Source: Arthrobacter bambusae (GTDB taxonomy: Bacteria; Actinomycetota; Actinomycetes; Actinomycetales; Micrococcaceae). From it: a DNA stretch of 64,000 nucleotides. A program made the translations under genes and the position numbers. The DNA lies in the NCBI RefSeq assembly GCF_030812595.1, contig NZ_JAUSSZ010000014.1:1-64000 (forward strand), read 5' to 3'. Shown here piece by piece: positions 1 through 64,000 of this stretch. The notes under the pieces were generated by a model. It did not search any database. It was not told the origin of the DNA and saw nothing but the letters and a program-made list of their open reading frames with translations. Position 1 is the first letter of the stretch. Each line of letters opens with the position of its first letter.

Positions 1-349
1 GATGGAAGCCGGCACTGAACGCCTTCGCCATCACCTTCGAAGGCAGAATCACATAACGCCAACACCCGAATCCACCGTTAAACGGACACTCCCCCCCGGC
101 CAGCTAGGTGACCGGGCGTCCGGCCACAAGCCGTCATACCTGACCGGGCGTCCGGCCAAAAGCCGTCATACCTGACCGGGCGTCCGGCCAAAACCCGCAC
201 GATGTGACCGGGCGTCCGGCCAAAAGCCGACAAATGTGACCGGGCGTCCGGCCAAAAGCCGTCATACCTGCGCGAGGGTTCACTTCCGAAGACTCGGCGA
301 ATACGCTGAAGCAAGCTGTCCCATTCCCCGTCCCTAGCTATGGAGACCC
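1..349. other. Gene-free left edge with tandem repeats
   Basis: I see no convincing gene. Bases 1-108 have no recognised feature. Bases 109-268 hold the 32-bp tandem repeat listed separately. Bases 269-349 form the upstream region of the debranching enzyme, with a short SD-like GGAG at 342-345. The open frames here read through the repeats in different frames (32 is not a multiple of 3) and look non-coding. Confidence 0.6.
109..268. repeat. Five-unit 32-bp tandem repeat
   Basis: Units start at 109, 141, 173, 205 and 237, an exact 32-bp period. Each begins TGACCGGGCGTCCGGC; most variation is in the last 10 bases. The GC core GACCGGGCGTCCGGCC is an imperfect palindrome (12 of 16 positions symmetric), so each unit could form a small stem. 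There are no unique spacers, so this is not a CRISPR. It sits 80 bp upstream of the debranching-enzyme gene. Function is unknown; a REP-like element or a protein-binding array are possibilities. Confidence 0.9.
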
Positions 350-2518
350 TTGATGACAGGTTGGAATGCCGAGAACCTTGCAGGTTCGCCCGGCGCAGGT
401 GCCGTGACGTTGTTGGCAGGAACATCGTTTTGCGTTTCTGCGGCCAACGGCGATATGGACCAATTGCGCCCACACGGGATGTTCTTCCGTGACACGCGGT
501 TCATTTCGAACTGGGCGCTCGCGGTGAACGGCCAACCCATCGAGGCTTTGGGTTCTCCTGTCCCGGTGCCCTTCCGCGCTGATTTTGTCGGCCGCGCGGC
601 ACGCACCGATGGTTTGGCAGACAGCCACCTGCTGGTTGAACGCAGACGGAGCCTGTTCGGCGGGGTCCGCGAAGAGATCACTGTCAGGAATTTCTCCAAC
701 AAGCCCGCCCGCACCACGGTTTCACTCACCCTCAACGCGGACTTTGCCGACATCTTCGAAGTCAAGGAGGGTCGGGCACGCCACGAGAGTGTGCATTTGG
801 CGCGGGATGGCGACGGTTCGTTGGTTCTTGAGTCCCGGAGGCAGGGGCGGCACGTCCTGGTCACCATTGATGCCCCGAATGGCGTGGTTGATGGAGATGT
901 CATCAGCTATGACATCTCCATTGCGCCCCAAGGGCACTGGTCCACGGGTGTGACTGCCACGCCCCGCATCGACGGAGTCGGACCAGAGGCGGACGCCCGG
1001 GTTTGGGGAGACCAAGATCCCCATGACGTCCCGGAGGAAAGGCAGCAGGAATGGCAAGGCAAGGTGCCAACAACGGAACTTGCCAACAAGGCCTTCGAAA
1101 AGGCGCTGGCCCAGAGCAGGGCAGACCTCGGCTCCCTCAGGATCTTCGACCCCGCCCATCCCGGGCGGACGGTGGTGGCTGCGGGCTCGCCTTGGTTCAT
1201 GGCTCTTTTCGGCCGGGACTCGCTCCTGACTTCCTTCATGACTCTTCCGCTGGATCCTTCGCTGGCCCTGGGAACGCTCAAAACCTTGGCAGACCACCAG
1301 GGCCGGACCGTTAACCCGCTCAGCGAGGAGGAGCCCGGCCGGATCCTGCACGAGGTGCGTCTCGGCGCCAGCACAGGCCTTGCGCTCGGGGGCGGCAGCG
1401 CCTACTACGGTTCAGTCGACGCAACGCCGCTGTTCGTCACCCTCGCCGGGGAGCTCACACGTTGGGGGTTCCATTCCGAAGTCGCGGAATCACTTCTGCC
1501 CGCCGTGGACCGGGCCTTGGACTGGATCCGCGACTATGGGGACGCCGACGGCGACGGCTTCGTCGAGTACGAACGGGCCACCGACCATGGCCTCCTCAAT
1601 CAGGGTTGGAAGGATTCGGGGGACGGCATCAATTTCGCCGACGGCACGCTGGCAGAGGCGCCGATCGCCTTGTGCGAAGTCCAAGGCTATGTGTACACCG
1701 CGTATCTCAGCAGGGCCTTGATGGCCCAGGAAGAAGGCGATCTGAAGCGGGCCGCGGTGTGGGGCGCCCGGGCAGCCGAGCTCAAGCGAATTTTCAATGA
1801 GCAATTCTGGCTCCCTGACCGCGGGTATTTCGCGATCGCCCTCGATCGCGACAAGCGCCCGGTGGATGCATGCGCGTCCAATATGGGCCACTGCCTATGG
1901 AGCGGAATCATCGACGACGACAAGGCCCCGTTGGTCGCGGAGCGGCTGATGTCGGACAGCATGTTCACGGGCTGGGGCGTCCGGACCCTGGCTTCGGACA
2001 TGGCGGCGTACAACCCGGCGAGCTACCACAACGGCTCGGTGTGGCCGCACGACAACGCCCTCATCGCCGCCGGATTGATGCGCTATGGCTTCATTGAGGA
2101 AGCCCAGCGCCTCGTCACGGGTGTCCTCGAAGCTGCCGACGCTTTTGGCGGACGGCTACCGGAGTTGTTTTGCGGTTTGGACAGGCAGACCTACGGGATG
2201 CCGGTTCCGTACCCCTCATCGTGCTCGCCGCAAGCGTGGGCTGCCGCCACACCGGTCCATCTGCTGCGGGTTCTCCTCCGTTTCGATCCGTGCCTCACCC
2301 ACGGGGGCCTCTGGCTGGCACCCGTGGTCCCCCCGGGCTTCGGTGAGATCAAAATGCGGAACATCCCCCTCGCCGGCTCCAGGATCTCCGTGAAGGTAGT
2401 CGACGGCGAAACGCGGGTCAGGAACCTGCCCGAGGATGTGGTGCTGCACAGCGAAGCCCGCAAGCCGCTTGCCGATCTCTTGGACGTCCACCATGTCACC
2501 GCAGGACGGGGGCGCTAG
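350..2518 (+). CDS. Amylo-alpha-1,6-glucosidase (glycogen debranching family)
   Basis: The 722-residue protein has an N-terminal GDE_N-type beta domain (about residues 15-200, with HGMFFRDTRFISNW) and a C-terminal alpha/alpha toroid like GH15/GH63 glucosidases (about 270-650, with WFMALFGRDSL, GWKDSGD and SVWPHDNALIA). The family hydrolyses alpha-1,6 or related alpha-glucosidic linkages in glycogen-like or cytoplasmic glucans. The frame opens with TTG at 350; ATG at 353 is equally possible, with GGAG at 342-345. It is followed without a gap by a GT4 gene, so the two are probably co-transcribed. The pairing suggests alpha-glucan or trehalose-type metabolism, but the exact substrate cannot be read from sequence. 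Confidence 0.85.
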   Translation: MMTGWNAENLAGSPGAGAVTLLAGTSFCVSAANGDMDQLRPHGMFFRDTRFISNWALAVNGQPIEALGSPVPVPFRADFVGRAARTDGLADSHLLVERRRSLFGGVREEITVRNFSNKPARTTVSLTLNADFADIFEVKEGRARHESVHLARDGDGSLVLESRRQGRHVLVTIDAPNGVVDGDVISYDISIAPQGHWSTGVTATPRIDGVGPEADARVWGDQDPHDVPEERQQEWQGKVPTTELANKAFEKALAQSRADLGSLRIFDPAHPGRTVVAAGSPWFMALFGRDSLLTSFMTLPLDPSLALGTLKTLADHQGRTVNPLSEEEPGRILHEVRLGASTGLALGGGSAYYGSVDATPLFVTLAGELTRWGFHSEVAESLLPAVDRALDWIRDYGDADGDGFVEYERATDHGLLNQGWKDSGDGINFADGTLAEAPIALCEVQGYVYTAYLSRALMAQEEGDLKRAAVWGARAAELKRIFNEQFWLPDRGYFAIALDRDKRPVDACASNMGHCLWSGIIDDDKAPLVAERLMSDSMFTGWGVRTLASDMAAYNPASYHNGSVWPHDNALIAAGLMRYGFIEEAQRLVTGVLEAADAFGGRLPELFCGLDRQTYGMPVPYPSSCSPQAWAAATPVHLLRVLLRFDPCLTHGGLWLAPVVPPGFGEIKMRNIPLAGSRISVKVVDGETRVRNLPEDVVLHSEARKPLADLLDVHHVTAGRGR

Positions 2519-3541
2519 GTGCGCATCGGCCTGGTTGCCCCGCCGTGGATTACGGTCCCGCCGCCCGCATACGGAGGCACTGAATCGATCATCGATATCC
2601 TTGCTCGCGGCTTGGCTGGCGCGGGCCACGACGTGCTTCTCGCGGCGGCATCGGGAAGCACATGTCCAGTGGCCAAAGTCCCCGGCACGCCGCCTGCCGA
2701 CGGCTCGAGGATAGGGAACGGGACGGACGAGCTCCGGCACAGCGTCTACGCGTTCGCGGCCATGGAGGACGTGGACCTCATCCACGACAACACGCTGGCG
2801 GGGCCGCTATACCGGCATCGGCCGGAGGGAACGCCCCTCGTCGCAACGGCCCATCTCCCTTTTTCGGCCGAAAACCATGACATCTACCGGGCGATGGCCA
2901 CCGACACCGCGATCATTGCCATCTCACAGCATCAAGCTGACTCAGCACCCGGGATCAGGGTGCGGCGCGTCATCCACCACGGGATAGATACGCAATCCGT
3001 CCCCTTCGGAGCCGGTGACGGCGGCTACGCCAGTTTCCTTGGCCGGATGCACCCGGGCAAGGGACTGCCGGAAGCGATAGAGACGGCCCGCCTGGCACAG
3101 GTACCGCTGCGAATCGCGGCCAAAATGTACAGCGCGGAAGAGCATGAGTATTACGCCTCGGTCATCGCACCGCTTTTGGGGCCCGACGTCGAATACCTCG
3201 GCGAACTGAACGCCACGGACAAGTTCGTCCTCCTGGGCGGCTCCATGGCGCTGTTGAATCCGCTTCAATGGGACGAGCCCTTCGGGATGGCCATGATCGA
3301 GGCCCTCGCCGCCGGGACGCCGGTGGTAGCCACGTTCCGCGGGTCCGCCCCGGAGATCGTCTCGGAGGGCGTCACCGGCCATCTCCGTTCCAGTCCACCG
3401 GAGCTGGCCGAAGCCCTCATCGCCGCCGCCACGTTGGACCGGAAAGAGTGCCGCGCGGCCGCGGAGAACTACTTCAGCGCCGAAAGGATGGTGGCCGAAC
3501 ACCTCGCGCTCTATGAGGAACTCATCGCCGAACAAAAGTGA
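2519..3541 (+). CDS. Glycosyltransferase family 4 (GT-B)
   Basis: A 340-residue GT-B fold protein. The N-terminal loop has PPAYGGTESI, and the C-terminal nucleotide-sugar site has EPFGMAMIEALAAGTPVV (the E-x7-E motif) followed by GSAPEIV. The GTG start directly abuts the TAG of the debranching gene, which implies translational coupling. There is no signal peptide, so it is cytosolic. GT4 enzymes of this type transfer sugars from nucleotide donors in glycan or glycolipid synthesis. Donor and acceptor are not predictable here; neighbours suggest carbohydrate storage or envelope glycan work. Confidence 0.85.
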   Translation: MRIGLVAPPWITVPPPAYGGTESIIDILARGLAGAGHDVLLAAASGSTCPVAKVPGTPPADGSRIGNGTDELRHSVYAFAAMEDVDLIHDNTLAGPLYRHRPEGTPLVATAHLPFSAENHDIYRAMATDTAIIAISQHQADSAPGIRVRRVIHHGIDTQSVPFGAGDGGYASFLGRMHPGKGLPEAIETARLAQVPLRIAAKMYSAEEHEYYASVIAPLLGPDVEYLGELNATDKFVLLGGSMALLNPLQWDEPFGMAMIEALAAGTPVVATFRGSAPEIVSEGVTGHLRSSPPELAEALIAAATLDRKECRAAAENYFSAERMVAEHLALYEELIAEQK

Positions 3542-3573
3542 TCCTCCCAGCCAGATATGGCACCCTGAAAGTA

Positions 3574-4494
3574 ATGAGTTTTCCTAAGACGAGCCGGCTG
3601 CCGGCCATACGTTGGGCCGCTACCAAGCGCTGGGCGGGCGCTGGAGCGGGTTTCCTTTTTGTGCTCGCAACCTTGGCGTGCGTGGTCGCATTCATTGCCA
3701 CCTTCTATTTTTTCGTGCGCACCACAACGGGGCAGTACATCGACGAATCCGCCTTGGTGGAAGCCGCGACCATCAACGGTCCCACCGAGCGTGCAACCAC
3801 CCAGTTCCTCGATTGGTTGCCGGTCACCTCGGTGGCGATCGCCGCCGTCGTCGTCCTTTTCGTCACGATCAAGCGCCGCCGCTGGAAGTCCGCCGGGATC
3901 GCGCTGGCCGCCTGTGTCGCGGCAAACCTGGCAACCCAGCTCCTGAAGGACTGGTTTCCGAACAGGCCGTTCCGAGGCGTCCAGACCATTGAACTGAACT
4001 CGCTGCCCTCCGGTCACACCACATTGGCGGCTTCGGCCGCTGCGGCGGTGTTCTTGGTGGTATCCCCGCGGTGGCGGCCCTTGGCCGGGTTCCTCGGTGG
4101 CACTTTCGCGGTTGCGGCCGGAGTTTCCACGCTGATCAACCAGTGGCACCGGCCCGCCGACGTCGTCGCCGGGTTCCTCGTGGTTGGAGCCGTAATGCTG
4201 CCGGCTGGCTGGTTGGTATTGCGCACGGGAAAGCGCTGGAACGTCGAGGACAGCCGCGGTGAGCACTGGGCGTCGTCGCGCTTATGGCTTTTACTGTCGG
4301 TGCTTGCAGGGGTTGCCGCTGCGGCGGTTGCGGTCTATTCGCTGATCAAGATCGCACCTGGTTTCGGCCAGGAAAGCAGCACCACGAACTACTTCTGGGC
4401 CGGTGTCTCCCTGATCGTCATCACCGGTTATCTTGCAACGGTCGCTGCCACTTGGCTTTTCGACGTGAGTGCCCGACGGCGGCAGTCACCTTAA
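3574..4494 (+). CDS. PAP2-family membrane phosphatase
   Basis: A roughly 306-residue membrane protein carrying the three PAP2 signatures: KDWFPNRP, the PSGH box in LPSGHTT, and QWHRPADVVAG with the catalytic His and Asp. About six hydrophobic segments are visible. Family members dephosphorylate lipid phosphates such as undecaprenyl pyrophosphate or phosphatidic acid at the membrane. The frame can also open at GTG 3538, overlapping the GT4 stop as GTGA, but neither start has a strong SD; ATG 3574 gives a more typical basic N-terminus. It is probably in an operon with the two genes upstream. Confidence 0.82.
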   Translation: MSFPKTSRLPAIRWAATKRWAGAGAGFLFVLATLACVVAFIATFYFFVRTTTGQYIDESALVEAATINGPTERATTQFLDWLPVTSVAIAAVVVLFVTIKRRRWKSAGIALAACVAANLATQLLKDWFPNRPFRGVQTIELNSLPSGHTTLAASAAAAVFLVVSPRWRPLAGFLGGTFAVAAGVSTLINQWHRPADVVAGFLVVGAVMLPAGWLVLRTGKRWNVEDSRGEHWASSRLWLLLSVLAGVAAAAVAVYSLIKIAPGFGQESSTTNYFWAGVSLIVITGYLATVAATWLFDVSARRRQSP

Positions 4495-4554
4495 CGGCGT
4501 TCGTCGCCGACCGTCCTAGCGCACCGACCTAGCGCACCGTCGGAAGCACCTTCC
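4495..4554. repeat. Convergent gap with a short direct repeat
   Basis: This 60-bp gap separates converging genes. CCTAGCGCACCG occurs at 4515-4526 and again at 4528-4539. No clear stem followed by a T-run is visible, so I do not call a terminator. Confidence 0.5.
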
Positions 4555-5811
4555 TCAACCGCACCAGCTGGGGAGAAACCCGGGAACGCTTTTGAGGACG
4601 CTGCCTGATTTCATGTCCACCAGGTCGGTCCGGATGGGGGTCGGTTCGGCGCGGACGGGGTATTGGTCTCCCGTGTACTGCGGTGCTGCCGTCTCGACGG
4701 CGAGGTAGTCGTTGTCTGGGGAGAGGCACGTGTCCAGGATCCGGGACCAGGCGGCGGCCGGCTGGTAGAGCTGGCGCGAGCCGTTCTTGTCGGCGAGGTT
4801 GACCACGGACGCTTCCTTTCCGGCGTCGTACTTTCGCACTACCTGGACGTACTGGCCGGAAGCGGCGAGGACGATCGGTTGGCCAGCGGTGCTGGTGACC
4901 CCGTTGGCTGCATCGGGTACGAACGCGCCGGGGAGGGTGAGCGGCGTGGAGGTTCCGGTGGTGAGGTTGATGGTCGAATAGCGGGGCGGGTCTATGCCTT
5001 TTTTCAGCCCTTGGTCGGCGACGGCGAGTTCGTTGGTGCCGGGGACGAACCCCAGGAAGCCCGCATGCGCGCCCAAGGGCGATACCTTGCCGGTGTCCAG
5101 CGCATCGATGAGGAACATGGATTGGTCATCCGTCTGTGCCACCAAGGTTGCCGCCTCGGGGACAAAGCGCCAGTCCGCGGCCGAGACCGGTCCGTTGACC
5201 CCCTGGACGGCCCGGGGCGCGGAGGACGGGTTGTCGACGTCGTACACGAAGAGCGATTTCCAGTACTGGCCGGTGCCTGAAGAAGCGGTGAAGGTGAAGC
5301 CTATGAGGTGCTTGGATCCTGCCGCGTGAAGGTTGGCCACTGTCCCCAGGCTCGGCAATGGAACAAGTGTTGGCGGGCCGCCGGTGAGGGGGACGATCTC
5401 GAGCGAGCTGGTGTTGTCGTCGTTAAGCGTGACGACGGCGAGCGCGGAGGGAAGGGCCGCATACTCCTGGATGCGGGGGGCGCTGACGATGACGGTGCCC
5501 TGATCGTTGCCCGAGAGGCTTGTGCCGAGGATGGTGTCGGGCTTCTTCTGACCGCTGCTGTCCTTGCCGGTGTCCCTTTGCAGGCTGTACAGGGCGAACG
5601 CTGCAGGTGCGGCGGAGCGGGCCAGGGCCGAAGTGGAGTTGAGATGGGGCAGCTTCGAAAGGTTCGCGGCGGTCAGGGCGCCGGCAAGAAGGGCGAGGAT
5701 CGCGATGGTGCCGTAGAGGCGCCGCGCGAAGCGGCGCCCGGCCAGAAGCTCGGCCGCGGCCGCAATGGCTGCAGCCCGTTTGGCCGAGACGGGACGGCGC
5801 TTAGTAGACAT
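4555..5811 (-). CDS. Membrane-anchored protein with propeller-like repeats
   Basis: A 418-residue protein with a basic N-terminus, one membrane segment at about residues 33-53, and a long extracytoplasmic domain rich in short beta-strand-like runs with G/D turns (for example TVANLHAAGSKHLIGFTF and FVPGTNELAVADQG). This pattern is like TolB/WD40-type propellers, but I recognise no specific family. Its start overlaps the upstream TIGR03943-type gene by 11 bp, so it is the third gene of the 7646-4555 operon. A role with the permease pair (metal handling or envelope stress) is only an inference. Confidence 0.7.
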   Translation of the reverse strand: MSTKRRPVSAKRAAAIAAAAELLAGRRFARRLYGTIAILALLAGALTAANLSKLPHLNSTSALARSAAPAAFALYSLQRDTGKDSSGQKKPDTILGTSLSGNDQGTVIVSAPRIQEYAALPSALAVVTLNDDNTSSLEIVPLTGGPPTLVPLPSLGTVANLHAAGSKHLIGFTFTASSGTGQYWKSLFVYDVDNPSSAPRAVQGVNGPVSAADWRFVPEAATLVAQTDDQSMFLIDALDTGKVSPLGAHAGFLGFVPGTNELAVADQGLKKGIDPPRYSTINLTTGTSTPLTLPGAFVPDAANGVTSTAGQPIVLAASGQYVQVVRKYDAGKEASVVNLADKNGSRQLYQPAAAWSRILDTCLSPDNDYLAVETAAPQYTGDQYPVRAEPTPIRTDLVDMKSGSVLKSVPGFLPSWCG

Positions 5812-6598
5812 AGGGCTGCGCCGGCTGTGTGGTGGACTGGATGGTGTCCGGGATCAGGACGATCGCCTCGCGGCTGGCCGAGTTCGGGTTGGCGCGAAAG
5901 CCGCTGGTGACCGTGACCCAGCTATCGGTTTTGTATTCGTTTTGCCAGCCTGGGTGATATACGGGAACGCCAATCGGCTGGGCATCAACAGCGCAGCAGG
6001 TCACTACGAAACGGGTCACGAAGAATACGTTCGGATCTGTCTTGTCCGCACTAATGAACCCGGTGACGGTGGCAGTCTTGTCGGCAAAAAAGTCCTGCCC
6101 TGCGCCGGAGCGAAGCAACGATGCCCAGTCCCGCACTGTGAACGCGGAGTAGTCTCCCTTGCCGGACAGCGCGGGTGCTTTCAGCGTGAGGGCCGACGCC
6201 GAGCCGTTGAGGTCCCGCTGGGCAACGGTTGCGGTGGTAAGGGTCGACGGCGGCAGGACCAGGAGGCCGACGACGGCGGCGACCATGGTCAGTACGCTTC
6301 CGAGAGGCCACAGCCAGCCCCACCGCGAACGGTGGACGCCGCTGTGGTCGTGGGCGTCGCCGCGGGCGGCGCCGTGGGCGTCGCTGTGGTCGTGGGCGTC
6401 GTGCTCCGTGGGAGCAAAGGCAAAGGCCGCCAAGGCGAGCACTCCTGCGATCACGGCCATGACAACCGTGAACACGAAATACCGCGGGTGGATATACAAG
6501 GCAAGCTGGCCCGTGATGCCCAGCCAGATGGTCGCGACGAGGCCGATCAGGCTGAGAAGCACGCCCTGCCAGCGGCCCACGAGCCGTCTAATGACCAT
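5801..6598 (-). CDS. TIGR03943-family putative permease subunit, His-rich loop
   Basis: A 265-residue protein with two N-terminal membrane segments, a histidine/aspartate-rich loop (about residues 65-90, with EHDAHDHSDAHG then GDAHDHSGVH), a third membrane segment, and an extracytoplasmic domain with the CCAVDAQPIGVPV motif typical of TIGR03943 (B. subtilis YcgQ-like). This family is usually paired with COG0701 permeases, as here: its start overlaps the permease gene by 11 bp. The His-rich loop looks metal-binding, suggesting Zn, Ni or Co, but transport has not been shown for most members. Confidence 0.8.
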   Translation of the reverse strand: MVIRRLVGRWQGVLLSLIGLVATIWLGITGQLALYIHPRYFVFTVVMAVIAGVLALAAFAFAPTEHDAHDHSDAHGAARGDAHDHSGVHRSRWGWLWPLGSVLTMVAAVVGLLVLPPSTLTTATVAQRDLNGSASALTLKAPALSGKGDYSAFTVRDWASLLRSGAGQDFFADKTATVTGFISADKTDPNVFFVTRFVVTCCAVDAQPIGVPVYHPGWQNEYKTDSWVTVTSGFRANPNSASREAIVLIPDTIQSTTQPAQPYVY

Positions 6599-7646
6599 AG
6601 TTGACCGCCAATCCGAGGACCGCAGCGCAAAGTGCCACCAGCAGGCTTAACTGAAGGAGGGTCTTTGCGGTAAACGTAGTGCGCATCAGGGCAAGCATCT
6701 TCACGTCGATCATGGGCCCGAAAACGAGGAAAGCCACGATGCTTCCCGGCAGGAAGGTTGCGCCGAACGACAGGATGAAGAAGGCATCCACGTTTGAGCA
6801 GATCGCGACGACGAAAGCCAACAACATCAATGCCAGCACCGACCAGACGGGATTGCTGCCCAACGCAACCAGCACCTCGCGGGAAACGGCGACCTGGATC
6901 AGCCCCGCCATGCCCGCACCAATGAACAAAGCAGGCATCATTGCCCGCGTCTCCTGGGAGAACATCTGCACGCTGCGCCTGACCCTGCCGCCAGGGCCGC
7001 CGTCGTGGTCTGCTACGTTGCACGTTTCCTGGAACCGGGAGGTCAGCAGCTCCCCGGGCCGCGGATGCCGGCTGTAGATCCAGCCAACAAGGTTGGCGAT
7101 GAAGAAACCGCCCAGGACGCGGGAGGCCAGGATGCCGTTGCTCCAGCCGAATGCCTGCGCGGTGGTGACGATGGTTACGGGGTTCAGGATGGGCGCCGCG
7201 AACAGGAAAGTCATGGATTCCGCAACCGTGAGGCCTTTGACCACCAGACCGCGCGCCAGGGGAACATTCCCGCACTCGCAGACCGGCAGCAGCATCCCCA
7301 GCAGCGAAAGGAGCAGCCTCCGCAGGATAGGGCTCCGTGGCAGGCGACGGAGCAGCATGCCCTCCGGCAGCCAGACCTGGACGGCGATCGAGAGCACAAT
7401 CCCGAGGAAAACGAAGGGCAGGGACTCGACGACGACGCTGATCGACAACGTGGCAAAGTCGCGGGCGGCGTTGGGAAGTCCAAAAGCCTCCGTCGTGGAG
7501 GGTGCCAGCATTCGAACCGCCGCGAACAGTGCCATGAGTGCGAGTCCGATGGCCAGCCCGGCAGCAGACCTCGACGTGAAAGCGCGGACCGGGCTTCTGT
7601 GCTCGCGTTCCGGCTGTTTACGTTTGTCGACTGCAGGCAGCGTCAC
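6588..7646 (-). CDS. COG0701/DUF318 permease (YraQ/YcgR-like)
   Basis: About 352 residues and eight or more membrane segments. It carries the family motif LLPVCECGNVPLARGL, followed by the helix FLFAAPILNPVTIV. The frame extends to GTG 7664, but GGAGGAAGGA at 7653-7662 is a strong SD that best serves GTG 7646 (or 7652); I use 7646. It is the first gene of a three-gene coupled operon with the TIGR03943 partner and the propeller-like protein. The conserved Cys pair and the partner's His-rich loop point to a metal or thiol-reactive substrate; the true substrate is unknown. Confidence 0.82.
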   Translation of the reverse strand: MTLPAVDKRKQPEREHRSPVRAFTSRSAAGLAIGLALMALFAAVRMLAPSTTEAFGLPNAARDFATLSISVVVESLPFVFLGIVLSIAVQVWLPEGMLLRRLPRSPILRRLLLSLLGMLLPVCECGNVPLARGLVVKGLTVAESMTFLFAAPILNPVTIVTTAQAFGWSNGILASRVLGGFFIANLVGWIYSRHPRPGELLTSRFQETCNVADHDGGPGGRVRRSVQMFSQETRAMMPALFIGAGMAGLIQVAVSREVLVALGSNPVWSVLALMLLAFVVAICSNVDAFFILSFGATFLPGSIVAFLVFGPMIDVKMLALMRTTFTAKTLLQLSLLVALCAAVLGLAVNYGH

Positions 7647-7664
7647 GGGCACTCCTTCCTCCAC

Positions 7665-8034
7665 GGAGCCGGCCGGCCAAGCCTGGCCGGAAGGGGCTGG
7701 CGAAGTCGACTGTACACGCGGGGTACTTGCGCGGCTAGCCCTGGATAGAGCCCGGACACCGTTCCGAGTAGACGTTTGAGCAAGTACCTAGGCACATCAG
7801 AAGCTCCACCTAAGGAAGCGTAAGGACGAGCAGGAAGAACAGGTATTGACCACTCGTTTCAACGGTTGCTTGCGGTCGTAGCCTCGCAAGTACGTGAGTG
7901 TTAAATAGACAAGCGGCACCGAGTGCCACCGCTGGAAAACCAGATCGGACTCCTCTTTCGAGCGGCGCCTTCTTGGCCCACCAACGAGGGTCACCCGGCC
8001 GCCAGTGCACTACCCCGCTGGGGAGGAGTTGGCC
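7665..8034. other. Divergent intergenic region
   Basis: This 370-bp stretch separates the permease operon (leftward) and the deacetylase (rightward) and must hold both promoters. I found no credible gene; the open frames on the minus strand are low-quality. GGGAGGAG at 8021-8028 is a strong SD that fixes the deacetylase start at ATG 8035. No riboswitch or known operator was recognised. Confidence 0.55.
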
Positions 8035-10017
8035 ATGAGAACCACGAATGAGCGGCACGAGGCGACCGAATCGCCATACGAGACGCGTCCGCGGCCCAAT
8101 GTGAAAAGAAAATGGGCCGGTACGAACTTCCGTAAGAGCTGGACGGCTTTTGGCAGTACGGCACTTCTGTTTGCCGGCCTGCTGGCCGGGGTGGGATTCG
8201 CCGCCCCGGCGCATGCCGCCCCGAACACGGTGGTGTCGCTGACATTCGATGACGGCAATGCGGACCAGCTGACGGCCGAAGCCACGATGAAGAACTTGGG
8301 CTTGGTCGGCACGTTCTTCATCACCACCGGGTGGGTTGACCAGCCCAGCTACCTAACCAGTGCCAACCTGCAGCAGATCGCCGCCGACGGCAATGAGATC
8401 GGCGGCCACACCGTGACCCACCCGGATCTGGTGTCCCTAACCTCCGCTGAGTCGACGCGGCAGATCTGTAACGGGCGCGTGGCGTTGATGAACATGGGCT
8501 TCAAGGTCACCAGTTTCGCCTACCCGTTCGCTTCCGAGGACCCTGCCACCGAGGCATTGGTGAAAGGGTGTGGTTTCAACAGTGCCCGCGGCTTGGGCGA
8601 CGCTGCCAGCAAGGATCCCGCCTCGGCGACCCTTCCCGCGGCTGACACCATTCCGCCGGCCAACGCCTATGACACCAAGGCGCCGGACGAGGTAGACAGC
8701 ACCTGGACCTTGCAGGACCTGCAGAACCAGGTGACGCACGCCCAAACAACCGGCGGCGGCTGGGTCCAACTGACCTTCCACCACATCGCCACCAACACGG
8801 ACCCGACGCTGACGATCACCCCGACCCTGTTCACTCAGTTCGCCACCTGGCTGGCACAGCAGAAGACGGCCGGTACGGTCGCTGTGAAGACCGTGGACCA
8901 GGTTGTCGGCGGCGCCCAGCAGCCCGCAGTGCCGGGCCCGGCCGTTCCTCCGCCACCCACTCCGGGGACCAACATGATCCAAAACCCCAGTTTGGAGACC
9001 CTGGTCAACACGGTCCCGCAGTGCTGGGCCGCCGGCGGGTACGGCACCAATACCCCGGCTTTCTCCATCGTCACACCCGGCCACACAGGAAACAACGCCG
9101 AACAGCTAACCATGACAGGCTGGGTCTCCGGGGACGCGAAACTCCTGCCCGCCTTGGACTTGGGCGGCTGCTCGCCGACAGGAATACCTGGACATACGTA
9201 TCAGCTGAAAGCCTGGTATAAATCCACGGTCGATACCCAGTTCGAAGTCTATTACCGGACCGGCAGCGGATTCTGGCAGTACTGGACCGCAAGTCCCCTC
9301 GTCGTACCGGCAGCAAACTGGACTCAAATCACCTGGAACACCCCGCCCCTGCCGGCTGGCGCGTCAGGCATCAGTTGGGGCCTGAACATCCAGGCTAATG
9401 GCACCATCACTACCGACGATTATGAGATGTACGACAACGGCGTCTCCTTCGCGGACATCCCCCCAACGTATCCGTTCTACAACGAGATCACTTGGCTCGC
9501 TGCCAACGGAATCACCACCGGATTCCCGCAGTCCAACGGCACCACCCTGTTTGAACCGCTGCAGTCGGTGAGCCGGGAAGCGATGGCCGCGTTCATCTAC
9601 CGGTACAAGGGCAGTCCGGCGTTCAACGCCCCGGCGGTGTCTCCGTTCACGGATGTTCCCACCTCCGACATCTTCTACAAGGAGATCACCTGGTTGGCGA
9701 ACACTGGCATTACCACTGGATACCCGGGACCCAACAACACGAAATCCTTCCATCCGCTGGATGCAGTGAACCGGGATGCGATGGCCGCATTCATCTACCG
9801 CATGACCGGAAGCCCGGCTGTGACCGTGACGAAGACATTCCTCGATGTTCCTCCGAGCTACCCGTTCTACAAAGAGATCAGCTGGCTTGCCGCCGAGGGA
9901 ATCACCACCGGCTGGGCGGTACCCGGAGGAGCGATATTCCAGCCCCTCCAGCCAGTACACCGCGACGCGACCGCCGCGTTCCTGTACCGCCTCAACGCTA
10001 AATTCCCACGGCCCTGA
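8035..10017 (+). CDS. Secreted polysaccharide deacetylase with SLH-like repeats
   Basis: A 660-residue exported protein. It has a signal peptide to about residue 61 (PAHA), a NodB/CE4 deacetylase domain (TFDDG at 70-74, HTVTH at 125-129, FAYPFA, and LTFHHI), and a carbohydrate-binding-like domain (about 315-470). Three SLH-like repeats of about 58 residues follow (FADIPPTYPFYNEITWLAA, then FTDVPTSDIFYKEITWLA, then FLDVPPSYPFYKEISWLAA). CE4 enzymes remove N- or O-acetyl groups from glycans; the SLH-like tail probably holds it on the cell wall. ATG 8035 is chosen for its SD. The N-terminal two domains are paralogous to the protein at 34832-36421. Confidence 0.88.
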   Translation: MRTTNERHEATESPYETRPRPNVKRKWAGTNFRKSWTAFGSTALLFAGLLAGVGFAAPAHAAPNTVVSLTFDDGNADQLTAEATMKNLGLVGTFFITTGWVDQPSYLTSANLQQIAADGNEIGGHTVTHPDLVSLTSAESTRQICNGRVALMNMGFKVTSFAYPFASEDPATEALVKGCGFNSARGLGDAASKDPASATLPAADTIPPANAYDTKAPDEVDSTWTLQDLQNQVTHAQTTGGGWVQLTFHHIATNTDPTLTITPTLFTQFATWLAQQKTAGTVAVKTVDQVVGGAQQPAVPGPAVPPPPTPGTNMIQNPSLETLVNTVPQCWAAGGYGTNTPAFSIVTPGHTGNNAEQLTMTGWVSGDAKLLPALDLGGCSPTGIPGHTYQLKAWYKSTVDTQFEVYYRTGSGFWQYWTASPLVVPAANWTQITWNTPPLPAGASGISWGLNIQANGTITTDDYEMYDNGVSFADIPPTYPFYNEITWLAANGITTGFPQSNGTTLFEPLQSVSREAMAAFIYRYKGSPAFNAPAVSPFTDVPTSDIFYKEITWLANTGITTGYPGPNNTKSFHPLDAVNRDAMAAFIYRMTGSPAVTVTKTFLDVPPSYPFYKEISWLAAEGITTGWAVPGGAIFQPLQPVHRDATAAFLYRLNAKFPRP

Positions 10018-10027
10018 CAGGCCTTTG

Positions 10028-10064
10028 GAGAACCCGGGGTTCCTTAAAGGGACCCCGGGTTCTC
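10028..10064. terminator. Bidirectional terminator between convergent genes
   Basis: The arms GAGAACCCGGGGTTCC (10028-10043) and GGGACCCCGGGTTCTC (10049-10064) pair over 16 bp with one G-U, leaving the loop TTAAA. The TAA stop of the minus-strand gene lies in this loop (complement of 10044-10046), so its last codons form one arm. It lies 10 bp past the deacetylase stop and can serve both genes. The T-run on the plus side is weak. Confidence 0.85.
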
Positions 10065-10823
10065 TTGCGTTTGATAAAGGTTCTCGATGATGGCGTCGGC
10101 CAGCGCCGGGCCCATCTTGGGGTACATCGTACGGAGTTCCTTCACGGCTGCCTCGTGTCCACGGCTAACGTGGATGACGCGCAGCCAATTGATCTGCAGC
10201 CCCGAAAGGCGCACTCCGACCTTGGAAAATTGCCGGTGCTCAATGATGAACCAAACGCTCACCGTCGCTTGGGCGAGTGCCAGCACGATGATTAGCGGCG
10301 CGAAGGCACCGGATCTGCGTAGATCGAAAAAGAACGTCGCGGTAAACAAAATCGAAAGCCACAGCGTGCCGGCTCCGAAATTCTGCCATCTGAGCCAATC
10401 AAGGAAGCGTCCCGGACGAAGTGGCGGGACCTCCGAGAGCGCCGCTTTCTCTGGAGAAGCCACTGAAATGGCCCCGGAACCCAACAACAGGCCGCCCATC
10501 CACAGGTATGGACGGGCGGGATCTGCGATCTCGGGCACGGAGAGAAACCCGGACACAAGCACCGCGATGGGCAAGATGAGGGGAAAGACATCGGCTGCCT
10601 GTGCCCGCACCAGCACCATAGGCTTGGGCCAGAGACGCCAGGTCAGCATCACCACACCCCAGATCATGGCACCGACGGCAGCGCCGAAGGAAAGAAGAAC
10701 AATCCTGACGTTCCCTGGTCCAGGCGGCGCCGTGGTGGCCAGCCACAACCAGGCACAGCCCTCCAGCACCAAGGTGGCGCCAGCGACGGTGGATACAGCT
10801 TTGGCATGCCGGATGACCCGCAT
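10044..10823 (-). CDS. Unknown multi-pass membrane protein
   Basis: A 259-residue protein with about six hydrophobic segments in the first 190 residues and a hydrophilic tail (about 195-259, with RGHEAAVKELRTMYPKMGP). I recognise no family. The frame extends upstream to 11051 inside the neighbouring gene, but ATG 10823 has a good SD (GGGGAG, 5 bp spacing) and a sensible N-terminus. Its 3' end overlaps the shared terminator hairpin. It lies 58 bp downstream of the acyltransferase on the same strand and may be co-transcribed. Confidence 0.7.
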   Translation of the reverse strand: MRVIRHAKAVSTVAGATLVLEGCAWLWLATTAPPGPGNVRIVLLSFGAAVGAMIWGVVMLTWRLWPKPMVLVRAQAADVFPLILPIAVLVSGFLSVPEIADPARPYLWMGGLLLGSGAISVASPEKAALSEVPPLRPGRFLDWLRWQNFGAGTLWLSILFTATFFFDLRRSGAFAPLIIVLALAQATVSVWFIIEHRQFSKVGVRLSGLQINWLRVIHVSRGHEAAVKELRTMYPKMGPALADAIIENLYQTQENPGSL

Positions 10824-10881
10824 GTTCACTCCCCACGAGGCTGCTCCCCTGGGATCATCGAACGCCGATGCTTCGCAGGTG

Positions 10882-12183
10882 TCAACTGTTCGGCGTCGGC
10901 ATCGCTGTCCCAGCACCCGCCCTCGGCACCATCGCGCGCAGCCGGAGCCGGGCCGGTTCCTCAACGTACTTGAACAGCAAGTGGGTGGCCAGGGCAGTCC
11001 CAAGCAGGCACGCCGCAGCGAGCAGGTTCTCCTCCAGTTGTCCGGCACCATGCGGCCAGTCCCTGATGATCCAGTAGAAAAGGTAGATGAAGAACATGTG
11101 GACCAGATACAGGCTGTAGGAGCTGTGCCCGCCGTACTGCAGCCACCTCGCGGACAACGCCGAGCGGAGCCAGCCGCGCGTCAGGCCAAGCAGGGCGATG
11201 AGCAATGGGAAGGCAAGCACAGCCAGCCGCCCCGGGCCAGGTTTTCCGGCCGTAGCCAGGAACACGACGACGGCGGTTCCGGTCAGCAGGGCGCCGGGCC
11301 CGGCCAGGGCAGTGTTGAACTTCATGCGGTCTGCATTGCGTGCGGCGATGCATGCGAAAGCGCCGGCGATGAAGCAGCAGGCGATCCGAAGCAGCCACTC
11401 ATACGGCTGATGCTCAACCGTGGGGACTGGCAGGTCCGGACCCCAGACGGCTGTCGGCAGGAGGACCAGCACGGATGCCGCCAGCGCCGCCAACGGATGC
11501 AGCCGGCGCAGCCGGAACAGGACCAGCGCCAGCACCGGGAACGCCAAGTAGGCCAGCCACTCGGCACTGACCGTCCAGCCCGGGCCGAACCAGCTGGCGC
11601 CGTCCGTACCCGGCTGGAACCAGAGATGCATCATCAGCAGCTGCTTGGCCAGCCCCCAAGGCGAAAGGTCCGGAGCTTTGGTCTGGAGGGACCACTCCCG
11701 GACGGATTCCTGTGCGGTCCCGTACACGAACCAGAGGCCCAACACCCCTACAACCAGTGCGAACGCGGGCCACATCCGGGCGAACCGGGCCCAGACGAAG
11801 TCACCGGCGGCTCGCCAACGGAACCGTGGGCCCAGCCGGTCCAGGTACGTGTAGGTGATGATGAAGCCGCTGAGCACAAAGAACACGTCCACGCCGAGGT
11901 CCCCGTTGGCGATGACCGGACGGAACAGCTCATAGACAGGGGCGAGGAAGGTTTGCTGCATGGCTTGAAGATGGAAGAGCACTACCCACAAGGCGGCAAC
12001 AAAACGCAGTGCGGTCAGAGTCGCGAGATCGGCCCGGGACTGCTTTGCTTCGCCCTTCGGCAGGCGATTCTCCGCCCCGGTACCAAGCGGCGGGGCGCTG
12101 TCCGTGGCGGGGTTCCCAGCGGTCGGATTCGCAGTGGGGGCACGATGCGGAGGCGAGATGACTGAGGACATCCAATTCACCAT
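10882..12183 (-). CDS. Acyltransferase-3 family membrane protein (OafA-like)
   Basis: A 433-residue integral membrane protein with about ten membrane segments after a polar, Pro/Ala-rich start. It has the family landmarks LRFVAALWVVLFHL (catalytic-type His in the first helix), VDVFFVLSGFIITYTYLDR, RFARMWPA, and SYSLYLVHMF near the end. These enzymes O-acylate cell-surface glycans using acyl groups moved across the membrane. ATG 12183 is used; ATG 12171 is also possible. Neighbouring glycan enzymes (deacetylases, GH25-like) support an envelope role, but the acceptor is unknown. Confidence 0.87.
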   Translation of the reverse strand: MVNWMSSVISPPHRAPTANPTAGNPATDSAPPLGTGAENRLPKGEAKQSRADLATLTALRFVAALWVVLFHLQAMQQTFLAPVYELFRPVIANGDLGVDVFFVLSGFIITYTYLDRLGPRFRWRAAGDFVWARFARMWPAFALVVGVLGLWFVYGTAQESVREWSLQTKAPDLSPWGLAKQLLMMHLWFQPGTDGASWFGPGWTVSAEWLAYLAFPVLALVLFRLRRLHPLAALAASVLVLLPTAVWGPDLPVPTVEHQPYEWLLRIACCFIAGAFACIAARNADRMKFNTALAGPGALLTGTAVVVFLATAGKPGPGRLAVLAFPLLIALLGLTRGWLRSALSARWLQYGGHSSYSLYLVHMFFIYLFYWIIRDWPHGAGQLEENLLAAACLLGTALATHLLFKYVEEPARLRLRAMVPRAGAGTAMPTPNS

Positions 12184-12245
12184 ACCGGACGTACCTGACC
12201 GGAGTCTGGGAGCGAACGGCAGGCGGCCCGGCCATCCTCAGGCGC

Positions 12246-13475
12246 CTAGTAATTCCTGCGGTGCTTGAGTTTCGGGAGCGCGACGGCGAATACCGCCGCG
12301 GCTGCCACGCCGAGGACGCCCGTGGCCCAGACGCCCGCCGCGAGCGATATCGATGCAGCGAGGGCCGAGAGCAGCACGGGCCCGCCCGTGGCACCGGCGT
12401 CGGAGATGAACCGCCACAAGCCGAGGAATTGCCCGCGGCCCTTGTCCGGGGAAAAGTCTGCGCCGAGGGTCATGATGAGTCCCGAGCTGATGCCGTTGCC
12501 GAAACCGATCAGGAGCGAGGCCAGCAGCAGCCCCACGAACTCCGTGGACGACGGCATCAGGAACAATGCCGCGCCCATGATGAGGGTGGACGGCACTGCG
12601 ACCCACATCCGTCCCTTGCGGTCCATGAGCTTGCCGGCCGGATAGAACACCAGCATGTCGATCGCTCCGGACAACCCATAGATCAGCGAGGCGTGTGTGG
12701 CGTCCAACCCCAAGTGGTCCGCCCACAATGGGATGACCACTTGCCGGGAGGCGCGGATCGCGCTGAGCAGCAGGATTCCGGTCCCGACCGCCAGGAACAC
12801 GCCCGCGTGGGAAACCGCGACGCCCCGGAGCGTGGGTTCGGGACCCTTGCGTCCGCCGTCGACGTCCTCCGGCAACACAAGATCCGGGATGGTGAGGGAC
12901 AGCACCGCGGCGGCTGCCATGCCCACCACGCCAACCCAGTACGCGCCGCTGATCCCGGCGAACTGCATCACGGCCGCGCCGACGAATGGACCAATGAACA
13001 CACCGATCCGGGTGACTCCGCCCAGCGTCGAGAGTGCGCGTGCCCGGTAAATGACCGGCACGGCTTCCGTGAGGTACTTCTGGCGCGCGAGGTTGAAGAC
13101 GCTCGTTGACATCCCGACGACGGTCATCGCCGCGGCGAGCAGCCAGATGCCGTTGTGCGCAAGGAGAGGCGCGAATCCCGCGGCCAGCAGGGCTAATGCT
13201 CCGGCGGCGCCTGCGGCGACGATGGCCCATCGTTCGCCGAACTTGATGGTGATGAGCGAAGCGGGCAGGTTGAAAAACCACGACCCGAGCCCGATCAAGG
13301 TGACCACCAGCGCGGACACGGCGACGGAGGCGCCAAGGTCGCGGGCGGACAATGCCACCACTGGAAGCACCGCGCCTTCGCCGATACAGAACAGCAGGGC
13401 GGGCCCAAAGGCAGGCACCGCGATGCTGCGGAGGTTGAACGGCTGAACGGTGCTGGTGGTGGTCATCCCTTTCAT
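12246..13475 (-). CDS. Major facilitator superfamily transporter
   Basis: About 409 residues and 12 hydrophobic segments. The loop after helix 2 reads ITIKFGERWAI, and the mirrored loop in the second half reads GKLMDRKGRMWV, both typical MFS features. The open frame runs to 13541, but ATG 13475 or ATG 13466 is more likely; the SD is weak for both (AAAGGG abuts 13466). The substrate is not predictable. It stands alone on the minus strand, 64 bp upstream of the acyltransferase gene. Confidence 0.82.
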   Translation of the reverse strand: MKGMTTTSTVQPFNLRSIAVPAFGPALLFCIGEGAVLPVVALSARDLGASVAVSALVVTLIGLGSWFFNLPASLITIKFGERWAIVAAGAAGALALLAAGFAPLLAHNGIWLLAAAMTVVGMSTSVFNLARQKYLTEAVPVIYRARALSTLGGVTRIGVFIGPFVGAAVMQFAGISGAYWVGVVGMAAAAVLSLTIPDLVLPEDVDGGRKGPEPTLRGVAVSHAGVFLAVGTGILLLSAIRASRQVVIPLWADHLGLDATHASLIYGLSGAIDMLVFYPAGKLMDRKGRMWVAVPSTLIMGAALFLMPSSTEFVGLLLASLLIGFGNGISSGLIMTLGADFSPDKGRGQFLGLWRFISDAGATGGPVLLSALAASISLAAGVWATGVLGVAAAAVFAVALPKLKHRRNY

Positions 13476-13497
13476 CCTAGGACGCTGCCATCTTTGC

Positions 13498-13576
13498 GAC
13501 GCGCCAAATACCTGTCGCGCACGGAATTCCCTGGCGCACACGGAATTCCGCCTGCGTCAGGCATTCAGCGCCGCGC
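13498..13576. repeat. 79-bp direct repeat, left copy
   Basis: It aligns without gaps to 14623-14701; by hand I count about 57 identical positions of 79. The best-conserved core contains CGGAATTCC, TGCGTCAGG and AGCGCCGCGC. Inside the copy, GCACGGAATTCC is itself repeated (about 19-bp sub-units). The two copies bracket the AbiEi-like gene and lie 1125 bp apart, start to start. Confidence 0.8.
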
Positions 13577-13594
13577 GAGGAATGTTGAGCCGCG

Positions 13595-14548
13595 TTAGAC
13601 GGCACCCCGCGGACGACGCCGGGGCACGCCTGCCGCCGCCAGCTTCCGTTCCAATACGCCTGGTGCCATGAGTTCCGCCCACACCCACCGCACGACCCCG
13701 CTACCGGTGGCGCGGATCCGGTCCTCGCGCAGCTTTTCGTCGATGACGGCCTGGGCGGCGGTCCGTCCCTTGAGGAATTCCGGTTTCAGGTACTTGTCGA
13801 TGCCGTCGAACTCCCCGGCCACCCGCGCACCCTTCCAATAGAAGTCCGAGTAGCCCACCAGGCCCGTTTCGTCGCGGAATTCGCGTTGCAGAACCGGGGG
13901 CTCGAATCCGGCGGCATGCATCAAGGCACGGCTGTAGGATTCCCCCGAGGATCCGGACAGGGGATCTGCGAAATCGACTGCCGCTTGGATTCTTCTGATG
14001 GCCGCCGCCGTGTAGATTCCATCCGCTTCTGCAAGGAGTGTTTCCTTGGTGATGGCTGGCAATCCCCGTCTCCGATCGGCTTTGAGCACGTGATCCAAAG
14101 GAGCAATCGCTTCGACGAACGGGGTGAAAGCGGCCAGATCCAATACCGTGCGAACCCTGCCAGTCACCAGGACTCCCTCGCACCGATATACCTTGAGGCT
14201 GGTGGGGTCCGCATAGTGGCGGGTAATCCCGGCCCGCGAGCGGCCGCCGTCGTTCTTCAGGGTGACGGCCTGCACTGGGTGATGCAGGCCGATGGTGGGG
14301 ATCCCCCACACTGACGCCGCCGAGTGCCTGGCGAATATGGTCCGCGCACTGGACGTTTCGGCCGCGGCGCTGATCCGGACACGGTATTGTTCCCACGATT
14401 TCAGCGCGGCCCACGCCGGGCCGTCGACGTAGATTCCTTGGCGCACTCGGAACAGCGTTCCCGTCTTGGCGCGCCGGGCGAGTTCCTTGAGAGTCGTTCC
14501 CTGAACGAGGTGATCTCTGCTGAGGATCAGGCGGGGTAAGTGAGTCAT
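13595..14548 (-). CDS. Orphan AbiEi-like protein with nuclease-like C-terminus
   Basis: A 317-residue protein (335 if ATG 14602 is used; GGAG lies ahead of it). The N-terminal part (about 1-90, with LKELARRAKTGTLFRVRQGI) resembles the winged-helix AbiEi antitoxin domain of type IV toxin-antitoxin systems. The C-terminal part (about 200-300, with YSDFYWKGARVAGEFDGIDK) resembles DUF559/Vsr-type PD-(D/E)xK nucleases. This fusion is common in actinobacteria and its role is unsettled. No AbiEii nucleotidyltransferase toxin lies nearby, so it is not a complete AbiE system. It sits between 79-bp direct repeats. Confidence 0.75.
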   Translation of the reverse strand: MTHLPRLILSRDHLVQGTTLKELARRAKTGTLFRVRQGIYVDGPAWAALKSWEQYRVRISAAAETSSARTIFARHSAASVWGIPTIGLHHPVQAVTLKNDGGRSRAGITRHYADPTSLKVYRCEGVLVTGRVRTVLDLAAFTPFVEAIAPLDHVLKADRRRGLPAITKETLLAEADGIYTAAAIRRIQAAVDFADPLSGSSGESYSRALMHAAGFEPPVLQREFRDETGLVGYSDFYWKGARVAGEFDGIDKYLKPEFLKGRTAAQAVIDEKLREDRIRATGSGVVRWVWAELMAPGVLERKLAAAGVPRRRPRGAV

Positions 14549-14622
14549 GGCTAAGAACCTGCCACGTGCGTTCCGGCCCACGACAGCACCGAATTCCTCC
14601 ATGTGGACAACTCCAGGGAAAT

Positions 14623-14701
14623 GACGCGTCCCTTACCCACCGACGCAGTATTTTCCCTGCGCACCCGGAATTCCCTCTGCGTCAGGAATTTAGCGCCGCG
14701 C
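14623..14701. repeat. 79-bp direct repeat, right copy
   Basis: The partner of 13498-13576. It covers the region upstream of the AbiEi-like gene and ends at the stop codon of the GH25-like gene (14702). Read on the minus strand it consists of roughly 18-19-bp units of the form ATTCCxGxxGCGCAGGG. Whether it acts as an operator, a recombination site or a dispersed repeat cannot be told from this window. Confidence 0.8.
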
Positions 14702-15550
14702 CTACTTCAGGAAGCTGGCGTTGAAGGAGTTCAGATCGACGTTGATGCCGTTCAGGGTATGCTCGAATTTCTGCTGGATACCCACGCGCATGGTGCCCGC
14801 GGTGTTCCAGCCTCCGTACTGCACCGGGGCAGGCGCCAGGTAGTTTGCGGTCCAGCGGGCGTAGTTGAGGTTGCTCGTGTCCGTATCCCAGAGCGGCACG
14901 TCCGAGAATGCGGTGCTGTTGCCCATCAACCCCGGCCACATGCCACTGCCGCTGTAGATCACTGGCCGCACGCCCAGGCTCCGCACGCCGTCCACCATGG
15001 CCCGCGTTACCAAAGATCCGCCTGGTTCGATGTCCAGGGCGAAGAACTGCAGCTGGGAGATGTACGGTCCAGCGGCTTTAATGCCGTTCTCCCAGCACGA
15101 CGCGTCTCGCGTATAGACCGCGATCTTGAGGCCGGCATCGAGCGCCATCTTCAATTGGGCCTGTGTCTGCTGCCAGGGGGTGCACGTGCCCCAAGCCGTG
15201 GAGTGCATGACATAGAGCCGGAAGCCCTCGGCGTAGGCCTGGCGGAACCAGTTCGGGTCGGTGATGGCCGCGGTTGTGTCGAGCACCTTCACGGAGTTGC
15301 CGTGGGCTTGGGGTGCGGCGGCGGGCGCGGGTGCGGCTGCAGCTTGGGGCGCGGCGGCAGGCTGCGGAACGGCGGCAGGCGCTGGGGTTGGCGTGACGAG
15401 CGGGGCCACCTCAGCGGCGGGTGCGGCGTTCTCGATGGGTGAGGGGCCGGCGTCGGGCGCTGTGTTTGTGGAGGGGCGAGCGCCAGTGGCGCCCGTCAGG
15501 CCGAGGAGAAGCACGGCGGCGAACACGAAGGCTAGGTGTTTGGGAATCAA
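14702..15550 (-). CDS. Secreted GH25-like / DUF1906-type glycosidase
   Basis: A 282-residue exported protein with a signal peptide (about 1-24), an Ala/Pro-rich linker (about 25-85), and a TIM-barrel-like domain. The domain carries LYVMHSTAWG, FALDIEPG (a D-x-E pair as in GH25 and related barrels), VIYSGSGMWPG, VPLWDTDTS and GIQQKF. GH25 members are lysozymes; DUF1906/Rv2525c-like members share the fold and are thought to act on cell-wall glycans. No binding repeats are visible. A promoter should lie in 15551-15811, where I saw no gene. Confidence 0.75.
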   Translation of the reverse strand: MIPKHLAFVFAAVLLLGLTGATGARPSTNTAPDAGPSPIENAAPAAEVAPLVTPTPAPAAVPQPAAAPQAAAAPAPAAAPQAHGNSVKVLDTTAAITDPNWFRQAYAEGFRLYVMHSTAWGTCTPWQQTQAQLKMALDAGLKIAVYTRDASCWENGIKAAGPYISQLQFFALDIEPGGSLVTRAMVDGVRSLGVRPVIYSGSGMWPGLMGNSTAFSDVPLWDTDTSNLNYARWTANYLAPAPVQYGGWNTAGTMRVGIQQKFEHTLNGINVDLNSFNASFLK

Positions 15551-15811
15551 AGGAGGCTCCTGGGTGCTGGCCTCGCGTTCAGAAACGGGCGCAGCGGGGT
15601 GTCATGAAGGCACGGGATTCGGTGCACCATGCCCGGGCCCAGTTCCCGGTCATGGCGAGGACGCCCCGCAAGACGAATGACGTCCGAATCCAACTTTAGG
15701 GAAGTCCAGGCGGAACCGATAATTTGCAATCCAAGTAGTGGTCGAGTATGAACCCGCGCACTCCCTCGAAATCCAAGTAGTAACTAGAGTGCCGCCCGTG
15801 AAGGCGAGTCG

Positions 15812-17152
15812 CTACACGTACCCGTCCACGATCGCGGCCGCGATCTCCTTGTATGCGCGGCGGGTGTCGGGGCGCAGGACGTCAAGGGTGACCAGGTCTC
15901 CGTCGGCCACTCCCCTGTCATGCGGCACGGCGATCAACTGGCGGCAGATCCCGGAGAGGTGTTCCTCGATGGCGTTCTTGTCCACGCGGGAGGAGACCTC
16001 GTCCTTGTCCGTGATGACCACGATCGCGTTGCGGGCAAGTTCCTCGTAGCCGTGGCCCGCAAGCCACTGGAGGGTGCTGCGCGCGCGCTTGGCACCGCTC
16101 ACTGCGTAGCCCGCGGCGATGATGAGGTTGTCGGCCGATTGCAGGATGCCGCTCATCGCATTGTGCGTAACGCCTGTGCCACAGTCGGTCAGCGCAATGG
16201 AGTAGTAGCCCGAGATCAACTCCCGGATGCGCAGGTATTCTTCGGCCGTCAGTGAGTCCGAAACTTCGGGGTCCTGTTCGCCGGCGATCAGGTGCAGCCG
16301 GCCGGCGTGGTGCATGTACCGGGCCAGCGCCGTGAGCGAATCGACATTGTCGACGTTCTTGAGCAGATCCGTAATGGTGCGCGGCGTGGCCTTCTGGTAG
16401 ATGCCCTCGCCCAAGGCGCGCTCCACGAGGTCGCCGGAATCGGGGTTGGCGTCGATGGCGCAGGGCGGGTCGCCGCGGAATTCCGCCAAGGTGAGCCCCA
16501 CGCCAACCGTGGTGGACGTCTTGCCGATTCCGCCCTTGAGGCTCAAAACGGCCGTGTTGTAGCTGCCTTGGAGCTGCCGGGAAATGCGCCGCGCCAGGTC
16601 GTCTTCTTCGCGCTGCTTGGCGCTCGGTCCGAGGTTCCAGGCTCCGCCCGTCAACTTGTAGAGCATGCCGCGGAAGCCACCGATGGGACGCGGCTTCTGT
16701 TCCCTCACGAAGGAACCCGGGGAAGAGATGAAGTCTGAAATCGGAGCATTGGCGGCTGCGGCGCGTCCGGCCCGTGAGGCAGCCGGGGTGACGTCGGCCG
16801 CGGCCGGTGCTGCCGCCGTCGGGATCCGGCGTGGTTCCTCGCGGCTCGCGTCACCGACGGCCGAGTCTCCGCGGGCCGAGTCTCCGCCGGCCGAATCTTC
16901 GCGGGCTGCGTCTTCGCTGCCCGCTACCATCGCGGCGGACGCGTCGGCGGCGGCTGCCGCTTCGGCCCAGGATCTGCTTTGGAGCGGGGCAGAAGTGGAT
17001 GCGGGTGCGTCGGAGTCGTTCGGCGTAATGATCGGCATAGTTCCTGTCCAGGCGTCACCCTCTGAGCGGCGGCGATCGCGGCGTCGACGAAGCTCGGGCT
17101 GCCCTTCGTTAGATGCAGCGGCGCTGGCTTCGTTGTCCACAGAATCCGGCAT
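15812..17152 (-). CDS. EspI-like MinD/ParA-family ATPase, orphan
   Basis: A 446-residue protein. Residues 1-170 are disordered, rich in Ala, Ser, Asp and Arg, with a five-residue repeat (DSAGG, DSARG, DSAVG). The C-terminal half is a MinD/ParA domain with the deviant Walker A motif SLKGGIGKTSTTVGVG, a DANPDSGDL switch and an ALTDCGTG Walker B. This architecture resembles EspI and other MinD-like proteins of type VII secretion loci. No ESX genes (EccC, WXG100) are in the window, so the link is by similarity only. ATG 17152 has an AGGGG SD; the frame extends to TTG 17212. Confidence 0.8.
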   Translation of the reverse strand: MPDSVDNEASAAASNEGQPELRRRRDRRRSEGDAWTGTMPIITPNDSDAPASTSAPLQSRSWAEAAAAADASAAMVAGSEDAAREDSAGGDSARGDSAVGDASREEPRRIPTAAAPAAADVTPAASRAGRAAAANAPISDFISSPGSFVREQKPRPIGGFRGMLYKLTGGAWNLGPSAKQREEDDLARRISRQLQGSYNTAVLSLKGGIGKTSTTVGVGLTLAEFRGDPPCAIDANPDSGDLVERALGEGIYQKATPRTITDLLKNVDNVDSLTALARYMHHAGRLHLIAGEQDPEVSDSLTAEEYLRIRELISGYYSIALTDCGTGVTHNAMSGILQSADNLIIAAGYAVSGAKRARSTLQWLAGHGYEELARNAIVVITDKDEVSSRVDKNAIEEHLSGICRQLIAVPHDRGVADGDLVTLDVLRPDTRRAYKEIAAAIVDGYV

Positions 17153-17459
17153 GGTCTTGTCCCCTAGGACTCGCAGCGTTGTGCGCCGCGGCTCTCGTTT
17201 AGATTGCTTCAACCAGCAATTCTAGGTGGCGACGGCCTCAAACCTGACATATGGGTCATGCCGGGCAGTTTGGACGGCGGTTTTGGGCCCGTGTCCGAGC
17301 CTCGAACGGGGGTATGCGCACATTCTGCTGGATCATCCGTAACCGCTCACGGCACGCGCCCCGGAAACACGCGGATATTCCTCCCATACCCCGGCGATGA
17401 TCCAGCAGAATGTACGCGCATCGGGGGCGTCAGGCCGCCCGCGCCGCATCCATGTGTTC
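17153..17459. other. Intergenic region with a long inverted repeat
   Basis: This 307-bp gap lies downstream of the ars operon and upstream of the MinD-like gene, both on the minus strand. It must contain the minD-like promoter. The main structure is the inverted repeat at 17320-17413. No coding region was supported. Confidence 0.6.
17320..17413. repeat. Perfect 18-bp inverted repeat with a 58-bp spacer
   Basis: ACATTCTGCTGGATCATC at 17320-17337 is the exact reverse complement of 17396-17413. Pairing continues outward after a 2-nt bulge (ATGCGC on the left against GCGCAT on the right). The spacer is too long and there is no T-run for a simple terminator. It could be the paired ends of a miniature element, a structured RNA or a protein-binding pair. 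Confidence 0.85.
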
Positions 17460-18803
17460 CTAGTTCTCAGCTGCGGCGAGCTGGGACTCTCCGCTCGTGC
17501 AGCAGGTCAAAAGGACACTCTGCGTTGCATTCGCGGGTGCGTCGCAACTGTCGCCGGCGTCCGTGGAGCACACACCTGTTTCGGGCAGTTCCAGGTGGAC
17601 GGTGTCGGCTGCGGCCTGATCCCCGGCCAGGGCTGCGGCCACCGAGCGGACTTGTTCGTACCCGGTGGCCAGGAGGAAGGTTGGCGCCCGGCCGTAGGAT
17701 TTCATGCCGACAATGTAGAAGTCCTTCTCCGGGTGCGCCAGAACACGGGCCCCATGTGGGGGAACGGTGCCGCAGGAGTGGAATTCGGGATCGATCAGTG
17801 GGCCGATCCCGGCCGGTGCTTCGACCGCGGGGTCCAGGTTGAGGCGGAGTTCGCGGAGGATGTCCAAGTCCGGGCGGAAGCCGGTGCAGGGAACGACGAC
17901 GTCGGACTCCAGGGTGCGTCCGTCGAGGGCTTCGACGCTCACATGGGAGTCCAGGGATTTCAAGGCGCTGATGCCGAATCCAATGTGCAGCTCGATCTTT
18001 CCCGTCTCGACCAGGCGGCGCAGCCGGCCACCGAGCTGGCCCCGGGCCGGCAGCCCATCGGCGTCCCCGCCGCCGTAGGCCTTCTCCGCAGAGGCACCGC
18101 GGACGGCCCACAGAATTGTGGTTCCCGGCTCGTCCTTGGCAAGTTCCGCCAGGGTGATAAGGGTGTTCGCTGCCGAGTGTCCGGCCCCGACCACAAGGAC
18201 CCGGCGGCCCGCGAACGATGCCCGGTCCCGGCCCTTGACATCCGGCAGGGGCGAAGAGACCCGGTGGGCGGCCCTGCTCTCGCCGATGGCCGGCAAGCCC
18301 GAGGTGCCGAGCGGGTTGCGGATGGACCACGTCCCGGAGGCATCAATGACGGCGGCCACGGTGTGGTCGCGGATTTCGCCGTCCCAGTGTTCAACCCGAA
18401 CAAGGAACGGCGTGATGTCGCGCTCCCGGACGTGGGTCTTGTCCAGGCCGGCACGGGTGACCGCTATGACGCGCGCATCGGTCTGCAGACGGGAGCCGAT
18501 GGCCGGGAGTGCGGCCAAAGGTGCAAGGTATTGGTCAATCAGTTCCCCGCCATACGGGAGCGCCGTGGGGCGGGGTGATTCCCAACCGGATGGCTCGAGC
18601 CGGCGGACGGCTGCGGCGTCGAGGTTGAACCGCCACGGTGAGAACAGACGGATGTGCCGCCATTGTTCGATAGCGGCACCCGCCGTCGGCCCCGCTTCGA
18701 AGATGACAGGTTCCAAGCCGCGTTCAAGAAGGTGCGCGGCGGCGGCCAGGCCGACGGGTCCGGCACCGATAACGGCGATGGGAAGGGTGTGCTTTGTATC
18801 CAT
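17460..18803 (-). CDS. arsO: ArsO-like flavin-dependent oxidoreductase
   Basis: A 447-residue FAD/NAD(P)-binding protein with IGAGPVGLAAAAHL at the N-terminus and a second Rossmann site, VVGAGHSAANTL, at about 185-200. It is the last gene of an arsR-aquaporin-arsC set, the usual context of ArsO-type monooxygenases in actinobacteria. The C-terminal tail carries five cysteines (VCST, DSCDA, LTCCT plus one earlier), which might bind As(III); that is my inference. ATG 18803 has a strong GGAGGAGGA SD; longer readings into arsC are spurious. The reaction of ArsO is not well established. Confidence 0.8.
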   Translation of the reverse strand: MDTKHTLPIAVIGAGPVGLAAAAHLLERGLEPVIFEAGPTAGAAIEQWRHIRLFSPWRFNLDAAAVRRLEPSGWESPRPTALPYGGELIDQYLAPLAALPAIGSRLQTDARVIAVTRAGLDKTHVRERDITPFLVRVEHWDGEIRDHTVAAVIDASGTWSIRNPLGTSGLPAIGESRAAHRVSSPLPDVKGRDRASFAGRRVLVVGAGHSAANTLITLAELAKDEPGTTILWAVRGASAEKAYGGGDADGLPARGQLGGRLRRLVETGKIELHIGFGISALKSLDSHVSVEALDGRTLESDVVVPCTGFRPDLDILRELRLNLDPAVEAPAGIGPLIDPEFHSCGTVPPHGARVLAHPEKDFYIVGMKSYGRAPTFLLATGYEQVRSVAAALAGDQAAADTVHLELPETGVCSTDAGDSCDAPANATQSVLLTCCTSGESQLAAAEN

Positions 18804-18832
18804 CCTGTCCTCCTCCAGCAGCGGGCGTGGCA

Positions 18833-19255
18833 CTACTTGGCGGCGGGGGTGAGGGACTCGATCAGGCCCTCGATGCGGCTCTTGATCTCGTCCCGGATGG
18901 GACGCACGGCTTCGATCCCTTGGCCTGCCGGGTCGTCGAGGACCCAATCCTCGTAGCGCTTGCCCGGGAAGTAGGGGCATTCGTCGCCGCAGCCCATGGT
19001 GATGACGACGTCGGATTCCTTGACGGCTTCGGTGGTGAGGATCTTGGGGATTTCGGCGGACATGTCGATGCCAAGTTCGGCCATGGCTTCGACGGCGGCC
19101 GGGTTGACCTTGTCTGCGGGCTGGGAACCCGCGGAGCGGACCTCGATCCGGCCCTCGCCAAGCGTCGTGAGGAAGGCAGCCGCCATCTGGGATCGGCCGG
19201 CGTTGTGGACACAGACGAAAAGAACGGAGGGTTTCTTGGTGGTTTCGGTGCTCAT
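18833..19255 (-). CDS. arsC: Arsenate reductase, LMW-phosphatase type
   Basis: A 140-residue protein with the P-loop CVHNAGRSQ (C-x5-R) near the N-terminus, MGCGDECPYFPG in the middle, and DPAGQ near the end. This form is like actinobacterial ArsC enzymes that reduce arsenate to arsenite with mycothiol or thioredoxin; which thiol is used here is inferred, not seen. Its ATG overlaps the aquaporin stop by 4 bp (ATGA), so translation is coupled. It is the third gene of the ars operon. Confidence 0.92.
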   Translation of the reverse strand: MSTETTKKPSVLFVCVHNAGRSQMAAAFLTTLGEGRIEVRSAGSQPADKVNPAAVEAMAELGIDMSAEIPKILTTEAVKESDVVITMGCGDECPYFPGKRYEDWVLDDPAGQGIEAVRPIRDEIKSRIEGLIESLTPAAK

Positions 19256-19977
19256 GAGAGGACCTTTCGATCGGGCACGGGTGCGGGTGCGGGTGCCGGC
19301 AAAGGAGAGGGCAGTGCGGGAACAAGTGGGTACAGGGTCCGGACCAGGAAGAGCCCGACGGCGCCGCCCAGCAACTGCGCGAGGATGAAGCCCGGGGCGG
19401 ATTCCGGGGCAATCCCGGCGAAGGTGTCGGTGATGGTCCGGGCCAAGGTCACGGCGGGGTTTGCGAAGCTGGTGGAGCTGGTGAACCAGTAGGCGGCCGC
19501 GATGTACCCGCCGACGGCAAACGCAACCTTGTCCGGCCGGCCGGAGCGGATGGTGCCGAAGATGACCAGGAGCAGCCCGATCGTGGCCATCACTTCGCCG
19601 AGCCACAGCCCTGTCCCCGCACGTTCATGCGTGGAGAGCGTCACTGCGTTGAGGCCGAACATCAGGTTGGCGAGCACGGTCCCGGCAAGGCCCCCGGCGA
19701 ATTGGGCGGCGATCAGGGCCAGAGTCGTGGGCGTATCCAGGAGCCCCAGGGCGCGTTCCACTAAAGTGACCACAGGGTTGAAGGATGCCGAGACCGGCTG
19801 CAGTGCCAGGATCAACGCCACGAGCGCGGCGCCCGTGGCGAAGCTGTTCTGGAGGAGCTGCAGTCCGACGTCGTTCGGGGACAGGCGAGAGGCCATGACG
19901 CCGGACCCCACCACGGCCATGACCAGGAAGGCGGTTCCCACGAACTCCGCCATGGCCCGCCGAGTCAGCACGCTCAC
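19252..19977 (-). CDS. Aquaporin-family channel in ars operon (AqpS-like)
   Basis: A 241-residue six-helix MIP-family channel. The two half-helix motifs are NPVVTL (first, changed from NPA) and NPAVTL (second). It takes the place of an ArsB or Acr3 pump, and in such operons the aquaglyceroporin is known (AqpS of Sinorhizobium) to let arsenite leave the cell down its gradient after ArsC reduction. GTG 19977 overlaps the arsR stop as GTGA, and the gene's own end overlaps arsC as ATGA. Arsenite export is inferred from context. Confidence 0.87.
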   Translation of the reverse strand: MSVLTRRAMAEFVGTAFLVMAVVGSGVMASRLSPNDVGLQLLQNSFATGAALVALILALQPVSASFNPVVTLVERALGLLDTPTTLALIAAQFAGGLAGTVLANLMFGLNAVTLSTHERAGTGLWLGEVMATIGLLLVIFGTIRSGRPDKVAFAVGGYIAAAYWFTSSTSFANPAVTLARTITDTFAGIAPESAPGFILAQLLGGAVGLFLVRTLYPLVPALPSPLPAPAPAPVPDRKVLS

Positions 19978-20324
19978 TGGCCCTGTCCCCCGATCAAGGC
20001 CGCCAGGCCGGACAATGCATCGGTGCGGGCGCGGTAGTAGACCCAGACGCCGCGCTTTTCGCGCTCCAGGAGGCCCGCTTCGTGCAGGACCTTCAGGTGG
20101 TGGCTGATGGTCGGCTGTGACAGCTCAAAGGCGTCGTTCAGATCGCAAACGCAGGCTTCGCCGCCTTCGTGGGATGCGACCAGTGACATCAGCCGCAGCC
20201 GTACCGGATCGGCCAGCGCTTTCAGCAGCGGAACGATCCCTTCGGCCTCGGATTCAGAAAGGGGCTCCCTGGACAGCGGCGAGCAACACGCCACCGTTTC
20301 GACGGGCGTTAACTCCAATGACAT
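19974..20324 (-). CDS. arsR: Arsenic-responsive ArsR repressor
   Basis: A 116-residue winged-helix ArsR/SmtB repressor with the recognition helix region LSQPTISHHLKVLHEAGLL. Cysteines 13 and 14 form an N-terminal CC pair, and Cys58/Cys60 lie in EACVCDL. This matches the Cys15/Cys16/Cys55 arsenite site described for Corynebacterium glutamicum ArsR rather than the E. coli type. ATG 20324 is used; longer upstream readings are unlikely. It is the first gene of the ars operon; a 10-bp palindrome lies just upstream. Confidence 0.9.
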   Translation of the reverse strand: MSLELTPVETVACCSPLSREPLSESEAEGIVPLLKALADPVRLRLMSLVASHEGGEACVCDLNDAFELSQPTISHHLKVLHEAGLLEREKRGVWVYYRARTDALSGLAALIGGQGQ

Positions 20325-20333
20325 AGACACACA

Positions 20334-20343
20334 TAAATATTTA
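20334..20343. promoter_or_regulatory. Candidate ArsR operator/promoter
   Basis: TAAATATTTA is a perfect 10-bp palindrome in an A/T-rich patch, 10 bp upstream of the arsR ATG, in otherwise GC-rich DNA. Its position suits autorepression. The outer bases are not symmetric and it does not match a known ArsR consensus, so the call is tentative. Confidence 0.4.
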
Positions 20344-20356
20344 CACTCGTCGATGT

Positions 20357-21850
20357 TTAAGGCAAGGCCGGATCGTCGTCCGCCATCGACGCCGCGGCGG
20401 CCGTGATGCGGTTGGCCATCCCTTTGAAGATGGCGCCGTGGAAGGGCAGCACCGCGAGCCAATACAACCGTCCGCCCAGTCCCTTGGGGAAGAACACCGC
20501 CCTCTGCCGGTAAAGAGCCCCGCCTTCGGCTTCTTCAGCCCGCATTTCCAGCCATGCGCGCCCCGGTACCTTCATTTCCGCGCGGAGGCGCAACAAGGAG
20601 CCGCGGTCGATCTGTTCCACGCGCCAGAAGTCCAGCGCGTCGCCTGTGTTCAGCCGGGTCGGATTGAGCCGGCCGCGTCGGAGCCCGACTCCGCCGGCGA
20701 TCTTGTCCAGCCAGCCGCGCACGGACCAGGCCAAAGGAAACGAGTACCAGCCGTTGTCGCCGCCAATGCCTTCTATGACTTGCCAGAGTTGTTGCGGCGT
20801 GGCCGTCGTAACCTGTTCCTGGTTGTCCTGGTACACCAAATGGCCCGCCCATTGCGGGTCGCTGGGAAGCGGATCACTCGGGGCACCACGAACGGAGGCA
20901 TTCTGCCAGCTTGTTTCCACTTCGCCGGCGGCTTCCCGGGCCAGTGCCAGGCGAACAGATTCGCGGTAGCCAAGCAGCCCGGCTTCGGGCGGATCGATGT
21001 AGCGGTGGATGTCCTGCTCCCCGACCACGCAGTTCTGCTGCAGGGAGCCAATAAGCGGCACGGCCAAAGAACGGGGTATGGGGGTGACAAGGTTGACCCA
21101 CTGGGATGCCAGCCATGGAGTCAGGACCGGCAGTGAAATCACGGGCCGGCGCCGCAGGCCCGCTTCCGCGGCGTAGCCATTCATCATCTCGTCGTAGCGG
21201 AGGACGTCCGGACCGCCCAGGTCGAAGGTGCGGTTGAGCGAAGCCGGGAGCCCGGCCGCGGCGACCAGGTAATACAGGACGTCGCGGATCGCGATCGGCT
21301 GGACTTTGTTCCGCACCCATCGCGGAGCCACCATCAGGGGCAGCACCTCGGTCAGTTGCCGGATCATCTCGAAGGAGGCCGAACCGGAACCGATCACGAC
21401 GCCGGCCTGAAGCACTATCGCAGGCACCTGCGCTTCCGCGAGGAAAATGTCGCCCACTTCCTTGCGGGACCGGAGGTGCCGGCTGAGCTGTGTTCCTTCC
21501 GGGTGCAGTCCGCCCAGGTAAATGATCCGTCCAGCGCCGGCGTCGGCCGCCGCCCGTGCAACATTGCCTGCGCAGAGCCTTTCGGTCTGTTCAAATGACC
21601 GCTGGCCGGAGGGGCCCATCGAGTGGACCAGGTAGTAGATGACATCAGCCCCGGCAAAGGCCTTCCGCAGCGAGTCCACATCTTCGAGGTCGCCGACCAT
21701 GACGTCGACGCGCGCCGCCCAAGGCACGTCGCTGAGCTTACTCGCGTGGCGTACCAGGACGCGGACGTCGTATCCGGCGTCGAGCAACCGCGGGACGAGC
21801 CGTCCCCCGATATAGCCGGTGGATCCCAATACCACTGCAAGCGGGTTCAT
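20357..21850 (-). CDS. NmrA-like NAD(P)-binding protein with DUF2867 domain
   Basis: A 497-residue protein. Residues 1-330 form an atypical SDR/NmrA-like Rossmann domain (VVLGSTGYIGGRLVPRLLDAG, then IYYLVHSMG). Residues 335-490 match the SRPBCC-like DUF2867 (with FPLAWSVRGWLDKIAGGVG and LRLRAEMKVPGRAWLE). No reaction is established for the family. ATG 21850 has an AAAGGG SD. It ends only 32 bp before the arsR ATG on the same strand, so read-through into the ars operon is possible. Confidence 0.82.
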   Translation of the reverse strand: MNPLAVVLGSTGYIGGRLVPRLLDAGYDVRVLVRHASKLSDVPWAARVDVMVGDLEDVDSLRKAFAGADVIYYLVHSMGPSGQRSFEQTERLCAGNVARAAADAGAGRIIYLGGLHPEGTQLSRHLRSRKEVGDIFLAEAQVPAIVLQAGVVIGSGSASFEMIRQLTEVLPLMVAPRWVRNKVQPIAIRDVLYYLVAAAGLPASLNRTFDLGGPDVLRYDEMMNGYAAEAGLRRRPVISLPVLTPWLASQWVNLVTPIPRSLAVPLIGSLQQNCVVGEQDIHRYIDPPEAGLLGYRESVRLALAREAAGEVETSWQNASVRGAPSDPLPSDPQWAGHLVYQDNQEQVTTATPQQLWQVIEGIGGDNGWYSFPLAWSVRGWLDKIAGGVGLRRGRLNPTRLNTGDALDFWRVEQIDRGSLLRLRAEMKVPGRAWLEMRAEEAEGGALYRQRAVFFPKGLGGRLYWLAVLPFHGAIFKGMANRITAAAASMADDDPALP

Positions 21851-21950
21851 CGTGGCCCTTTCCGATGCCTTGTGCAGCCCGAACACCGAGGTTCAGGGAC
21901 AGCGTAGCCAGCCTAACGCCGATCCGGCCCGGTCCGGCATCAAGCTTGGT

Positions 21951-24059
21951 CTATCGGGTCATGGAGTCAGGTGGCAAGGGGAAGGGGTTACCGGTGTATT
22001 TGGGGGCCGCGGCGTCCATTAGGCGTCCCCACTGGCCTCCGGCGATGTCGGCTCCGTCAACGCCGGCATAGTATTTTCCGTTGATGGTGATGTCCTGGTT
22101 TACCCATTGGGGCCCGATGCCTTTGTAGCTGCCGAACCAGGAAGCCGTCGAGATCCCCGTGGTTGCACCGACGGTCCAGGTCATGGTGTTTCCGTCAGTG
22201 GTACCGGTCTTGGCGAAAATGTCGTGGTCCTTGTTGACGGGAATGTTGTAGCCGGACCCTTTCGTCAGGACGTTCTTGAGCGCATAGGTCACTCCCGCAG
22301 CCACATCCGGGTTGATGGCTTGTTTGCAGTCCGAGCTGGGGACCGGGTAGTTGTGGCCGTGGGCGTCGGTGACTGACTCCAGGGCCACCGGGTTGCAGTG
22401 GACACCGTGGGCCGCAAAGGTCGCGTAGGCATTGGCCATGTCCAACGGCGCGACGTCCTGGGTACCGATCAAGCTGGCGATGCTGGATAGATCGTAGGGC
22501 TGGTTTGTGTGGCCGTTGGCGATCCCGGCCGCCGTCGCCATCTTCTGGATATTGCAGAAATCCAGTTGGGTTGCGGACTGGAAGGTGATCGTGTTGATGG
22601 ATTGATAGAGGCCTTGGAGCACGCTCATCCTGAAGTAATGGTTGGCGTCATCGTTGGGCAACGGCGTCTGCCCCAGGGCCGGATCGTAGGAACCTGTGGT
22701 CTTCCCGCACGAGTTCTTCCAGGGGTAGCCGGCCTTGTAGACGCGGACTGATCCGTCCAGTTTGGTGGCCATGGACCGGCCCGAATTCAGCCACTCGGCA
22801 AAGACGAACGGTTTCATGGTGGAGCCGATCTGGAACCCGCCGGCCCCGTCCAGCGGCAGGCCGTTGGCGTCTTTCTCGGGCAGCGCGAAGTTCCCGGTGT
22901 AGTTGCCCGGTGCTGTTGCTGGGTCATACACAGTGTTCTGTGCCATGGTCAGGATCTTGCCGGTGCCCGGCTGGACGCTGACAAGCGATGCCCCTCGCTG
23001 CAGCGGATCGGCCGCGGGCATTGAAGCGTTGACCTGGTCCTGTGCCACCTTCTCAAGCCCGGCGTCGAGGGTAGTGCGGATGGTCAGTCCTCCCAGGTAC
23101 AGGAGGTTTTTCCGGGCTGTCTCGTCCGCACCGAACGCAGGGTCGTTGAGGATCAATCTCTGCACGTAGTCGCAGAAATACGGTGCGGAGGCCGCCGCCG
23201 CGCAGCCTTGGGCGCTCTGATGGACGTTGAGTCCAAGCGGGGCCTTCACCGCTGCATCGTGCTGCGCGGCCGTGATGTGCCCTTGTTGGAGCATCTTGTC
23301 CAGGACTTCGTTCCGGCGGGCCACCACGTGATCCGGTTCCGTGAGGGGATCATAGTAAACGGGGCTATTGACGACGCCGGCCAGGGCCGCGGCCTCCGGC
23401 AGGGTCAGCTCGCTGGCTGGAACATTGAAGTACTCCTTCGCGGCGGCTTGGATGCCGTAGGCGCCATTGCCGAAATAGACGATATTCAGGTAGCCGGCAA
23501 GGATCTGTTCCTTCGTGTATTTCTGTTCCAGTGCTATCGCGAGTTTCATTTCCCGGAGCTTGTCGCCCACAGTTTTGGCCGCTCCCAGCTTGACCTGGTC
23601 TCCCTTTCCCTCCGCCACGAGCGATTCGATGATCATGTTGTTCACGTACTGCTGCGTAATGGTCGAAGCACCTTGCCGCCCACCTTGGGCCGTCACCATC
23701 AGGGCCCGGAGGATGCCGGTGGCATCGACTCCGCCATGCTGGTAAAAACGTGCGTCTTCGATGGAAACGATTCCGTCCCGGATGAAGGGCGACATCTGTC
23801 CCAGCTCCACGGGTGTGCGGTTTTCCGAATAGAAGCTGGCGATCACCGACCCGTCACTGGCCAGCACCTTCGAGGCCTGGGCGGGTGCGTTGACATCCAT
23901 GTTGGCGGGCAGCTGATTGAAGAGGTCGATGGAACCACCCGCTACGGTTGCACCCACCGCCGACGCCGGAATCCACAACCCTGCCACCAGGACACCACAG
24001 ACTACGCTGGCCGCAACGAAGGCAAGGATCTTCCCCCAGAAAGTGTCTTTCATGAGCAT
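21951..24059 (-). CDS. Class A penicillin-binding protein (PBP1A-like)
   Basis: A 702-residue bifunctional peptidoglycan synthase. It has an N-terminal membrane anchor (about 10-35) and a GT51 transglycosylase domain with SIEDARFYQHGG and QGASTITQQYVNNM. The penicillin-binding transpeptidase domain carries the active-site STMK (GSTMKPFVFA), a SIN motif (YQSINTI) and KTGTTDG. It polymerises lipid II and crosslinks the stem peptides outside the membrane. ATG 24059 has a GAAGGA SD; ATG 24053 is an alternative. The length is normal for actinobacterial PBPs without PASTA repeats. Confidence 0.92.
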   Translation of the reverse strand: MLMKDTFWGKILAFVAASVVCGVLVAGLWIPASAVGATVAGGSIDLFNQLPANMDVNAPAQASKVLASDGSVIASFYSENRTPVELGQMSPFIRDGIVSIEDARFYQHGGVDATGILRALMVTAQGGRQGASTITQQYVNNMIIESLVAEGKGDQVKLGAAKTVGDKLREMKLAIALEQKYTKEQILAGYLNIVYFGNGAYGIQAAAKEYFNVPASELTLPEAAALAGVVNSPVYYDPLTEPDHVVARRNEVLDKMLQQGHITAAQHDAAVKAPLGLNVHQSAQGCAAAASAPYFCDYVQRLILNDPAFGADETARKNLLYLGGLTIRTTLDAGLEKVAQDQVNASMPAADPLQRGASLVSVQPGTGKILTMAQNTVYDPATAPGNYTGNFALPEKDANGLPLDGAGGFQIGSTMKPFVFAEWLNSGRSMATKLDGSVRVYKAGYPWKNSCGKTTGSYDPALGQTPLPNDDANHYFRMSVLQGLYQSINTITFQSATQLDFCNIQKMATAAGIANGHTNQPYDLSSIASLIGTQDVAPLDMANAYATFAAHGVHCNPVALESVTDAHGHNYPVPSSDCKQAINPDVAAGVTYALKNVLTKGSGYNIPVNKDHDIFAKTGTTDGNTMTWTVGATTGISTASWFGSYKGIGPQWVNQDITINGKYYAGVDGADIAGGQWGRLMDAAAPKYTGNPFPLPPDSMTR

Positions 24060-24158
24060 CGCGGTATTCCTTCAGTGAACGCTGCCCGCACGTGGGGCAC
24101 CTGGGCTGGGTGGGGTCTGGACCGGCTCCGCGGCGTCGTGCCGGCATGGCCGGTACGA

Positions 24159-24216
24159 CGACGGGTTGCCTGCGGTCGGTCAGCCGCCGACGGGTTGCCT
24201 GCGGCCCGTCAGCCGT
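24159..24216. repeat. Two-unit 29-bp tandem repeat at the lgt 3' end
   Basis: Units at 24159-24187 and 24188-24216 share 26 of 29 bases, each starting CGACGGGTTGCCTGCGG; part of a third unit (CGGCCGTCAGC) follows. The second unit runs over the lgt stop codon (24209-24211), so the duplication reaches the coding end. No terminator run is visible. Confidence 0.75.
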
Positions 24217-25108
24217 CGGCCGTCAGCTGTTCGGATGAGTGCGGGGCGGAGCCTCCGGGCACGGCAACCGAGCGTCCGCGCCGGAACAGCAAGACAAACG
24301 CGACGGCGCCCGCCAGGAAGATCAAGGCGGCAACCCAAGTGTTCACCCGGAGCCCCAGAATCAAGTTGGCATAGTCGGAGCGCATCAGTTCAAAGGCGAA
24401 GCGCCCCGCCGTGTAACCGGCGACGTACAAGGAGAACACGCTTCCCGCGCCGAGAGTGAAGCGCCGGTCCACGTACAAAAGGAGCAGCCCGACGACGACG
24501 CACCACAGCGATTCGTAGAGGAACGTGGGCTGGAAATAGCCCAGAACCACCGCGGCGCCCGAGGCATCGGTCACCGCTGACCCGGCGGCCGGGTCCATCT
24601 GATGGATCTGGAGTTTCCACGGCAGGTTCGTCGGATCCCCGTAGAGCTCGTTGTTGAACCAGTTGCCCCACCGGCCCAGGGCTTGGGCAAAAATCACCCC
24701 CGGCGCAACCGCGTCCAGGAACGCAACCAAAGATACCTTCGTCCGGCGGCAGCCAATCCATGCGCCCACGACCCCCAAAGCCACGGCACCCCAGATGCCC
24801 AGGCCGCCATCCCAGATGGCAAAGGCATTCCACGGATTCTTCCCCGGTAAGAAGTAAAGCTCAGGGTCGGTGATGACGTGGTAGATCCGGCCCCCGATGA
24901 TTCCTGCGGGGACCGCCCAAAGGCAAATGTCCAGCACCTGCCCGGCCTCACCGCCCCGCGCGGTCCAACGCCGGGAAGTGAGCCAGACGGCCACCGCGAT
25001 CCCGGCCAGGATGCACAGGGCATAGAAGTGGATGGTCAGAGGACCGACGTGAAACGCACTCACGGTTGGCGACGGAAGGAATGAATCAGTGGCGGTCATG
25101 GAGGCCAT
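24209..25108 (-). CDS. lgt: Prolipoprotein diacylglyceryl transferase
   Basis: A 299-residue, seven-helix membrane protein. The Lgt signature is clear: GRWGNWFNNELYGDPT, preceded by HxxxHF-like FHVGPLTIHFYALC and IIGGRIYHVI. It moves a diacylglyceryl group from phosphatidylglycerol to the lipobox cysteine of prolipoproteins, the first step of lipoprotein maturation. ATG 25108 is used; ATG 25099 is possible. The gene is divergent from a MarR regulator. The location beside a PBP gene, away from trp genes, is not unusual enough to draw conclusions. Confidence 0.95.
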   Translation of the reverse strand: MASMTATDSFLPSPTVSAFHVGPLTIHFYALCILAGIAVAVWLTSRRWTARGGEAGQVLDICLWAVPAGIIGGRIYHVITDPELYFLPGKNPWNAFAIWDGGLGIWGAVALGVVGAWIGCRRTKVSLVAFLDAVAPGVIFAQALGRWGNWFNNELYGDPTNLPWKLQIHQMDPAAGSAVTDASGAAVVLGYFQPTFLYESLWCVVVGLLLLYVDRRFTLGAGSVFSLYVAGYTAGRFAFELMRSDYANLILGLRVNTWVAALIFLAGAVAFVLLFRRGRSVAVPGGSAPHSSEQLTADG

Positions 25109-25185
25109 GGACTCTCATGCTCTCGAAGAAAGTTGTTCGGACACAGAACTATTCTATAAGGGGACTACCGGGATAGGCTAATGCC

Positions 25186-25713
25186 ATGAAAACCGTCAAC
25201 GCATCCGACCCCGCGGTCCGCGACTACACGGGTTCCGATGCTTGGTCACTGACCGGCGTGATCGCGCGCCTCCGACGGGTTTTGCGCTCCAGTGTGCGGC
25301 AGGAGTTCCCTTGGGAATCCCTTCCCATGGCCCAAGTAGAGGTACTGCAAAGCCTCGCCGAGGAGCCAGGCATGGGCGTCAGTGGCCTCGCTGACCGTCA
25401 ACGGCTCGCCACCAACACGGTCAGCAACTTGGTCCAGCAAATGGTGACTGCAGGCTTGGTTGAACGGACCCCTCGGCCAGGGGACCGCAGGGCCGCGAAC
25501 CTGAGCCTTACCCAGAGCGGCACGGAGATATTGGCAGCGTGGCAGGCCGCGAACGACAGGCGGCTTGGGCACGCCTTGGATCGGCTCCCGGAGGCCTACC
25601 AGAACGCAATAGAAAACGCAGTCCCTGCCTTGGCCGCCCTCGCGGCCCTGCTGGAAACCGACGACCAGACCCAGAACCGGGACCAGGCCAGGCAAAGCGG
25701 GACCCAGCCGTAA
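25186..25713 (+). CDS. MarR-family transcriptional regulator
   Basis: A 175-residue winged-helix regulator. The DNA-binding part spans about residues 50-110 (VSGLADRQRLATNTVSNLV, then the wing PRPGDRRAANLSLTQSG). MarR proteins bind palindromes as dimers and often respond to phenolic or oxidative signals. It is divergent from lgt with a 77-bp gap. The ligand and target are unknown; a neighbouring 85-residue membrane protein converges on it. Confidence 0.85.
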   Translation: MKTVNASDPAVRDYTGSDAWSLTGVIARLRRVLRSSVRQEFPWESLPMAQVEVLQSLAEEPGMGVSGLADRQRLATNTVSNLVQQMVTAGLVERTPRPGDRRAANLSLTQSGTEILAAWQAANDRRLGHALDRLPEAYQNAIENAVPALAALAALLETDDQTQNRDQARQSGTQP

Positions 25714-25748
25714 CGGACCTCCGCCCGCTCTGCGGCTGCTTCTTGAAG

Positions 25749-26006
25749 TTAGCGGCGGTCCGGAGAGTGGGGCGTCCGATGCGCACGAACCACCGCCAAG
25801 ACGATCCCTCCCGCCAAGGCAAATAGTGAGCCGACGACGGAGCACGAAATGACCGCAAATGGCCAAGCCGGCCCTTGGGCGGGGTCGAGCCGTGAAGTGT
25901 TGAGGCCAAACACCTGCGAACCGATCCAGATATAGCCACCAACCAGAATGGCAGTAGCTCCAAGCACGACGGCGACTATGAAGAATAGGCTCTCCGCTTT
26001 ATACAT
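25749..26006 (-). CDS. Small two-helix membrane protein
   Basis: An 85-residue protein with two hydrophobic segments (about residues 6-30 and 46-70) and a basic tail ending in RAHRTPHSPDRR. No family recognised. ATG 26006 is the only sensible start. It lies between the MarR gene (convergent) and a repeat patch upstream of the metal repressor. Confidence 0.55.
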   Translation of the reverse strand: MYKAESLFFIVAVVLGATAILVGGYIWIGSQVFGLNTSRLDPAQGPAWPFAVISCSVVGSLFALAGGIVLAVVRAHRTPHSPDRR

Positions 26007-26073
26007 GTCCCCACTCCCAACTATGAGGGCGATAAGGCCTCCAAACCTACAAGAAAAATAGTCGCCTCAGTGG

Positions 26074-26125
26074 CCAATGAGTGCCCAATGGTAGGAAATT
26101 GAGTGCTCGGTCAGCGAAATTAGGT
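26074..26125. repeat. Degenerate AATTGAGTG repeat cluster
   Basis: Three similar motifs in one direction, CCAATGAGTG (26074), AAATTGAGTG (26096) and GCGAAATTAGGTG (about 26114), at about 20-bp spacing. The same family, GAAATTGAGTGGTCG and GCCAATGAGTG, occurs at 42648-42742. This suggests a degraded end of a dispersed element; see findings. Confidence 0.6.
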
Positions 26126-26160
26126 GCTGGAACGCACATGCACGGAACTATACTGACATC

Positions 26161-26174
26161 TGAATAATTGTTCA
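26161..26174. promoter_or_regulatory. SmtB/CzrA-type operator
   Basis: TGAATAATTGTTCA is an imperfect palindrome (12 of 14 positions) of the classical SmtB/ArsR operator type (TGAAC...GTTCA). It lies just ahead of the SD GGAGG (26180-26184) of the metal repressor gene, so binding would block the repressor-CDF operon promoter. The match to the repressor's CzrA-like ligands supports metal-controlled autorepression. Confidence 0.75.
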
Positions 26175-26190
26175 TATGTTGGAGGAATGC

Positions 26191-26604
26191 GTGGCTGCCC
26201 GTGAAGCCGTCGATGAATGCGGCGTAAAACTTGTCGACCCGGACAAGGTCGACGTCGTCCGTGCGGCGCTGCCCTCGGATCATGACATCGCCGAACTGGC
26301 GGATGTCTTCTCGCTGCTCGGGGACCCGGGGCGCTTGCGGCTGTTGACGTCCCTGCTGGAAGGCGGGGAGCTGTGCGTTTGCGACCTCGCGGCGACGACG
26401 GCGATGAGCGAGAGTGCGGTCAGCCATGCGTTGCGGCTGTTGCGCGCCCACCGGGTGGTTTCCGTCTCGAGGCGCGGCCGGATGGCTTACTACCGGCTGG
26501 ACGATGCGCACGTGCGGATGCTGCTGGACCTGGGTTTGACCCACACCGGACACACCATCGCTGTGCACCCCGAACGCACCGCCCACGCCCAGAAGGACCA
26601 ATGA
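26191..26604 (+). CDS. Zn/Co-responsive ArsR/SmtB repressor (CzrA-like)
   Basis: A 137-residue winged-helix repressor. The C-terminal helix DAHVRMLLDLGLTHTGH has D-x-H-x10-H-x2-H, exactly the spacing of the alpha-5 metal site of CzrA/SmtB (Asp, His, His, His), which senses Zn(II) or Co(II). It also has ELCVCDLA, like the CadC alpha-3 Cys motif. GTG 26191 is chosen because GGAGG at 26180-26184 sits 6 bp ahead; the frame also opens at ATG 26176. Its stop overlaps the CDF ATG as ATGA. Metal choice is inferred from ligands. Confidence 0.85.
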   Translation: MAAREAVDECGVKLVDPDKVDVVRAALPSDHDIAELADVFSLLGDPGRLRLLTSLLEGGELCVCDLAATTAMSESAVSHALRLLRAHRVVSVSRRGRMAYYRLDDAHVRMLLDLGLTHTGHTIAVHPERTAHAQKDQ

Positions 26605-27551
26605 GCACCCGCCACCATGCCCACGCGCCAGGGAACGCAGCCAATCACCATGGCCATAGCCACGCGATAGCAGCCAACGCGGACCGGCGCTATCTGGTTG
26701 TCGCGTTGGCCCTGATCGTGGGGTTCATGATCGTCGAAGTGATTGTCGCCGTCGTCTCCGGATCGCTGGCCCTGCTTTCCGACGCCGGCCACATGCTCAC
26801 CGACGCCGGGGCGATCGCCGCCTCGCTTTGGGCGATCAGGCTGGCGGCCCGTCCGGCGACGGGAATCTGGACCTTCGGATTCAAGCGCGCGGAAATCCTC
26901 TCCGCGGCCGCCAACGGAATCACCTTGCTGGTCATCAGCGCCCTCGTGGCGGTGGAGGCCATCCACCGGCTCCTTGAGCCGCCGCCGGTTGAGGGCGGCC
27001 CCGTCCTGGTGGTCGCGATCCTCGGGGTCATCGTGAACCTCGTGGCGGTGTGGGTGCTGGCTAAGGCCAACCGGTCAAGCCTGAACGTGGAAGGATCCTT
27101 CCAACACCTCCTGACCGACCTCTACGGGTTCATTGCGACAGCGGTCGCCGGCCTCGTCGTCCTGACCACCGGTTTCAGCCGCGCGGACGCGATCGCTTCC
27201 CTCATCGTGGTGGGCCTTATGCTGCACGCCGCGTGGGGTCTGTTACGGGACTCGGGGCGGATCCTCCTCGAAGGCGCGCCGGAAGGTGTTGACCTGGACC
27301 AGGTCAGGGAACACCTCCTCGAAACCGCCCACGTGCACGACGTCCACGATCTGCACGTCTGGACCGTCACCTCGGACCTTCCGGCTCTCTCCGCACACAT
27401 CGTCCTGGACGAGAGCTGCTTCCACGACGGGCACGCCCCGCTCATCCTTGACCAACTGCAGAACTGCTTGACCGGGCATTTCGACGTCGAACACTCCACC
27501 TTCCAGCTCGAACCCGCCGGCCACGCCGTCCACGAAACCGGGACCCACTGA
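26601..27551 (+). CDS. Cation diffusion facilitator (CzcD/ZitB-like)
   Basis: A 316-residue CDF transporter with a His-rich N-terminus (RHHAHAP, NHHGHSHAI), six membrane helices and a cytoplasmic C-terminal domain. The zinc site is visible as SDAGHMLTD in helix 2 and HLLTDLYGF in helix 5, each HxxxD. Family members exchange cytosolic Zn(II), Co(II) or Cd(II) for protons. It overlaps the repressor stop by 4 bp and the next CDF-like gene by 1 bp. It is probably induced by excess metal through the upstream repressor. Confidence 0.92.
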   Translation: MSTRHHAHAPGNAANHHGHSHAIAANADRRYLVVALALIVGFMIVEVIVAVVSGSLALLSDAGHMLTDAGAIAASLWAIRLAARPATGIWTFGFKRAEILSAAANGITLLVISALVAVEAIHRLLEPPPVEGGPVLVVAILGVIVNLVAVWVLAKANRSSLNVEGSFQHLLTDLYGFIATAVAGLVVLTTGFSRADAIASLIVVGLMLHAAWGLLRDSGRILLEGAPEGVDLDQVREHLLETAHVHDVHDLHVWTVTSDLPALSAHIVLDESCFHDGHAPLILDQLQNCLTGHFDVEHSTFQLEPAGHAVHETGTH

Positions 27552-28162
27552 TGACCACTCCCCTGCCCCGGCCATGGACGAAGGACCGCGTGCTTTTGTT
27601 GCGCCGCGGGTTGCGGCTGGAATACGCGACACTGGGCTGGAACGTGGTGGGCCTTGGCGTCCTGGCAGCCGCCGCCATTCAAGCCGGTTCCCCGGCCCTT
27701 GCCGGTTTCGGTCTGGATTCCCTGATCGAAATCTTCGCTTCGATTGTGGTGGTGTGGCAGCTCAAAGGCGCCCACAAGGAACGCGAAGCCCCAGCGATGC
27801 GCCTGATAGGCACGGCCTTCGCCGTCCTCGGCGCTTACCTTCTCACCCAGGTTGCCGTTGTGTTTGCCACGGGGGTCCATCCCGCCACGTCAAGTCCGGG
27901 CATCGCTTGGACGGCCCTGACCTTCGGGGTCATGCTCGCGCTGGCGTGGGGCAAGATCCACACGGGACACCTCATGGGCAACCCGGTGCTCCGAGCGGAA
28001 GGAAAGGTGACCCTGGTGGACGCCTACCTGGCTGGCGCAGTGCTGGCCGGGCTCGCCCTCAACGCCTTGTTCAGCTGGTGGTGGGCCGATCCCCTGGCGG
28101 GCGCCGTGATCGTCTATTACGCAATCCGCGAAGCCCGCCACGCCTTCAATCACACCCCTTAG
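27551..28162 (+). CDS. Short CDF-like cation transporter
   Basis: A 203-residue, six-helix protein with the CDF fold but no C-terminal cytoplasmic domain. The helix-2 motif reads GFGLDSLIE and the helix-5 motif TLVDAYLAG, so the usual HxxxD ligands are replaced. Such short homologues are known beside metal repressors; their substrate is unclear. TGATG overlap with the preceding gene implies coupling. The stop shares 3 bases with the stop of the convergent MBL gene. Confidence 0.78.
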   Translation: MTTPLPRPWTKDRVLLLRRGLRLEYATLGWNVVGLGVLAAAAIQAGSPALAGFGLDSLIEIFASIVVVWQLKGAHKEREAPAMRLIGTAFAVLGAYLLTQVAVVFATGVHPATSSPGIAWTALTFGVMLALAWGKIHTGHLMGNPVLRAEGKVTLVDAYLAGAVLAGLALNALFSWWWADPLAGAVIVYYAIREARHAFNHTP

Positions 28163-28974
28163 TGGTGCGCTTGCGTCTCCTGGAGCCGCTTGATGAACCA
28201 GCGTGATTGTTCGGGTCCGTAGGGAAGCACCGGGATCGCTTTTGTAGCGTCCGACGGCGTGTCCCGGATCGACTGCCTCGCTTGCCTTACCGCTGTGGAC
28301 ATGGTGTTGGCCATGGTCTTCACGAACTGGTCGCTGCAGGGCTTGCCGTGGCCGGGGATGAGGAACTCGTAGCGGTGGCGCAGGGCCGAGATGTGCCGAA
28401 GGACGTCTGCCCAGTCCTCGGGGTAGGAGTCCTCGAACGAGGGATGCGCGCCTTGTTCCACGAGGTCCCCCGCGAAAAGGGTGCTGGGGGTGCCGACCAA
28501 GAGGTCGCCGTCGGTGTGGCCGCGGCCCAAGTAGAACAGCGTGGCGGTGAGCCCGCCGAGGTCCACGAGCACGGGCTGGTCCTTGACGATCGCGTTGGGG
28601 ATGACGATTTCGACGGCGTCGCCCTGGCCGGCGGCCATCTCCGGTTCGGTGGCGGCGACGAAGCGGCGCTGGTGGTCGCCGTCGTCGTCGATTGTCGCCG
28701 CACAGTTGACGTGCCCCCAGAACTCCGTGACGCCGTCGTCCGCAAAAACGGCGTTTCCGAAGTAGTGGTCGTAGTGGGCGTGGGTGTTCACGACGACGAG
28801 CGGGAGCTGGGTCTTTTCGCGGACTGCTGCGAGGATCTGCCTGCCTTGCCGGGGGCCGCAGCCGGTGTCAATCACCATGGCTCGTTCCGTTCCTACAACG
28901 AGGCCCGTGTTGAGCAGGCACCCTTCGGTCTCCAACACGTAGTTGTTAGGGCCGACCTCGAGCCATGCTGACAT
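28159..28974 (-). CDS. MBL-fold metallo-hydrolase
   Basis: A 271-residue metallo-beta-lactamase-fold protein. The metal-binding motif is NTHAHYDHYFGN (HxHxDH), with later ligands in LGRGHTDGD and FAGDLV, and a final His in IPGHGKP. Members hydrolyse thioesters, lactones, beta-lactams or phosphoesters; the substrate is not predictable. ATG 28974 has a GGAGA SD. The stop codons of this gene and the CDF-like gene overlap in TTAG (28159-28162). Confidence 0.82.
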   Translation of the reverse strand: MSAWLEVGPNNYVLETEGCLLNTGLVVGTERAMVIDTGCGPRQGRQILAAVREKTQLPLVVVNTHAHYDHYFGNAVFADDGVTEFWGHVNCAATIDDDGDHQRRFVAATEPEMAAGQGDAVEIVIPNAIVKDQPVLVDLGGLTATLFYLGRGHTDGDLLVGTPSTLFAGDLVEQGAHPSFEDSYPEDWADVLRHISALRHRYEFLIPGHGKPCSDQFVKTMANTMSTAVRQARQSIRDTPSDATKAIPVLPYGPEQSRWFIKRLQETQAHH

Positions 28975-29171
28975 TGTTTCTCCGTTTTCAAATGCGTTCC
29001 GGCAGTGTTCAGGCCTCGATTCTACCCACGCGGACCTGGGAGGACCGGGAGCGCCTTCCATCCCATACCGATTTCATTTCTATGCGGGCGGGGCGCTTCG
29101 CTCGGTTATAGTATTCCCTTAGTTTGCAAGTCCCGGGCTCAGCCGGAGCTTTAGGCAAAGGAATAGTTTTT
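28975..29171. other. Divergent promoter region
   Basis: A 197-bp gap between the MBL hydrolase and the EAL protein. AAAGGA at about 29157 is the SD that decides ATG 29172 for the EAL gene. No operator was recognised. Confidence 0.45.
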
Positions 29172-30305
29172 ATGTCGACGCGGAAACCGCCTTTTCGTGC
29201 ATTGACCAGCGCCGAGACACGGGCCAGCCCGGAGACTGCGGAGCCGCCCCTCGAGCAGTTGCGTGGGCTGCGCCGGCAGGTCCTGGAAATCATCGATGAG
29301 GTCCTGTCGGACTCTTCGCAGGCAACGGATGCGGTACGCGAGCAACTTCGCCAGCACCTGGCTGCCCACCCCGGGCGTCCGGAAGAGGCGCTGCTGGAAC
29401 ACTTGACCTCGCTCAGATCGGAACAGCAGGACCAGCAAGGCGACCGCGACTTGGATTCGCCACAGCCGGCCGGCCCGCAAGCTGACATCCCACAGCCGGC
29501 CGGCCCGCAGCCGGTTAGCTCACGGCTCGAGGAGGTACTCAGGGACCGGATGCTGATGACCGCCTTCCAGCCCGTTTTCGACCTCACCACGTCCAGCGTC
29601 GTCGGCGCCGAGGCTTTGACCCGCTTCGTCAGCGACAGCGGAGACCCTGCCGATTACTGGTTCGCGGAAGCCGAGGACACCGGGCTCCGAACGGATCTTG
29701 AATTCGCGGCATTGGAATCGGGGCTCGAGGCCGCACGCAAGCTGCCGCCACACCTTGTCGTGGCGCTGAAGCTTTCAGATGTGGTTGGCCTGGATCCGCG
29801 TCTTCCCGTGCTTTTCGAGGAAATTCCTATTGCGCCTGCCCGGGTGATCCTTGAGGTGTCCGGAAAGTTTTCCTCGAAGCGGGCGGCTTCACTCGCCGCT
29901 GCGCTGGCTCCGCTGCGGCGTGCAGGCGTCCGCTTGTCCATCGAAAACATGGGTTCTTTTTTCGCCGGGGCCAGCCCTGTCCTTCAGCTCAAGCCCGAGA
30001 TGATCAAGCTGGAGCAGAGCCTGACTGCCGGTCTCAACCAGGACTCCCTCCGGCAGGAACTCGTCGAGGCTGAGGTCAAGTTCGCGCGGGAGATCGGGGC
30101 CGTGTTGATTGCCCAGCGCATCGAGACCAAGGACGAACTCGCAACCCTTAGGGACTTGGGCGTCACCTTTGGACAGGGGTACCACCTTGGGCGGCCGTCG
30201 GTCCAGCCCACCGAATGGGCCAAGTGGCGCGGCCGAGCCGGCCATCTCACCTTCCCTGGCGGTCGCGCTTTGCCTGGCACTCGCGGCAAGACCCTGCGAG
30301 GCTGA
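29172..30305 (+). CDS. Degenerate EAL-domain protein
   Basis: A 377-residue soluble protein. Residues 1-115 include a charged, possibly helical region and a short repeat (PQPAGPQ twice). Residues 120-360 are an EAL domain: GAEALTRF keeps the EAL glutamate (147), but the Asn of VN-S is Lys (VALKLSD), the DDFG motif is ENMG, KID is KLE, and the late Glu of AEGVET is Gln (AQRIET). GQGYHLGRP is kept. Canonical EAL enzymes hydrolyse c-di-GMP with Mg/Mn; loss of several ligands suggests a receptor or regulatory role. Confidence 0.83.
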   Translation: MSTRKPPFRALTSAETRASPETAEPPLEQLRGLRRQVLEIIDEVLSDSSQATDAVREQLRQHLAAHPGRPEEALLEHLTSLRSEQQDQQGDRDLDSPQPAGPQADIPQPAGPQPVSSRLEEVLRDRMLMTAFQPVFDLTTSSVVGAEALTRFVSDSGDPADYWFAEAEDTGLRTDLEFAALESGLEAARKLPPHLVVALKLSDVVGLDPRLPVLFEEIPIAPARVILEVSGKFSSKRAASLAAALAPLRRAGVRLSIENMGSFFAGASPVLQLKPEMIKLEQSLTAGLNQDSLRQELVEAEVKFAREIGAVLIAQRIETKDELATLRDLGVTFGQGYHLGRPSVQPTEWAKWRGRAGHLTFPGGRALPGTRGKTLRG

Positions 30306-30376
30306 CAGACCCTGCGGACCGGGAAGACTGGACCCCTCAGAAGACTGGGCGCTACGGCAGACGGAGCCTCGGGATG

Positions 30377-31012
30377 CTATGGGCAGATCCGGGCTCGATG
30401 GTGTTCTATCAGCCAGGCCGCCATCTGCTGGGCGCGCTTGGATGCCAGGACGTCACCTTCCGTGGCCGAGATGATGGATCCCTTCATCAGGATGTGCCAG
30501 GACCGCGCGAAGTCCTCCGTGCGCTCAAGGCCGGCTTCCTCTGCCAACTCCTGGATGTGCCCCCTGATTCTGGCGAGGTAGCCGATGCTGGCTTTCCCCA
30601 GCGGATGTTCGCGCCCCATTTCAAGCAGGACGTTGATGAACGAGCACGCCTCAAAATCCTCACGCTGGAACCAGTCCCCGAACACGTCGAAGATGGCGAG
30701 CAACTGCTCCTCGGCGGTGTTTCCCCGGCTCCGGGCGTCGGAGATAATCAAGTCCACGGTCCAGATCTGGTCGCGAAGAGCAAGGAAGGCAAGAACCAGA
30801 TCGTCCTTGGACGGAAAATGGCGGTAGAAGGTGGACTTCGCCACTCCTGAATGCTCGATCAGCAGATCGACGCCCACAGCGCGGATCCCACGGCGGGAGA
30901 ACAGTTCGTAGGCGGCGTCCAAGATGCGGTCCACCGCGTCATCACGGGTGGTCATTTGTCCGGTTGGCATGGAAGACGGACCGGTGAAATCCGAAGCATC
31001 TTGCGAACTCAT
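30377..31012 (-). CDS. TetR/AcrR-family transcriptional regulator
   Basis: A 211-residue protein. The N-terminal helix-turn-helix spans about residues 28-75 (ILDAAYELFSRRGIRAVGV, then SGVAKSTFYRHFPSKDDLV), and the rest is a helical ligand domain. TetR proteins are usually repressors released by small molecules. ATG 31012 is used, with an AGGAT SD. It is divergent from the Rieske oxidoreductase gene, which is the likeliest target by position. Confidence 0.88.
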   Translation of the reverse strand: MSSQDASDFTGPSSMPTGQMTTRDDAVDRILDAAYELFSRRGIRAVGVDLLIEHSGVAKSTFYRHFPSKDDLVLAFLALRDQIWTVDLIISDARSRGNTAEEQLLAIFDVFGDWFQREDFEACSFINVLLEMGREHPLGKASIGYLARIRGHIQELAEEAGLERTEDFARSWHILMKGSIISATEGDVLASKRAQQMAAWLIEHHRARICP

Positions 31013-31213
31013 GGTGCTAGTAATCCTACTCTCACCCGGGCAAGGCAGACCTGCCTGTCACGGCTCTTTGCGTGAACCCAACACCGGGTAAGGCGCGACG
31101 TCGGAGCTCCCCTCTTGCTTCTCCTGCTGCGTTCTGCTTCTCTGGCACTACCGGGCCGCCGCCGCGCTATTTCCGGTGTGGACCGCCCCCGGTTGAAGGG
31201 ATGTGGGACCGCT

Positions 31214-32719
31214 ATGACTTCTCTGTGGCTAGACGCGCGCGAGGCTTCCGCAGCTGTAAGCCCCGATGAATTTACGCCCGGGAACAGGTATGACGCCGTT
31301 GTTGTGGGCGCTGGTATCACGGGCTTGGCAACGGCCCTCATGCTGGCACAGACGGGGAGCAGCGTGCTGGTCCTCGAGGCCCGGCACATAGGCGCGGTCA
31401 ACACCGGCAACACCACCGCCAAGCTGAGCCTTCTGCAGGGCACCACCTTGTCCAAGCTCCGGAACCAGTATTCGGTGAACGTGGTCCGTGCCTACGTTGA
31501 CGCGAACAGGGCAGCCCAGAAGTGGCTGCTCGCCTACCTTGAGGGCAGGGGTGTGCCGTTCCAGTACCGGGATGCTTACACCTTCGCCACCACCCCGACC
31601 GGCGCGGAAAATCTGGTCGCCGAAGCCAACGTTTGCAGGGCTGCCGGGCTCAACGTCAAGTCCACCCGGGAGACGGGGTTGCCGTTCGACGTCGACGCCG
31701 CCTTGCGGCTTCCGAAACAGGCCCAATTCAACCCCATGGACGTCTTGGACGCACTGGCAGCGGATGTTCGGGCGGCAGGCGGCAGCATCGTGGAGGGTAT
31801 CCGGGTCATGGACGTGCGGAACGGCGATCCCCTGTCGGTGGTCACCAGGAAAGGCGAGGTCCGGGCCCGCAACGTGGTGCTCGCTACCGGGACACCCATC
31901 CTTAACCGCGGGCTCTATTTCGCAAAGCTGCGGCCGAATCGCTCGTACGCTGCCGCGTTGCGGCTGCCGGAGGGCATGAGCCCACCGCCGGGAATGTATC
32001 TTTCCGCCGAGCCGCCCACCCGCTCGCTGAGGGACTATCCAATGCCCGACGGCGGGTCGCTGCTTCTGGTGGGCGGGTTCGGGCACGCGGGTGGCCGGGC
32101 GCCGTCGACCCAGTTCCACGTGGATGAGCTGCTCGGCTGGGCCCAACAGCACTATCCGGGCTCCGAGGTCACGCACACGTGGTCGGCCCAGGATTACCAG
32201 GCCGCTAATCTCATGCCGTTCTTTGGCCGGTTTCCCCGGGGCCGCGGGAAGATCTTCTTCGGCACCGGCTACAACAAGTGGGGCATGACAAACGGTGTTG
32301 CCGCGGCCCTGGATGCCACCGCCGATATCCGTGGCGAAAAGCTGGAGTGGGCCCGCACCATCCACCACCGGGTCACGGGTCCGCGCGGTGCAGCATCGAC
32401 GATCTCGTTCAACGTGGAAACACAGCAGCAGAATTTCCGGGACAAGGCCGCCCTGAAAGAGAAGCCCGCCATCACTGAGGAAACCCGACCCGCCGAGGGC
32501 ACGGGCGTCACCGGGCTTTTCCACGGGAAGCCGGCAGCTATTTGCACGGTGGATGGCGTGGTGTGCAGGGTGTCCGCAGAATGCGCCCACCTGGGTGGGA
32601 TCCTGCACTGGAACGACGCCGAGAAGTCTTGGGACTGCCCCCTGCACGGCTCACGTTTCTCGGCCGCCGGAAAACTGCTGGAAGGGCCGGCAACGCACAA
32701 TTTGTTCAAGCTGCAGTAG
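31214..32719 (+). CDS. FAD-dependent oxidoreductase with C-terminal Rieske domain
   Basis: A 501-residue protein. The N-terminal DAO-type FAD domain has VVVGAGITGLATALML at about 28-43. The C-terminal Rieske [2Fe-2S] domain (about 410-495) has CAHLG and CPLHGSRF, giving two Cys and two His ligands. This DAO-Rieske fusion is common in actinobacteria and its substrate is unknown. ATG 31214 is chosen over longer readings because the sequence before it is not protein-like. It ends a transcription unit; a long gene-free stretch follows. Confidence 0.87.
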   Translation: MTSLWLDAREASAAVSPDEFTPGNRYDAVVVGAGITGLATALMLAQTGSSVLVLEARHIGAVNTGNTTAKLSLLQGTTLSKLRNQYSVNVVRAYVDANRAAQKWLLAYLEGRGVPFQYRDAYTFATTPTGAENLVAEANVCRAAGLNVKSTRETGLPFDVDAALRLPKQAQFNPMDVLDALAADVRAAGGSIVEGIRVMDVRNGDPLSVVTRKGEVRARNVVLATGTPILNRGLYFAKLRPNRSYAAALRLPEGMSPPPGMYLSAEPPTRSLRDYPMPDGGSLLLVGGFGHAGGRAPSTQFHVDELLGWAQQHYPGSEVTHTWSAQDYQAANLMPFFGRFPRGRGKIFFGTGYNKWGMTNGVAAALDATADIRGEKLEWARTIHHRVTGPRGAASTISFNVETQQQNFRDKAALKEKPAITEETRPAEGTGVTGLFHGKPAAICTVDGVVCRVSAECAHLGGILHWNDAEKSWDCPLHGSRFSAAGKLLEGPATHNLFKLQ

Positions 32720-33376
32720 GGCTACGCGCCCGGACCCAGGGGTTCGCCTCTCGTCAACTCTGCGCTCAAACTTCGGTTAGCGTCGCGACAAACATCGCAG
32801 AGGCCTACAAATTGATGCGGGCAGTCGGGCTGGCCATCGCCCTCCCCGCGGAGCAATGTAACTTTCATTCCGGCATCATAGTTCCCCGAGGGAGCCCGGG
32901 AAAGCACACCCAAAAATTCAGGTAGTAGTTAGGCAACCTCACTTCCGCCCCTCTCGAAAGACAAGTAGCCGGCACTCGCATCCCGCGCAGGGGCGCCGTC
33001 GTAGGCTGACGCTGGTTGTTGGCCCCGCCTCTGGGTGCACGGGGCAACGCGCCTACCAGTTAGCGAATCAAGCACTCTACAGGGGGATAGACATGCATGC
33101 GACGGTCGCCGCGTTCAAATTTCTTAGACCTATCGTGCGGAATGCCTAGGCAATCCTCGACAACTCGACGATCCGGCATTTCTAAATTCCGGCTGCGCTC
33201 AGCATAACGGTTTCTGCCGACTCGACGATCGCAGTGCATGCCGCCTGAACTGCAGGCCAACCGGGGATGAATCACCCCATTTTTATGCGCCGCGGCCTGC
33301 ACGCGCCGCCGCGCTTTTCTCTTTCGTCATCAATTTCCCAATGGCCTTGTGCCCAATTCAGGGAGGAAATACGCCC
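32720..33376. other. Long leader of the microprotein/synthase operon
   Basis: A 657-bp gene-free stretch. The repeat CTCGACGATC occurs near 33164 and near 33220. The hairpin structures at 33243-33320 are listed separately. GGGAGGA at 33361-33367 is a good SD for the small membrane protein at 33377. No coding region is supported before it. The length suggests a long 5' leader or extensive upstream control. Confidence 0.55.
33243..33318 (+). promoter_or_regulatory. Attenuator-like structures in the leader
   Basis: GGGGATGAATCACCCC (33263-33278) can form a short hairpin and is followed at once by ATTTTT, like an intrinsic terminator. GCAGGCC (33252-33258) can pair either with GCCTG (33243-33247) or with GGCCTGC (33294-33300), the latter enclosing the terminator-like hairpin. 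A further GCGC/GCGC stem with TTTTCT lies at 33303-33318. Alternative folding is an inference from base pairing only. Confidence 0.4.
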
Positions 33377-33523
33377 ATGCTCATCAATTACGTCGCCAAC
33401 GCGGAATCAGAGGCTGTTGGTCTGCTCGACTGGATTATTTTGACAGGTTTCTCTTTATCCGTAGGCGGCGCAGTGACCTACCGACTGCTGGCCGCATGGA
33501 AAGGCTGGTGGACGGACAAATGA
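33377..33523 (+). CDS. 48-residue membrane microprotein coupled to GT2
   Basis: A short protein with one membrane segment (about residues 17-40, LDWIILTGFSLSVGGAVTY) and a basic Trp-rich tail (AAWKGWWTDK). ATG 33377 follows GGGAGGA by 9 bp, and its stop overlaps the synthase ATG as ATGA, so it is very probably translated. By position it resembles small partners of processive glycan synthases such as IcaD or PgaD, though shorter and without visible similarity. A role as a synthase accessory subunit is my inference. Confidence 0.65.
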   Translation: MLINYVANAESEAVGLLDWIILTGFSLSVGGAVTYRLLAAWKGWWTDK

Positions 33524-34794
33524 GTAACATATTCGGCAGATCCGCAGTCTCGGCACTTGTAGTAGCCACACTTGGCGCCGTTTCCTGGGTGGTCCATCAC
33601 CAGACTCACGACGTGGTTCTGCTCTCCTATTGGTACCTGGGCGCCGGCGTCATCGCGGCATGCCTCATCACGTTTGTCATCGGGCGACGCTACACGAAGA
33701 ACCCGATTGCGCCCGGTCGGGTCCTGTGCATCGTACCCTCATACAACGAGGATCCGCAGGCCCTCAAAGAGACCGTCATGGCCATCCTCGCGCAGACCGT
33801 CCCTGTGGATATTGTCGTCATTGATGACGGCTCCCGGACGCCGGTGATTCCATCCGTTGATCATCCTCGCGTTACCTGGCTTCGACAGGAAAACAAAGGC
33901 AAGCGGGGCGCGCAGGTGACAGTGCTGCGGCGCTTCGATAGATCCGAGTACCAATTCATCATGACTGTGGATTCCGACTCCGCGCCTTACCCTGACGCTT
34001 GCGAGCACTTGCTCCGGGCCATGTCGAACCCCCGCATCCAAGCCGCGACGGGCATGATCTATATTCGCAACCACGGAGCCGGCTGGGTGACTCTGGCGGC
34101 GGACATTGACATCGGTACCTCATGCGTGATGATGCGGGCCTCCCGGTCCATGCTGGGTGCACTGGAAACAACATCCGGCGCCTTGGCCCTCTATCGCAGC
34201 GATCTGCTCTACGACCACCTGAATGCATATGAGGTGGAATGCGGCACTGGGGATGACCGCTGGCTGGCCCTCCGGGCGTTGCGGCGTGGCGAAGTCGTCG
34301 CCGTCGCCGAAGCCATAGTGGAGACTGACATGCCCACCACGCTCAATGGCACTTACCGGCAAAGGTTGCGCTGGGCAAGGTCCTGGTGGTGGATGCTGCC
34401 TTACGTATTCCGGCACATGACTCCCAAGAAGCTTCTGAGCCCTCTTTATGGGCTGATGCAGCTTCTCATCACCCCTGCGATTGCCCTGTACATATTGACT
34501 GAAACTGTGCTTTCGCTGGGTGGCCGTTATGCCGGTCACGGCTACGTTCTGGCAATTTACATTGGAGCGTATGTAATCGTTCGCTACGCCGGTTCTGCCC
34601 TCTACCTCATTGGACGGCCCAACTTGTCAATGCGCCAAAAGCTATTGTGCTGGTTCGTTGGAACACCGGGCGCGATAATCCTCAACGTATTTCTTCTGAC
34701 TCCAATCCGCTACATTGCGCTGGCAAAACTCTTCGATAATCGCTGGCAGACACGCGAACTCGACGCTACCGCGCTCTCTCCGCAGCAGATCTAG
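33520..34794 (+). CDS. Processive GT2 synthase (HAS/NodC/chitin-synthase-like)
   Basis: A 424-residue membrane glycosyltransferase with two N-terminal helices (about 8-50), a GT-A domain and about four C-terminal helices. Motifs in order: IVPSYNED, DDGSRT, TVDSDSAP (D-x-D), ETTSGALALYRSD, GTGDDRW, and QRLRWARSWWW (Q-x-x-R-W). The GDDR and QRLRW forms are those of hyaluronan/NodC/chitin-type synthases, which polymerise and often export beta-linked N-acetylhexosamine chains. The next gene is a deacetylase, supporting an N-acetylglucosamine-type polymer. The actual product is inferred. Confidence 0.87.
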   Translation: MSNIFGRSAVSALVVATLGAVSWVVHHQTHDVVLLSYWYLGAGVIAACLITFVIGRRYTKNPIAPGRVLCIVPSYNEDPQALKETVMAILAQTVPVDIVVIDDGSRTPVIPSVDHPRVTWLRQENKGKRGAQVTVLRRFDRSEYQFIMTVDSDSAPYPDACEHLLRAMSNPRIQAATGMIYIRNHGAGWVTLAADIDIGTSCVMMRASRSMLGALETTSGALALYRSDLLYDHLNAYEVECGTGDDRWLALRALRRGEVVAVAEAIVETDMPTTLNGTYRQRLRWARSWWWMLPYVFRHMTPKKLLSPLYGLMQLLITPAIALYILTETVLSLGGRYAGHGYVLAIYIGAYVIVRYAGSALYLIGRPNLSMRQKLLCWFVGTPGAIILNVFLLTPIRYIALAKLFDNRWQTRELDATALSPQQI

Positions 34795-34831
34795 AACGAG
34801 TCACTCCGCAGACTCAAGAGAGGGAGAACCT

Positions 34832-36421
34832 ATGTGGAAGCAGCAATCGAGTCCGGCCGGCCGTTATTCGTTAGCCCGGACTTCGGGCAACGGACGCGCG
34901 AATCGAGCCGCCCGGATCCTGACGCGGGGCGTTCTATGCGCCGCGCTTGTGGTGGTGATGTCCCCGTTTCACGCAACGGCCGCACCTCCGGTCGCTCCCC
35001 TCGCGGAGACGATAGCGCCGAACAATACCGTGGTCTCGCTGACGTTCGACGACGGATTCGCCTCCGTCGAGGCCGCCGGCACCGCCTTGGCTCGACACAA
35101 CATGCACGGCACTTTCTATATCCCGACCGGCCTCGTGGACCAGCCGGGCAGACTTACCTGGACACAAATAGACGCACTTCAGGCCGCCGGGAACGAAATC
35201 GGCGGCCACACGGTCAACCATTGGCACCTCGATAAGCTTGACCAGCCCGAACAGGCACGCCAGATCTGCGATGACCGCGTCGCCCTCGCCGCCCACGGAC
35301 TTAGAGTGACATCGTTTGCATATCCTTTCGACGGTTTCAAGGCTGAAACTGAAACGATCGTCAAGAACTGTGGATATAACAGTGCCCGGTCCGAAGGCGG
35401 CTTCGTCGGCAGCTGCGAGTCCGTATGTCCTTACGCGGAGTCCTCTCCAGCAGATGATCCGTACAAGGTCCGCACTGCGTCTCCCGTGGTTACCACCACA
35501 CGCCTTTCAGACATCGAGCAACAGATTACCGACGCTGCGACGCACGGGGGCGGATGGGTTCCGCTCGTCTTTCACGATGTCTGCGATGCCTGCTCGGATA
35601 TGGCCATCTCCCCTGCTGACTTTGAAACCCTGCTCAACTGGATTCAGTCAAAGGCTGGCAGTGGAATGGCGGTCCAAACCGTCGCACAGGTAGTTGGAGG
35701 GAACGTACAGCCGGTGGTGTCCGGACCAGTGGATACGCGTCCTCCTGGCCAACTCGTCAACTCCTCGCTTGAGGTTCCGGCTGACGACGGTACCGGTTCC
35801 GCGTCGGCAGTCGACAGCCAGTGCTGGACAAGTAGTGGGTACGGCAACAACACTGCGTCCTGGGCCCGGGTAACTACGGCGCACTCTGGAGGCTGGGCAG
35901 AGCGAGTGACCATGCCGCAGTACACTTCGGGCGATCAGAAATTGATCATTCGGGAAGACAACGGTTCATGTGCGCCCGCGGTCACCCCGGGCCAGGCATA
36001 CAAAATAAGTGCTTGGTACACGTCATCGGCGCCCACTCGGATTTTGGTCTTCTATCGGATAAGTTCCGGCGCGTGGAAGTATTGGGCTGAATCCCCTCAG
36101 TCTCCCCCGTCCTCAACGTGGCAGCAGGCGGAGTGGCAGACACCGCCCCTTCCGCCGGAAGCCACACGACTCAGCTTTGGACTACAGCTTGCGGCCGCCG
36201 GAACACTGACCACCGACGACTACGCTTTGACAGCCGTCAACGCCAACGGTGGGACGGCCGGGGAGCCCGCCGCCAGTATCCCGCTGCCATCCGATTCTGC
36301 ATTCGGTAGCTTGGCTGGCGGGGCACTACTCGCCATGCTGGTGGTCCCGACGCTAGGTTTCTTATGCTGGCGTCGCACAACGCAGAAAAGGGTCCGCTCG
36401 CTTGCCGATTTGGCGCCCTGA
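34832..36421 (+). CDS. Membrane-tethered polysaccharide deacetylase
   Basis: A 529-residue exported CE4 enzyme. It has a signal peptide (to about residue 50), a NodB domain with TFDDG (71-75), GHTVNH (125-130), FAYPFDG and LVFHDV, and a carbohydrate-binding-like domain (about 325-480, with SGDQKLI and TTDDYAL). A C-terminal membrane segment followed by WRRTTQKR ends the protein. ATG 34832 has an AGGGAG SD. It likely deacetylates the polymer made by the adjacent synthase. The first two domains are paralogous to 8035-10017; only the surface anchor differs. It overlaps the next gene by 1 bp. Confidence 0.88.
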   Translation: MWKQQSSPAGRYSLARTSGNGRANRAARILTRGVLCAALVVVMSPFHATAAPPVAPLAETIAPNNTVVSLTFDDGFASVEAAGTALARHNMHGTFYIPTGLVDQPGRLTWTQIDALQAAGNEIGGHTVNHWHLDKLDQPEQARQICDDRVALAAHGLRVTSFAYPFDGFKAETETIVKNCGYNSARSEGGFVGSCESVCPYAESSPADDPYKVRTASPVVTTTRLSDIEQQITDAATHGGGWVPLVFHDVCDACSDMAISPADFETLLNWIQSKAGSGMAVQTVAQVVGGNVQPVVSGPVDTRPPGQLVNSSLEVPADDGTGSASAVDSQCWTSSGYGNNTASWARVTTAHSGGWAERVTMPQYTSGDQKLIIREDNGSCAPAVTPGQAYKISAWYTSSAPTRILVFYRISSGAWKYWAESPQSPPSSTWQQAEWQTPPLPPEATRLSFGLQLAAAGTLTTDDYALTAVNANGGTAGEPAASIPLPSDSAFGSLAGGALLAMLVVPTLGFLCWRRTTQKRVRSLADLAP

Positions 36422-37467
36422 TGGCCCGTAGTGTCCGGCCTGTGACAAGGTCCGGTTCATTCCTGCAAGCGATTCTTACCCTCGTCCTAGGAGCGTTCCT
36501 CCTCTCGGGTTCCTCAGACCCGACCACCAATGCGGCGACTCCGAGCCGCCCGTTGGGCAGGAACCTGCGAGGGGGGTGGAATCTTGAGACCCCGGAACTT
36601 GTGGCCTCCGCGGCATCGGCCGGCGTTACAGTGGCCTTCCTCTACGGTGCAGCGCCCCAGCCAAGCAGCTCACTGGGAACGGCTTTATCGAACAGGCACA
36701 TGCGGGTGGTCAGCGGTGAGGTTTCGGATCTGGTTTCCGCCTACGAGTGCACCCGGACCCATACCGTGGCGCCCAAACCGTCCGGGGCTCCCCCAGGCGA
36801 CTATTGCGGCCCGGATCCCGGCTATACGCTTCCGAATTTACTGACCGATGTCCGGGCCCTCGTTCAACGGGATCGGAATAATCCGCTCGTGGCTGGATAC
36901 TGGGTACTCGACGACACCCCCGACTGGGACTTCGGGAGCCTGCGCACGGTACTTTCTGACATCCGTGCCCTCATCCCAACGGAGTACCCGGCGATCTGCG
37001 GATTCAGCGCCAACCTCGAACCAAACGGTGACGATTTCTGGGAACCCGGTCTGGCAGAGAACTTCACCCCCGAGGGATGCAACATGGTGGCGCCGTATGT
37101 CTATGCGGATTCACGCACACGTACCGAGTCCGCGCCATCCGCCATCGATTGGTCAATGCAGCAACTGTTGCCAAAAATGGAGGCAAGCCTGACCCAGCAT
37201 GGCTGGGACCCGTCCCGCCAACCATTGCTCGGCGTCGGGCAAGCATGGGCCGGACAAAAAGCGGATAAAGGCGCAGTCACTTACCCTCCGGGTACCGCCC
37301 AGATGGTGATCCAAGCGAAAGCATATTGCGCAGCAAGAGCCCAAGGGGTTGCTTGGTATGCGTGGACGATATCCAGCTTGAGTAACGTCGAAAGCCCCTA
37401 TAACAATGACTCACTCCGGGAGGGCGTGCGGGAATCCGTCGGCGTTTGCCCGAACGAGGGGTGGTAG
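36421..37467 (+). CDS. Secreted glycosidase-like protein, family unknown
   Basis: A 348-residue exported protein with a signal peptide (about residues 8-38). The mature part alternates strands and helices like a TIM barrel (VTVAFLYGAAPQ, AGYWVLDDTPDWDFG, MVAPYVYADSRT, QPLLGVGQAW, GVAWYAWTISS). Acidic residues in WVLDDTPDWD are candidate catalytic positions. I cannot assign a GH family. TGATG coupling to the deacetylase implies action on the same polymer, perhaps as a PgaB- or PelA-like hydrolase; that is inference. Confidence 0.62.
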   Translation: MARSVRPVTRSGSFLQAILTLVLGAFLLSGSSDPTTNAATPSRPLGRNLRGGWNLETPELVASAASAGVTVAFLYGAAPQPSSSLGTALSNRHMRVVSGEVSDLVSAYECTRTHTVAPKPSGAPPGDYCGPDPGYTLPNLLTDVRALVQRDRNNPLVAGYWVLDDTPDWDFGSLRTVLSDIRALIPTEYPAICGFSANLEPNGDDFWEPGLAENFTPEGCNMVAPYVYADSRTRTESAPSAIDWSMQQLLPKMEASLTQHGWDPSRQPLLGVGQAWAGQKADKGAVTYPPGTAQMVIQAKAYCAARAQGVAWYAWTISSLSNVESPYNNDSLREGVRESVGVCPNEGW

Positions 37468-37567
37468 CAGTCCGCTGTCACCGGCCCCTCCCTGGGATGG
37501 GGAGGATAGTACTCTTGGAACCAGTGCAGCGCTGCCGCCCCGCATCCCGCTTTGGTTAGAGGACGGT

Positions 37568-38173
37568 ATGACCCTTCTCCGCAATTCTGAAACAGAGTCC
37601 GCACCGCCCCGGCGGAAGAAGCGGCTGGTGCTTCGGGGATTCGTTGTAGTCGGTGCCATGGTGATCGCCTGGGCCGTTGCCGGGATCTTCCTGTACGTGG
37701 CACCACCTGCCGAGGAACCTGTTCACGCGGACGTTCTGTTCGTGCTCGGGCCTCCCGATCGACGCATGGGCTACGCCGAGCAACTGATGCAGCAGGGGTA
37801 CGCGCCCACCCTTGCGGTCTCAAGCCCCACGGGAAAAGACGGCAGATTCACAGCGGATGTTTGCAACAGCGTCCGCCCGTACCGGGTCATCTGCTTCACG
37901 CCTGAGCCATTCACCACCCAGGGCGAAGCGCGGACGCTGAGGGATCTGTCGAACCAGTACGGCTGGAAGAGCGCGGACGTCCTGACCGCCCAGTTCCACG
38001 TGACCCGGGCGCGCGTGATCGTGGACCGCTGCTACAAAGGTGGGCTGCATATGGTCGCGGACCGGACCGGTTTACCCTTGGTCTCCTTGACCAATCCGAC
38101 GTACTCATGGGCCTATCAGTACCTCTACCAAACCGCGGCTTTCGTCAAGGTTGCTATCCACCCGGAGTGCTGA
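37568..38173 (+). CDS. DUF218/YdcF-like membrane protein
   Basis: A 201-residue protein with one N-terminal membrane segment (about 22-47) and a DUF218 domain: ADVLFVLGPPDRRMGYAEQL, then TQGEARTLRDL, and LTAQFHVTRARVI. The family (SanA, ElyC, YdcF) is linked to envelope integrity or glycan-precursor metabolism but has no firm reaction. ATG 37568 begins 100 bp after the preceding stop, so it may belong to the synthase operon. Confidence 0.8.
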   Translation: MTLLRNSETESAPPRRKKRLVLRGFVVVGAMVIAWAVAGIFLYVAPPAEEPVHADVLFVLGPPDRRMGYAEQLMQQGYAPTLAVSSPTGKDGRFTADVCNSVRPYRVICFTPEPFTTQGEARTLRDLSNQYGWKSADVLTAQFHVTRARVIVDRCYKGGLHMVADRTGLPLVSLTNPTYSWAYQYLYQTAAFVKVAIHPEC

Positions 38174-38204
38174 CTCGCTCGCGATTGATGGGTAGCCGAA
38201 AATG

Positions 38205-38238
38205 ATGAGGCGGGGCAGCAATTGCTGCCCCGCCTCAT
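38205..38238. terminator. Perfect 17-bp palindromic terminator
   Basis: ATGAGGCGGGGCAGCAA (38205-38221) is followed directly by its exact reverse complement (38222-38238). On the minus strand the stem is followed by CATTTT, so it best serves dctA (stop at 38339), and probably also stops transcription from the DUF218 side. Confidence 0.85.
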
Positions 38239-38338
38239 TGGCACCGGTTCACCCTGCGCCCGGCTTTCGGGCTACCTGTTGCGATGGGTATGCAGGAAGG
38301 AGCACGGTGCGGCTTACGGAATCCCTCAGTGGAAAGAC

Positions 38339-39652
38339 TCAGTGCACCAGCGCGGGCTCGCTGGAAATCTGGACTTTCTCCCCCTCGGCGGGCACAAAAC
38401 CTGCTTTGAGCTCGGAACGAAGGGTTTCCATGTTGAGCGCCCGCTGCCATTTGGCGACCGCGATGCACGAGACGATGTTGCAGACGGTGCTGGTGAGGGC
38501 CCGCGCTTCACTCATGAAGCGATCGATGCCGACGATGAGGGCAACTCCGGCCACGGGAAGGGTTGGCATGACCGTCAAAGTGGCCACCAGGGCAACAAAC
38601 CCGCTCCCGGTGACACCGGCTGCGCCCTTGGACGTCAAGAGCATCATGCCGAGCATCAGGAGGATCTGGTCCCAGCTCAGGTGGATGTCGCAGGCTTGGG
38701 CGATGAACATCGAGGCCAGGGTCAGGTAGATCGACGTTCCTGTGAGGTTGAAGGAGTAGCCGGTAGGGACAACCAGCCCCACCACTCCGCGTTCGCAGCC
38801 GATCCGCTCAAGCTTGGACAAGAGTCGCGGAAGCACGGGCTCGCTGGATGAGGTGGCCAGGACAATAAGGAATTCGTCTTTGAAGTAGCGGAGCGTGCGC
38901 CAAAGGCTGAAGCCGGCGATCCTGGCAACGAGGCCCAGGCCCACAACCACGAACACGATGCAGGCAGCGTAGAAGGCCAGGATGAGCATCCCGAGGTTCC
39001 CGATTGAGTGGGCACCGTACTTGCCAACTGTGAAGGCAATCGCGCCGAACGCCCCGATGGGCGCGACCTTCATGAGGAATCCGAACACCACGAACAGCAC
39101 CTTGTTGAAGCTGTTGACGATATCGAGCGCGAGGCGCCCCGGAGCACCAAGCTTGCTGAAGGCGAAACCGCACAACAGTGCGATGACGAGTACGGGGAGG
39201 ACGTCGCCGTCCGCGAATGCTCCAACGAAGGAGGTTGGGATGATGCTGAGAATGAAGTCCACTGGGTTGCTGCTGGGCAGTTGGCTGGTGTACTTCGACG
39301 CGACCGAGGAGTCGAGGTGGGCGGGGTTGATGTGCATCCCCGCACCCGGTTGAAACAGCATGACCGCGGCCAGGCCGAGCGCGAGGGCAACGGCCGTGAG
39401 GGCATAGAACAGGCCAAGCGACCGGAGGAGGGTCGGGCCGACCTTCTTCGTGTCGGTGAGCGAGGTGATCCCGCTGACGATGGTGCAGAAGACGATCGGG
39501 GCGATCATGAACTTCACGAGTTTGACGAAGCCATCGCCCAGCGGCTTGAGCGAAGCGCCGAGATCAGGCCAGAGCGCGCCGACGAGGATGCCGAGGCCGA
39601 CGCCTATGAGGACCTGGACATACAGGTGTCCGAGAATGGATTTGATCTTCAT
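38339..39652 (-). CDS. dctA: DAACS-family C4-dicarboxylate/cation symporter
   Basis: A 437-residue membrane protein of the dicarboxylate/amino-acid:cation symporter family. Landmarks are MIAPIVFCTIVSGI, LATSSSEPVLP (SSSE serine motif), PTGYSFNLTGTSIYL and SKGAAGVTGSGFVAL. The sequence is closer to DctA than to glutamate carriers. It imports C4-dicarboxylates such as succinate, fumarate or malate with cations. ATG 39652 has an AAGGAAG SD. It lies 56 bp downstream of a PrpF-like isomerase gene on the same strand, so the substrate may be a related tricarboxylate. Confidence 0.9.
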   Translation of the reverse strand: MKIKSILGHLYVQVLIGVGLGILVGALWPDLGASLKPLGDGFVKLVKFMIAPIVFCTIVSGITSLTDTKKVGPTLLRSLGLFYALTAVALALGLAAVMLFQPGAGMHINPAHLDSSVASKYTSQLPSSNPVDFILSIIPTSFVGAFADGDVLPVLVIALLCGFAFSKLGAPGRLALDIVNSFNKVLFVVFGFLMKVAPIGAFGAIAFTVGKYGAHSIGNLGMLILAFYAACIVFVVVGLGLVARIAGFSLWRTLRYFKDEFLIVLATSSSEPVLPRLLSKLERIGCERGVVGLVVPTGYSFNLTGTSIYLTLASMFIAQACDIHLSWDQILLMLGMMLLTSKGAAGVTGSGFVALVATLTVMPTLPVAGVALIVGIDRFMSEARALTSTVCNIVSCIAVAKWQRALNMETLRSELKAGFVPAEGEKVQISSEPALVH

Positions 39653-39708
39653 TGAACAACTTCCTTGATGAGTCCCCGATCAATGATGACAGGGGCTGGG
39701 TTGAGGGG

Positions 39709-40839
39709 CTAGGCCACGGATCGCGCGACGTCGATGTCGGCGACCGCGAGGTGGCGGGCCGCCCGGTGGAGGGCGACTTCGGTGACGTGACCGGCGTCGT
39801 CGGTGACGACTTCGGTGCTCACGACGCCGGCTGGCGTGCCGATGCGAAGCAGCCGCGAACCGGCGGGCGCCGAGGCCGCCAGTACCTCCGCGGCCACCGA
39901 TCCCGGCAAAGCTGCAGCCAGCGAGACCGCCACAGCAGAGGTGAGGCCGATCGCCGGGTGCGGCGCGAGCATCGAGAGCATGCGCACCCGCAGATCGTGG
40001 CTGTCCGCCGAAATCTTCGTTCCGTCGGCGGCGATGTAGTCACCGGCAGGGGCGACCACGCCGACCTTCGGCACCGCGTTCTGCGGCGGATCTTCCGGTG
40101 ACCTCAAGCCCATCGCGACGGCGGCCGCGGCCCTCGTGGCGATAAGCAGCGGGAGATGCTCGCCGAGGTTGCCCGTCATCGTCGACAAGTCGATGCCCAC
40201 CTCGTCCGCGGGGATGAGAACCGCGGGAGCCCCTGCGTCGACCATGGTTGCGGTGAGTGCGGTTTTGCCGACCGCGAGCCGATCAACCACGTTCCCTGTT
40301 GGCAGGGCCGCTCCCGTCGTCCCACACCAAGGGGCGTGGAAGGACAGGCTTACGGGCACGCCGCTCGCCGTGCTGCCGGGAACCCTGGCGGAGCCCGACG
40401 TCGGGACGCGGCCGCCCGGCGTCGCGATCCTTCCGGTGAGCACGGCTCCCGTGTTGAGGTTGCGCATGCGGACTTGCGTCACGCCGTCGTTCGTGGGGAC
40501 GACGCGTGCCTGCACTGCGTGGAGGGCGATCGCCGTCGCGCAGTTCCCGCAATTGGAGCCCAGCTCCACGGTCGCGTCACCGATCCCGACTTGTGCGAAG
40601 AGGTAGTCCAAATCGGCCGGACCGTGAGGAGTCGCCGTAATGATCGCGGCTTTGGACGTTGTGGACGTTCCTCCCCCGACGCCGTCCAATTGGCGCGCAT
40701 CCGCCGCACCGAATGCATCGGCCAGCAGCCCGAGGACCTCCTCGCGGCTCCCAGCATGCTGGGCCACGTCTTCCGCATCGAAGAGCCAGCACTTGCTCGT
40801 GCCGCCTCGGTACCAGTGACCGCGAAGTTGCACAGCCAT
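39709..40839 (-). CDS. PrpF-like aconitate isomerase/tautomerase
   Basis: A 376-residue protein of the PrpF family with the diagnostic HWYRGGTSKC near the start and GSNCGNCATA in the middle. Family members isomerise methylaconitate, or act as 4-oxalomesaconate tautomerase or aconitate isomerase. No prp or gallate genes are visible, so the substrate is undecided. It heads a prpF-dctA unit and diverges from a LysR gene, suggesting inducible use of an unsaturated tri- or dicarboxylate. Confidence 0.85.
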   Translation of the reverse strand: MAVQLRGHWYRGGTSKCWLFDAEDVAQHAGSREEVLGLLADAFGAADARQLDGVGGGTSTTSKAAIITATPHGPADLDYLFAQVGIGDATVELGSNCGNCATAIALHAVQARVVPTNDGVTQVRMRNLNTGAVLTGRIATPGGRVPTSGSARVPGSTASGVPVSLSFHAPWCGTTGAALPTGNVVDRLAVGKTALTATMVDAGAPAVLIPADEVGIDLSTMTGNLGEHLPLLIATRAAAAVAMGLRSPEDPPQNAVPKVGVVAPAGDYIAADGTKISADSHDLRVRMLSMLAPHPAIGLTSAVAVSLAAALPGSVAAEVLAASAPAGSRLLRIGTPAGVVSTEVVTDDAGHVTEVALHRAARHLAVADIDVARSVA

Positions 40840-40938
40840 CTCCTTACTCGTCGTGCCCTCACGCCGTGCGGCGTCTGTTCCTTCTACGATCCGACCTCCG
40901 AGCGTTCAGCACAATCACAGGAATATCGATGAGTGTCT

Positions 40939-40952
40939 AGTTTTGCTAAACT
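40939..40952. promoter_or_regulatory. Candidate LysR operator
   Basis: AGTTTTGCTAAACT (arms AGTTT and AAACT, 4-bp spacer) is an inverted repeat containing a T-N11-A-like core. It lies 6 bp before the LysR ATG in the 119-bp divergent gap with prpF. It suits LysR autorepression; activation of prpF would need a further site. Confidence 0.5.
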
Positions 40953-40958
40953 CGGAGC

Positions 40959-41876
40959 ATGGCTGACTTCGATTTGCACCGCCTCCACCTGCTGCGTGAG
41001 GTGGGGCGCCACGGCTCACTGACGTCGGCCGCGACCGCCCTCTCTTTCACTACTTCGGCTGTCTCCCAGCAGATCGCCAAGCTCGAACACGAGGTGGGAG
41101 TCGCGCTGATCGACCGGCATCCCCGGGGAGTGGTGCTCACGGATGCCGGCCAAGCGCTCCTGCGGTACGCGGATGACATCGACAGGACGATCGAGGCTGC
41201 CCGGGCCGAGATGGGCGAGTTCGCTGGCCTCCGGCGGGGACAGCTGAGGATGGGGACGTTCCCCACCGTGGGCGCCTCGTTGATGCCGGACGTCGTACTC
41301 GCGTTCCGCGCACGCCACCCGGACGTCGCGGTCACCGTGGTCAGCGCGCGGCGAGCCGGTCTCCTTGAGGGCCTGAGGCGACGGGACATCGAGCTCACGC
41401 TCCTGTGGGACTACCCCTGGGAGCGCGTCGAGGACGAAGACCTTGCCTTGGTTCCGCTCATGAACGATCCAACGGTGCTTCTGGTACCCAGCGAGCACCC
41501 GCTTGCGGCGCGCCGTTCGGTGAAGATCGAGTCACTGCGGGACCAGGAATGGATCGTGCGCGATGAGCACCCCGTGGCCGATGTCCTGCGCCGCGTCTGC
41601 CGGGACGCGGGCTTCGAGCCGCGCATCGCCTTCGCCGCGAACGACTACCAGGAGACCCAGGGCATGGTGGCCGCGGGAATCGGGATCGCCCTCGCTCCCC
41701 AACTCGCGCTCAGCGCGCTCCGCCCTGACATCGTCGCCGTTCCGCTCGCCGGAGCGCCGGCGCGAAGGATCCTCCTCGCACACCTCGCCAACCGCAGGCT
41801 CAGTCCCGCCGGCCAGCAAGCCGCGGCGGTGTTCCGCTCCACCGCCAAGGGAACCCGCGCCGTAAAGGCCGGTTAG
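40959..41876 (+). CDS. LysR-family transcriptional regulator
   Basis: A 305-residue protein with an N-terminal winged helix (about 1-62, SLTSAATALSFTTSAVSQQI) and a periplasmic-binding-like effector domain (about 90-295). Divergence from the prpF-dctA pair makes it the probable activator of that operon, with the substrate or a derivative as the co-inducer. This control is inferred from layout and the nearby inverted repeat. Confidence 0.88.
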   Translation: MADFDLHRLHLLREVGRHGSLTSAATALSFTTSAVSQQIAKLEHEVGVALIDRHPRGVVLTDAGQALLRYADDIDRTIEAARAEMGEFAGLRRGQLRMGTFPTVGASLMPDVVLAFRARHPDVAVTVVSARRAGLLEGLRRRDIELTLLWDYPWERVEDEDLALVPLMNDPTVLLVPSEHPLAARRSVKIESLRDQEWIVRDEHPVADVLRRVCRDAGFEPRIAFAANDYQETQGMVAAGIGIALAPQLALSALRPDIVAVPLAGAPARRILLAHLANRRLSPAGQQAAAVFRSTAKGTRAVKAG

Positions 41877-42006
41877 AGTACGACGGCGGCGGGCTGGCAA
41901 GTCTCGTGTTCAAGGCGGCCCCTTCCGGCGAAGTCCATGAGCCTGTAGGGTCTGGGGACGACGCGAGTCGCGCTCAGGGGAGCACAAATATGAATAGGAG
42001 CTTCAA

Positions 42007-42117
42007 TTGCGAAGACTACATATTTCTGCCTCAGCCCTTGTCTGTCTTTCTCTTCTAACGAGCCTCTTTTCAGCCGCACCGGCACACGCCGGTGTTGGTC
42101 CAAAGAGTCGGGCTTGA
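42007..42117 (+). CDS. Tiny secreted peptide (36 residues)
   Basis: A TTG start with AGGAG (41996-42000) 6 bp ahead opens a 36-codon frame whose first 28 residues form a textbook signal peptide (basic RRL start, hydrophobic core, ending PAHA). Cleavage would leave only about eight residues (GVGPKSRA). It may be a true exported peptide or the stub of a longer decayed gene; the stop is clean and the next gene begins 10 bp later with its own SD. Confidence 0.5.
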   Translation: MRRLHISASALVCLSLLTSLFSAAPAHAGVGPKSRA

Positions 42118-42127
42118 GGGGGAAAGC

Positions 42128-42406
42128 ATGGACCACGTAAGAAACCGGCTGCTCACTGTTGGCGTGCTGATCATCGCGGGAGGAGTGATCTTTGAAACGA
42201 TGGCCACAAATTTGCTCGCGGAGACGTTCTCTCTTCAGCGAGGGAGCAGCGGGAATGTGGGTCCTCTGCTGATCGACTTCATCGTGTCGCTGGTTCGTTT
42301 CGGACTGGCACCGCTCGGCGCATCGCTCGTGGCCCTCGGTATTGCAGCTCACATTATTCGAGACCACTTTCCAACCCTTTTCCCGCCCCAGAAGGAAACC
42401 GAGTAA
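42128..42406 (+). CDS. Small two-helix membrane protein
   Basis: A 92-residue protein with two hydrophobic segments (about residues 8-28 and 50-75) and a charged C-terminus (FPPQKETE). ATG 42128 follows GGGGGAAAG. No family recognised. It probably shares a transcript with the tiny secreted peptide just upstream. Confidence 0.55.
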   Translation: MDHVRNRLLTVGVLIIAGGVIFETMATNLLAETFSLQRGSSGNVGPLLIDFIVSLVRFGLAPLGASLVALGIAAHIIRDHFPTLFPPQKETE

Positions 42407-42824
42407 GAAGGCACAGTGGGGGCCTGCGGCGCCACCATGCTCTTTGGTGATCGTTTCCCGTTGTCGGAAGGTGTGGCCGGCCAATGCAAGTTGGCCGGCC
42501 ACAGACTTTGCCAAGTAGGTCTTCAAGGCAAAGTCCTCCGCCCGGTGCTCAGGGGGGCTGACAATCGGGCGGACCATCCGGGGGACGGAGAGACCCCACA
42601 AAGAACGCTACGGCTCGCGGGGTTCCATTAGGTGGCGATTTTCCCGGATTGAGTGGTGTTTGGCACGAAATTGAGTGGTCGACGGGTCAACACTCATTGG
42701 CAGGCAATATGCCACTCAATTCGCGGTCATCTACCACTCAGTGCTTTAACGCGAACCTAGGCTCGTACTAGGACCGCGTCCGTCTAGGAAAGCCCTGGCC
42801 AAGGCCGCTAGAGAGAAGGCAATC
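42407..42824. other. Gene-free region with IS-end-like array
   Basis: This 418-bp stretch has no supported gene. Bases 42640-42745 contain the AATTGAGTGG motif array listed separately. AGAAGG at about 42813 is the SD for the small gene at 42825. Confidence 0.55.
42648..42742. repeat. Opposed AATTGAGTGGT motif array
   Basis: ATTGAGTGGT occurs forward at 42648 and 42670. The reverse complement form occurs at 42690 (ACACTCATT), 42712 (CCACTCAATT) and 42733 (ACCACTCAGT). Spacing is about 21-22 bp throughout. Multiple short terminal repeats like this are typical of IS21-family ends, but no transposase gene is present, so I read it as a remnant or solo end. Confidence 0.65.
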
Positions 42825-43073
42825 GTGAAATGGTACCGTTGTGCCCATCCACCGATCTTCACTGCCTCCTTGGCGCCCCTCTTTATGACCAATTGGGATC
42901 TGTGGATCCGAATCCTGTTACCCGCGGTGGTCCTGGTTTCCTACGTGATCAACGAAGTGATTCTTCACCGGCGAACGAGGGCCGCGCAAGAACGCGAAGC
43001 CGCGCTTGATCGCACCGATCCGATGATGCACGCCTACCGGGAGTCAAGTACTCCGCCAACGGGCAATGAGTAA
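42825..43073 (+). CDS. Small membrane protein, hypothetical
   Basis: An 82-residue protein with one clear hydrophobic segment (about 27-47) and a charged tail (RRTRAAQEREAALDRTDP). GTG 42825 has an AGAAGG SD; ATG 42885 would give 62 residues. No family recognised; it follows the repeat array. Confidence 0.5.
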   Translation: MKWYRCAHPPIFTASLAPLFMTNWDLWIRILLPAVVLVSYVINEVILHRRTRAAQEREAALDRTDPMMHAYRESSTPPTGNE

Positions 43074-43103
43074 GAGGGATCTTCGTGATCGAAGGCCCGA
43101 GCT

Positions 43104-43361
43104 GTGAAGGCGATCATCGTGTTGGCAGCTGTGGTTCCTTGGTTGTTGGGTTTCTACGCGGTGTTCTTCGTTTCAGCCCAGTACACAGGACGGGGCCTTT
43201 TCGAGTCCTATCTGGCGTTCCAAGGCGGCTCCCATCTTGGCAACGTCATCTGGTTCAGTGTGTGGACCGGCATGACGTCCGGACCGGGCAAATGTTTCGA
43301 GTTCCCACCCAGCGGCCCGCTCAACTCTCTGAGACCAGGAAAGTGGCTCGAAGTTCTCTGA
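43104..43361 (+). CDS. Small membrane protein, doubtful
   Basis: An 85-residue frame opening with GTG, with one strong hydrophobic segment (about 3-25) and possibly another (about 44-57). The C-terminal third (SGPGKCFEFPPSGPLNSLRP) looks less protein-like. A GAAGG lies about 10 bp ahead. It could be co-transcribed with the preceding small gene or be a decayed fragment. Confidence 0.35.
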   Translation: MKAIIVLAAVVPWLLGFYAVFFVSAQYTGRGLFESYLAFQGGSHLGNVIWFSVWTGMTSGPGKCFEFPPSGPLNSLRPGKWLEVL

Positions 43362-43413
43362 AACTGTTGCGCCACCGTGCGAGTGGTACTGTCTCGGACT
43401 GCTATGGCGTAAT

Positions 43414-44823
43414 TCATAGCCGCTGGCTACCGGCAGCGCGGGAAGGCTGTCGACTGAGCGTCTGAACTAAGCGAGGGGGACGGCCCAATGAGAGCTCGCG
43501 TTGGTGGCCGGGCGGTTCGGGTCCAGTGGGTCCATGGTTCGCAGTCAGGAGAGTAACGATCAGCAGCATCATGGCCGTATTAAGCGACGCGCTAGAAAAG
43601 TAAAGCGGAGTTTCGACGGCAAATCTCGAGACATAGACCATCAGCATTGCCAATATCGGCCCTCTATAGCTTATGGGCTGGCGCCAAGCAGCACGGAACA
43701 TCAACCAGAGCAAGACAGCGAGAATGACCAAGCCTAGGAATCCGCGCTCGATTAGCGTTTGGATGATTTGGTTGTGGGCATTTGAATGGCCTGCGTCAAT
43801 ATTTAGCCCAAGTGCGTCCCATCGGAAGCGAGTGTCGAAGACAAGAGCTCCTCTACCGATTAACGGGCTGCCCCAAAGGGGGACAAGAGATTGGGTCCAA
43901 ATGTCTGTCCGTCCGTTTAATGTCGAAAAATCTCGTTGGTTAGTTGTCTCCTCGAGCGCTCCCAAGATGACATCTTGAAACGCTATCGACGCGATGATTG
44001 CAGCAACGACAAGGGGTGCGGCAAGCCTGACTGACGAGTTCTTCGCTCGACCGATAATCCAGAAGAATGCCCCAATGACGGCAGCAAGCCATGCCCCACG
44101 TGACTGGGTTAGCAGTAGGACGACGACCGTTGCGACCAGATTTAACGGAATGAATCGCCGGCGCCCAGTCGCACGCAGCAGTTCAACAAAGATTGCCACT
44201 GCGGCCACGGTGCCTAGGCCGTTTGGGTGTGTCGTTACCCCAGCCAGCTGTTTGAACCCGAACAGTTCCCTGCCTTGCACGTCCCAAAACGCGAGGGATG
44301 GGGAAATGATCATCAACGCAAGACTGGACCAAATATAGGCGCGAAGACACCTCCGAATAACTGGAAGCGCCTCGGCGAAGGTCCATGTCGCACCAATACC
44401 CACACCTGCCACCAGGAGGTACGTGTATGTCATACCAAGCTCCCACGGCTGAGCATTAGCGAGCGACGAGAAAAAACCGACGGCCCCATACGAGATCAAA
44501 GACCACGCGATCGGAGACATGGCCATCGGGATTTTCCGGACGATTGCCAGCATTACTGCGATCACGAAGATGGCTATTGCCCCGATCGTCGCTACTTTCG
44601 CGGCTGCATCTCCCGCAGGGTTCGCGAGGACATCTGTGGTTGATGTGCTTGTCAAGCGCGGGCTGACCACCGAGGAAGCAATTGACAACGCTGTCACGGA
44701 GTAAACAACAAGCGATGGGAAAAGATGCTTCGACGCGCCGGTCTTGCTCGTCAGCACGATTGCGACAACAACGAATGCAACCGAAGTCGCCAAAGCGCCC
44801 AAGAGCACAGAAGTTGCAGTCAT
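43414..44823 (-). CDS. O-antigen ligase/polymerase-like membrane protein (Wzy-like)
   Basis: A 469-residue protein with 10-12 hydrophobic segments and a large external loop. THPNGLGTVAA and QSRGAWLAAVIGAF match the O-antigen ligase/Wzy core, followed by STLNGRTDIWTQSL and HSNAHNQIIQTLIERGFLG. Such proteins polymerise or transfer lipid-linked glycans outside the membrane. ATG 44823 sits after GGGGGA; the frame extends further but without signal. The fucose-type cluster at 52-64 kb shows no polymerase of its own in this window, so this is a candidate partner. Confidence 0.85.
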   Translation of the reverse strand: MTATSVLLGALATSVAFVVVAIVLTSKTGASKHLFPSLVVYSVTALSIASSVVSPRLTSTSTTDVLANPAGDAAAKVATIGAIAIFVIAVMLAIVRKIPMAMSPIAWSLISYGAVGFFSSLANAQPWELGMTYTYLLVAGVGIGATWTFAEALPVIRRCLRAYIWSSLALMIISPSLAFWDVQGRELFGFKQLAGVTTHPNGLGTVAAVAIFVELLRATGRRRFIPLNLVATVVVLLLTQSRGAWLAAVIGAFFWIIGRAKNSSVRLAAPLVVAAIIASIAFQDVILGALEETTNQRDFSTLNGRTDIWTQSLVPLWGSPLIGRGALVFDTRFRWDALGLNIDAGHSNAHNQIIQTLIERGFLGLVILAVLLWLMFRAAWRQPISYRGPILAMLMVYVSRFAVETPLYFSSASLNTAMMLLIVTLLTANHGPTGPEPPGHQRELSLGRPPRLVQTLSRQPSRAAGSQRL

Positions 44824-45481
44824 GATTCCCCCAGTGTTGAGACCTGCAGCGATTCTACCGTCCCACACCAGAAGTAGGTTGCCACATCGCGTGTGCCCAC
44901 GTACGGAGGAGCCGCCAGACCCCATGGAACCAAACAGCCGGTTCAAGGTCGCACACCCGCCGTGGAACGCAAAAAGGTAGCGTGACTACCTCATGGACAG
45001 CCGCCCGCCGTCGCCGCTACCGATTGTCCGGCGTTTTAAAATGCCGCTTCTCACAAGGCTTGCATAATTCCATCAATTTGCCTATTCATCTGATCTTGTA
45101 CTTGTTTACTGATCCCGCATTTCTGGATGCACGCGTCAACCTCATGGATTTTTTGAACGAAAGTTGCTCCTTAGCCCGTCGTGGCGGGTCTTGAGTCGAC
45201 ATGCTACGCCTGCCGCGCCTTTCTTTGAGATCTCCAAACGGTTGAGCTCGCCCACCTCCGCGCAAGTATTCAAACGATTAGGACCGTACGAAAGAGCGTA
45301 CCTGGGCCGCGGCGAGCAAGTGTTCCCGGCAAAAAAGACGGGTACCGCCTACTGTGGTTCGGGAACATTGCACCATTTAGCGTTCTGGTCATATTGATTA
45401 ACCAGGTCTGCGAATTCGTCAGCTGAGTAACTGACCACAAGGATCACTTCGGTTAGTCAACCGGTATATGTCTTCTGGGGT
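44824..45481. other. Divergent intergenic region
   Basis: A 658-bp gap between the polymerase-like gene and the beta-helix gene. It turns A/T-rich around 45030-45130. GGCGTTTTAAAATGCC (45030-45045) is a near-perfect palindrome (14 of 16) and a possible operator. Short frames here have no family signal and no good SD; I call no gene. Confidence 0.5.
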
Positions 45482-47299
45482 TTGGTGATCAGAGTGCACG
45501 AAGAATATGGGGAAAGGGCGACGCCATTGGCTGGCGGGGGCACCGTCCAGCGCCGCGGGCTGTTTAGATTGGGGGCGCTTGCAACCGCAGTAACGGGCGC
45601 CGCCGCAGTATCAGGCTACGGCGCGGGCCCAGCCCAAGCCGCTACGCAAACGGGCCCGGTGCCGAGTGCACTAAGTGCCACCGACCCTGCCACCATTTGC
45701 GCACCGGCCGCAACCACTGTTCCGAAATGGGTCCCTGCGACAGCCTATACGGCTGGGCAGCAGGTTATATCCCCAGCTGGGGACATCGTCTCTGCGGTGG
45801 TTTCGCACGGGTCGGGCACGACGTTCGACCCAGTCAACTGGGCCTGGTCGCCCACCTTCGCACTTGCTTTGGTCGGCGGGAAGGCTCCGGTCCGAAAAGA
45901 TGAGTTGATCATCAACGTGAGAGACTATGGCGCTCTCGGAGATGGCGTAGCTGATGACACGACAGCCATCCAGGCAGCAATCGCGGCGTCCGCTAAGCAG
46001 TTAACTTCGTCCGGCGCCGGCGCAGGACGGCCGGTATTCTTCCCCGCCGGCCGGTATAAGGTCACGAGCACAATAACAGTCCCAACTGGGACGGTTCTTG
46101 AGGGCGCCTCAGGCGGCGTTTGGAACACGAATAAGGGCGAGTCGCGCATCTTCATGTCGAACCTGAGATCAACTCTGATTGCCAACGCCGACCAGACCAA
46201 TGGCGATAGCGACATTGAGATTCGCCACCTCAAGCTCATGGGCTCGGGCGGAAACGTTCTGGATTTCAAAGCCTCGGGGGCGGGCGGCACCGACGGCGTC
46301 ACGTGCCGTCGCATCCTAATCGTCGATTGTTACATCACAAACACGGCAGGAAACGGTATCCGATTCTCAGATGTTCAGGTCTCCCAAATCCGCGGATGCT
46401 ACGTATCCGGTAACACTGGCCACTCGATCTACTTTCAGTCGTCCTATGACAACGAAATCACCGGATGCCAAATCGACACATTTCAAGGTGCAACCGGGGC
46501 CTTTGGCGGCGACGGCATCCACATGGATAACACAGGGGGTTCAGCCGGATACTCTGATTACAACATCATTCACAACAACTTCATCTTCCTCTGCACGAAC
46601 GGAATCGGCATCACAAGCGGCCGCGGAAACGTGATCACCGGAAACCGCATCAACACTTGCAATTACGGCATAATGATGCAGACATTCGGCGGAGCAACCA
46701 ACATCGAACGAAACCTCGTCACCGGTAACGCCTTTTATGATCATGGCTACAAGACAGGCGGCGTCGGCGTCCTCATCGACGGAACATCGCAGTACAACAC
46801 CGTCTCAGTAAACCAATTCAGCCGCGAAACGGGATCTGGATTCAACTATGCTGTGCAAACTGGTGCGACAGCGTCAAACAACGTCGTCAATGGCAACGCC
46901 GCAAGAAATATGGTTCAAGGCAAGTCGTTCAACGACAGCTCATCGAATACAAACACTTACATCAACAATTCTGTTGCCGAGCGGGGAATGAGAGTGTCTA
47001 CCGTTCTCACATCAGCCGGTGTTGTGGCGTTCGATGCGTCATTGACGAATTCTTTCCAGGTCACGTTACAGGCGAATGCAACTAGCAGCACCCTGACCAA
47101 CGGGCATCAGGGCCAACAGATCACCATTTGCTGGTTGCAAGACGCAACGGGTGGGCGCACCTATTCTTGGCCGACGAACTGCCGCTTCGCCGGCGGGTCC
47201 GCGCCAAGCAACACCACCGCGAATCGTCAGACGAGCGCGACGTTCATGCTCAGCGGCTCTCTATGGATGGAGATAGGTAGAGCCGTTCAAGTCGGTTAA
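45482..47299 (+). CDS. Secreted right-handed beta-helix protein, tailspike-like
   Basis: A 605-residue protein. The N-terminus has a twin-arginine-like signal (VQRRGLFRLGALAT, hydrophobic core, AQAA). The pectate-lyase-3/GH28-like start INVRDYGALGDGVADDTTAI at about 139-158 leads into parallel beta-helix rungs (NEITGCQIDTF, NVITGNRINTCNYGI, NLVTGNAFYDHG). The last 100 residues resemble phage tail C-terminal domains. Such proteins cleave or modify acidic polysaccharides. TTG 45482 opens the frame; GTG 45485 or 45494 are alternatives. Its position beside a polymerase suggests capsule trimming. Confidence 0.8.
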   Translation: MVIRVHEEYGERATPLAGGGTVQRRGLFRLGALATAVTGAAAVSGYGAGPAQAATQTGPVPSALSATDPATICAPAATTVPKWVPATAYTAGQQVISPAGDIVSAVVSHGSGTTFDPVNWAWSPTFALALVGGKAPVRKDELIINVRDYGALGDGVADDTTAIQAAIAASAKQLTSSGAGAGRPVFFPAGRYKVTSTITVPTGTVLEGASGGVWNTNKGESRIFMSNLRSTLIANADQTNGDSDIEIRHLKLMGSGGNVLDFKASGAGGTDGVTCRRILIVDCYITNTAGNGIRFSDVQVSQIRGCYVSGNTGHSIYFQSSYDNEITGCQIDTFQGATGAFGGDGIHMDNTGGSAGYSDYNIIHNNFIFLCTNGIGITSGRGNVITGNRINTCNYGIMMQTFGGATNIERNLVTGNAFYDHGYKTGGVGVLIDGTSQYNTVSVNQFSRETGSGFNYAVQTGATASNNVVNGNAARNMVQGKSFNDSSSNTNTYINNSVAERGMRVSTVLTSAGVVAFDASLTNSFQVTLQANATSSTLTNGHQGQQITICWLQDATGGRTYSWPTNCRFAGGSAPSNTTANRQTSATFMLSGSLWMEIGRAVQVG

Positions 47300-47355
47300 A
47301 CCAGGCGGCTGGCCCCACACTGAGCGGCCGGCGTCAGCTTGGCCATGACTTCCCC

Positions 47356-48798
47356 CTACAAATCCACCAGCGCCGTCCCCGGGTTCTCAATTGCGTCCGC
47401 GACATACCTGAGGAACCCGGCAGCAGTTTCGCCATCGCACACACGGTGGTCGAAGGCCAACGTCAGCTCGGCAACCTTGCGGACGGCGAGCTCCCCATCC
47501 GCTACCCAGGGTTTGTCGATGATGCGGCCTACGCCGAGCATCGCAACCTCAGGGTAGTTGATGATCGCGGCGGAGCCGTCGACGCCAAACACCCCGTAGT
47601 TATTCAACGTAAACGTGCCGCTGGCCAGCTCGGTCGGCGTCGCCTTGCCGTCCCGTGCGACGGCGGTGAGCCGGCGGATCTCCGTGTCCAGCTCGCGAGC
47701 GTTCATCAGGTGGGCGTTGCGGACAGAAGGAACCACCAGACCGCGGTCCGTCTGCGCAGCGAAGCCCAAGTTGATCCCGTCGAACGCGATGATCTCCTGC
47801 ATCTCGCCGCCTGCCGCATCTTCGGCGGTGACGATTCGAGTGTTCAGTTCGGGGTACTTTTTTAGCCCAGCCGTGACAAAACGGGCGATGAACGCGAGCA
47901 ACCCAGGAGTCCCGTGCGGATGGCGCTTCTTGAGTTCTGCACGCATCTCAAGGAGCGCAGTGGCATCAACATCTACCCAGACAGTCGCCTCGGGGATCTC
48001 GGACCGGCTGCGGGTCATGTTCGCCGCAACAGCCTTGCGCACCCCACGAACCGGAGTACGGGAAGCAACAGACAGGCCGGTTCGCGCGTCCTGCACACCG
48101 GTGGTCTGCTCAACCACGGCCGGCGCCTCGACAGGAGCAGCTTCACGAGGACCACCCTCGCGGGGAGCTGAACCGATCGCAGCTTCAACATCGCGCCGGA
48201 GGATGAGCCCGCTCTCCCCCGAACCTGGCACTTCGTCCAGCGAGACCCCATGGTCCCGAGCCATCTTCCGCACCAAAGGGGAAATCACTGCGGAGAGCTT
48301 CCCTGGAATCCGCGTACGAGACAACGCGAGTTCGGCAATGTCGGGCTCCGCGGCCAGAGCAGTCGCTGATGCAGGAGCCTTACGTGGCCTGGTACGCCGA
48401 GCCTCGCCGCCACCGGACGTGCCGTAGCCGATGAGGACGTTCCCCGATCCGGCCTTCTCCTCGGTCCTGTAGGCCTCCGCCGCTGCGGAAACAGCGGGCG
48501 CCTCGGCAACTTTTTCGTCCGTGGCCCGGGACTCCTCAGGAACCGAAGCCCCAACAGGGGCCACCGAAATCAGCGGCTTCCCGACGTCGAGCGTCTGGCC
48601 GGCCTCGCCGTGCAGCACGGCGACAATGCCCGCATACGGTGAAGGCACTTCCACCATGGACTTCGCGGTCTCAACTTCGGCGATCGGCTGGTCCACACGA
48701 ATCTCATCGCCCACGGCAACCAGCCAGTTGACGAGTTCGGCCTCGGTAAGGCCTTCGCCGAGGTCCGGAAGCAGGAACACCTGCATATCTGAGCTCAT
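47356..48798 (-). CDS. bkdC: Branched-chain keto-acid dehydrogenase E2
   Basis: A 480-residue dihydrolipoamide acyltransferase. One lipoyl domain (lipoyl lysine 46 in VETAKSMVEVPSP) is followed by a Pro/Ala-rich linker, an E3/E1-binding domain (about 185-220, SPLVRKMARDHGVSLDEVPG) and the catalytic domain ending in FDHRVCDGETA (His and Asp of H-x3-D-G). It transfers branched acyl groups to CoA. ATG 48798 lies 2 bp after the E1-beta stop with a GGAGAA SD. It is the third gene of the bkd operon; the E3 gene is not in the window. Confidence 0.9.
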   Translation of the reverse strand: MSSDMQVFLLPDLGEGLTEAELVNWLVAVGDEIRVDQPIAEVETAKSMVEVPSPYAGIVAVLHGEAGQTLDVGKPLISVAPVGASVPEESRATDEKVAEAPAVSAAAEAYRTEEKAGSGNVLIGYGTSGGGEARRTRPRKAPASATALAAEPDIAELALSRTRIPGKLSAVISPLVRKMARDHGVSLDEVPGSGESGLILRRDVEAAIGSAPREGGPREAAPVEAPAVVEQTTGVQDARTGLSVASRTPVRGVRKAVAANMTRSRSEIPEATVWVDVDATALLEMRAELKKRHPHGTPGLLAFIARFVTAGLKKYPELNTRIVTAEDAAGGEMQEIIAFDGINLGFAAQTDRGLVVPSVRNAHLMNARELDTEIRRLTAVARDGKATPTELASGTFTLNNYGVFGVDGSAAIINYPEVAMLGVGRIIDKPWVADGELAVRKVAELTLAFDHRVCDGETAAGFLRYVADAIENPGTALVDL

Positions 48799-48800
48799 GG

Positions 48801-49928
48801 TCAGTTCTCCCATTGAAGATCGTCAACGGCGTCGAGGATGCGGTCGACGCTTGGCAAATAGTAGTGCTCCAGTTTCGGAGCCGGATACGGGACGTCGAAG
48901 CCAGTCACGCGCCGGATGGGCGCGGCCAAGTAGTGGAAGCAGCGTTCCTGTACGCGAGCAACGATCTCGGAGGACACTGAGGCAAAGCCGTGTGCTTCGG
49001 CGATCACCACGGCGCGGCCGGTCTTGCGCACGGAGGCGCTGACGGTCTCGTCGTCGAAGGGAACGATCGAGCGGACATCGATCACCTCAAGCGAGCGGCC
49101 CTCCTCTGCGGCGGCAGCGGCCGCGGCGAGCGCGGTCGGGACTGAGGGTCCGTAGGCGATAAGGGTCGCGTCAGTACCAGGGCGTGCGACGGCGGCCCGA
49201 CCCTCGCTGCTGGAACCCGCGGAAACGTTCGCGGCGTGTTCTTCGCGCAGCGCGTTCAAGTCCACCTGGTCTTTGGACCAGTAGAGCTTCTTGGGTTCCA
49301 TGAACATCACGGGATCGTCGGAGTCAATCGCTTCGCGAAGCATCCGGTAGCCGTCCGCCACGGTGGCCGGGGTGTAAACCTTCAGGCCCGCGGTGTGGGC
49401 GTAGTAGGACTCGGAGGAGTCGCAGTGGTGTTCCACGCCGCCAATTCCGCCGGCGTACGGCACACGGATAACCATGGGTAGCTTGACGGCGCCCTTGGTG
49501 CGATTGTGCATCTTGGCCACGTGGCTGACGATCTGTTCGAAGGCCGGGTAAGCGAAGGCGTCGAACTGCATCTCGATGACGGGGCGCATTCCGTTCATGG
49601 CCATACCCACGGCCATACCGACGATGCCGGATTCAGCCAAGGGAGTATCAAAGCACCGCGTCTCTCCGAAGGTGGCCATGAGACCATCGGTGATGCGGAA
49701 GACCCCGCCCAAGCGGCCAACGTCTTCGCCGAACACCAGAACCGATGAGTCGGCTTCCATTGCATCGGCCATCGCGGTGTTGAGCGCCTTGGCCATGGTG
49801 ATGGTCTGTGGACCGGAGGCTTCGGCGACCGCTGCTGCGCTGGCGGCCGCGCTTGCGGTGGCAGAGCTGACGTCGCCTGTTGCTACGCGCGCGGTGGCTT
49901 CAGAGGATGTGGTGACGGCGGGGCTCAT
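48801..49928 (-). CDS. bkdB: Branched-chain keto-acid dehydrogenase E1 beta
   Basis: A 375-residue transketolase-fold subunit. After an Ala/Ser-rich extension of about 40 residues come VLVFGEDVGRLGGVFR, the PLAESGIVGMAVGMAMNG segment, and YAGGIGGVEHHCDSSESYY. With E1 alpha it decarboxylates branched-chain 2-oxo acids using thiamine diphosphate. Its ATG overlaps the E1 alpha stop by 4 bp. The long low-complexity N-terminus is unusual for the family but a start inside it is also possible (TMAKALN region). Confidence 0.9.
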   Translation of the reverse strand: MSPAVTTSSEATARVATGDVSSATASAAASAAAVAEASGPQTITMAKALNTAMADAMEADSSVLVFGEDVGRLGGVFRITDGLMATFGETRCFDTPLAESGIVGMAVGMAMNGMRPVIEMQFDAFAYPAFEQIVSHVAKMHNRTKGAVKLPMVIRVPYAGGIGGVEHHCDSSESYYAHTAGLKVYTPATVADGYRMLREAIDSDDPVMFMEPKKLYWSKDQVDLNALREEHAANVSAGSSSEGRAAVARPGTDATLIAYGPSVPTALAAAAAAAEEGRSLEVIDVRSIVPFDDETVSASVRKTGRAVVIAEAHGFASVSSEIVARVQERCFHYLAAPIRRVTGFDVPYPAPKLEHYYLPSVDRILDAVDDLQWEN

Positions 49929-51157
49929 TTGCCTGCCTCCTTCTGGCTGGATGCCTCACGGGCGAGTTCATCGGCGAGCAGGGCGGACTGCTCCTTGAGT
50001 TGCGGAGTGGGTATGGAGAAGACATAGCGGAAGAGGTTCTGCGGATCGACCGGGACGTCCTCCCCCAGGCCTTCACGAAGCTGTGTGGCAACCGCCTCGG
50101 CTTTTGCCGCAATGCGGGCGGCACCGTCGTCGTCGAGCAGTCCACGATCGGTGAGATAGGAAGTCATCCGGCTGATGGGATCCTTGGCGGTCCATTCGGC
50201 CACTTCACTGTCCGCCCGGTAGCGGGTTGCATCGTCGGCGTTGGTGTGGGCCTGCATGCGGTAGGTGTGGGCCTCGATCAGGAGCGGGCCGGAGCCTTCC
50301 CGGGCGAGCTTCACTGCCCTGTCGAGTACGGCGAGCAGCGCGACGAGGTCGTTGCCGTCGACGCGTTCACCGGCCATGCCGTAGCCCACGGCTTTGTGTG
50401 CCAGCGACGGGGCTACGGACTGCTGGCTCAGTGGCACCGAGATGGCGTACTTGTTGTTCTGGACAAAGAAGATCACCGGGAGGTGGAAGACTGCCGCGAA
50501 GTTGAGGGCTTCGTGGAAGTCCCCTTCGCTGGTGGCACCGTCGCCGCACATTGCCAGCACCACGGTGTCCTCGCCGCGCAGCTTGGCTGCGTGGGCAACG
50601 CCGACGGCGTGCAGCAGCTGGGTGGTCAACGGAGTGCACTGGATGCCCACCTTGTGCTTGGTGGGGTCGTAGCCGCCGTGCCAATCGCCGCGGAAGATGG
50701 TCATCGCCTCCACCGGGTCTACACCCTTGGCCATGACGGCGACGGCGTCACGGTAGGTGGGGAACAGCCAGTCGCCTTCCCGAAGGCACAGGGCCGCGGC
50801 CACTTGGCACGCCTCCTGACCATGGCTGGACGGGTACACGGCCATGCGGCCTTGCCGGACGAGGGCGGAGTTCTGATCATTGACGCGGCGCCCGACGACG
50901 AGCTGTTCGTAGGCCGTCATGAGCTCGGCATCGCCGGGAATGGGGTATTCGTGGCCGGGTTCGGTGCCTTGTTCATCTTCGGGCTTGAGCACGCCGGTGG
51001 GATCGACCATCTGGATCTGGTGGCGGGCAGGCAGCATGTAGTCTTCCACGCTGATGCCGAACTTGCGCCGCACTTCGGAAGCCTGGTCGTTTGAGTCGGT
51101 GCCGTCGGGCCGGGCGTCAGCCAGACCCTGGGCCTCGTGGTCCGCGGAGATCGTCAT
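49925..51157 (-). CDS. bkdA: Branched-chain keto-acid dehydrogenase E1 alpha
   Basis: A 410-residue thiamine-diphosphate subunit with the cofactor motif GDGATSEGDFHEALNFA (GDG...N), and HTYRMQAHTNADDATRYR, the phosphorylation-loop-like region of BCKDH E1 alpha. It is the first gene of the coupled bkdABC set that degrades leucine, isoleucine and valine keto acids and supplies branched acyl-CoA primers for the iso/anteiso fatty acids typical of actinobacteria. ATG 51157 has an AAGGACGG SD. A divergent Lrp regulator sits upstream. Confidence 0.92.
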   Translation of the reverse strand: MTISADHEAQGLADARPDGTDSNDQASEVRRKFGISVEDYMLPARHQIQMVDPTGVLKPEDEQGTEPGHEYPIPGDAELMTAYEQLVVGRRVNDQNSALVRQGRMAVYPSSHGQEACQVAAALCLREGDWLFPTYRDAVAVMAKGVDPVEAMTIFRGDWHGGYDPTKHKVGIQCTPLTTQLLHAVGVAHAAKLRGEDTVVLAMCGDGATSEGDFHEALNFAAVFHLPVIFFVQNNKYAISVPLSQQSVAPSLAHKAVGYGMAGERVDGNDLVALLAVLDRAVKLAREGSGPLLIEAHTYRMQAHTNADDATRYRADSEVAEWTAKDPISRMTSYLTDRGLLDDDGAARIAAKAEAVATQLREGLGEDVPVDPQNLFRYVFSIPTPQLKEQSALLADELAREASSQKEAGK

Positions 51158-51199
51158 TGGTCCGTCCTTCTTTATCCACTATTTGCCACAAGTATGTTC

Positions 51200-51247
51200 C
51201 ATGGAGAAGTTTCGTATCCAGCGTCCGGCAGAATCATGGAAAAGCTT
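51200..51247. promoter_or_regulatory. Candidate Lrp-binding direct repeats
   Basis: CATGGAGAAGTTT (51200-51212) and CATGGAAAAGCTT (51235-51247) match at 11 of 13 bases and start 35 bp apart, in the gap between bkdA and the lrp gene. Phased repeats suit Lrp octamers or dimers. This is an inference from position and spacing. Confidence 0.45.
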
Positions 51248-51331
51248 GCCGAAAACCTCTAGTCTGGAAGACAGATTGTCATTGTGAGCTGGGTAACGGG
51301 CCCGCACCGTGGACGAATTGGAGGTGCGGTG

Positions 51332-51793
51332 GTGGACGCAGAAATTGATCAGGCGGAGGTTCCCCTTGACCAAGTGGACAGGGACATCATTGCCGAGCTG
51401 ACGCGCGACGGCCGGATGTCCGTCACTCAGGTTGCGGAGAACGTCCACATCAGCAGGGCGCACGCGTACTCGAGAATTTCCCGCCTGACTGGCGAAGGCG
51501 TGCTGACCAAGTTCACCGCGCTGGTGGATCCCATCAAGGCGGGCCTGAAGTCATCGGCTTATGTCACCCTCAAGGTGCAGCAGCATTCATGGCGCGAGCT
51601 CCGCGAAGAGCTTCGGCTCATTCCGGAGGTACAGCACATTGCGCTGGTGGGTGGCGACTTCGACGTCATCCTGCTGGTCCGCGCCACCGACAATATTCAT
51701 CTTCGCAGGGTCATCTTTGACCAGCTGCAGTCAATGCCGGGCGTGCAGGATACGCAGACGTTCCTGGTGTTTGAGGATCTGGATACGCGGTAG
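51332..51793 (+). CDS. Lrp/AsnC-family regulator
   Basis: A 153-residue protein with an N-terminal helix-turn-helix (about 15-65, DIIAELTRDGRMSVTQVAEN) and a RAM ligand-binding domain (about 70-150, with GGDFDVILLVRA). GGAGG at 51320-51324 supports GTG 51332 (or 51329); the frame extends to GTG 51284. Divergence from bkdABC makes it the likely local regulator, sensing branched-chain amino acids, as BkdR does in other bacteria. Confidence 0.88.
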   Translation: MDAEIDQAEVPLDQVDRDIIAELTRDGRMSVTQVAENVHISRAHAYSRISRLTGEGVLTKFTALVDPIKAGLKSSAYVTLKVQQHSWRELREELRLIPEVQHIALVGGDFDVILLVRATDNIHLRRVIFDQLQSMPGVQDTQTFLVFEDLDTR

Positions 51794-51796
51794 GCG

Positions 51797-51928
51797 CTAT
51801 CGGGATAGGGCCAGGTAGACGACAGCTGCGGTTATACACAGCAAAACAAATAACCCCGCATACTTGAACCGTTTCCGCGTTGGATTGCGGTAAGGGTTGA
51901 TGTCTATATACGGCAAAGCGTGCTCCAT
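51797..51928 (-). CDS. 43-residue membrane microprotein
   Basis: A short frame with ATG 51928 and an AGGA about 9 bp ahead. A polar basic start (YIDINPYRNPTRKRFKY) precedes one C-terminal membrane segment (AGLFVLLCITAAVVYLALS). It converges on the lrp gene, 3 bp from its stop. No family recognised; translation is plausible but unproven. Confidence 0.45.
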   Translation of the reverse strand: MEHALPYIDINPYRNPTRKRFKYAGLFVLLCITAAVVYLALSR

Positions 51929-52161
51929 TTTTGGATGTTCCTGAGAGTTCCCTGAATTAAGTATCGGCCATGTTGACACAGATGTAAGACCAGCACGGGC
52001 TGCCACCTTCGAAACCGCGCAAATCAGCGCTCGGGAGCACCAGTGACGAAACAAAACTCGATGCGAGAACTGCCGGGTATGATGAGCAGGACCGCACGAA
52101 ATATGCTGCTCTGGGGGCATGACTTCCGGCAGTTCCATCAACCGACTCAGGGGGATCCGGT
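51929..52161. other. Upstream region of the exopolysaccharide cluster
   Basis: A 233-bp gene-free stretch. It should hold the promoter of the Wzz/kinase gene. GGGGGATCC at 52150-52158 is the SD for the TTG start at 52162; nearly the same arrangement occurs before the WcaJ-like gene at 62796-62808. No terminator or operator recognised. Confidence 0.45.
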
Positions 52162-53658
52162 TTGGACCTACGTGACTACTTGCGAATCTTGCGCAGGCAT
52201 TGGGTTTTGATAGCGGCCGCCGCTCTCGCAGGCTTGCTTGTTGGCGGAGGCGCTTCTGTGCTGACGCCCCCCACATACACGGCCGAGACTCAGCTGTTTG
52301 TTGCCATCCAAGGTTCCGGAACAATCCAAGAGCTTCAGCAGGGCAACACCTTCAGCCAGGCACGCGTTCAGTCCTATGTAAAGACCGTGGACTCGCCAGT
52401 AGTACTTCAACCTGTTATCGACAGCCTCGGGTTGTCCAGCACGGCGGAAGAACTAGCCAAGCAAGTGACGGCCACGACAGACGCCAACACGGTTCTCATT
52501 AATGTGGCGGTCACTGACCACTCCCCGGTTCAGGCGGCTGCGATCGCAGGTGCCGTCGCGAAGAGCCTAGTGACTGCCGTTGATTCCTTGGAAAAGCCTA
52601 AGACCGGCGGAGCTTCCCCGGTCAGCTTGTCAGTTATCAAACCCGCAATCGCACCGGCCAATCCCTCATCGCCCAATACGCGCCTCAATTTGCTTCTGGG
52701 TCTACTGGTTGGACTGGCTCTGGGGGTCGGGGCTGCCGTGCTGAGGACCACCCTCGATAATCGAATCCGCGGTGAGGCAGACTTGCGGCATGTAACGGAC
52801 GCTCCGCTCTTAGGCGGAATTGCGTTCGACCTAGACGCCGAAAAGAAGCCACTTCTGACACAGACCGCCCAAAGGAGTCCCCGGGCCGAATCGTTTCGGC
52901 AGCTTCGGACAAATCTTCAGTTCGCAAACGTATCCCAGCACGCTAAGACTGTCCTAGTCACGTCATCCGTACCTGGCGAGGGAAAGAGCACCACATCAAC
53001 GAATCTAGCTATTGCACTCGCTCAAGCAGGGCAGACAGTGTGCCTGCTCGACGCCGACCTGCGTCGGCCCGCAGTAAATGACTACTTGGGTCTGGACAGA
53101 GGTGCAGGCCTCACCACCGCTTTGGTGGGACTAGCCGATGTAAATGATCTCCTTCAGCCTTGGGGTGAAGACAATCTGTTCGTGCTTACGTCCGGCCAGA
53201 TTCCGCCGAATCCGAGCGAACTCCTTGGCTCCGAAGAGATGAAGGACCTTATTGCGCGCCTTGAACGCGCGTTTGATGCCGTCATCATCGATGCACCACC
53301 GCTCCTTCCAGTTACAGATGCAGCGGTTCTGTCCCAACATGTCGGCGGAGTAGTAGTGGTCGTCGGATCTCAAAAACTCACTCGGCAGGACCTCCAGAGG
53401 TCGCTTGCTGCCCTTGACATGGTGGGCTCGAAAGTACTCGGTATCGTTCTTAACCGACTTCCGGTCAAGGGCCCGGACGCCTACGCCTACAGCTACTACG
53501 CACACGACGAGACGCCCAAGGCTAAGTCCAAGGAGGGAAAGGCGCGACCTCCAGCACCAAACGCGTCCAGACGGCCCGATCCCTTATTCGATCAGGGTCA
53601 AGAGGCAACTCCTCCAGAGGCTCGCCCGGCACGTAGTTTTCCGATGTCCCGCAGATAA
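52162..53658 (+). CDS. Wzz-type chain-length regulator/tyrosine autokinase
   Basis: A 498-residue fusion. Residues 1-195 form a Wzz/polysaccharide co-polymerase with membrane segments at about 13-35 and 175-195. Residues 235-445 form a BY-kinase with Walker A SSVPGEGKSTTS (268-279), Walker A' CLLDADLRRP and Walker B VIIDAPPLLPV. A tyrosine cluster (YAYSYYAHD) and a Pro-rich tail follow. Such proteins control chain length and assembly of exported polysaccharides by cycles of tyrosine phosphorylation. It opens the fucose cluster; the matching phosphatase is not in view. Confidence 0.92.
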   Translation: MDLRDYLRILRRHWVLIAAAALAGLLVGGGASVLTPPTYTAETQLFVAIQGSGTIQELQQGNTFSQARVQSYVKTVDSPVVLQPVIDSLGLSSTAEELAKQVTATTDANTVLINVAVTDHSPVQAAAIAGAVAKSLVTAVDSLEKPKTGGASPVSLSVIKPAIAPANPSSPNTRLNLLLGLLVGLALGVGAAVLRTTLDNRIRGEADLRHVTDAPLLGGIAFDLDAEKKPLLTQTAQRSPRAESFRQLRTNLQFANVSQHAKTVLVTSSVPGEGKSTTSTNLAIALAQAGQTVCLLDADLRRPAVNDYLGLDRGAGLTTALVGLADVNDLLQPWGEDNLFVLTSGQIPPNPSELLGSEEMKDLIARLERAFDAVIIDAPPLLPVTDAAVLSQHVGGVVVVVGSQKLTRQDLQRSLAALDMVGSKVLGIVLNRLPVKGPDAYAYSYYAHDETPKAKSKEGKARPPAPNASRRPDPLFDQGQEATPPEARPARSFPMSRR

Positions 53659-53741
53659 AACCCGCTCAGTGCTCTGACTGTACTCGGAGTACTTGCCGTT
53701 GAGGTCGGTCTTAATCTCGCGTTTGTAAAGGGTTATCACCA

Positions 53742-54539
53742 ATGCGTTCTCAAGCCTTTCAACTCCCCGCGCAGGAACTTGCAGGGGTCCCTCTGGTTCA
53801 AGCCTCCCTACGTGATGCCACCGAGGAACTCTGTCGTCTAGCAAAGGTCCAAGGCCGGCCGCGTGGATTCAGCTTCCATTTGGTCAACGCGTACACCGTT
53901 GCTCTTGCGCATCGAGATGATCGATATGCGAAGCTGTTAGCTACCTCAACGGCCAACTTTCCCGACGGCAAGCCGCTGACCTGGTGGAAACCTCGAAGCG
54001 GAAAGCGACTTCAACAAGTTCGCGGACCACGGCTCTTCGAAGAAGTCATGAACGTCGGTCGAGAATCAGACGTCAGGCATTTCTTGCTCGGCGCGACTGA
54101 GGAAACACTCTCCCAGCTGGAGGCCAGCCTTCAAGCTAGGCACCCCGGGGTCAACATCGTCGGAAGCTTCAGTCCCCCCTTTCGAACGATGACCCAGGAC
54201 GAGATCCGCCATCAGGACAAAGCAATAGCAGATTCATCGGCGGAAATTGTCTGGGTGGGCCTGGGAACTCCTAAACAGGATTGGGAAGTTGAGAGGATTG
54301 CGTCGGAATTACCAGTCCTGGCCGTTGCGGTCGGTGCTGCCTTCGACTTCTCTGCCGGAACCAAACGTAGAGCCCCTGAGTGGATTTCGAAATTGGGATT
54401 CGAATGGTTGTTCAGGCTTTTATCAGAACCTCGTCGGCTGTGGAGGCGGTATCTCATCGGAAACCTCGTGTTCCTTTGGGCGGTTGCCAGGCACCGTTCA
54501 AGAACCGATGACTCCCCTGAAGGAGTCCGCGTTGATTAG
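53742..54539 (+). CDS. WecG/TagA/CpsF-family glycosyltransferase
   Basis: A 265-residue GT26 protein with the family motifs ANFPDGKPLTWW, VRGPRLFEEVM, WVGLGTPKQDWEVE, AVGAAFDFSAGTKRRAPEW and FEWLFRLLSEPRRLWRRY. GT26 members add the second sugar, such as N-acetylmannosaminuronate or N-acetylmannosamine, to an undecaprenyl-linked first sugar. ATG 53742 has an AAAGGG SD. From here to about 60.8 kb the DNA is more A/T-rich than the rest, as is common for surface-glycan loci. Confidence 0.92.
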   Translation: MRSQAFQLPAQELAGVPLVQASLRDATEELCRLAKVQGRPRGFSFHLVNAYTVALAHRDDRYAKLLATSTANFPDGKPLTWWKPRSGKRLQQVRGPRLFEEVMNVGRESDVRHFLLGATEETLSQLEASLQARHPGVNIVGSFSPPFRTMTQDEIRHQDKAIADSSAEIVWVGLGTPKQDWEVERIASELPVLAVAVGAAFDFSAGTKRRAPEWISKLGFEWLFRLLSEPRRLWRRYLIGNLVFLWAVARHRSRTDDSPEGVRVD

Positions 54540-55077
54540 GGCGTTATCTCGGTTCGTCCTACGGAAACTGGCAGTCCGAAAAAATGTCGTGGTCGGTGAC
54601 AACTTCCATGTCGGCGTTGGAACGATTATTTGGGCGCCGCAACGCCTATCGATAGGCAACGACGTCTATGTCGGCAAGAACGCCACCATACAGGTCGACG
54701 GGATGATCGGCGACGGGGTTCTTGTCGCCAACGCTGTTGGCATCATAGGAAGAACAGACCACGAAACTCGAACCGTTGGAGTGCCAATTCGCCGTGCCGA
54801 ATGGGTAGGCGACAACCCAAAAGCCCTAAGCAAACAAACGTTAGTCGGCTCTGATGTCTGGATTGGCTATGGCGCGGTCATCCTGTCCGGGGTGACGATC
54901 GGCGACAGCGCCATCATCGCGGCCGGGTCTGTCGTCACACGTGATGTCGCGCCGAACACGGTCGTTGCAGGTTCACCCGCTACTTTCAGAAAATATCGGT
55001 TTAGCGAACCGGATTTCATGACTCATTGGGCGGAACTGAACCGACGCGGCATCCATCGTTTACTGGAAGAAGGCTGA
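54532..55077 (+). CDS. Hexapeptide-repeat O-acetyltransferase (CatB/WbbJ-like)
   Basis: A 181-residue left-handed beta-helix protein with rungs such as VVVGDNFHVGVGT, LSIGNDVYVGKNAT, and DVWIGYGAVILSGVTIGD, then the closing AGSPATFRKYRF. It probably acetylates a sugar of the repeat unit from acetyl-CoA. TTG 54532 has the best SD (AAGGAG 6 bp ahead) and overlaps the wecG-like end by 8 bp; ATG 54508 is an alternative. The acceptor is unknown. Confidence 0.83.
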   Translation: MIRALSRFVLRKLAVRKNVVVGDNFHVGVGTIIWAPQRLSIGNDVYVGKNATIQVDGMIGDGVLVANAVGIIGRTDHETRTVGVPIRRAEWVGDNPKALSKQTLVGSDVWIGYGAVILSGVTIGDSAIIAAGSVVTRDVAPNTVVAGSPATFRKYRFSEPDFMTHWAELNRRGIHRLLEEG

Positions 55078-55078
55078 C

Positions 55079-56209
55079 ATGCGCGTTGCGATCATCCACC
55101 CCTGGTTCCCTCAGTATCGCAAGCCATTTTTCGATAAGCTGCTTGAATTGGCGTCGGAGCAAGGCATCCGGATCGATATTTTCCACGGGAACCCGCCGCC
55201 GGAGTGGCAGGAACGTGGCGACTCTGTTAGTGAGCCTTACGCAACGCGAATGAATACCAAATTCTTCAACATACGCGGTAGAAGTCTTGTCTACAAGTCA
55301 CCGGTTTCGATTTGGCAAAAAGGCCCATACGACGTGGTCGTATTGGAACAGGCTGTCAGGAACCTCGAGACCTACCAGCTTCTGTTACGCCGCCAAGGAG
55401 CTCACGTGGCCTTCTGGGGCCATGGAAAGACGTACACAAAAAGCACTGGACGAGCCCAGGAATGGTTCAAACAGTTCCTGACTAGAAGAGGCGAATGGTT
55501 CTTCTCCTACACCAAAGGGGGAGAAGCTGCGGTCAGGGCCGCTGGTTTCCCCGCCAACAGAATCACAATTGTTCAGAACTCCGTAGATTCAACCGAACTA
55601 CGGAACCTGATCTCTAAAATCACTGATGTATCGAAACAAACTTTCGCAGACAAGCACGACCTTCGAGGTAAGACTGGGATCTTCATCGGCGGGCTTGACG
55701 ACTCCAAGCGTCTCGAATTTCTACTTGAAGCCGCACAGCAGGTCCACTCAAGCGATCCGGAATTCCGACTAATTATTGCAGGCAACGGTTCAAGGCGAGA
55801 CTTGGTGCAAAGTGCCGCAGATAGCAACCCATGGATTGCGTACTTGGGTTCTCTGTTCGGCGAAGAAAAAGCCCTCGCCCTGGCATCCGCGGAAGTGCTT
55901 CTCATGCCAGGCAGAGTCGGCCTCGTGGCAGTGGACAGCTTCGCCAGCACTACCCCGATAGTAACCACAGATTGGCCGCTGCACGCCCCAGAATTCGAAT
56001 ATCTCCAGCCGGGTCACAATGCCGTCGTGACTAGGGATGACATGAAGGAATACTCTACTTCGATTGTAGAGTTGCTGAATGATACTGAAGCTTTGGACGG
56101 GCTAAAGAGGGGCACCGAGGAATCTGCCGAAGTGTACTCAGTTCACAACATGGCTTCCAACTTTCTGCAGGGCTTGACGTCCCTGCGAAAACAAGTCCAC
56201 GTGAAGTAG
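55079..56209 (+). CDS. Glycosyltransferase family 4
   Basis: A 376-residue GT-B enzyme. The N-terminus reads IIHPWFPQYRKPFFDKL. The donor half has IFIGGLDDSKRLEFLLEA, LIIAGNGSRRD, and MPGRVGLVAVDSFASTTPIV, in which the usual E-x7-E is altered to G-x-x-A-V-D-S. It begins 2 bp after the acetyltransferase stop. It should add one sugar to the lipid-linked repeat unit; the sugar is not predictable. Confidence 0.87.
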   Translation: MRVAIIHPWFPQYRKPFFDKLLELASEQGIRIDIFHGNPPPEWQERGDSVSEPYATRMNTKFFNIRGRSLVYKSPVSIWQKGPYDVVVLEQAVRNLETYQLLLRRQGAHVAFWGHGKTYTKSTGRAQEWFKQFLTRRGEWFFSYTKGGEAAVRAAGFPANRITIVQNSVDSTELRNLISKITDVSKQTFADKHDLRGKTGIFIGGLDDSKRLEFLLEAAQQVHSSDPEFRLIIAGNGSRRDLVQSAADSNPWIAYLGSLFGEEKALALASAEVLLMPGRVGLVAVDSFASTTPIVTTDWPLHAPEFEYLQPGHNAVVTRDDMKEYSTSIVELLNDTEALDGLKRGTEESAEVYSVHNMASNFLQGLTSLRKQVHVK

Positions 56210-56220
56210 TCAGCTCTCCA

Positions 56221-57168
56221 TTAGCCGGCTGCTCCGATTTTCCGGGAAAGATACCCTCGGATTTCGAGTACATACCCAGCAGCGGTCGCCAAATGCGCGT
56301 TGGCCCGTACAGCATCTGAGGGGCTTCGATGTATAGCTGCGCGAACTCGCAACAATAGTGCACGTGCCACCAAACCTACGAAGGAGACGGCCAAGCTCGC
56401 AGACCCCGAATGGCCGTCCAGGACCAATCTAGCCCAGACGCGACCAGCGGCTTTTCGCCTGTCCATTACCCAGCGAATTTCAAGACGGTCGGCGGTGACT
56501 GCTTCCCACGCCCATGCGCCCAGGACGTGAACGATCTTATAGCCCTCCGCAGTCAAGGCCGATGTCACCGCAGTGTCCTCACCCGGACCGTTCAGGAAGG
56601 GCCGGGGAACCTTGCATACCGAGTTTTGGAGGGCAGATGGAGAAATAAGGATATTTCCAAAACCGGCGTGACGCCGTACTGCCCCGTCAGCATACTCTGG
56701 CCTGGACCACGCCCAAGCTCCTTCGGCCCAATTAGGATATTCATCAGGAAGACGTGGACGCACCGGGCCAACGAAAACATCACCTTGCCAAAGGTCTGGC
56801 GCCGCCAGAAATTCTTGAAGCCATGCAGGGCCGGGCATCTGATCATCGTCGAAAAAGATGAGCCATTCGCCCTCAGTCACCGACGAAAATGCGAGATTCC
56901 TCGCATGGCCTACGCCAGGGTTAGGTTCATGACAATAAGTGAATAGATCTTTATCGACAGCGCTTCTACGGAGGTCTAGACAGGAGCTTGCCGAGCCTTC
57001 TGGATCATTGTCAATAACAAGAATTCTAACGACAAATCCAGGCGAAAGTTCTTTGACCTGTCGGTATATCTCATCGAGCAACCTTGGAAGTAAGCCCTCG
57101 CGCTTATATGTGCAAATGGCTATAACTGCGGCCCGTCGCACACCTTCCGGAAATCGCGAACGGATCAC
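56221..57168 (-). CDS. Glycosyltransferase family 2
   Basis: A 315-residue GT-A enzyme with AICTYKREGLLPRLL at the start, FFDDDQMPGPAWL (D-x-D in DDD) and NGPGEDTAVTSAL. GTG 57168 overlaps the fucosyltransferase stop as GTGA, so I use it although the frame extends to 57285. It is the last gene of the minus-strand unit 60260-56221 and converges on the GT4 gene. Confidence 0.85.
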   Translation of the reverse strand: MIRSRFPEGVRRAAVIAICTYKREGLLPRLLDEIYRQVKELSPGFVVRILVIDNDPEGSASSCLDLRRSAVDKDLFTYCHEPNPGVGHARNLAFSSVTEGEWLIFFDDDQMPGPAWLQEFLAAPDLWQGDVFVGPVRPRLPDEYPNWAEGAWAWSRPEYADGAVRRHAGFGNILISPSALQNSVCKVPRPFLNGPGEDTAVTSALTAEGYKIVHVLGAWAWEAVTADRLEIRWVMDRRKAAGRVWARLVLDGHSGSASLAVSFVGLVARALLLRVRAAIHRSPSDAVRANAHLATAAGYVLEIRGYLSRKIGAAG

Positions 57169-57986
57169 ATTGACGCCCAGGTGTCCGGGACCAGCCGAGA
57201 TGAGTCCAGTGTGGGCTCCGCAAACCACGCGGATGGCGCTATCACGTCGCCACCGGACATCGACACCAGAAATGCGGCCCACCAACTAAATGAGCTATTG
57301 GCGGTAATCAGAGCGGCAGACGTGGACATGCGTACGAAATCCTCCGAATCGCGCGTATGGGCAATTCGAATATTCGCCCCTAGTGGCAAAACGTTCTCTG
57401 TCGCCCAGCGTCTATCATCAGAGTAGACGACGAAATTTGTGTATCCATTTTGTTCCATACGCTTTATCGCGCGTTTATAGTAGCTTAACGGTAGGGCTCC
57501 CATCACTGCCGCCGCTTTCGGATCTGAGACGTAGTCACCTCGCCTCACATGGATTGCACAAGTTTCACCCGGCGGCTCATCGGCTCGTCCAACCCACTGC
57601 TCGATATCTCGGAAAACACTGTCTTTTGCTTCAAAAAAATAGTCCATTGATTGCCAGTATCCCCAATGCAAGTTAACCAACCGCGGCGAAGCATCGATTC
57701 TTCTAGGCGGCAACTCCTGCTCTTCAATCCGCACAAATCCATTCTTGCGAAGGAATGACATCGAATCAGATGCCCCTACTTTGCGCCAAAAGAAACTCGG
57801 CAGCGAAACGAGCTTCGAGTTCGGAATCAGGCCGCGCAATGCGAATCCTCGTCCAAGCTGGTTTCCTCGATCGTAAAGGACAAGATGACCTTCGCGATTC
57901 AACCTCTGCCCGTACGCCCAAGCAAAAAGCTGATTTCCAAATCCACCACGCAAAGCCACGACGCTTACAGGGCGAAGGAAAGACAT
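57165..57986 (-). CDS. GT11 alpha-1,2-fucosyltransferase-like
   Basis: A 273-residue enzyme with the GT11 signatures GGFGNQLFAWAYG at the N-terminus, IHVRRGDYV in the GDP-fucose site, and ITANSSFSWWAA near the C-terminus. GT11 enzymes transfer L-fucose from GDP-fucose in alpha-1,2 linkage. The gmd and fcl genes a few kilobases away make the donor, which supports a fucose-bearing polymer. Its ATG overlaps the flippase stop by 1 bp (TAATG). Confidence 0.9.
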   Translation of the reverse strand: MSFLRPVSVVALRGGFGNQLFAWAYGQRLNREGHLVLYDRGNQLGRGFALRGLIPNSKLVSLPSFFWRKVGASDSMSFLRKNGFVRIEEQELPPRRIDASPRLVNLHWGYWQSMDYFFEAKDSVFRDIEQWVGRADEPPGETCAIHVRRGDYVSDPKAAAVMGALPLSYYKRAIKRMEQNGYTNFVVYSDDRRWATENVLPLGANIRIAHTRDSEDFVRMSTSAALITANSSFSWWAAFLVSMSGGDVIAPSAWFAEPTLDSSRLVPDTWASM

Positions 57987-59452
57987 TAGGCCACTTCTCT
58001 CAAGTTCGACTGTAATTTCTTATAGACAACCATATAAATACCGATTAGCCCTGCTGAGAAGATAGCGCCCGGACTGACGACCCCCAAGATCGCATAACTT
58101 AAGAGCGGTAGACCCGAAACTATAATTGAGATGCAAACACTCAATATCACTGCAGGTTTTTCGACAATGATACTGGATCTCTTCAGAGCAAGAAGTGTCG
58201 CGGCGAGCGTGACTACGCTCGCCGAGACCAATCCGGCGACAATCGCGAAGACACCCACCGTCGAGGCGAACACAAGTGCCACGGCTGCTTGGACGCTAAC
58301 CGTTAGCAGGCCTACGACCAGCCAGGTTCTTCTTTGGCCAAGGGGCAAGAAGCACGAACCCGCTATCCACGCCAACGCACGAAGAGGTTCGCCAGCAAAC
58401 GCGAACACGATCAGTGCAGTTGACGAATGAACCAGGGTCGGTACAAAAAGGATGCTGACTGCGAAGGGCGAGAGTGCAATTACAAGCGAGATAATCAATC
58501 CAAAGAACGGGAGGATCCTCTTCGCGATCTCTGTGATCCTTTCGCCTATCAAGCCTCTATTGTCGATACTTGCAAGTTCCACAAGGGACGATGTAGCAAC
58601 GGCTCCGAGGATCAAACTCATCGAGGTCGTCACGAGGAGAGCAACGGGCTGATACGGCGCGAGCTCGATCAACCCACGAAAATGGACGACAGTCGATCTT
58701 GAAGCCAACTCCGCGCCGGCAGCAAGCGCCCCCAGAACCAGGCTGGCTGATGCGAGGACAATGACCTCCTTGCGCCGGATTTTGTCCAGGCGTGGAAAGG
58801 CCAAGAACCCACGCCGCGCCGTCCGGCAGATGAAAACAATCACAAGAAGCTGAACTCCGGGACCGCAAACCAGACTTAGAGCGGCTAGGGAACTATCCCC
58901 TGTGGCCATCAGTGCGGCAACTACAGCTCCGCCAACGAGAGCTGCGGTTAGAGCCGAAGCAACCAGTCTGCTAGTTTCTCGGCCTGCCTGAGCGGCAGCC
59001 AGGACTATCTGACCTGCCACAGCAAGCGGAATGCCAGCTGCTGCAAAAATAGATTCCAATCCATACGCACTGCTGCCGAGGACAATCTGTGAAACCCCGG
59101 CATTGAGCGCTGTAATAACCACGACGAGCCCGAGCGAGAATGCAGCAGGCACCCACAGCAACCAACTCTGGGCCTGATCACGGGCCTTTCCGCTCAAGTC
59201 ATTTCGTGCGAGAATCACTCTCGTCGCGGTAGCAAGTCCCGCGCCTCCGAGGGTGATCAGAAGCGTCTGCATTTGAGATAGCTGGCCAAACAGAGCTATG
59301 CCGTGGGCGCCCATTGTCATTCCGGCGACTTTGGTTCGAATGAGGCCTGGGACCATGAACCCAATGGACGCCATCGTCAGAAGGACGCTCGAAGTGAAAA
59401 CCTTTCGTCCTGCCGAAGTTACGTCAATAGAGCTAACCATGGTGGTCGTCAC
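57986..59452 (-). CDS. Wzx-like polysaccharide flippase
   Basis: A 488-residue protein with about 12-14 hydrophobic segments and little loop sequence. RTKVAGMTMGAHGIALFGQ in the first helices and FAFAGEPLRALAWIAGSCFLP later resemble the MATE/MOP-type WzxE group. It would flip undecaprenyl-linked repeat units to the outer face. Its start overlaps the GT2 gene end by 20 bp, and its stop is coupled to the fucosyltransferase. Confidence 0.85.
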   Translation of the reverse strand: MTTTMVSSIDVTSAGRKVFTSSVLLTMASIGFMVPGLIRTKVAGMTMGAHGIALFGQLSQMQTLLITLGGAGLATATRVILARNDLSGKARDQAQSWLLWVPAAFSLGLVVVITALNAGVSQIVLGSSAYGLESIFAAAGIPLAVAGQIVLAAAQAGRETSRLVASALTAALVGGAVVAALMATGDSSLAALSLVCGPGVQLLVIVFICRTARRGFLAFPRLDKIRRKEVIVLASASLVLGALAAGAELASRSTVVHFRGLIELAPYQPVALLVTTSMSLILGAVATSSLVELASIDNRGLIGERITEIAKRILPFFGLIISLVIALSPFAVSILFVPTLVHSSTALIVFAFAGEPLRALAWIAGSCFLPLGQRRTWLVVGLLTVSVQAAVALVFASTVGVFAIVAGLVSASVVTLAATLLALKRSSIIVEKPAVILSVCISIIVSGLPLLSYAILGVVSPGAIFSAGLIGIYMVVYKKLQSNLREVA

Positions 59453-60260
59453 CGATTACAATCCGGCGAAGAGCGAGATCGCGCGCGTACCTCAGTCTCT
59501 GGCGAACATATTGCTTTGAGCCGTCGATCATCCATGAACCGCGTATTTGATTACCGCCAGTGTGCCGTTCTTCTACTCGACTGCGCCAATAATTAGCATG
59601 CATGACATAGGCCGCAGAATCGAGCCGTGCTCGCTCGTACACCACGCTCTGAGTTCTTGAATTAGTAAACTTCAAATCGGAGTGTGTTTGCCTTAATCGC
59701 AACATAAGGTCCAGATCTTCCGCAACCGGGAAGGTTTGATCATACCCCCCGACCGATTTCAAAAGTTCGGTTGGAAGCAGCATAGAAGGATGGGCAACTG
59801 GTGTTCTGAACGTTGAGAGCAGAGCCTCCGTATCGGCGAAATTATCAGGCCAACGAGCTCCGGAATAAACGCCTTTGCGTTTGTCCTTCCATACAAGTTG
59901 GGTTCCTACGACTGACTTCCCATCTAGAGCAAGCGGAATCGTTTCCTGAAGTCGATGCGGAAGGGAGTAGTCATCAGCATCTTGGATTGCAACAAAGTCA
60001 GTTGTAATCGCTTCGAGCCCACGGTTTCGAGAGCCAGATCGACCGAGGCGCCGTTCATTTCTAATTACTTCCACGCCATCTAGCGAAGAAGCGACATAAA
60101 GCGTTCGATCTGCCGACGCATCATCAACAACAACCACATGGACAACGCCATCGTAATCCTGGCTCAGAGCGGATTCCGCTGCTCGCCTAATCGTTGTCTC
60201 AGCGTTTCTTGCTGCTATTAAAAAAGAGACTGAGGGCGTCAACATAGATTCAAAGACCAC
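59433..60260 (-). CDS. Glycosyltransferase family 2
   Basis: A 275-residue GT-A enzyme: SFLIAARNAETTIRRAAESA, VVDDASADRT, AIQDADDYSLPHRL (D-A-D-D donor motif) and PVAEDLDLMLRL. ATG 60260 or ATG 60245 could start it. It heads the minus-strand unit of the exopolysaccharide cluster (GT2, flippase, fucosyltransferase, GT2). Acceptor and donor unknown. Confidence 0.88.
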   Translation of the reverse strand: MVFESMLTPSVSFLIAARNAETTIRRAAESALSQDYDGVVHVVVVDDASADRTLYVASSLDGVEVIRNERRLGRSGSRNRGLEAITTDFVAIQDADDYSLPHRLQETIPLALDGKSVVGTQLVWKDKRKGVYSGARWPDNFADTEALLSTFRTPVAHPSMLLPTELLKSVGGYDQTFPVAEDLDLMLRLRQTHSDLKFTNSRTQSVVYERARLDSAAYVMHANYWRSRVEERHTGGNQIRGSWMIDGSKQYVRQRLRYARDLALRRIVIGDDHHG

Positions 60261-60764
60261 CTTATGGATTACGGATCAATAGACACTGATCATTTGAATT
60301 CGAGTGACTTTCGCGCCCGTAGCTTGCAACTGGATACGAGATCTTGCGTCAATCGTCCTAAATCCGACCCTGTCGCGGTCCACGCTGTGATGGTGCCAGA
60401 CCTAGGCAAATTTCCCCCAAAGTTTCCTAAACTGCCGACTATAACGCTGGAGACTGGTAGACGTGCTCGTCCCTATCGCACAGCGTGAACAAATCGGCTG
60501 TAGCTATAGACCCACACAGCTCATTGCTTCGTGCACGTCGGATACGAGCTGAAGACACCCCCAAGACGCCGATCTCCATTCCCTGAACCGCTGGCCGCAG
60601 TGATGACTGACTTCGTAAGTGTGACACACACGGGATACCGTTACGACCGGCTTTTGGTGCCGGGGGTCCTCCCTTATGATGAACTCGCATCTACAGGTCT
60701 AGTGCCTGCGCATTCGTTGCTGGTGTTGCTCACGGCTACATCACTTCTCTTACTGGGGGCCCTC
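60261..60764. other. Divergent intergenic region before gmd
   Basis: A 504-bp gap between the leftward GT2 unit and the rightward gmd unit, presumably holding both promoters. The gmd frame is open back to about 60531, but that part encodes no Rossmann start and has poor codon use, so I treat it as untranslated. GGGGG at 60755-60759 is the SD for TTG 60765. Confidence 0.5.
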
Positions 60765-61793
60765 TTGACTAAACGCGCATTCATCACCGGCATCACAGGG
60801 CAAGACGGGTCCTACTTGGCTGAGCTACTTCTCAGTAAAGGCTACGAGGTCCATGGACTCATTCGCCGAGCATCGACATTCAACACCGCGCGTATCGATC
60901 ACCTTTACGTCGACCCTCATGATCCGAAGGCAAAGCTCTTCCTCCACTACGGTGATCTCAGCGATGGAGCCAGGCTCGTCACGTTGTTGGCGGATATCAA
61001 ACCGGACGAGGTCTACAACCTCGCGGCGCAGTCTCACGTCAGAGTGTCTTTCGACGAGCCCGAACACACTGGAGACACGACTGGAGTCGGATCCATCCGA
61101 CTACTTGAAGCGGTCAGGATGTCTGGGATTGACACCAAGTTCTATCAGGCGTCTTCTTCTGAGATGTTCGGCGCTACACCCCCGCCACAGAATGAGGAGA
61201 CTCCGTTCTACCCCCGTTCTCCCTATGGCGCAGCCAAGGTCTACAGCTACTGGGTGACAAAAAACTACCGTGAAGCATATGGGATGTTTGCGGTCAACGG
61301 AATCCTGTTCAACCACGAGTCACCCCGACGCGGTGAGACTTTCGTGACACGGAAGATCACCAGGGCGGTGGCCGCGATCAAGGCCGGTCAGCAAGACTTG
61401 CTCTACATGGGGAACCTCGACGCGGTCCGCGACTGGGGCTATGCCGCTGAGTATGTAGAGGGCATGTGGCGAATGCTCCAAGTTGACGAACCGGACGATT
61501 ACGTCTTGGCTACCGGCGGCGACTACACCGTCCGAGACTTCCTGCAGATCTCCTTTGAGCACGCTGGCCTCAATTGGGAGGACCACGTTCGCTTTGACGA
61601 GCGTTACCTCCGTCCGACAGAAGTAGACGCGCTCGTGGGCGATGCATCGAAAGCACAGGAGAAACTCGGTTGGAAGGCAACCGTCCATACCCCTGAGCTC
61701 GCTCGAATTATGGTGGATGCTGATATTGAAGCTTTGAAGCACGCCGGAAATCAATGGATTGATGGCGTAGACCTCGATAGTTGGAAGAACTGA
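60765..61793 (+). CDS. gmd: GDP-mannose 4,6-dehydratase
   Basis: A 342-residue extended SDR. It has the NADP site [19 protein letters not shown] and [11 protein letters not shown] (catalytic Ser/Glu), and [10 protein letters not shown] (Y-x3-K). It converts GDP-D-mannose to GDP-4-keto-6-deoxymannose. The TTG start has GGGGG 5 bp ahead and gives the canonical N-terminus TKRAFITG. It overlaps fcl by 1 bp (TGATG). The genes for GDP-mannose supply are not in the window. Confidence 0.95.
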
Positions 61794-62767
61794 TGTCACA
61801 GACTGCCGCATTCAAGCCCGGCGACCTAGACCGCGACTCGACTTTCTATGTTGCTGGACACCGCGGGCTTGTGGGCTCCGCCATCTGGCGCAGGCTGGAG
61901 AACGAGGGCTTTATGGACCTTGTCGGTAAGGCTTCCAACGAACTGGATCTAAAAAACCGCGAGGCTGTTTTCAACTTCTTCGCCCAAACCAAGCCACGCT
62001 ATGTGGTCTTGGCGGCCGCAAAAGTGGGCGGGATCCTCGCGAATAGCACATACCCCGTGGACTTCCTGAGCGACAATTTGCGAATCCAGGTGAATGTTCT
62101 TGATGCGGCGCGCGAGCATGGGGTCGAACGGCTACTCTTCCTTGGGTCATCCTGCATCTATCCGAAGTTCGCTGAGCAACCTATCCGCGAAGATTCACTG
62201 CTCACAGGCCACCTTGAACCGACCAATGACGCCTATGCGATCGCGAAAATCGCAGGCATCATGCAGGTGCAGGCAGTCCGCCGGCAGTATGGGCTCCCGT
62301 GGATATCTGCCATGCCCACTAACCTTTATGGAGCGGGCGACAACTTCTCGCCGGAAGGCTCTCACGTCCTGCCAGCACTGATTCGCCGCTACGACGAAGC
62401 TGCCAGGTCCGGCACTCCAGTGGTCACCAACTGGGGCACCGGGTCGCCCCGCCGAGAATTCCTCCACGTAGACGACATGGCCGCGGCTTGCCTTCACCTG
62501 CTCGAGAACTACGACGGGCCGGAACAGGTCAACGTCGGAACCGGGATGGACGTAACTATCAAGGAACTCGCCGAGATTGTGGCAAAATCCGTTGGCTTCT
62601 CCGGTGCCATCGAATGGGACACTTCCAAGCCCGACGGCACGCCACGAAAGCTACTAGACGTTTCCAAGCTGTCCGACGCCGGATGGTCTGCTTCCATTGG
62701 TTTGGAAGAAGGAATCACGGCGACGGTGGACTGGTACAGATCAAATTTGACCGAAATCCGTAACTGA
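61793..62767 (+). CDS. fcl: GDP-L-fucose synthase
   Basis: A 324-residue SDR epimerase/reductase with VAGHRGLVGSAIWRRLE, LGSSCIYPKFAEQPI and DAYAIAKIAG (Y-x3-K). It converts GDP-4-keto-6-deoxymannose to GDP-L-fucose with NADPH, completing the pathway begun by Gmd. ATG 61793 overlaps the gmd stop by 1 bp. The product is the donor for the GT11 enzyme at 57165-57986. Confidence 0.95.
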   Translation: MSQTAAFKPGDLDRDSTFYVAGHRGLVGSAIWRRLENEGFMDLVGKASNELDLKNREAVFNFFAQTKPRYVVLAAAKVGGILANSTYPVDFLSDNLRIQVNVLDAAREHGVERLLFLGSSCIYPKFAEQPIREDSLLTGHLEPTNDAYAIAKIAGIMQVQAVRRQYGLPWISAMPTNLYGAGDNFSPEGSHVLPALIRRYDEAARSGTPVVTNWGTGSPRREFLHVDDMAAACLHLLENYDGPEQVNVGTGMDVTIKELAEIVAKSVGFSGAIEWDTSKPDGTPRKLLDVSKLSDAGWSASIGLEEGITATVDWYRSNLTEIRN

Positions 62768-62793
62768 GAAGTCTGAGCGGCACTCAAGTTTGA

Positions 62794-64000
62794 ATGGGGG
62801 ATCCTTTGAGTCAGGAGGCAAATTGGAGGGTACGCACATCGCGTACTCTCCGAATAGTCGACGCCTTTGTCATTATCTGGGCGGTGGCAGGTGCGTACGG
62901 CATCCGGTTTGGCCTTGACTCGGGTTTCACCGTCTCCGGACGAGATTCCAGCTACGTCTGGCTCTCAATAGTCCTGGCCATTACTTGGTGGCTCATGCTT
63001 GGGGCGTGGAGCACGAGGCAAAGCAGAATCCTCGGTTCCGGACCTGACGAGTACAAGCGTGTAGCGGCGGCGTCCCTTTGGCTGTTCGGTTTTGTTGCAA
63101 TCTTCTCTTATGTCTTTCGTGTGGATACGGCTCGCGGGTATGTAGGAATCGCCTTACCGGCTGGCCTTGTCGGGCTGCTTTTGGCTCGATGGCTCCTCCG
63201 TCAGCATCTGAGCGTCCACCGACAGCTGGGCCGACGGATGTCGCGGCTTATGCTGCTTGGCGGTTCCAGTGGGATCGTCCACCTAGCAGAGACCCTGGTG
63301 CGCGAGAAGCATGCGGGCTACGTGCCGGTTGCCGCCTACACGCCCGGCGACGCATCCCCCTCCCCGGAATTGATGGACCTCGGACTGCCCGTTCTAGGGT
63401 ATGAACCTGAGACGCATTCAATTCTTGACTCCCTAGAGCGATGCCACGCCGATGCCGTGGCCATATCGGCAGGCGTGCAGCTCCACCCAAGGATCCTTCG
63501 CCAGCTCGGATGGGAATTGGCTAACCGAAACGTGGGGCTCATCATGGCCCCGGCCCTCACCGATATTGCCGGTCCCCGTATCCATACGCAGCAAGTTGCT
63601 GGCTTGCCCCTTATTCATGTCACGACGCCCTCCCTTGAGGCCGGTCAACGGGTCGCGAAACGGCTTTTCGACATCGTGGTTTCCGCTGGCCTTACCGTCC
63701 TCTTTTCCCCGTTACTTGCAGCCCTCGTTCTGTTGGTGAGGTTCGACAGTCCTGGCCCTATCCTCTTTCGACAGGAACGCGTGGGGTTTGAAGGCACCCC
63801 TTTCAAAATGCTCAAATTCCGCTCGATGGTGTCGGATGCCGAGTCACGGCTCGCTGAGCTAGCTGACCGGAATGAAGGCAATGGGCTTCTGTTCAAAGTC
63901 AAAAACGATCCACGCATCACACGCGTTGGAGGATTCCTCCGCAGATACAGCCTCGATGAGCTTCCGCAGTTGTTTAACGTTTTGGCCGGGTCAATGAGCT
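62794..64000 (+). CDS. Undecaprenyl-phosphate sugar transferase, WcaJ-type (3' end cut)
   Basis: A frame of 402 codons running off the window. It has about four N-terminal membrane segments (IVDAFVIIWAVAGAYGIR onward), a Rossmann-like middle (LMLLGGSSGIVHLAE), another membrane segment, and the start of the bacterial sugar transferase domain (AKRLFDIVVSAG, RFDSPGPILFRQERVG, FKMLKFRSMVSDAE, LRRYSLDELPQLFNVL). It moves a sugar-1-phosphate to undecaprenyl phosphate, starting repeat-unit synthesis. ATG 62794 opens it; TTG 62806, behind GGGGGA, is a good alternative. Confidence 0.92.
   Translation, partial: MGDPLSQEANWRVRTSRTLRIVDAFVIIWAVAGAYGIRFGLDSGFTVSGRDSSYVWLSIVLAITWWLMLGAWSTRQSRILGSGPDEYKRVAAASLWLFGFVAIFSYVFRVDTARGYVGIALPAGLVGLLLARWLLRQHLSVHRQLGRRMSRLMLLGGSSGIVHLAETLVREKHAGYVPVAAYTPGDASPSPELMDLGLPVLGYEPETHSILDSLERCHADAVAISAGVQLHPRILRQLGWELANRNVGLIMAPALTDIAGPRIHTQQVAGLPLIHVTTPSLEAGQRVAKRLFDIVVSAGLTVLFSPLLAALVLLVRFDSPGPILFRQERVGFEGTPFKMLKFRSMVSDAESRLAELADRNEGNGLLFKVKNDPRITRVGGFLRRYSLDELPQLFNVLAGSMS

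What the first reader, a model, noticed from the sequence alone, without database searches (positions are those of the whole stretch)
33243..37467. Microprotein + HAS/NodC-like synthase + deacetylase + secreted hydrolase-like operon
Four genes are linked by overlaps or short gaps: a 48-residue one-helix microprotein (ATGA overlap), a processive GT2 with D-x-D, GDDR and QRLRW motifs, a membrane-tethered NodB-type deacetylase, and an unassigned TIM-barrel-like secreted protein (TGATG overlap). Together they look like a self-contained system to make, deacetylate and trim an N-acetylhexosamine polymer, comparable to Pga/Ica but with a microprotein where PgaD/IcaD would be. I do not recognise the microprotein or the hydrolase.
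Basis: partly seen in the sequence, partly recalled or inferred. Interest (0 to 1): 0.8.

Follow-up and report, generated by a model that had tools for sequence, protein, structure and literature searches.

The report
Tiny partner of a sugar-polymer synthase
A 48-residue membrane protein really is encoded just ahead of a hyaluronan-synthase-like enzyme, and relatives of the pair sit side by side in scattered actinobacteria, so it is probably an unnamed small subunit of a polymer-making machine whose product is still unknown.

Summary
The 48-codon frame (33377-33523, ATGA overlap with the GT2) is a conserved gene: a profile built without the window and its nearest relative ranks it first of 1352 window segments (E 9.4e-7, next 1.7). 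Streptomyces homologues show purifying selection (pN/pS 0.13; GT2 0.10). In 96 Streptomyces genomes the only two strong hits are in the two genomes where a separate search found the GT2, directly upstream of it. A short ORF lies just ahead of the GT2 in all 24 related loci examined, but homology is not shown in three lineages.

The synthase model matches hyaluronan synthases best (Z 29.8); PgaC and NodC models stay far below cut-off. 21 of 24 related loci hold a nucleotide-sugar dehydrogenase beside the pair. The window lacks it, but its genome has a 73%-identical copy elsewhere, so the operon is not self-contained. The 'hydrolase' has no relative in any genome searched.

Best reading: a rare actinobacterial HAS-like synthase with a new one-helix accessory subunit, probably making an acidic, partly deacetylated HexNAc polymer. 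Product and subunit action are inferred.

The parts
33360..33367 (+). Shine-Dalgarno-like AGGGAGGA, 9 nt before the microprotein ATG
   Evidence: read; motif recalled
33377..33523 (+). 48-residue one-helix microprotein, proposed accessory subunit of the synthase
   Evidence: no Pfam or NCBIfam family at E up to 10
33520..34794 (+). processive GT2 synthase, hyaluronan-synthase-like fold, ATGA overlap with the microprotein
   Evidence: PF13641 84.9 bits over cut-off 27; alignment; model pLDDT 81.9; Cv-HAS Z 29.8
34832..36421 (+). CE4 polysaccharide deacetylase with C-terminal hydrophobic segment
   Evidence: PF01522 68.8 bits over cut-off 23.1; relatives after the GT2 in L027-L031
36421..37467 (+). 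orphan protein with a signal-peptide-like N-terminus, TGATG overlap; possible trimming or binding protein, unassigned
   Evidence: no Pfam hit at E up to 10, no NCBIfam hit at E up to 1, one PDB sequence hit at E 0.69 to a designed coiled coil; model too poor; no relatives
37568..38173 (+). DUF218-like membrane protein 100 nt downstream; link to the system doubtful
   Evidence: PF02698 26.3 bits, just under cut-off 27.6; no match in the 26 related loci at E 0.001

Best explanation
The locus belongs to a rare, patchily distributed actinobacterial cassette built on a hyaluronan-synthase-like GT2 that polymerises UDP-activated N-acetylhexosamine, probably together with a HexNAc-uronate made by a nucleotide-sugar dehydrogenase, and extrudes the chain. 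The microprotein is a dedicated one-helix accessory subunit: translated just before the synthase through overlapping codons, inserted N-out/C-in, and packed against the synthase's membrane helices to stabilise or activate it, as PgaD and IcaD do for PgaC and IcaA. The CE4 enzyme deacetylates the polymer outside the cell; the orphan secreted protein may trim or bind it. Shown by computation: gene reality, conservation, co-occurrence, HAS-like fold of the model, dehydrogenase linkage. Inferred: subunit role, topology, polymer chemistry, the orphan's role.
For: Held-out profile finds the window frame first of 1352 segments, E 9.4e-7, and ranks the frame first in 7 other loci. Purifying selection on amino acids. 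A short ORF ends near or overlaps the GT2 start in 24 of 24 related loci. K+R richer after than before the helix in 14 of 15 members. Strong microprotein hits in 2 of 96 Streptomyces genomes, the two where the GT2 was found among 150 searched. Model fold: Cv-HAS Z 29.8, rmsd 3.0, 359 residues. Dehydrogenase beside the pair in 21 of 24 loci, ranked nearer to HexNAc than to UDP-glucose enzymes in the five examined. PgaC activity depends on the small membrane protein PgaD (PMC8461298, passages); the authors of MatAB suggest an IcaD-like help for MatA (PMC5972031, passages).
Against: No complex could be modelled and no function tested. Homology of the upstream ORF is not shown in L029 (rank 3, E 0.44), L030 (rank 4, E 2) and L055 (not in the top four). 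K+R in L030 runs the other way. The dehydrogenase is missing beside L029, L030, L055 and the window; only the general family TIGR03026 is over cut-off. An archaeal mannosyltransferase (Z 26.9) scores as high as the weaker HAS entries. The fourth ORF has no relatives.
Confidence: 0.6

Rival explanations
1. The short frame is a leader peptide that only couples or regulates translation of the GT2; its amino acids do not matter.
For: ATGA overlaps in the window and L055, GTGA possible in L049, TTGA possible in Streptomyces; short length.
Against: Amino-acid-level purifying selection: pN/pS 0.135, variable columns 11/11/40 by codon position; recognisable protein profile across lineages; hydrophobic segment kept.
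Confidence: 0.08
2. The microprotein is a minimal sortase substrate (LAXTG-type) that tethers something, perhaps the polymer, to the wall rather than a synthase subunit.
For: The 16 Streptomyces copies carry LAATG before the helix and a basic tail; L038 matches NF058583 'LAXTG motif-containing small protein' at 25.5 bits, and 7 of 15 members match it at E up to 10, best 1.5e-6.
Against: 25.5 is under the cut-off of 65; no LAXTG in the window, L027, L028, L029, L030, L031, L046 or L049 copies; no signal peptide seen; in 20 loci picked for LAXTG-like hits the best score to the microprotein profile was 8 bits apart from one true member.
Confidence: 0.08
3. It is essentially a hyaluronan-like or chitin-like synthase operon of known chemistry (UDP-GlcNAc with or without UDP-GlcA), the microprotein being a minor accessory.
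For: HAS-like fold; GDDR and QRLRW motifs; best NCBIfam model is NodC, 126.2 bits.
Against: NodC cut-off is 550; the dehydrogenases examined score higher against UDP-HexNAc than UDP-glucose dehydrogenases; only 19% identity to Cv-HAS.
Confidence: 0.2

Closest known systems
Class I hyaluronan synthases (Cv-HAS 8snc, Xenopus HAS1 8smm)
   Same: Best structural match of the GT2 model (Z 29.8 and 27.1, about 357-359 residues); a sugar dehydrogenase gene beside most relatives, as hasB is beside hasA (hasAB recalled)
   Different: 17-19% identity; the alignment stops at HAS residue 452 with at least 42 modelled HAS residues beyond it; dehydrogenase is nearer HexNAc types; a microprotein and often a CE4 are present
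PgaC-PgaD / IcaA-IcaD PNAG synthases
   Same: GT2 with a small membrane partner and a CE4 deacetylase in one operon
   Different: TIGR03937 73.2 bits against 422.3; partner is single-helix, upstream, and matches no PgaD or IcaD model; PgaD/IcaD having two helices and lying downstream is recalled
Streptomyces MatA-MatB (PNAG)
   Same: Actinobacterial GT2 plus CE4 with an upstream membrane protein of unclear role (PMC4391728 and PMC5972031, passages)
   Different: MatB fuses GT2 and CE4 in one protein; here they are separate genes
NodC/NodB chitooligosaccharide enzymes
   Same: NodC is the best NCBIfam model of the GT2 (126.2 bits) and a CE4 follows
   Different: Cut-offs 550 and 240 are far from met (CE4 to NodB 19.3 bits)
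NF058583 LAXTG_small_WW
   Same: About 54 positions, helix plus basic tail
   Different: Streptomyces L038 copy 25.5 bits against cut-off 65; the window copy gives no match

Membership tests
PNAG synthase (Pga/Ica) | GT2 over the PgaC/IcaA equivalog cut-off | tested here: not met
   TIGR03937 73.2 bits against 422.3
PNAG synthase (Pga/Ica) | PgaD- or IcaD-type small partner | tested here: not met
   no Pfam or NCBIfam match of the window copy at E up to 10; one predicted helix, gene upstream of the GT2
PNAG synthase (Pga/Ica) | poly-beta-1,6-GlcNAc product | not testable with these tools
   needs glycan analysis
Class I hyaluronan synthase | HAS-type membrane-integrated GT2 fold | tested here: met
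   model against Cv-HAS Z 29.8, rmsd 3.0, 359 aligned; a shared fold shows no function
Class I hyaluronan synthase | UDP-glucose dehydrogenase partner | tested here: inconclusive
   dehydrogenase beside 21 of 24 relatives, ranked nearer UDP-HexNAc enzymes, no equivalog over cut-off
Class I hyaluronan synthase | makes hyaluronan | not testable with these tools
   needs enzymology
NodC chitooligosaccharide synthase | over the TIGR04242 cut-off | tested here: not met
   126.2 against 550
CE4 polysaccharide deacetylase | PF01522 over cut-off with catalytic motifs | tested here: met
   68.8 against 23.1; TFDDG, HTVNH, FAYPF by eye (motif names recalled)
LAXTG small protein NF058583 | over curated cut-off | tested here: not met
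   L038 copy 25.5 against 65; window copy no match
Glycoside hydrolase (fourth ORF) | match to a known hydrolase family or fold | tested here: inconclusive
   no family match; model pLDDT 39 and no Foldseek match at E 0.001 or better

The most novel reading that the evidence does not exclude
An undescribed bacterial glycosaminoglycan-like system: a HAS-type synthase completed by a new family of one-helix subunits, fed HexNAc and HexNAc-uronate, with its product deacetylated outside the cell. The subunit may share ancestry with the C-terminal membrane tail of the deacetylase, which in a sister clade (L052, L053) overlaps the GT2 start.
Probability: 0.3. Interest if true: 0.75.

Novelty: new variant of a known kind. 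Interest (0 to 1): 0.55.

Why it matters
Why some processive synthases need a tiny membrane partner is unresolved: a 2021 review says the PgaC-PgaD complex and how it is activated still have to be worked out (PMC8461298, passages). A 48-57-residue single-helix partner of a HAS-like enzyme, a fold with many solved structures, would be a very simple case in which to test it. The cassette occurs in cultured Streptomyces, where one plasmid record names the small gene only 'hypothetical protein'. If the inferred chemistry is right, the product would be an acidic, partly deacetylated HexNAc polymer that I know of in no described system (recall, not a search).

Tried and rejected
Relatives of the fourth ORF (P0004): none at the set limits in 394 other genomes of the family (E 1e-5), 324 others of the class (E 1e-4; overlaps), 26 genomes reached through related loci, plasmids or viral contigs. 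itself warns that without a positive control an empty answer shows nothing. Its single-sequence model is too poor to use.

Plain sequence search for the microprotein in relatives: no hit with E below 0.05 outside the own genome. It was no evidence against conservation, since the GT2 is itself rare in the order.

NF058583 as the family: rejected. At E up to 0.01 it matches in 53 of 101 Streptomyces genomes, mostly inside larger open frames, none over cut-off.

Descent of the microprotein from the deacetylase tail: the likeness in L052/L053 was seen by eye, but the profile gives 4.1 bits in L053 (first of 201, E 0.22) and nothing at that place in L052. Speculation only.

A two-helix form in L030 and L055: both frames run on upstream with a second hydrophobic stretch, but start codons are unsettled and codon bias in L055 is weak.

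Window-L027 pair alone: pN/pS 0.35 over the 32 codons from the helix on, and a weakly constrained N-terminal part; too short to carry the case alone.

Promoter and terminator scan: no more sites than in shuffles. Literature searches: none of the listings shows a paper on this pair; one search failed. The library lacks most subscription journals. Of papers I saw only passages of PMC4391728, PMC5972031 and PMC8461298, otherwise listings.

Rows left out: alignment A1 holds 7 of 16 Streptomyces microproteins, A2 8 of 16 Streptomyces GT2s; the GT2 pN/pS used 14 of 16 (L041, L045 left out) and 1200 nt of each; the profiles drew on 9 of 16 Streptomyces copies (none when Streptomyces itself was held out), also used the unproven L029, L030 and L055 frames when these were not the ones held out, and tested 2 of the 9; the profile left out L029, L030, L055. 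Hydropathy was computed for 15 microproteins, not for every locus. Searches were read one base out of frame and replaced; the L028 dehydrogenase was given in a wrong frame (0 families) and was found by tblastn. A script error was mended.
Full report
What is there. The microprotein reads MLINYVANAESEAVGLLDWIILTGFSLSVGGAVTYRLLAAWKGWWTDK: no K or R before its hydrophobic stretch, three after it. A Shine-Dalgarno-like AGGGAGGA precedes it, and its stop overlaps the GT2 start as ATGA. The three larger genes have third-position GC of 0.67-0.68; the genes called within about 7 kb on either side mostly have 0.74-0.84, with one at 0.66, as one would expect of acquired DNA.

Is the microprotein real? 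A plain search finds nothing convincing in 58 relatives, but the GT2 itself is rare: at E up to 1e-60 in 4 of 297 genomes of the order, own included, and at E up to 1e-90 in 2 of 396 of the phylum, own included. A scan of genome contigs gave 23 loci with the GT2 at 53-82% identity: a Micrococcaceae MAG, five other actinobacterial MAGs including one Nocardiopsis, Nocardioides caldifontis and 16 Streptomyces. G704 adds one, making 24. In each a short ORF ends close to, or overlaps, the GT2 start; the GT2 start codon is uncertain in several, as in L031, L046 and Streptomyces. The 16 Streptomyces copies are 57 aa; their pN/pS is 0.135, against 0.100 for the GT2 (14 loci) and 3.75 and 2.67 for the other two frames of the same DNA; variable columns by codon position are 11, 11 and 40 of 57.

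Homology across lineages was tested by holding lineages out. With the window and L027 held out, the profile ranks the window frame first of 1352 stop-to-stop segments, E 9.4e-7, the next at 1.7. L027, L028, L031, L046, L049, L038 and L045 were also ranked first, E 1.5e-4 or better. L029 (rank 3, E 0.44), L030 (rank 4, E 2) and L055 (not in the top four) were not recovered: there only position and hydrophobicity speak for the family.

Co-occurrence. A profile search of 96 Streptomyces genomes gave 83.1 and 81.1 bits in G1124 and G1101; 16 other genomes gave at most 23.4 bits, inside larger open frames. A separate search of 150 Streptomyces genomes found the GT2 in two, G1101 and G1124, about 30-40 nt downstream of the microprotein. 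The lists do not show that all 96 were among the 150, and the profile contains Streptomyces copies. In 20 Streptomyces loci picked for LAXTG-like hits, one true member scored 85.7 bits (L071, the G1101 copy) and the best other 8.

The synthase. The model (17 sequences, mean pLDDT 81.9) has two N-terminal helices, a GT domain and three long C-terminal helices. Hyaluronan synthases lead the structure comparison (Cv-HAS Z 29.8, rmsd 3.0, 359 residues, 19% identity; Xenopus HAS1 Z 27.1), ahead of chitin (22.7) and cellulose (22.3) synthases; an archaeal mannosyltransferase (26.9) ties with the weaker HAS entries. NodC and PgaC models match far below their cut-offs. The alignment to Cv-HAS spans residues 38-452 of a chain with 494 modelled residues, so at least 42 lie beyond it; a helix from the microprotein could stand in for something missing there, but that is inference.

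The cassette. tblastn (E 1e-6) finds a nucleotide-sugar dehydrogenase beside the pair in 21 of 24 loci (16 Streptomyces, L027, L028, L031, L046, L049; not L029, L030, L055). Five were classified, four by NCBIfam and two by PDB sequences (L038 in both): all rank nearer to UDP-HexNAc than to UDP-glucose dehydrogenases, though only the general TIGR03026 is over cut-off. The window lacks the gene, but the same genome has a 73%-identical copy of the L027 enzyme on contig C5, near an epimerase and a second CE4-GT2 pair. Two weaker dehydrogenases (30-32% identity) also exist, one 290 bases beyond the window's right end. A CE4 accompanies the pair in 5 of 24 loci (L027-L031), a GH26-like protein in 4 (L028, L029, L046, L049; Pfam-confirmed in three). 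In the window the unrelated P0004 takes that place after the deacetylase, which suggests, but does not show, an analogous role.

A sister clade (L052, L053; GT2 39% identical) has the order dehydrogenase-CE4-GT2, the CE4 ending in a hydrophobic segment with a basic tail that overlaps the GT2 start. Its likeness to the microprotein is not significant.

Comparison with the known. A small membrane partner for a GT2 is known from PgaD (PMC8461298, passages) and IcaD, and an IcaD-like help was suggested for MatA (PMC5972031, passages; PMC4391728, passages, calls MatA a membrane protein and notes the lack of an IcaD-like component). What differs here is the synthase type, the single helix, the upstream place and the lack of any family assignment. 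I rate gene reality about 0.95, a subunit role about 0.65 and a HexNAc-uronate in the product about 0.5 (my judgement).

Noticed in passing
L081 (own genome contig C5, 115500-134500), locus 2134-10122: A second exopolysaccharide locus: dehydrogenase, epimerase, CE4 overlapping a different GT2, and a GH18-like protein whose Pfam score (21.3) is under cut-off 29.6.
   Followed up: partly
window 8005-10017: A CE4 deacetylase with three S-layer-homology stretches; 48% identical over 456 aa to the CE4 of contig C5.
   Followed up: partly
window 52162-62767: A further polysaccharide cluster: Wzz-like protein with a P-loop ATPase domain, WecG/TagA-type transferase and a group 1 glycosyltransferase by Pfam; a possible flippase at 57986-59452 has no Pfam hit.
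   Followed up: partly
window 45482-47299: Right-handed beta-helix, pectate-lyase-like protein with a weak match to the phage endosialidase N-terminal extension.
   Followed up: no
L030 5546-7943: A GGDEF diguanylate cyclase lies directly upstream of the microprotein-like ORF, of interest because PgaCD is activated by c-di-GMP (PMC8461298, passages).
   Followed up: no
L030 7680-7943 and L055 8960-9223: The ORF before the GT2 runs on upstream with a second hydrophobic stretch, perhaps a two-helix form of the partner.
   Followed up: partly
Streptomyces microproteins, e.g. L038 7750-7920: All 16 carry LAATG before the helix and a basic tail, like a sortase signal, but the other lineages do not.
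   Followed up: partly
L080 6445-9242 (S. coeruleorubidus plasmid NZ_CP137525.1): The dehydrogenase-microprotein-GT2 trio sits on a linear plasmid; a second Streptomyces plasmid record also matches the GT2, which fits the patchy spread.
   Followed up: partly
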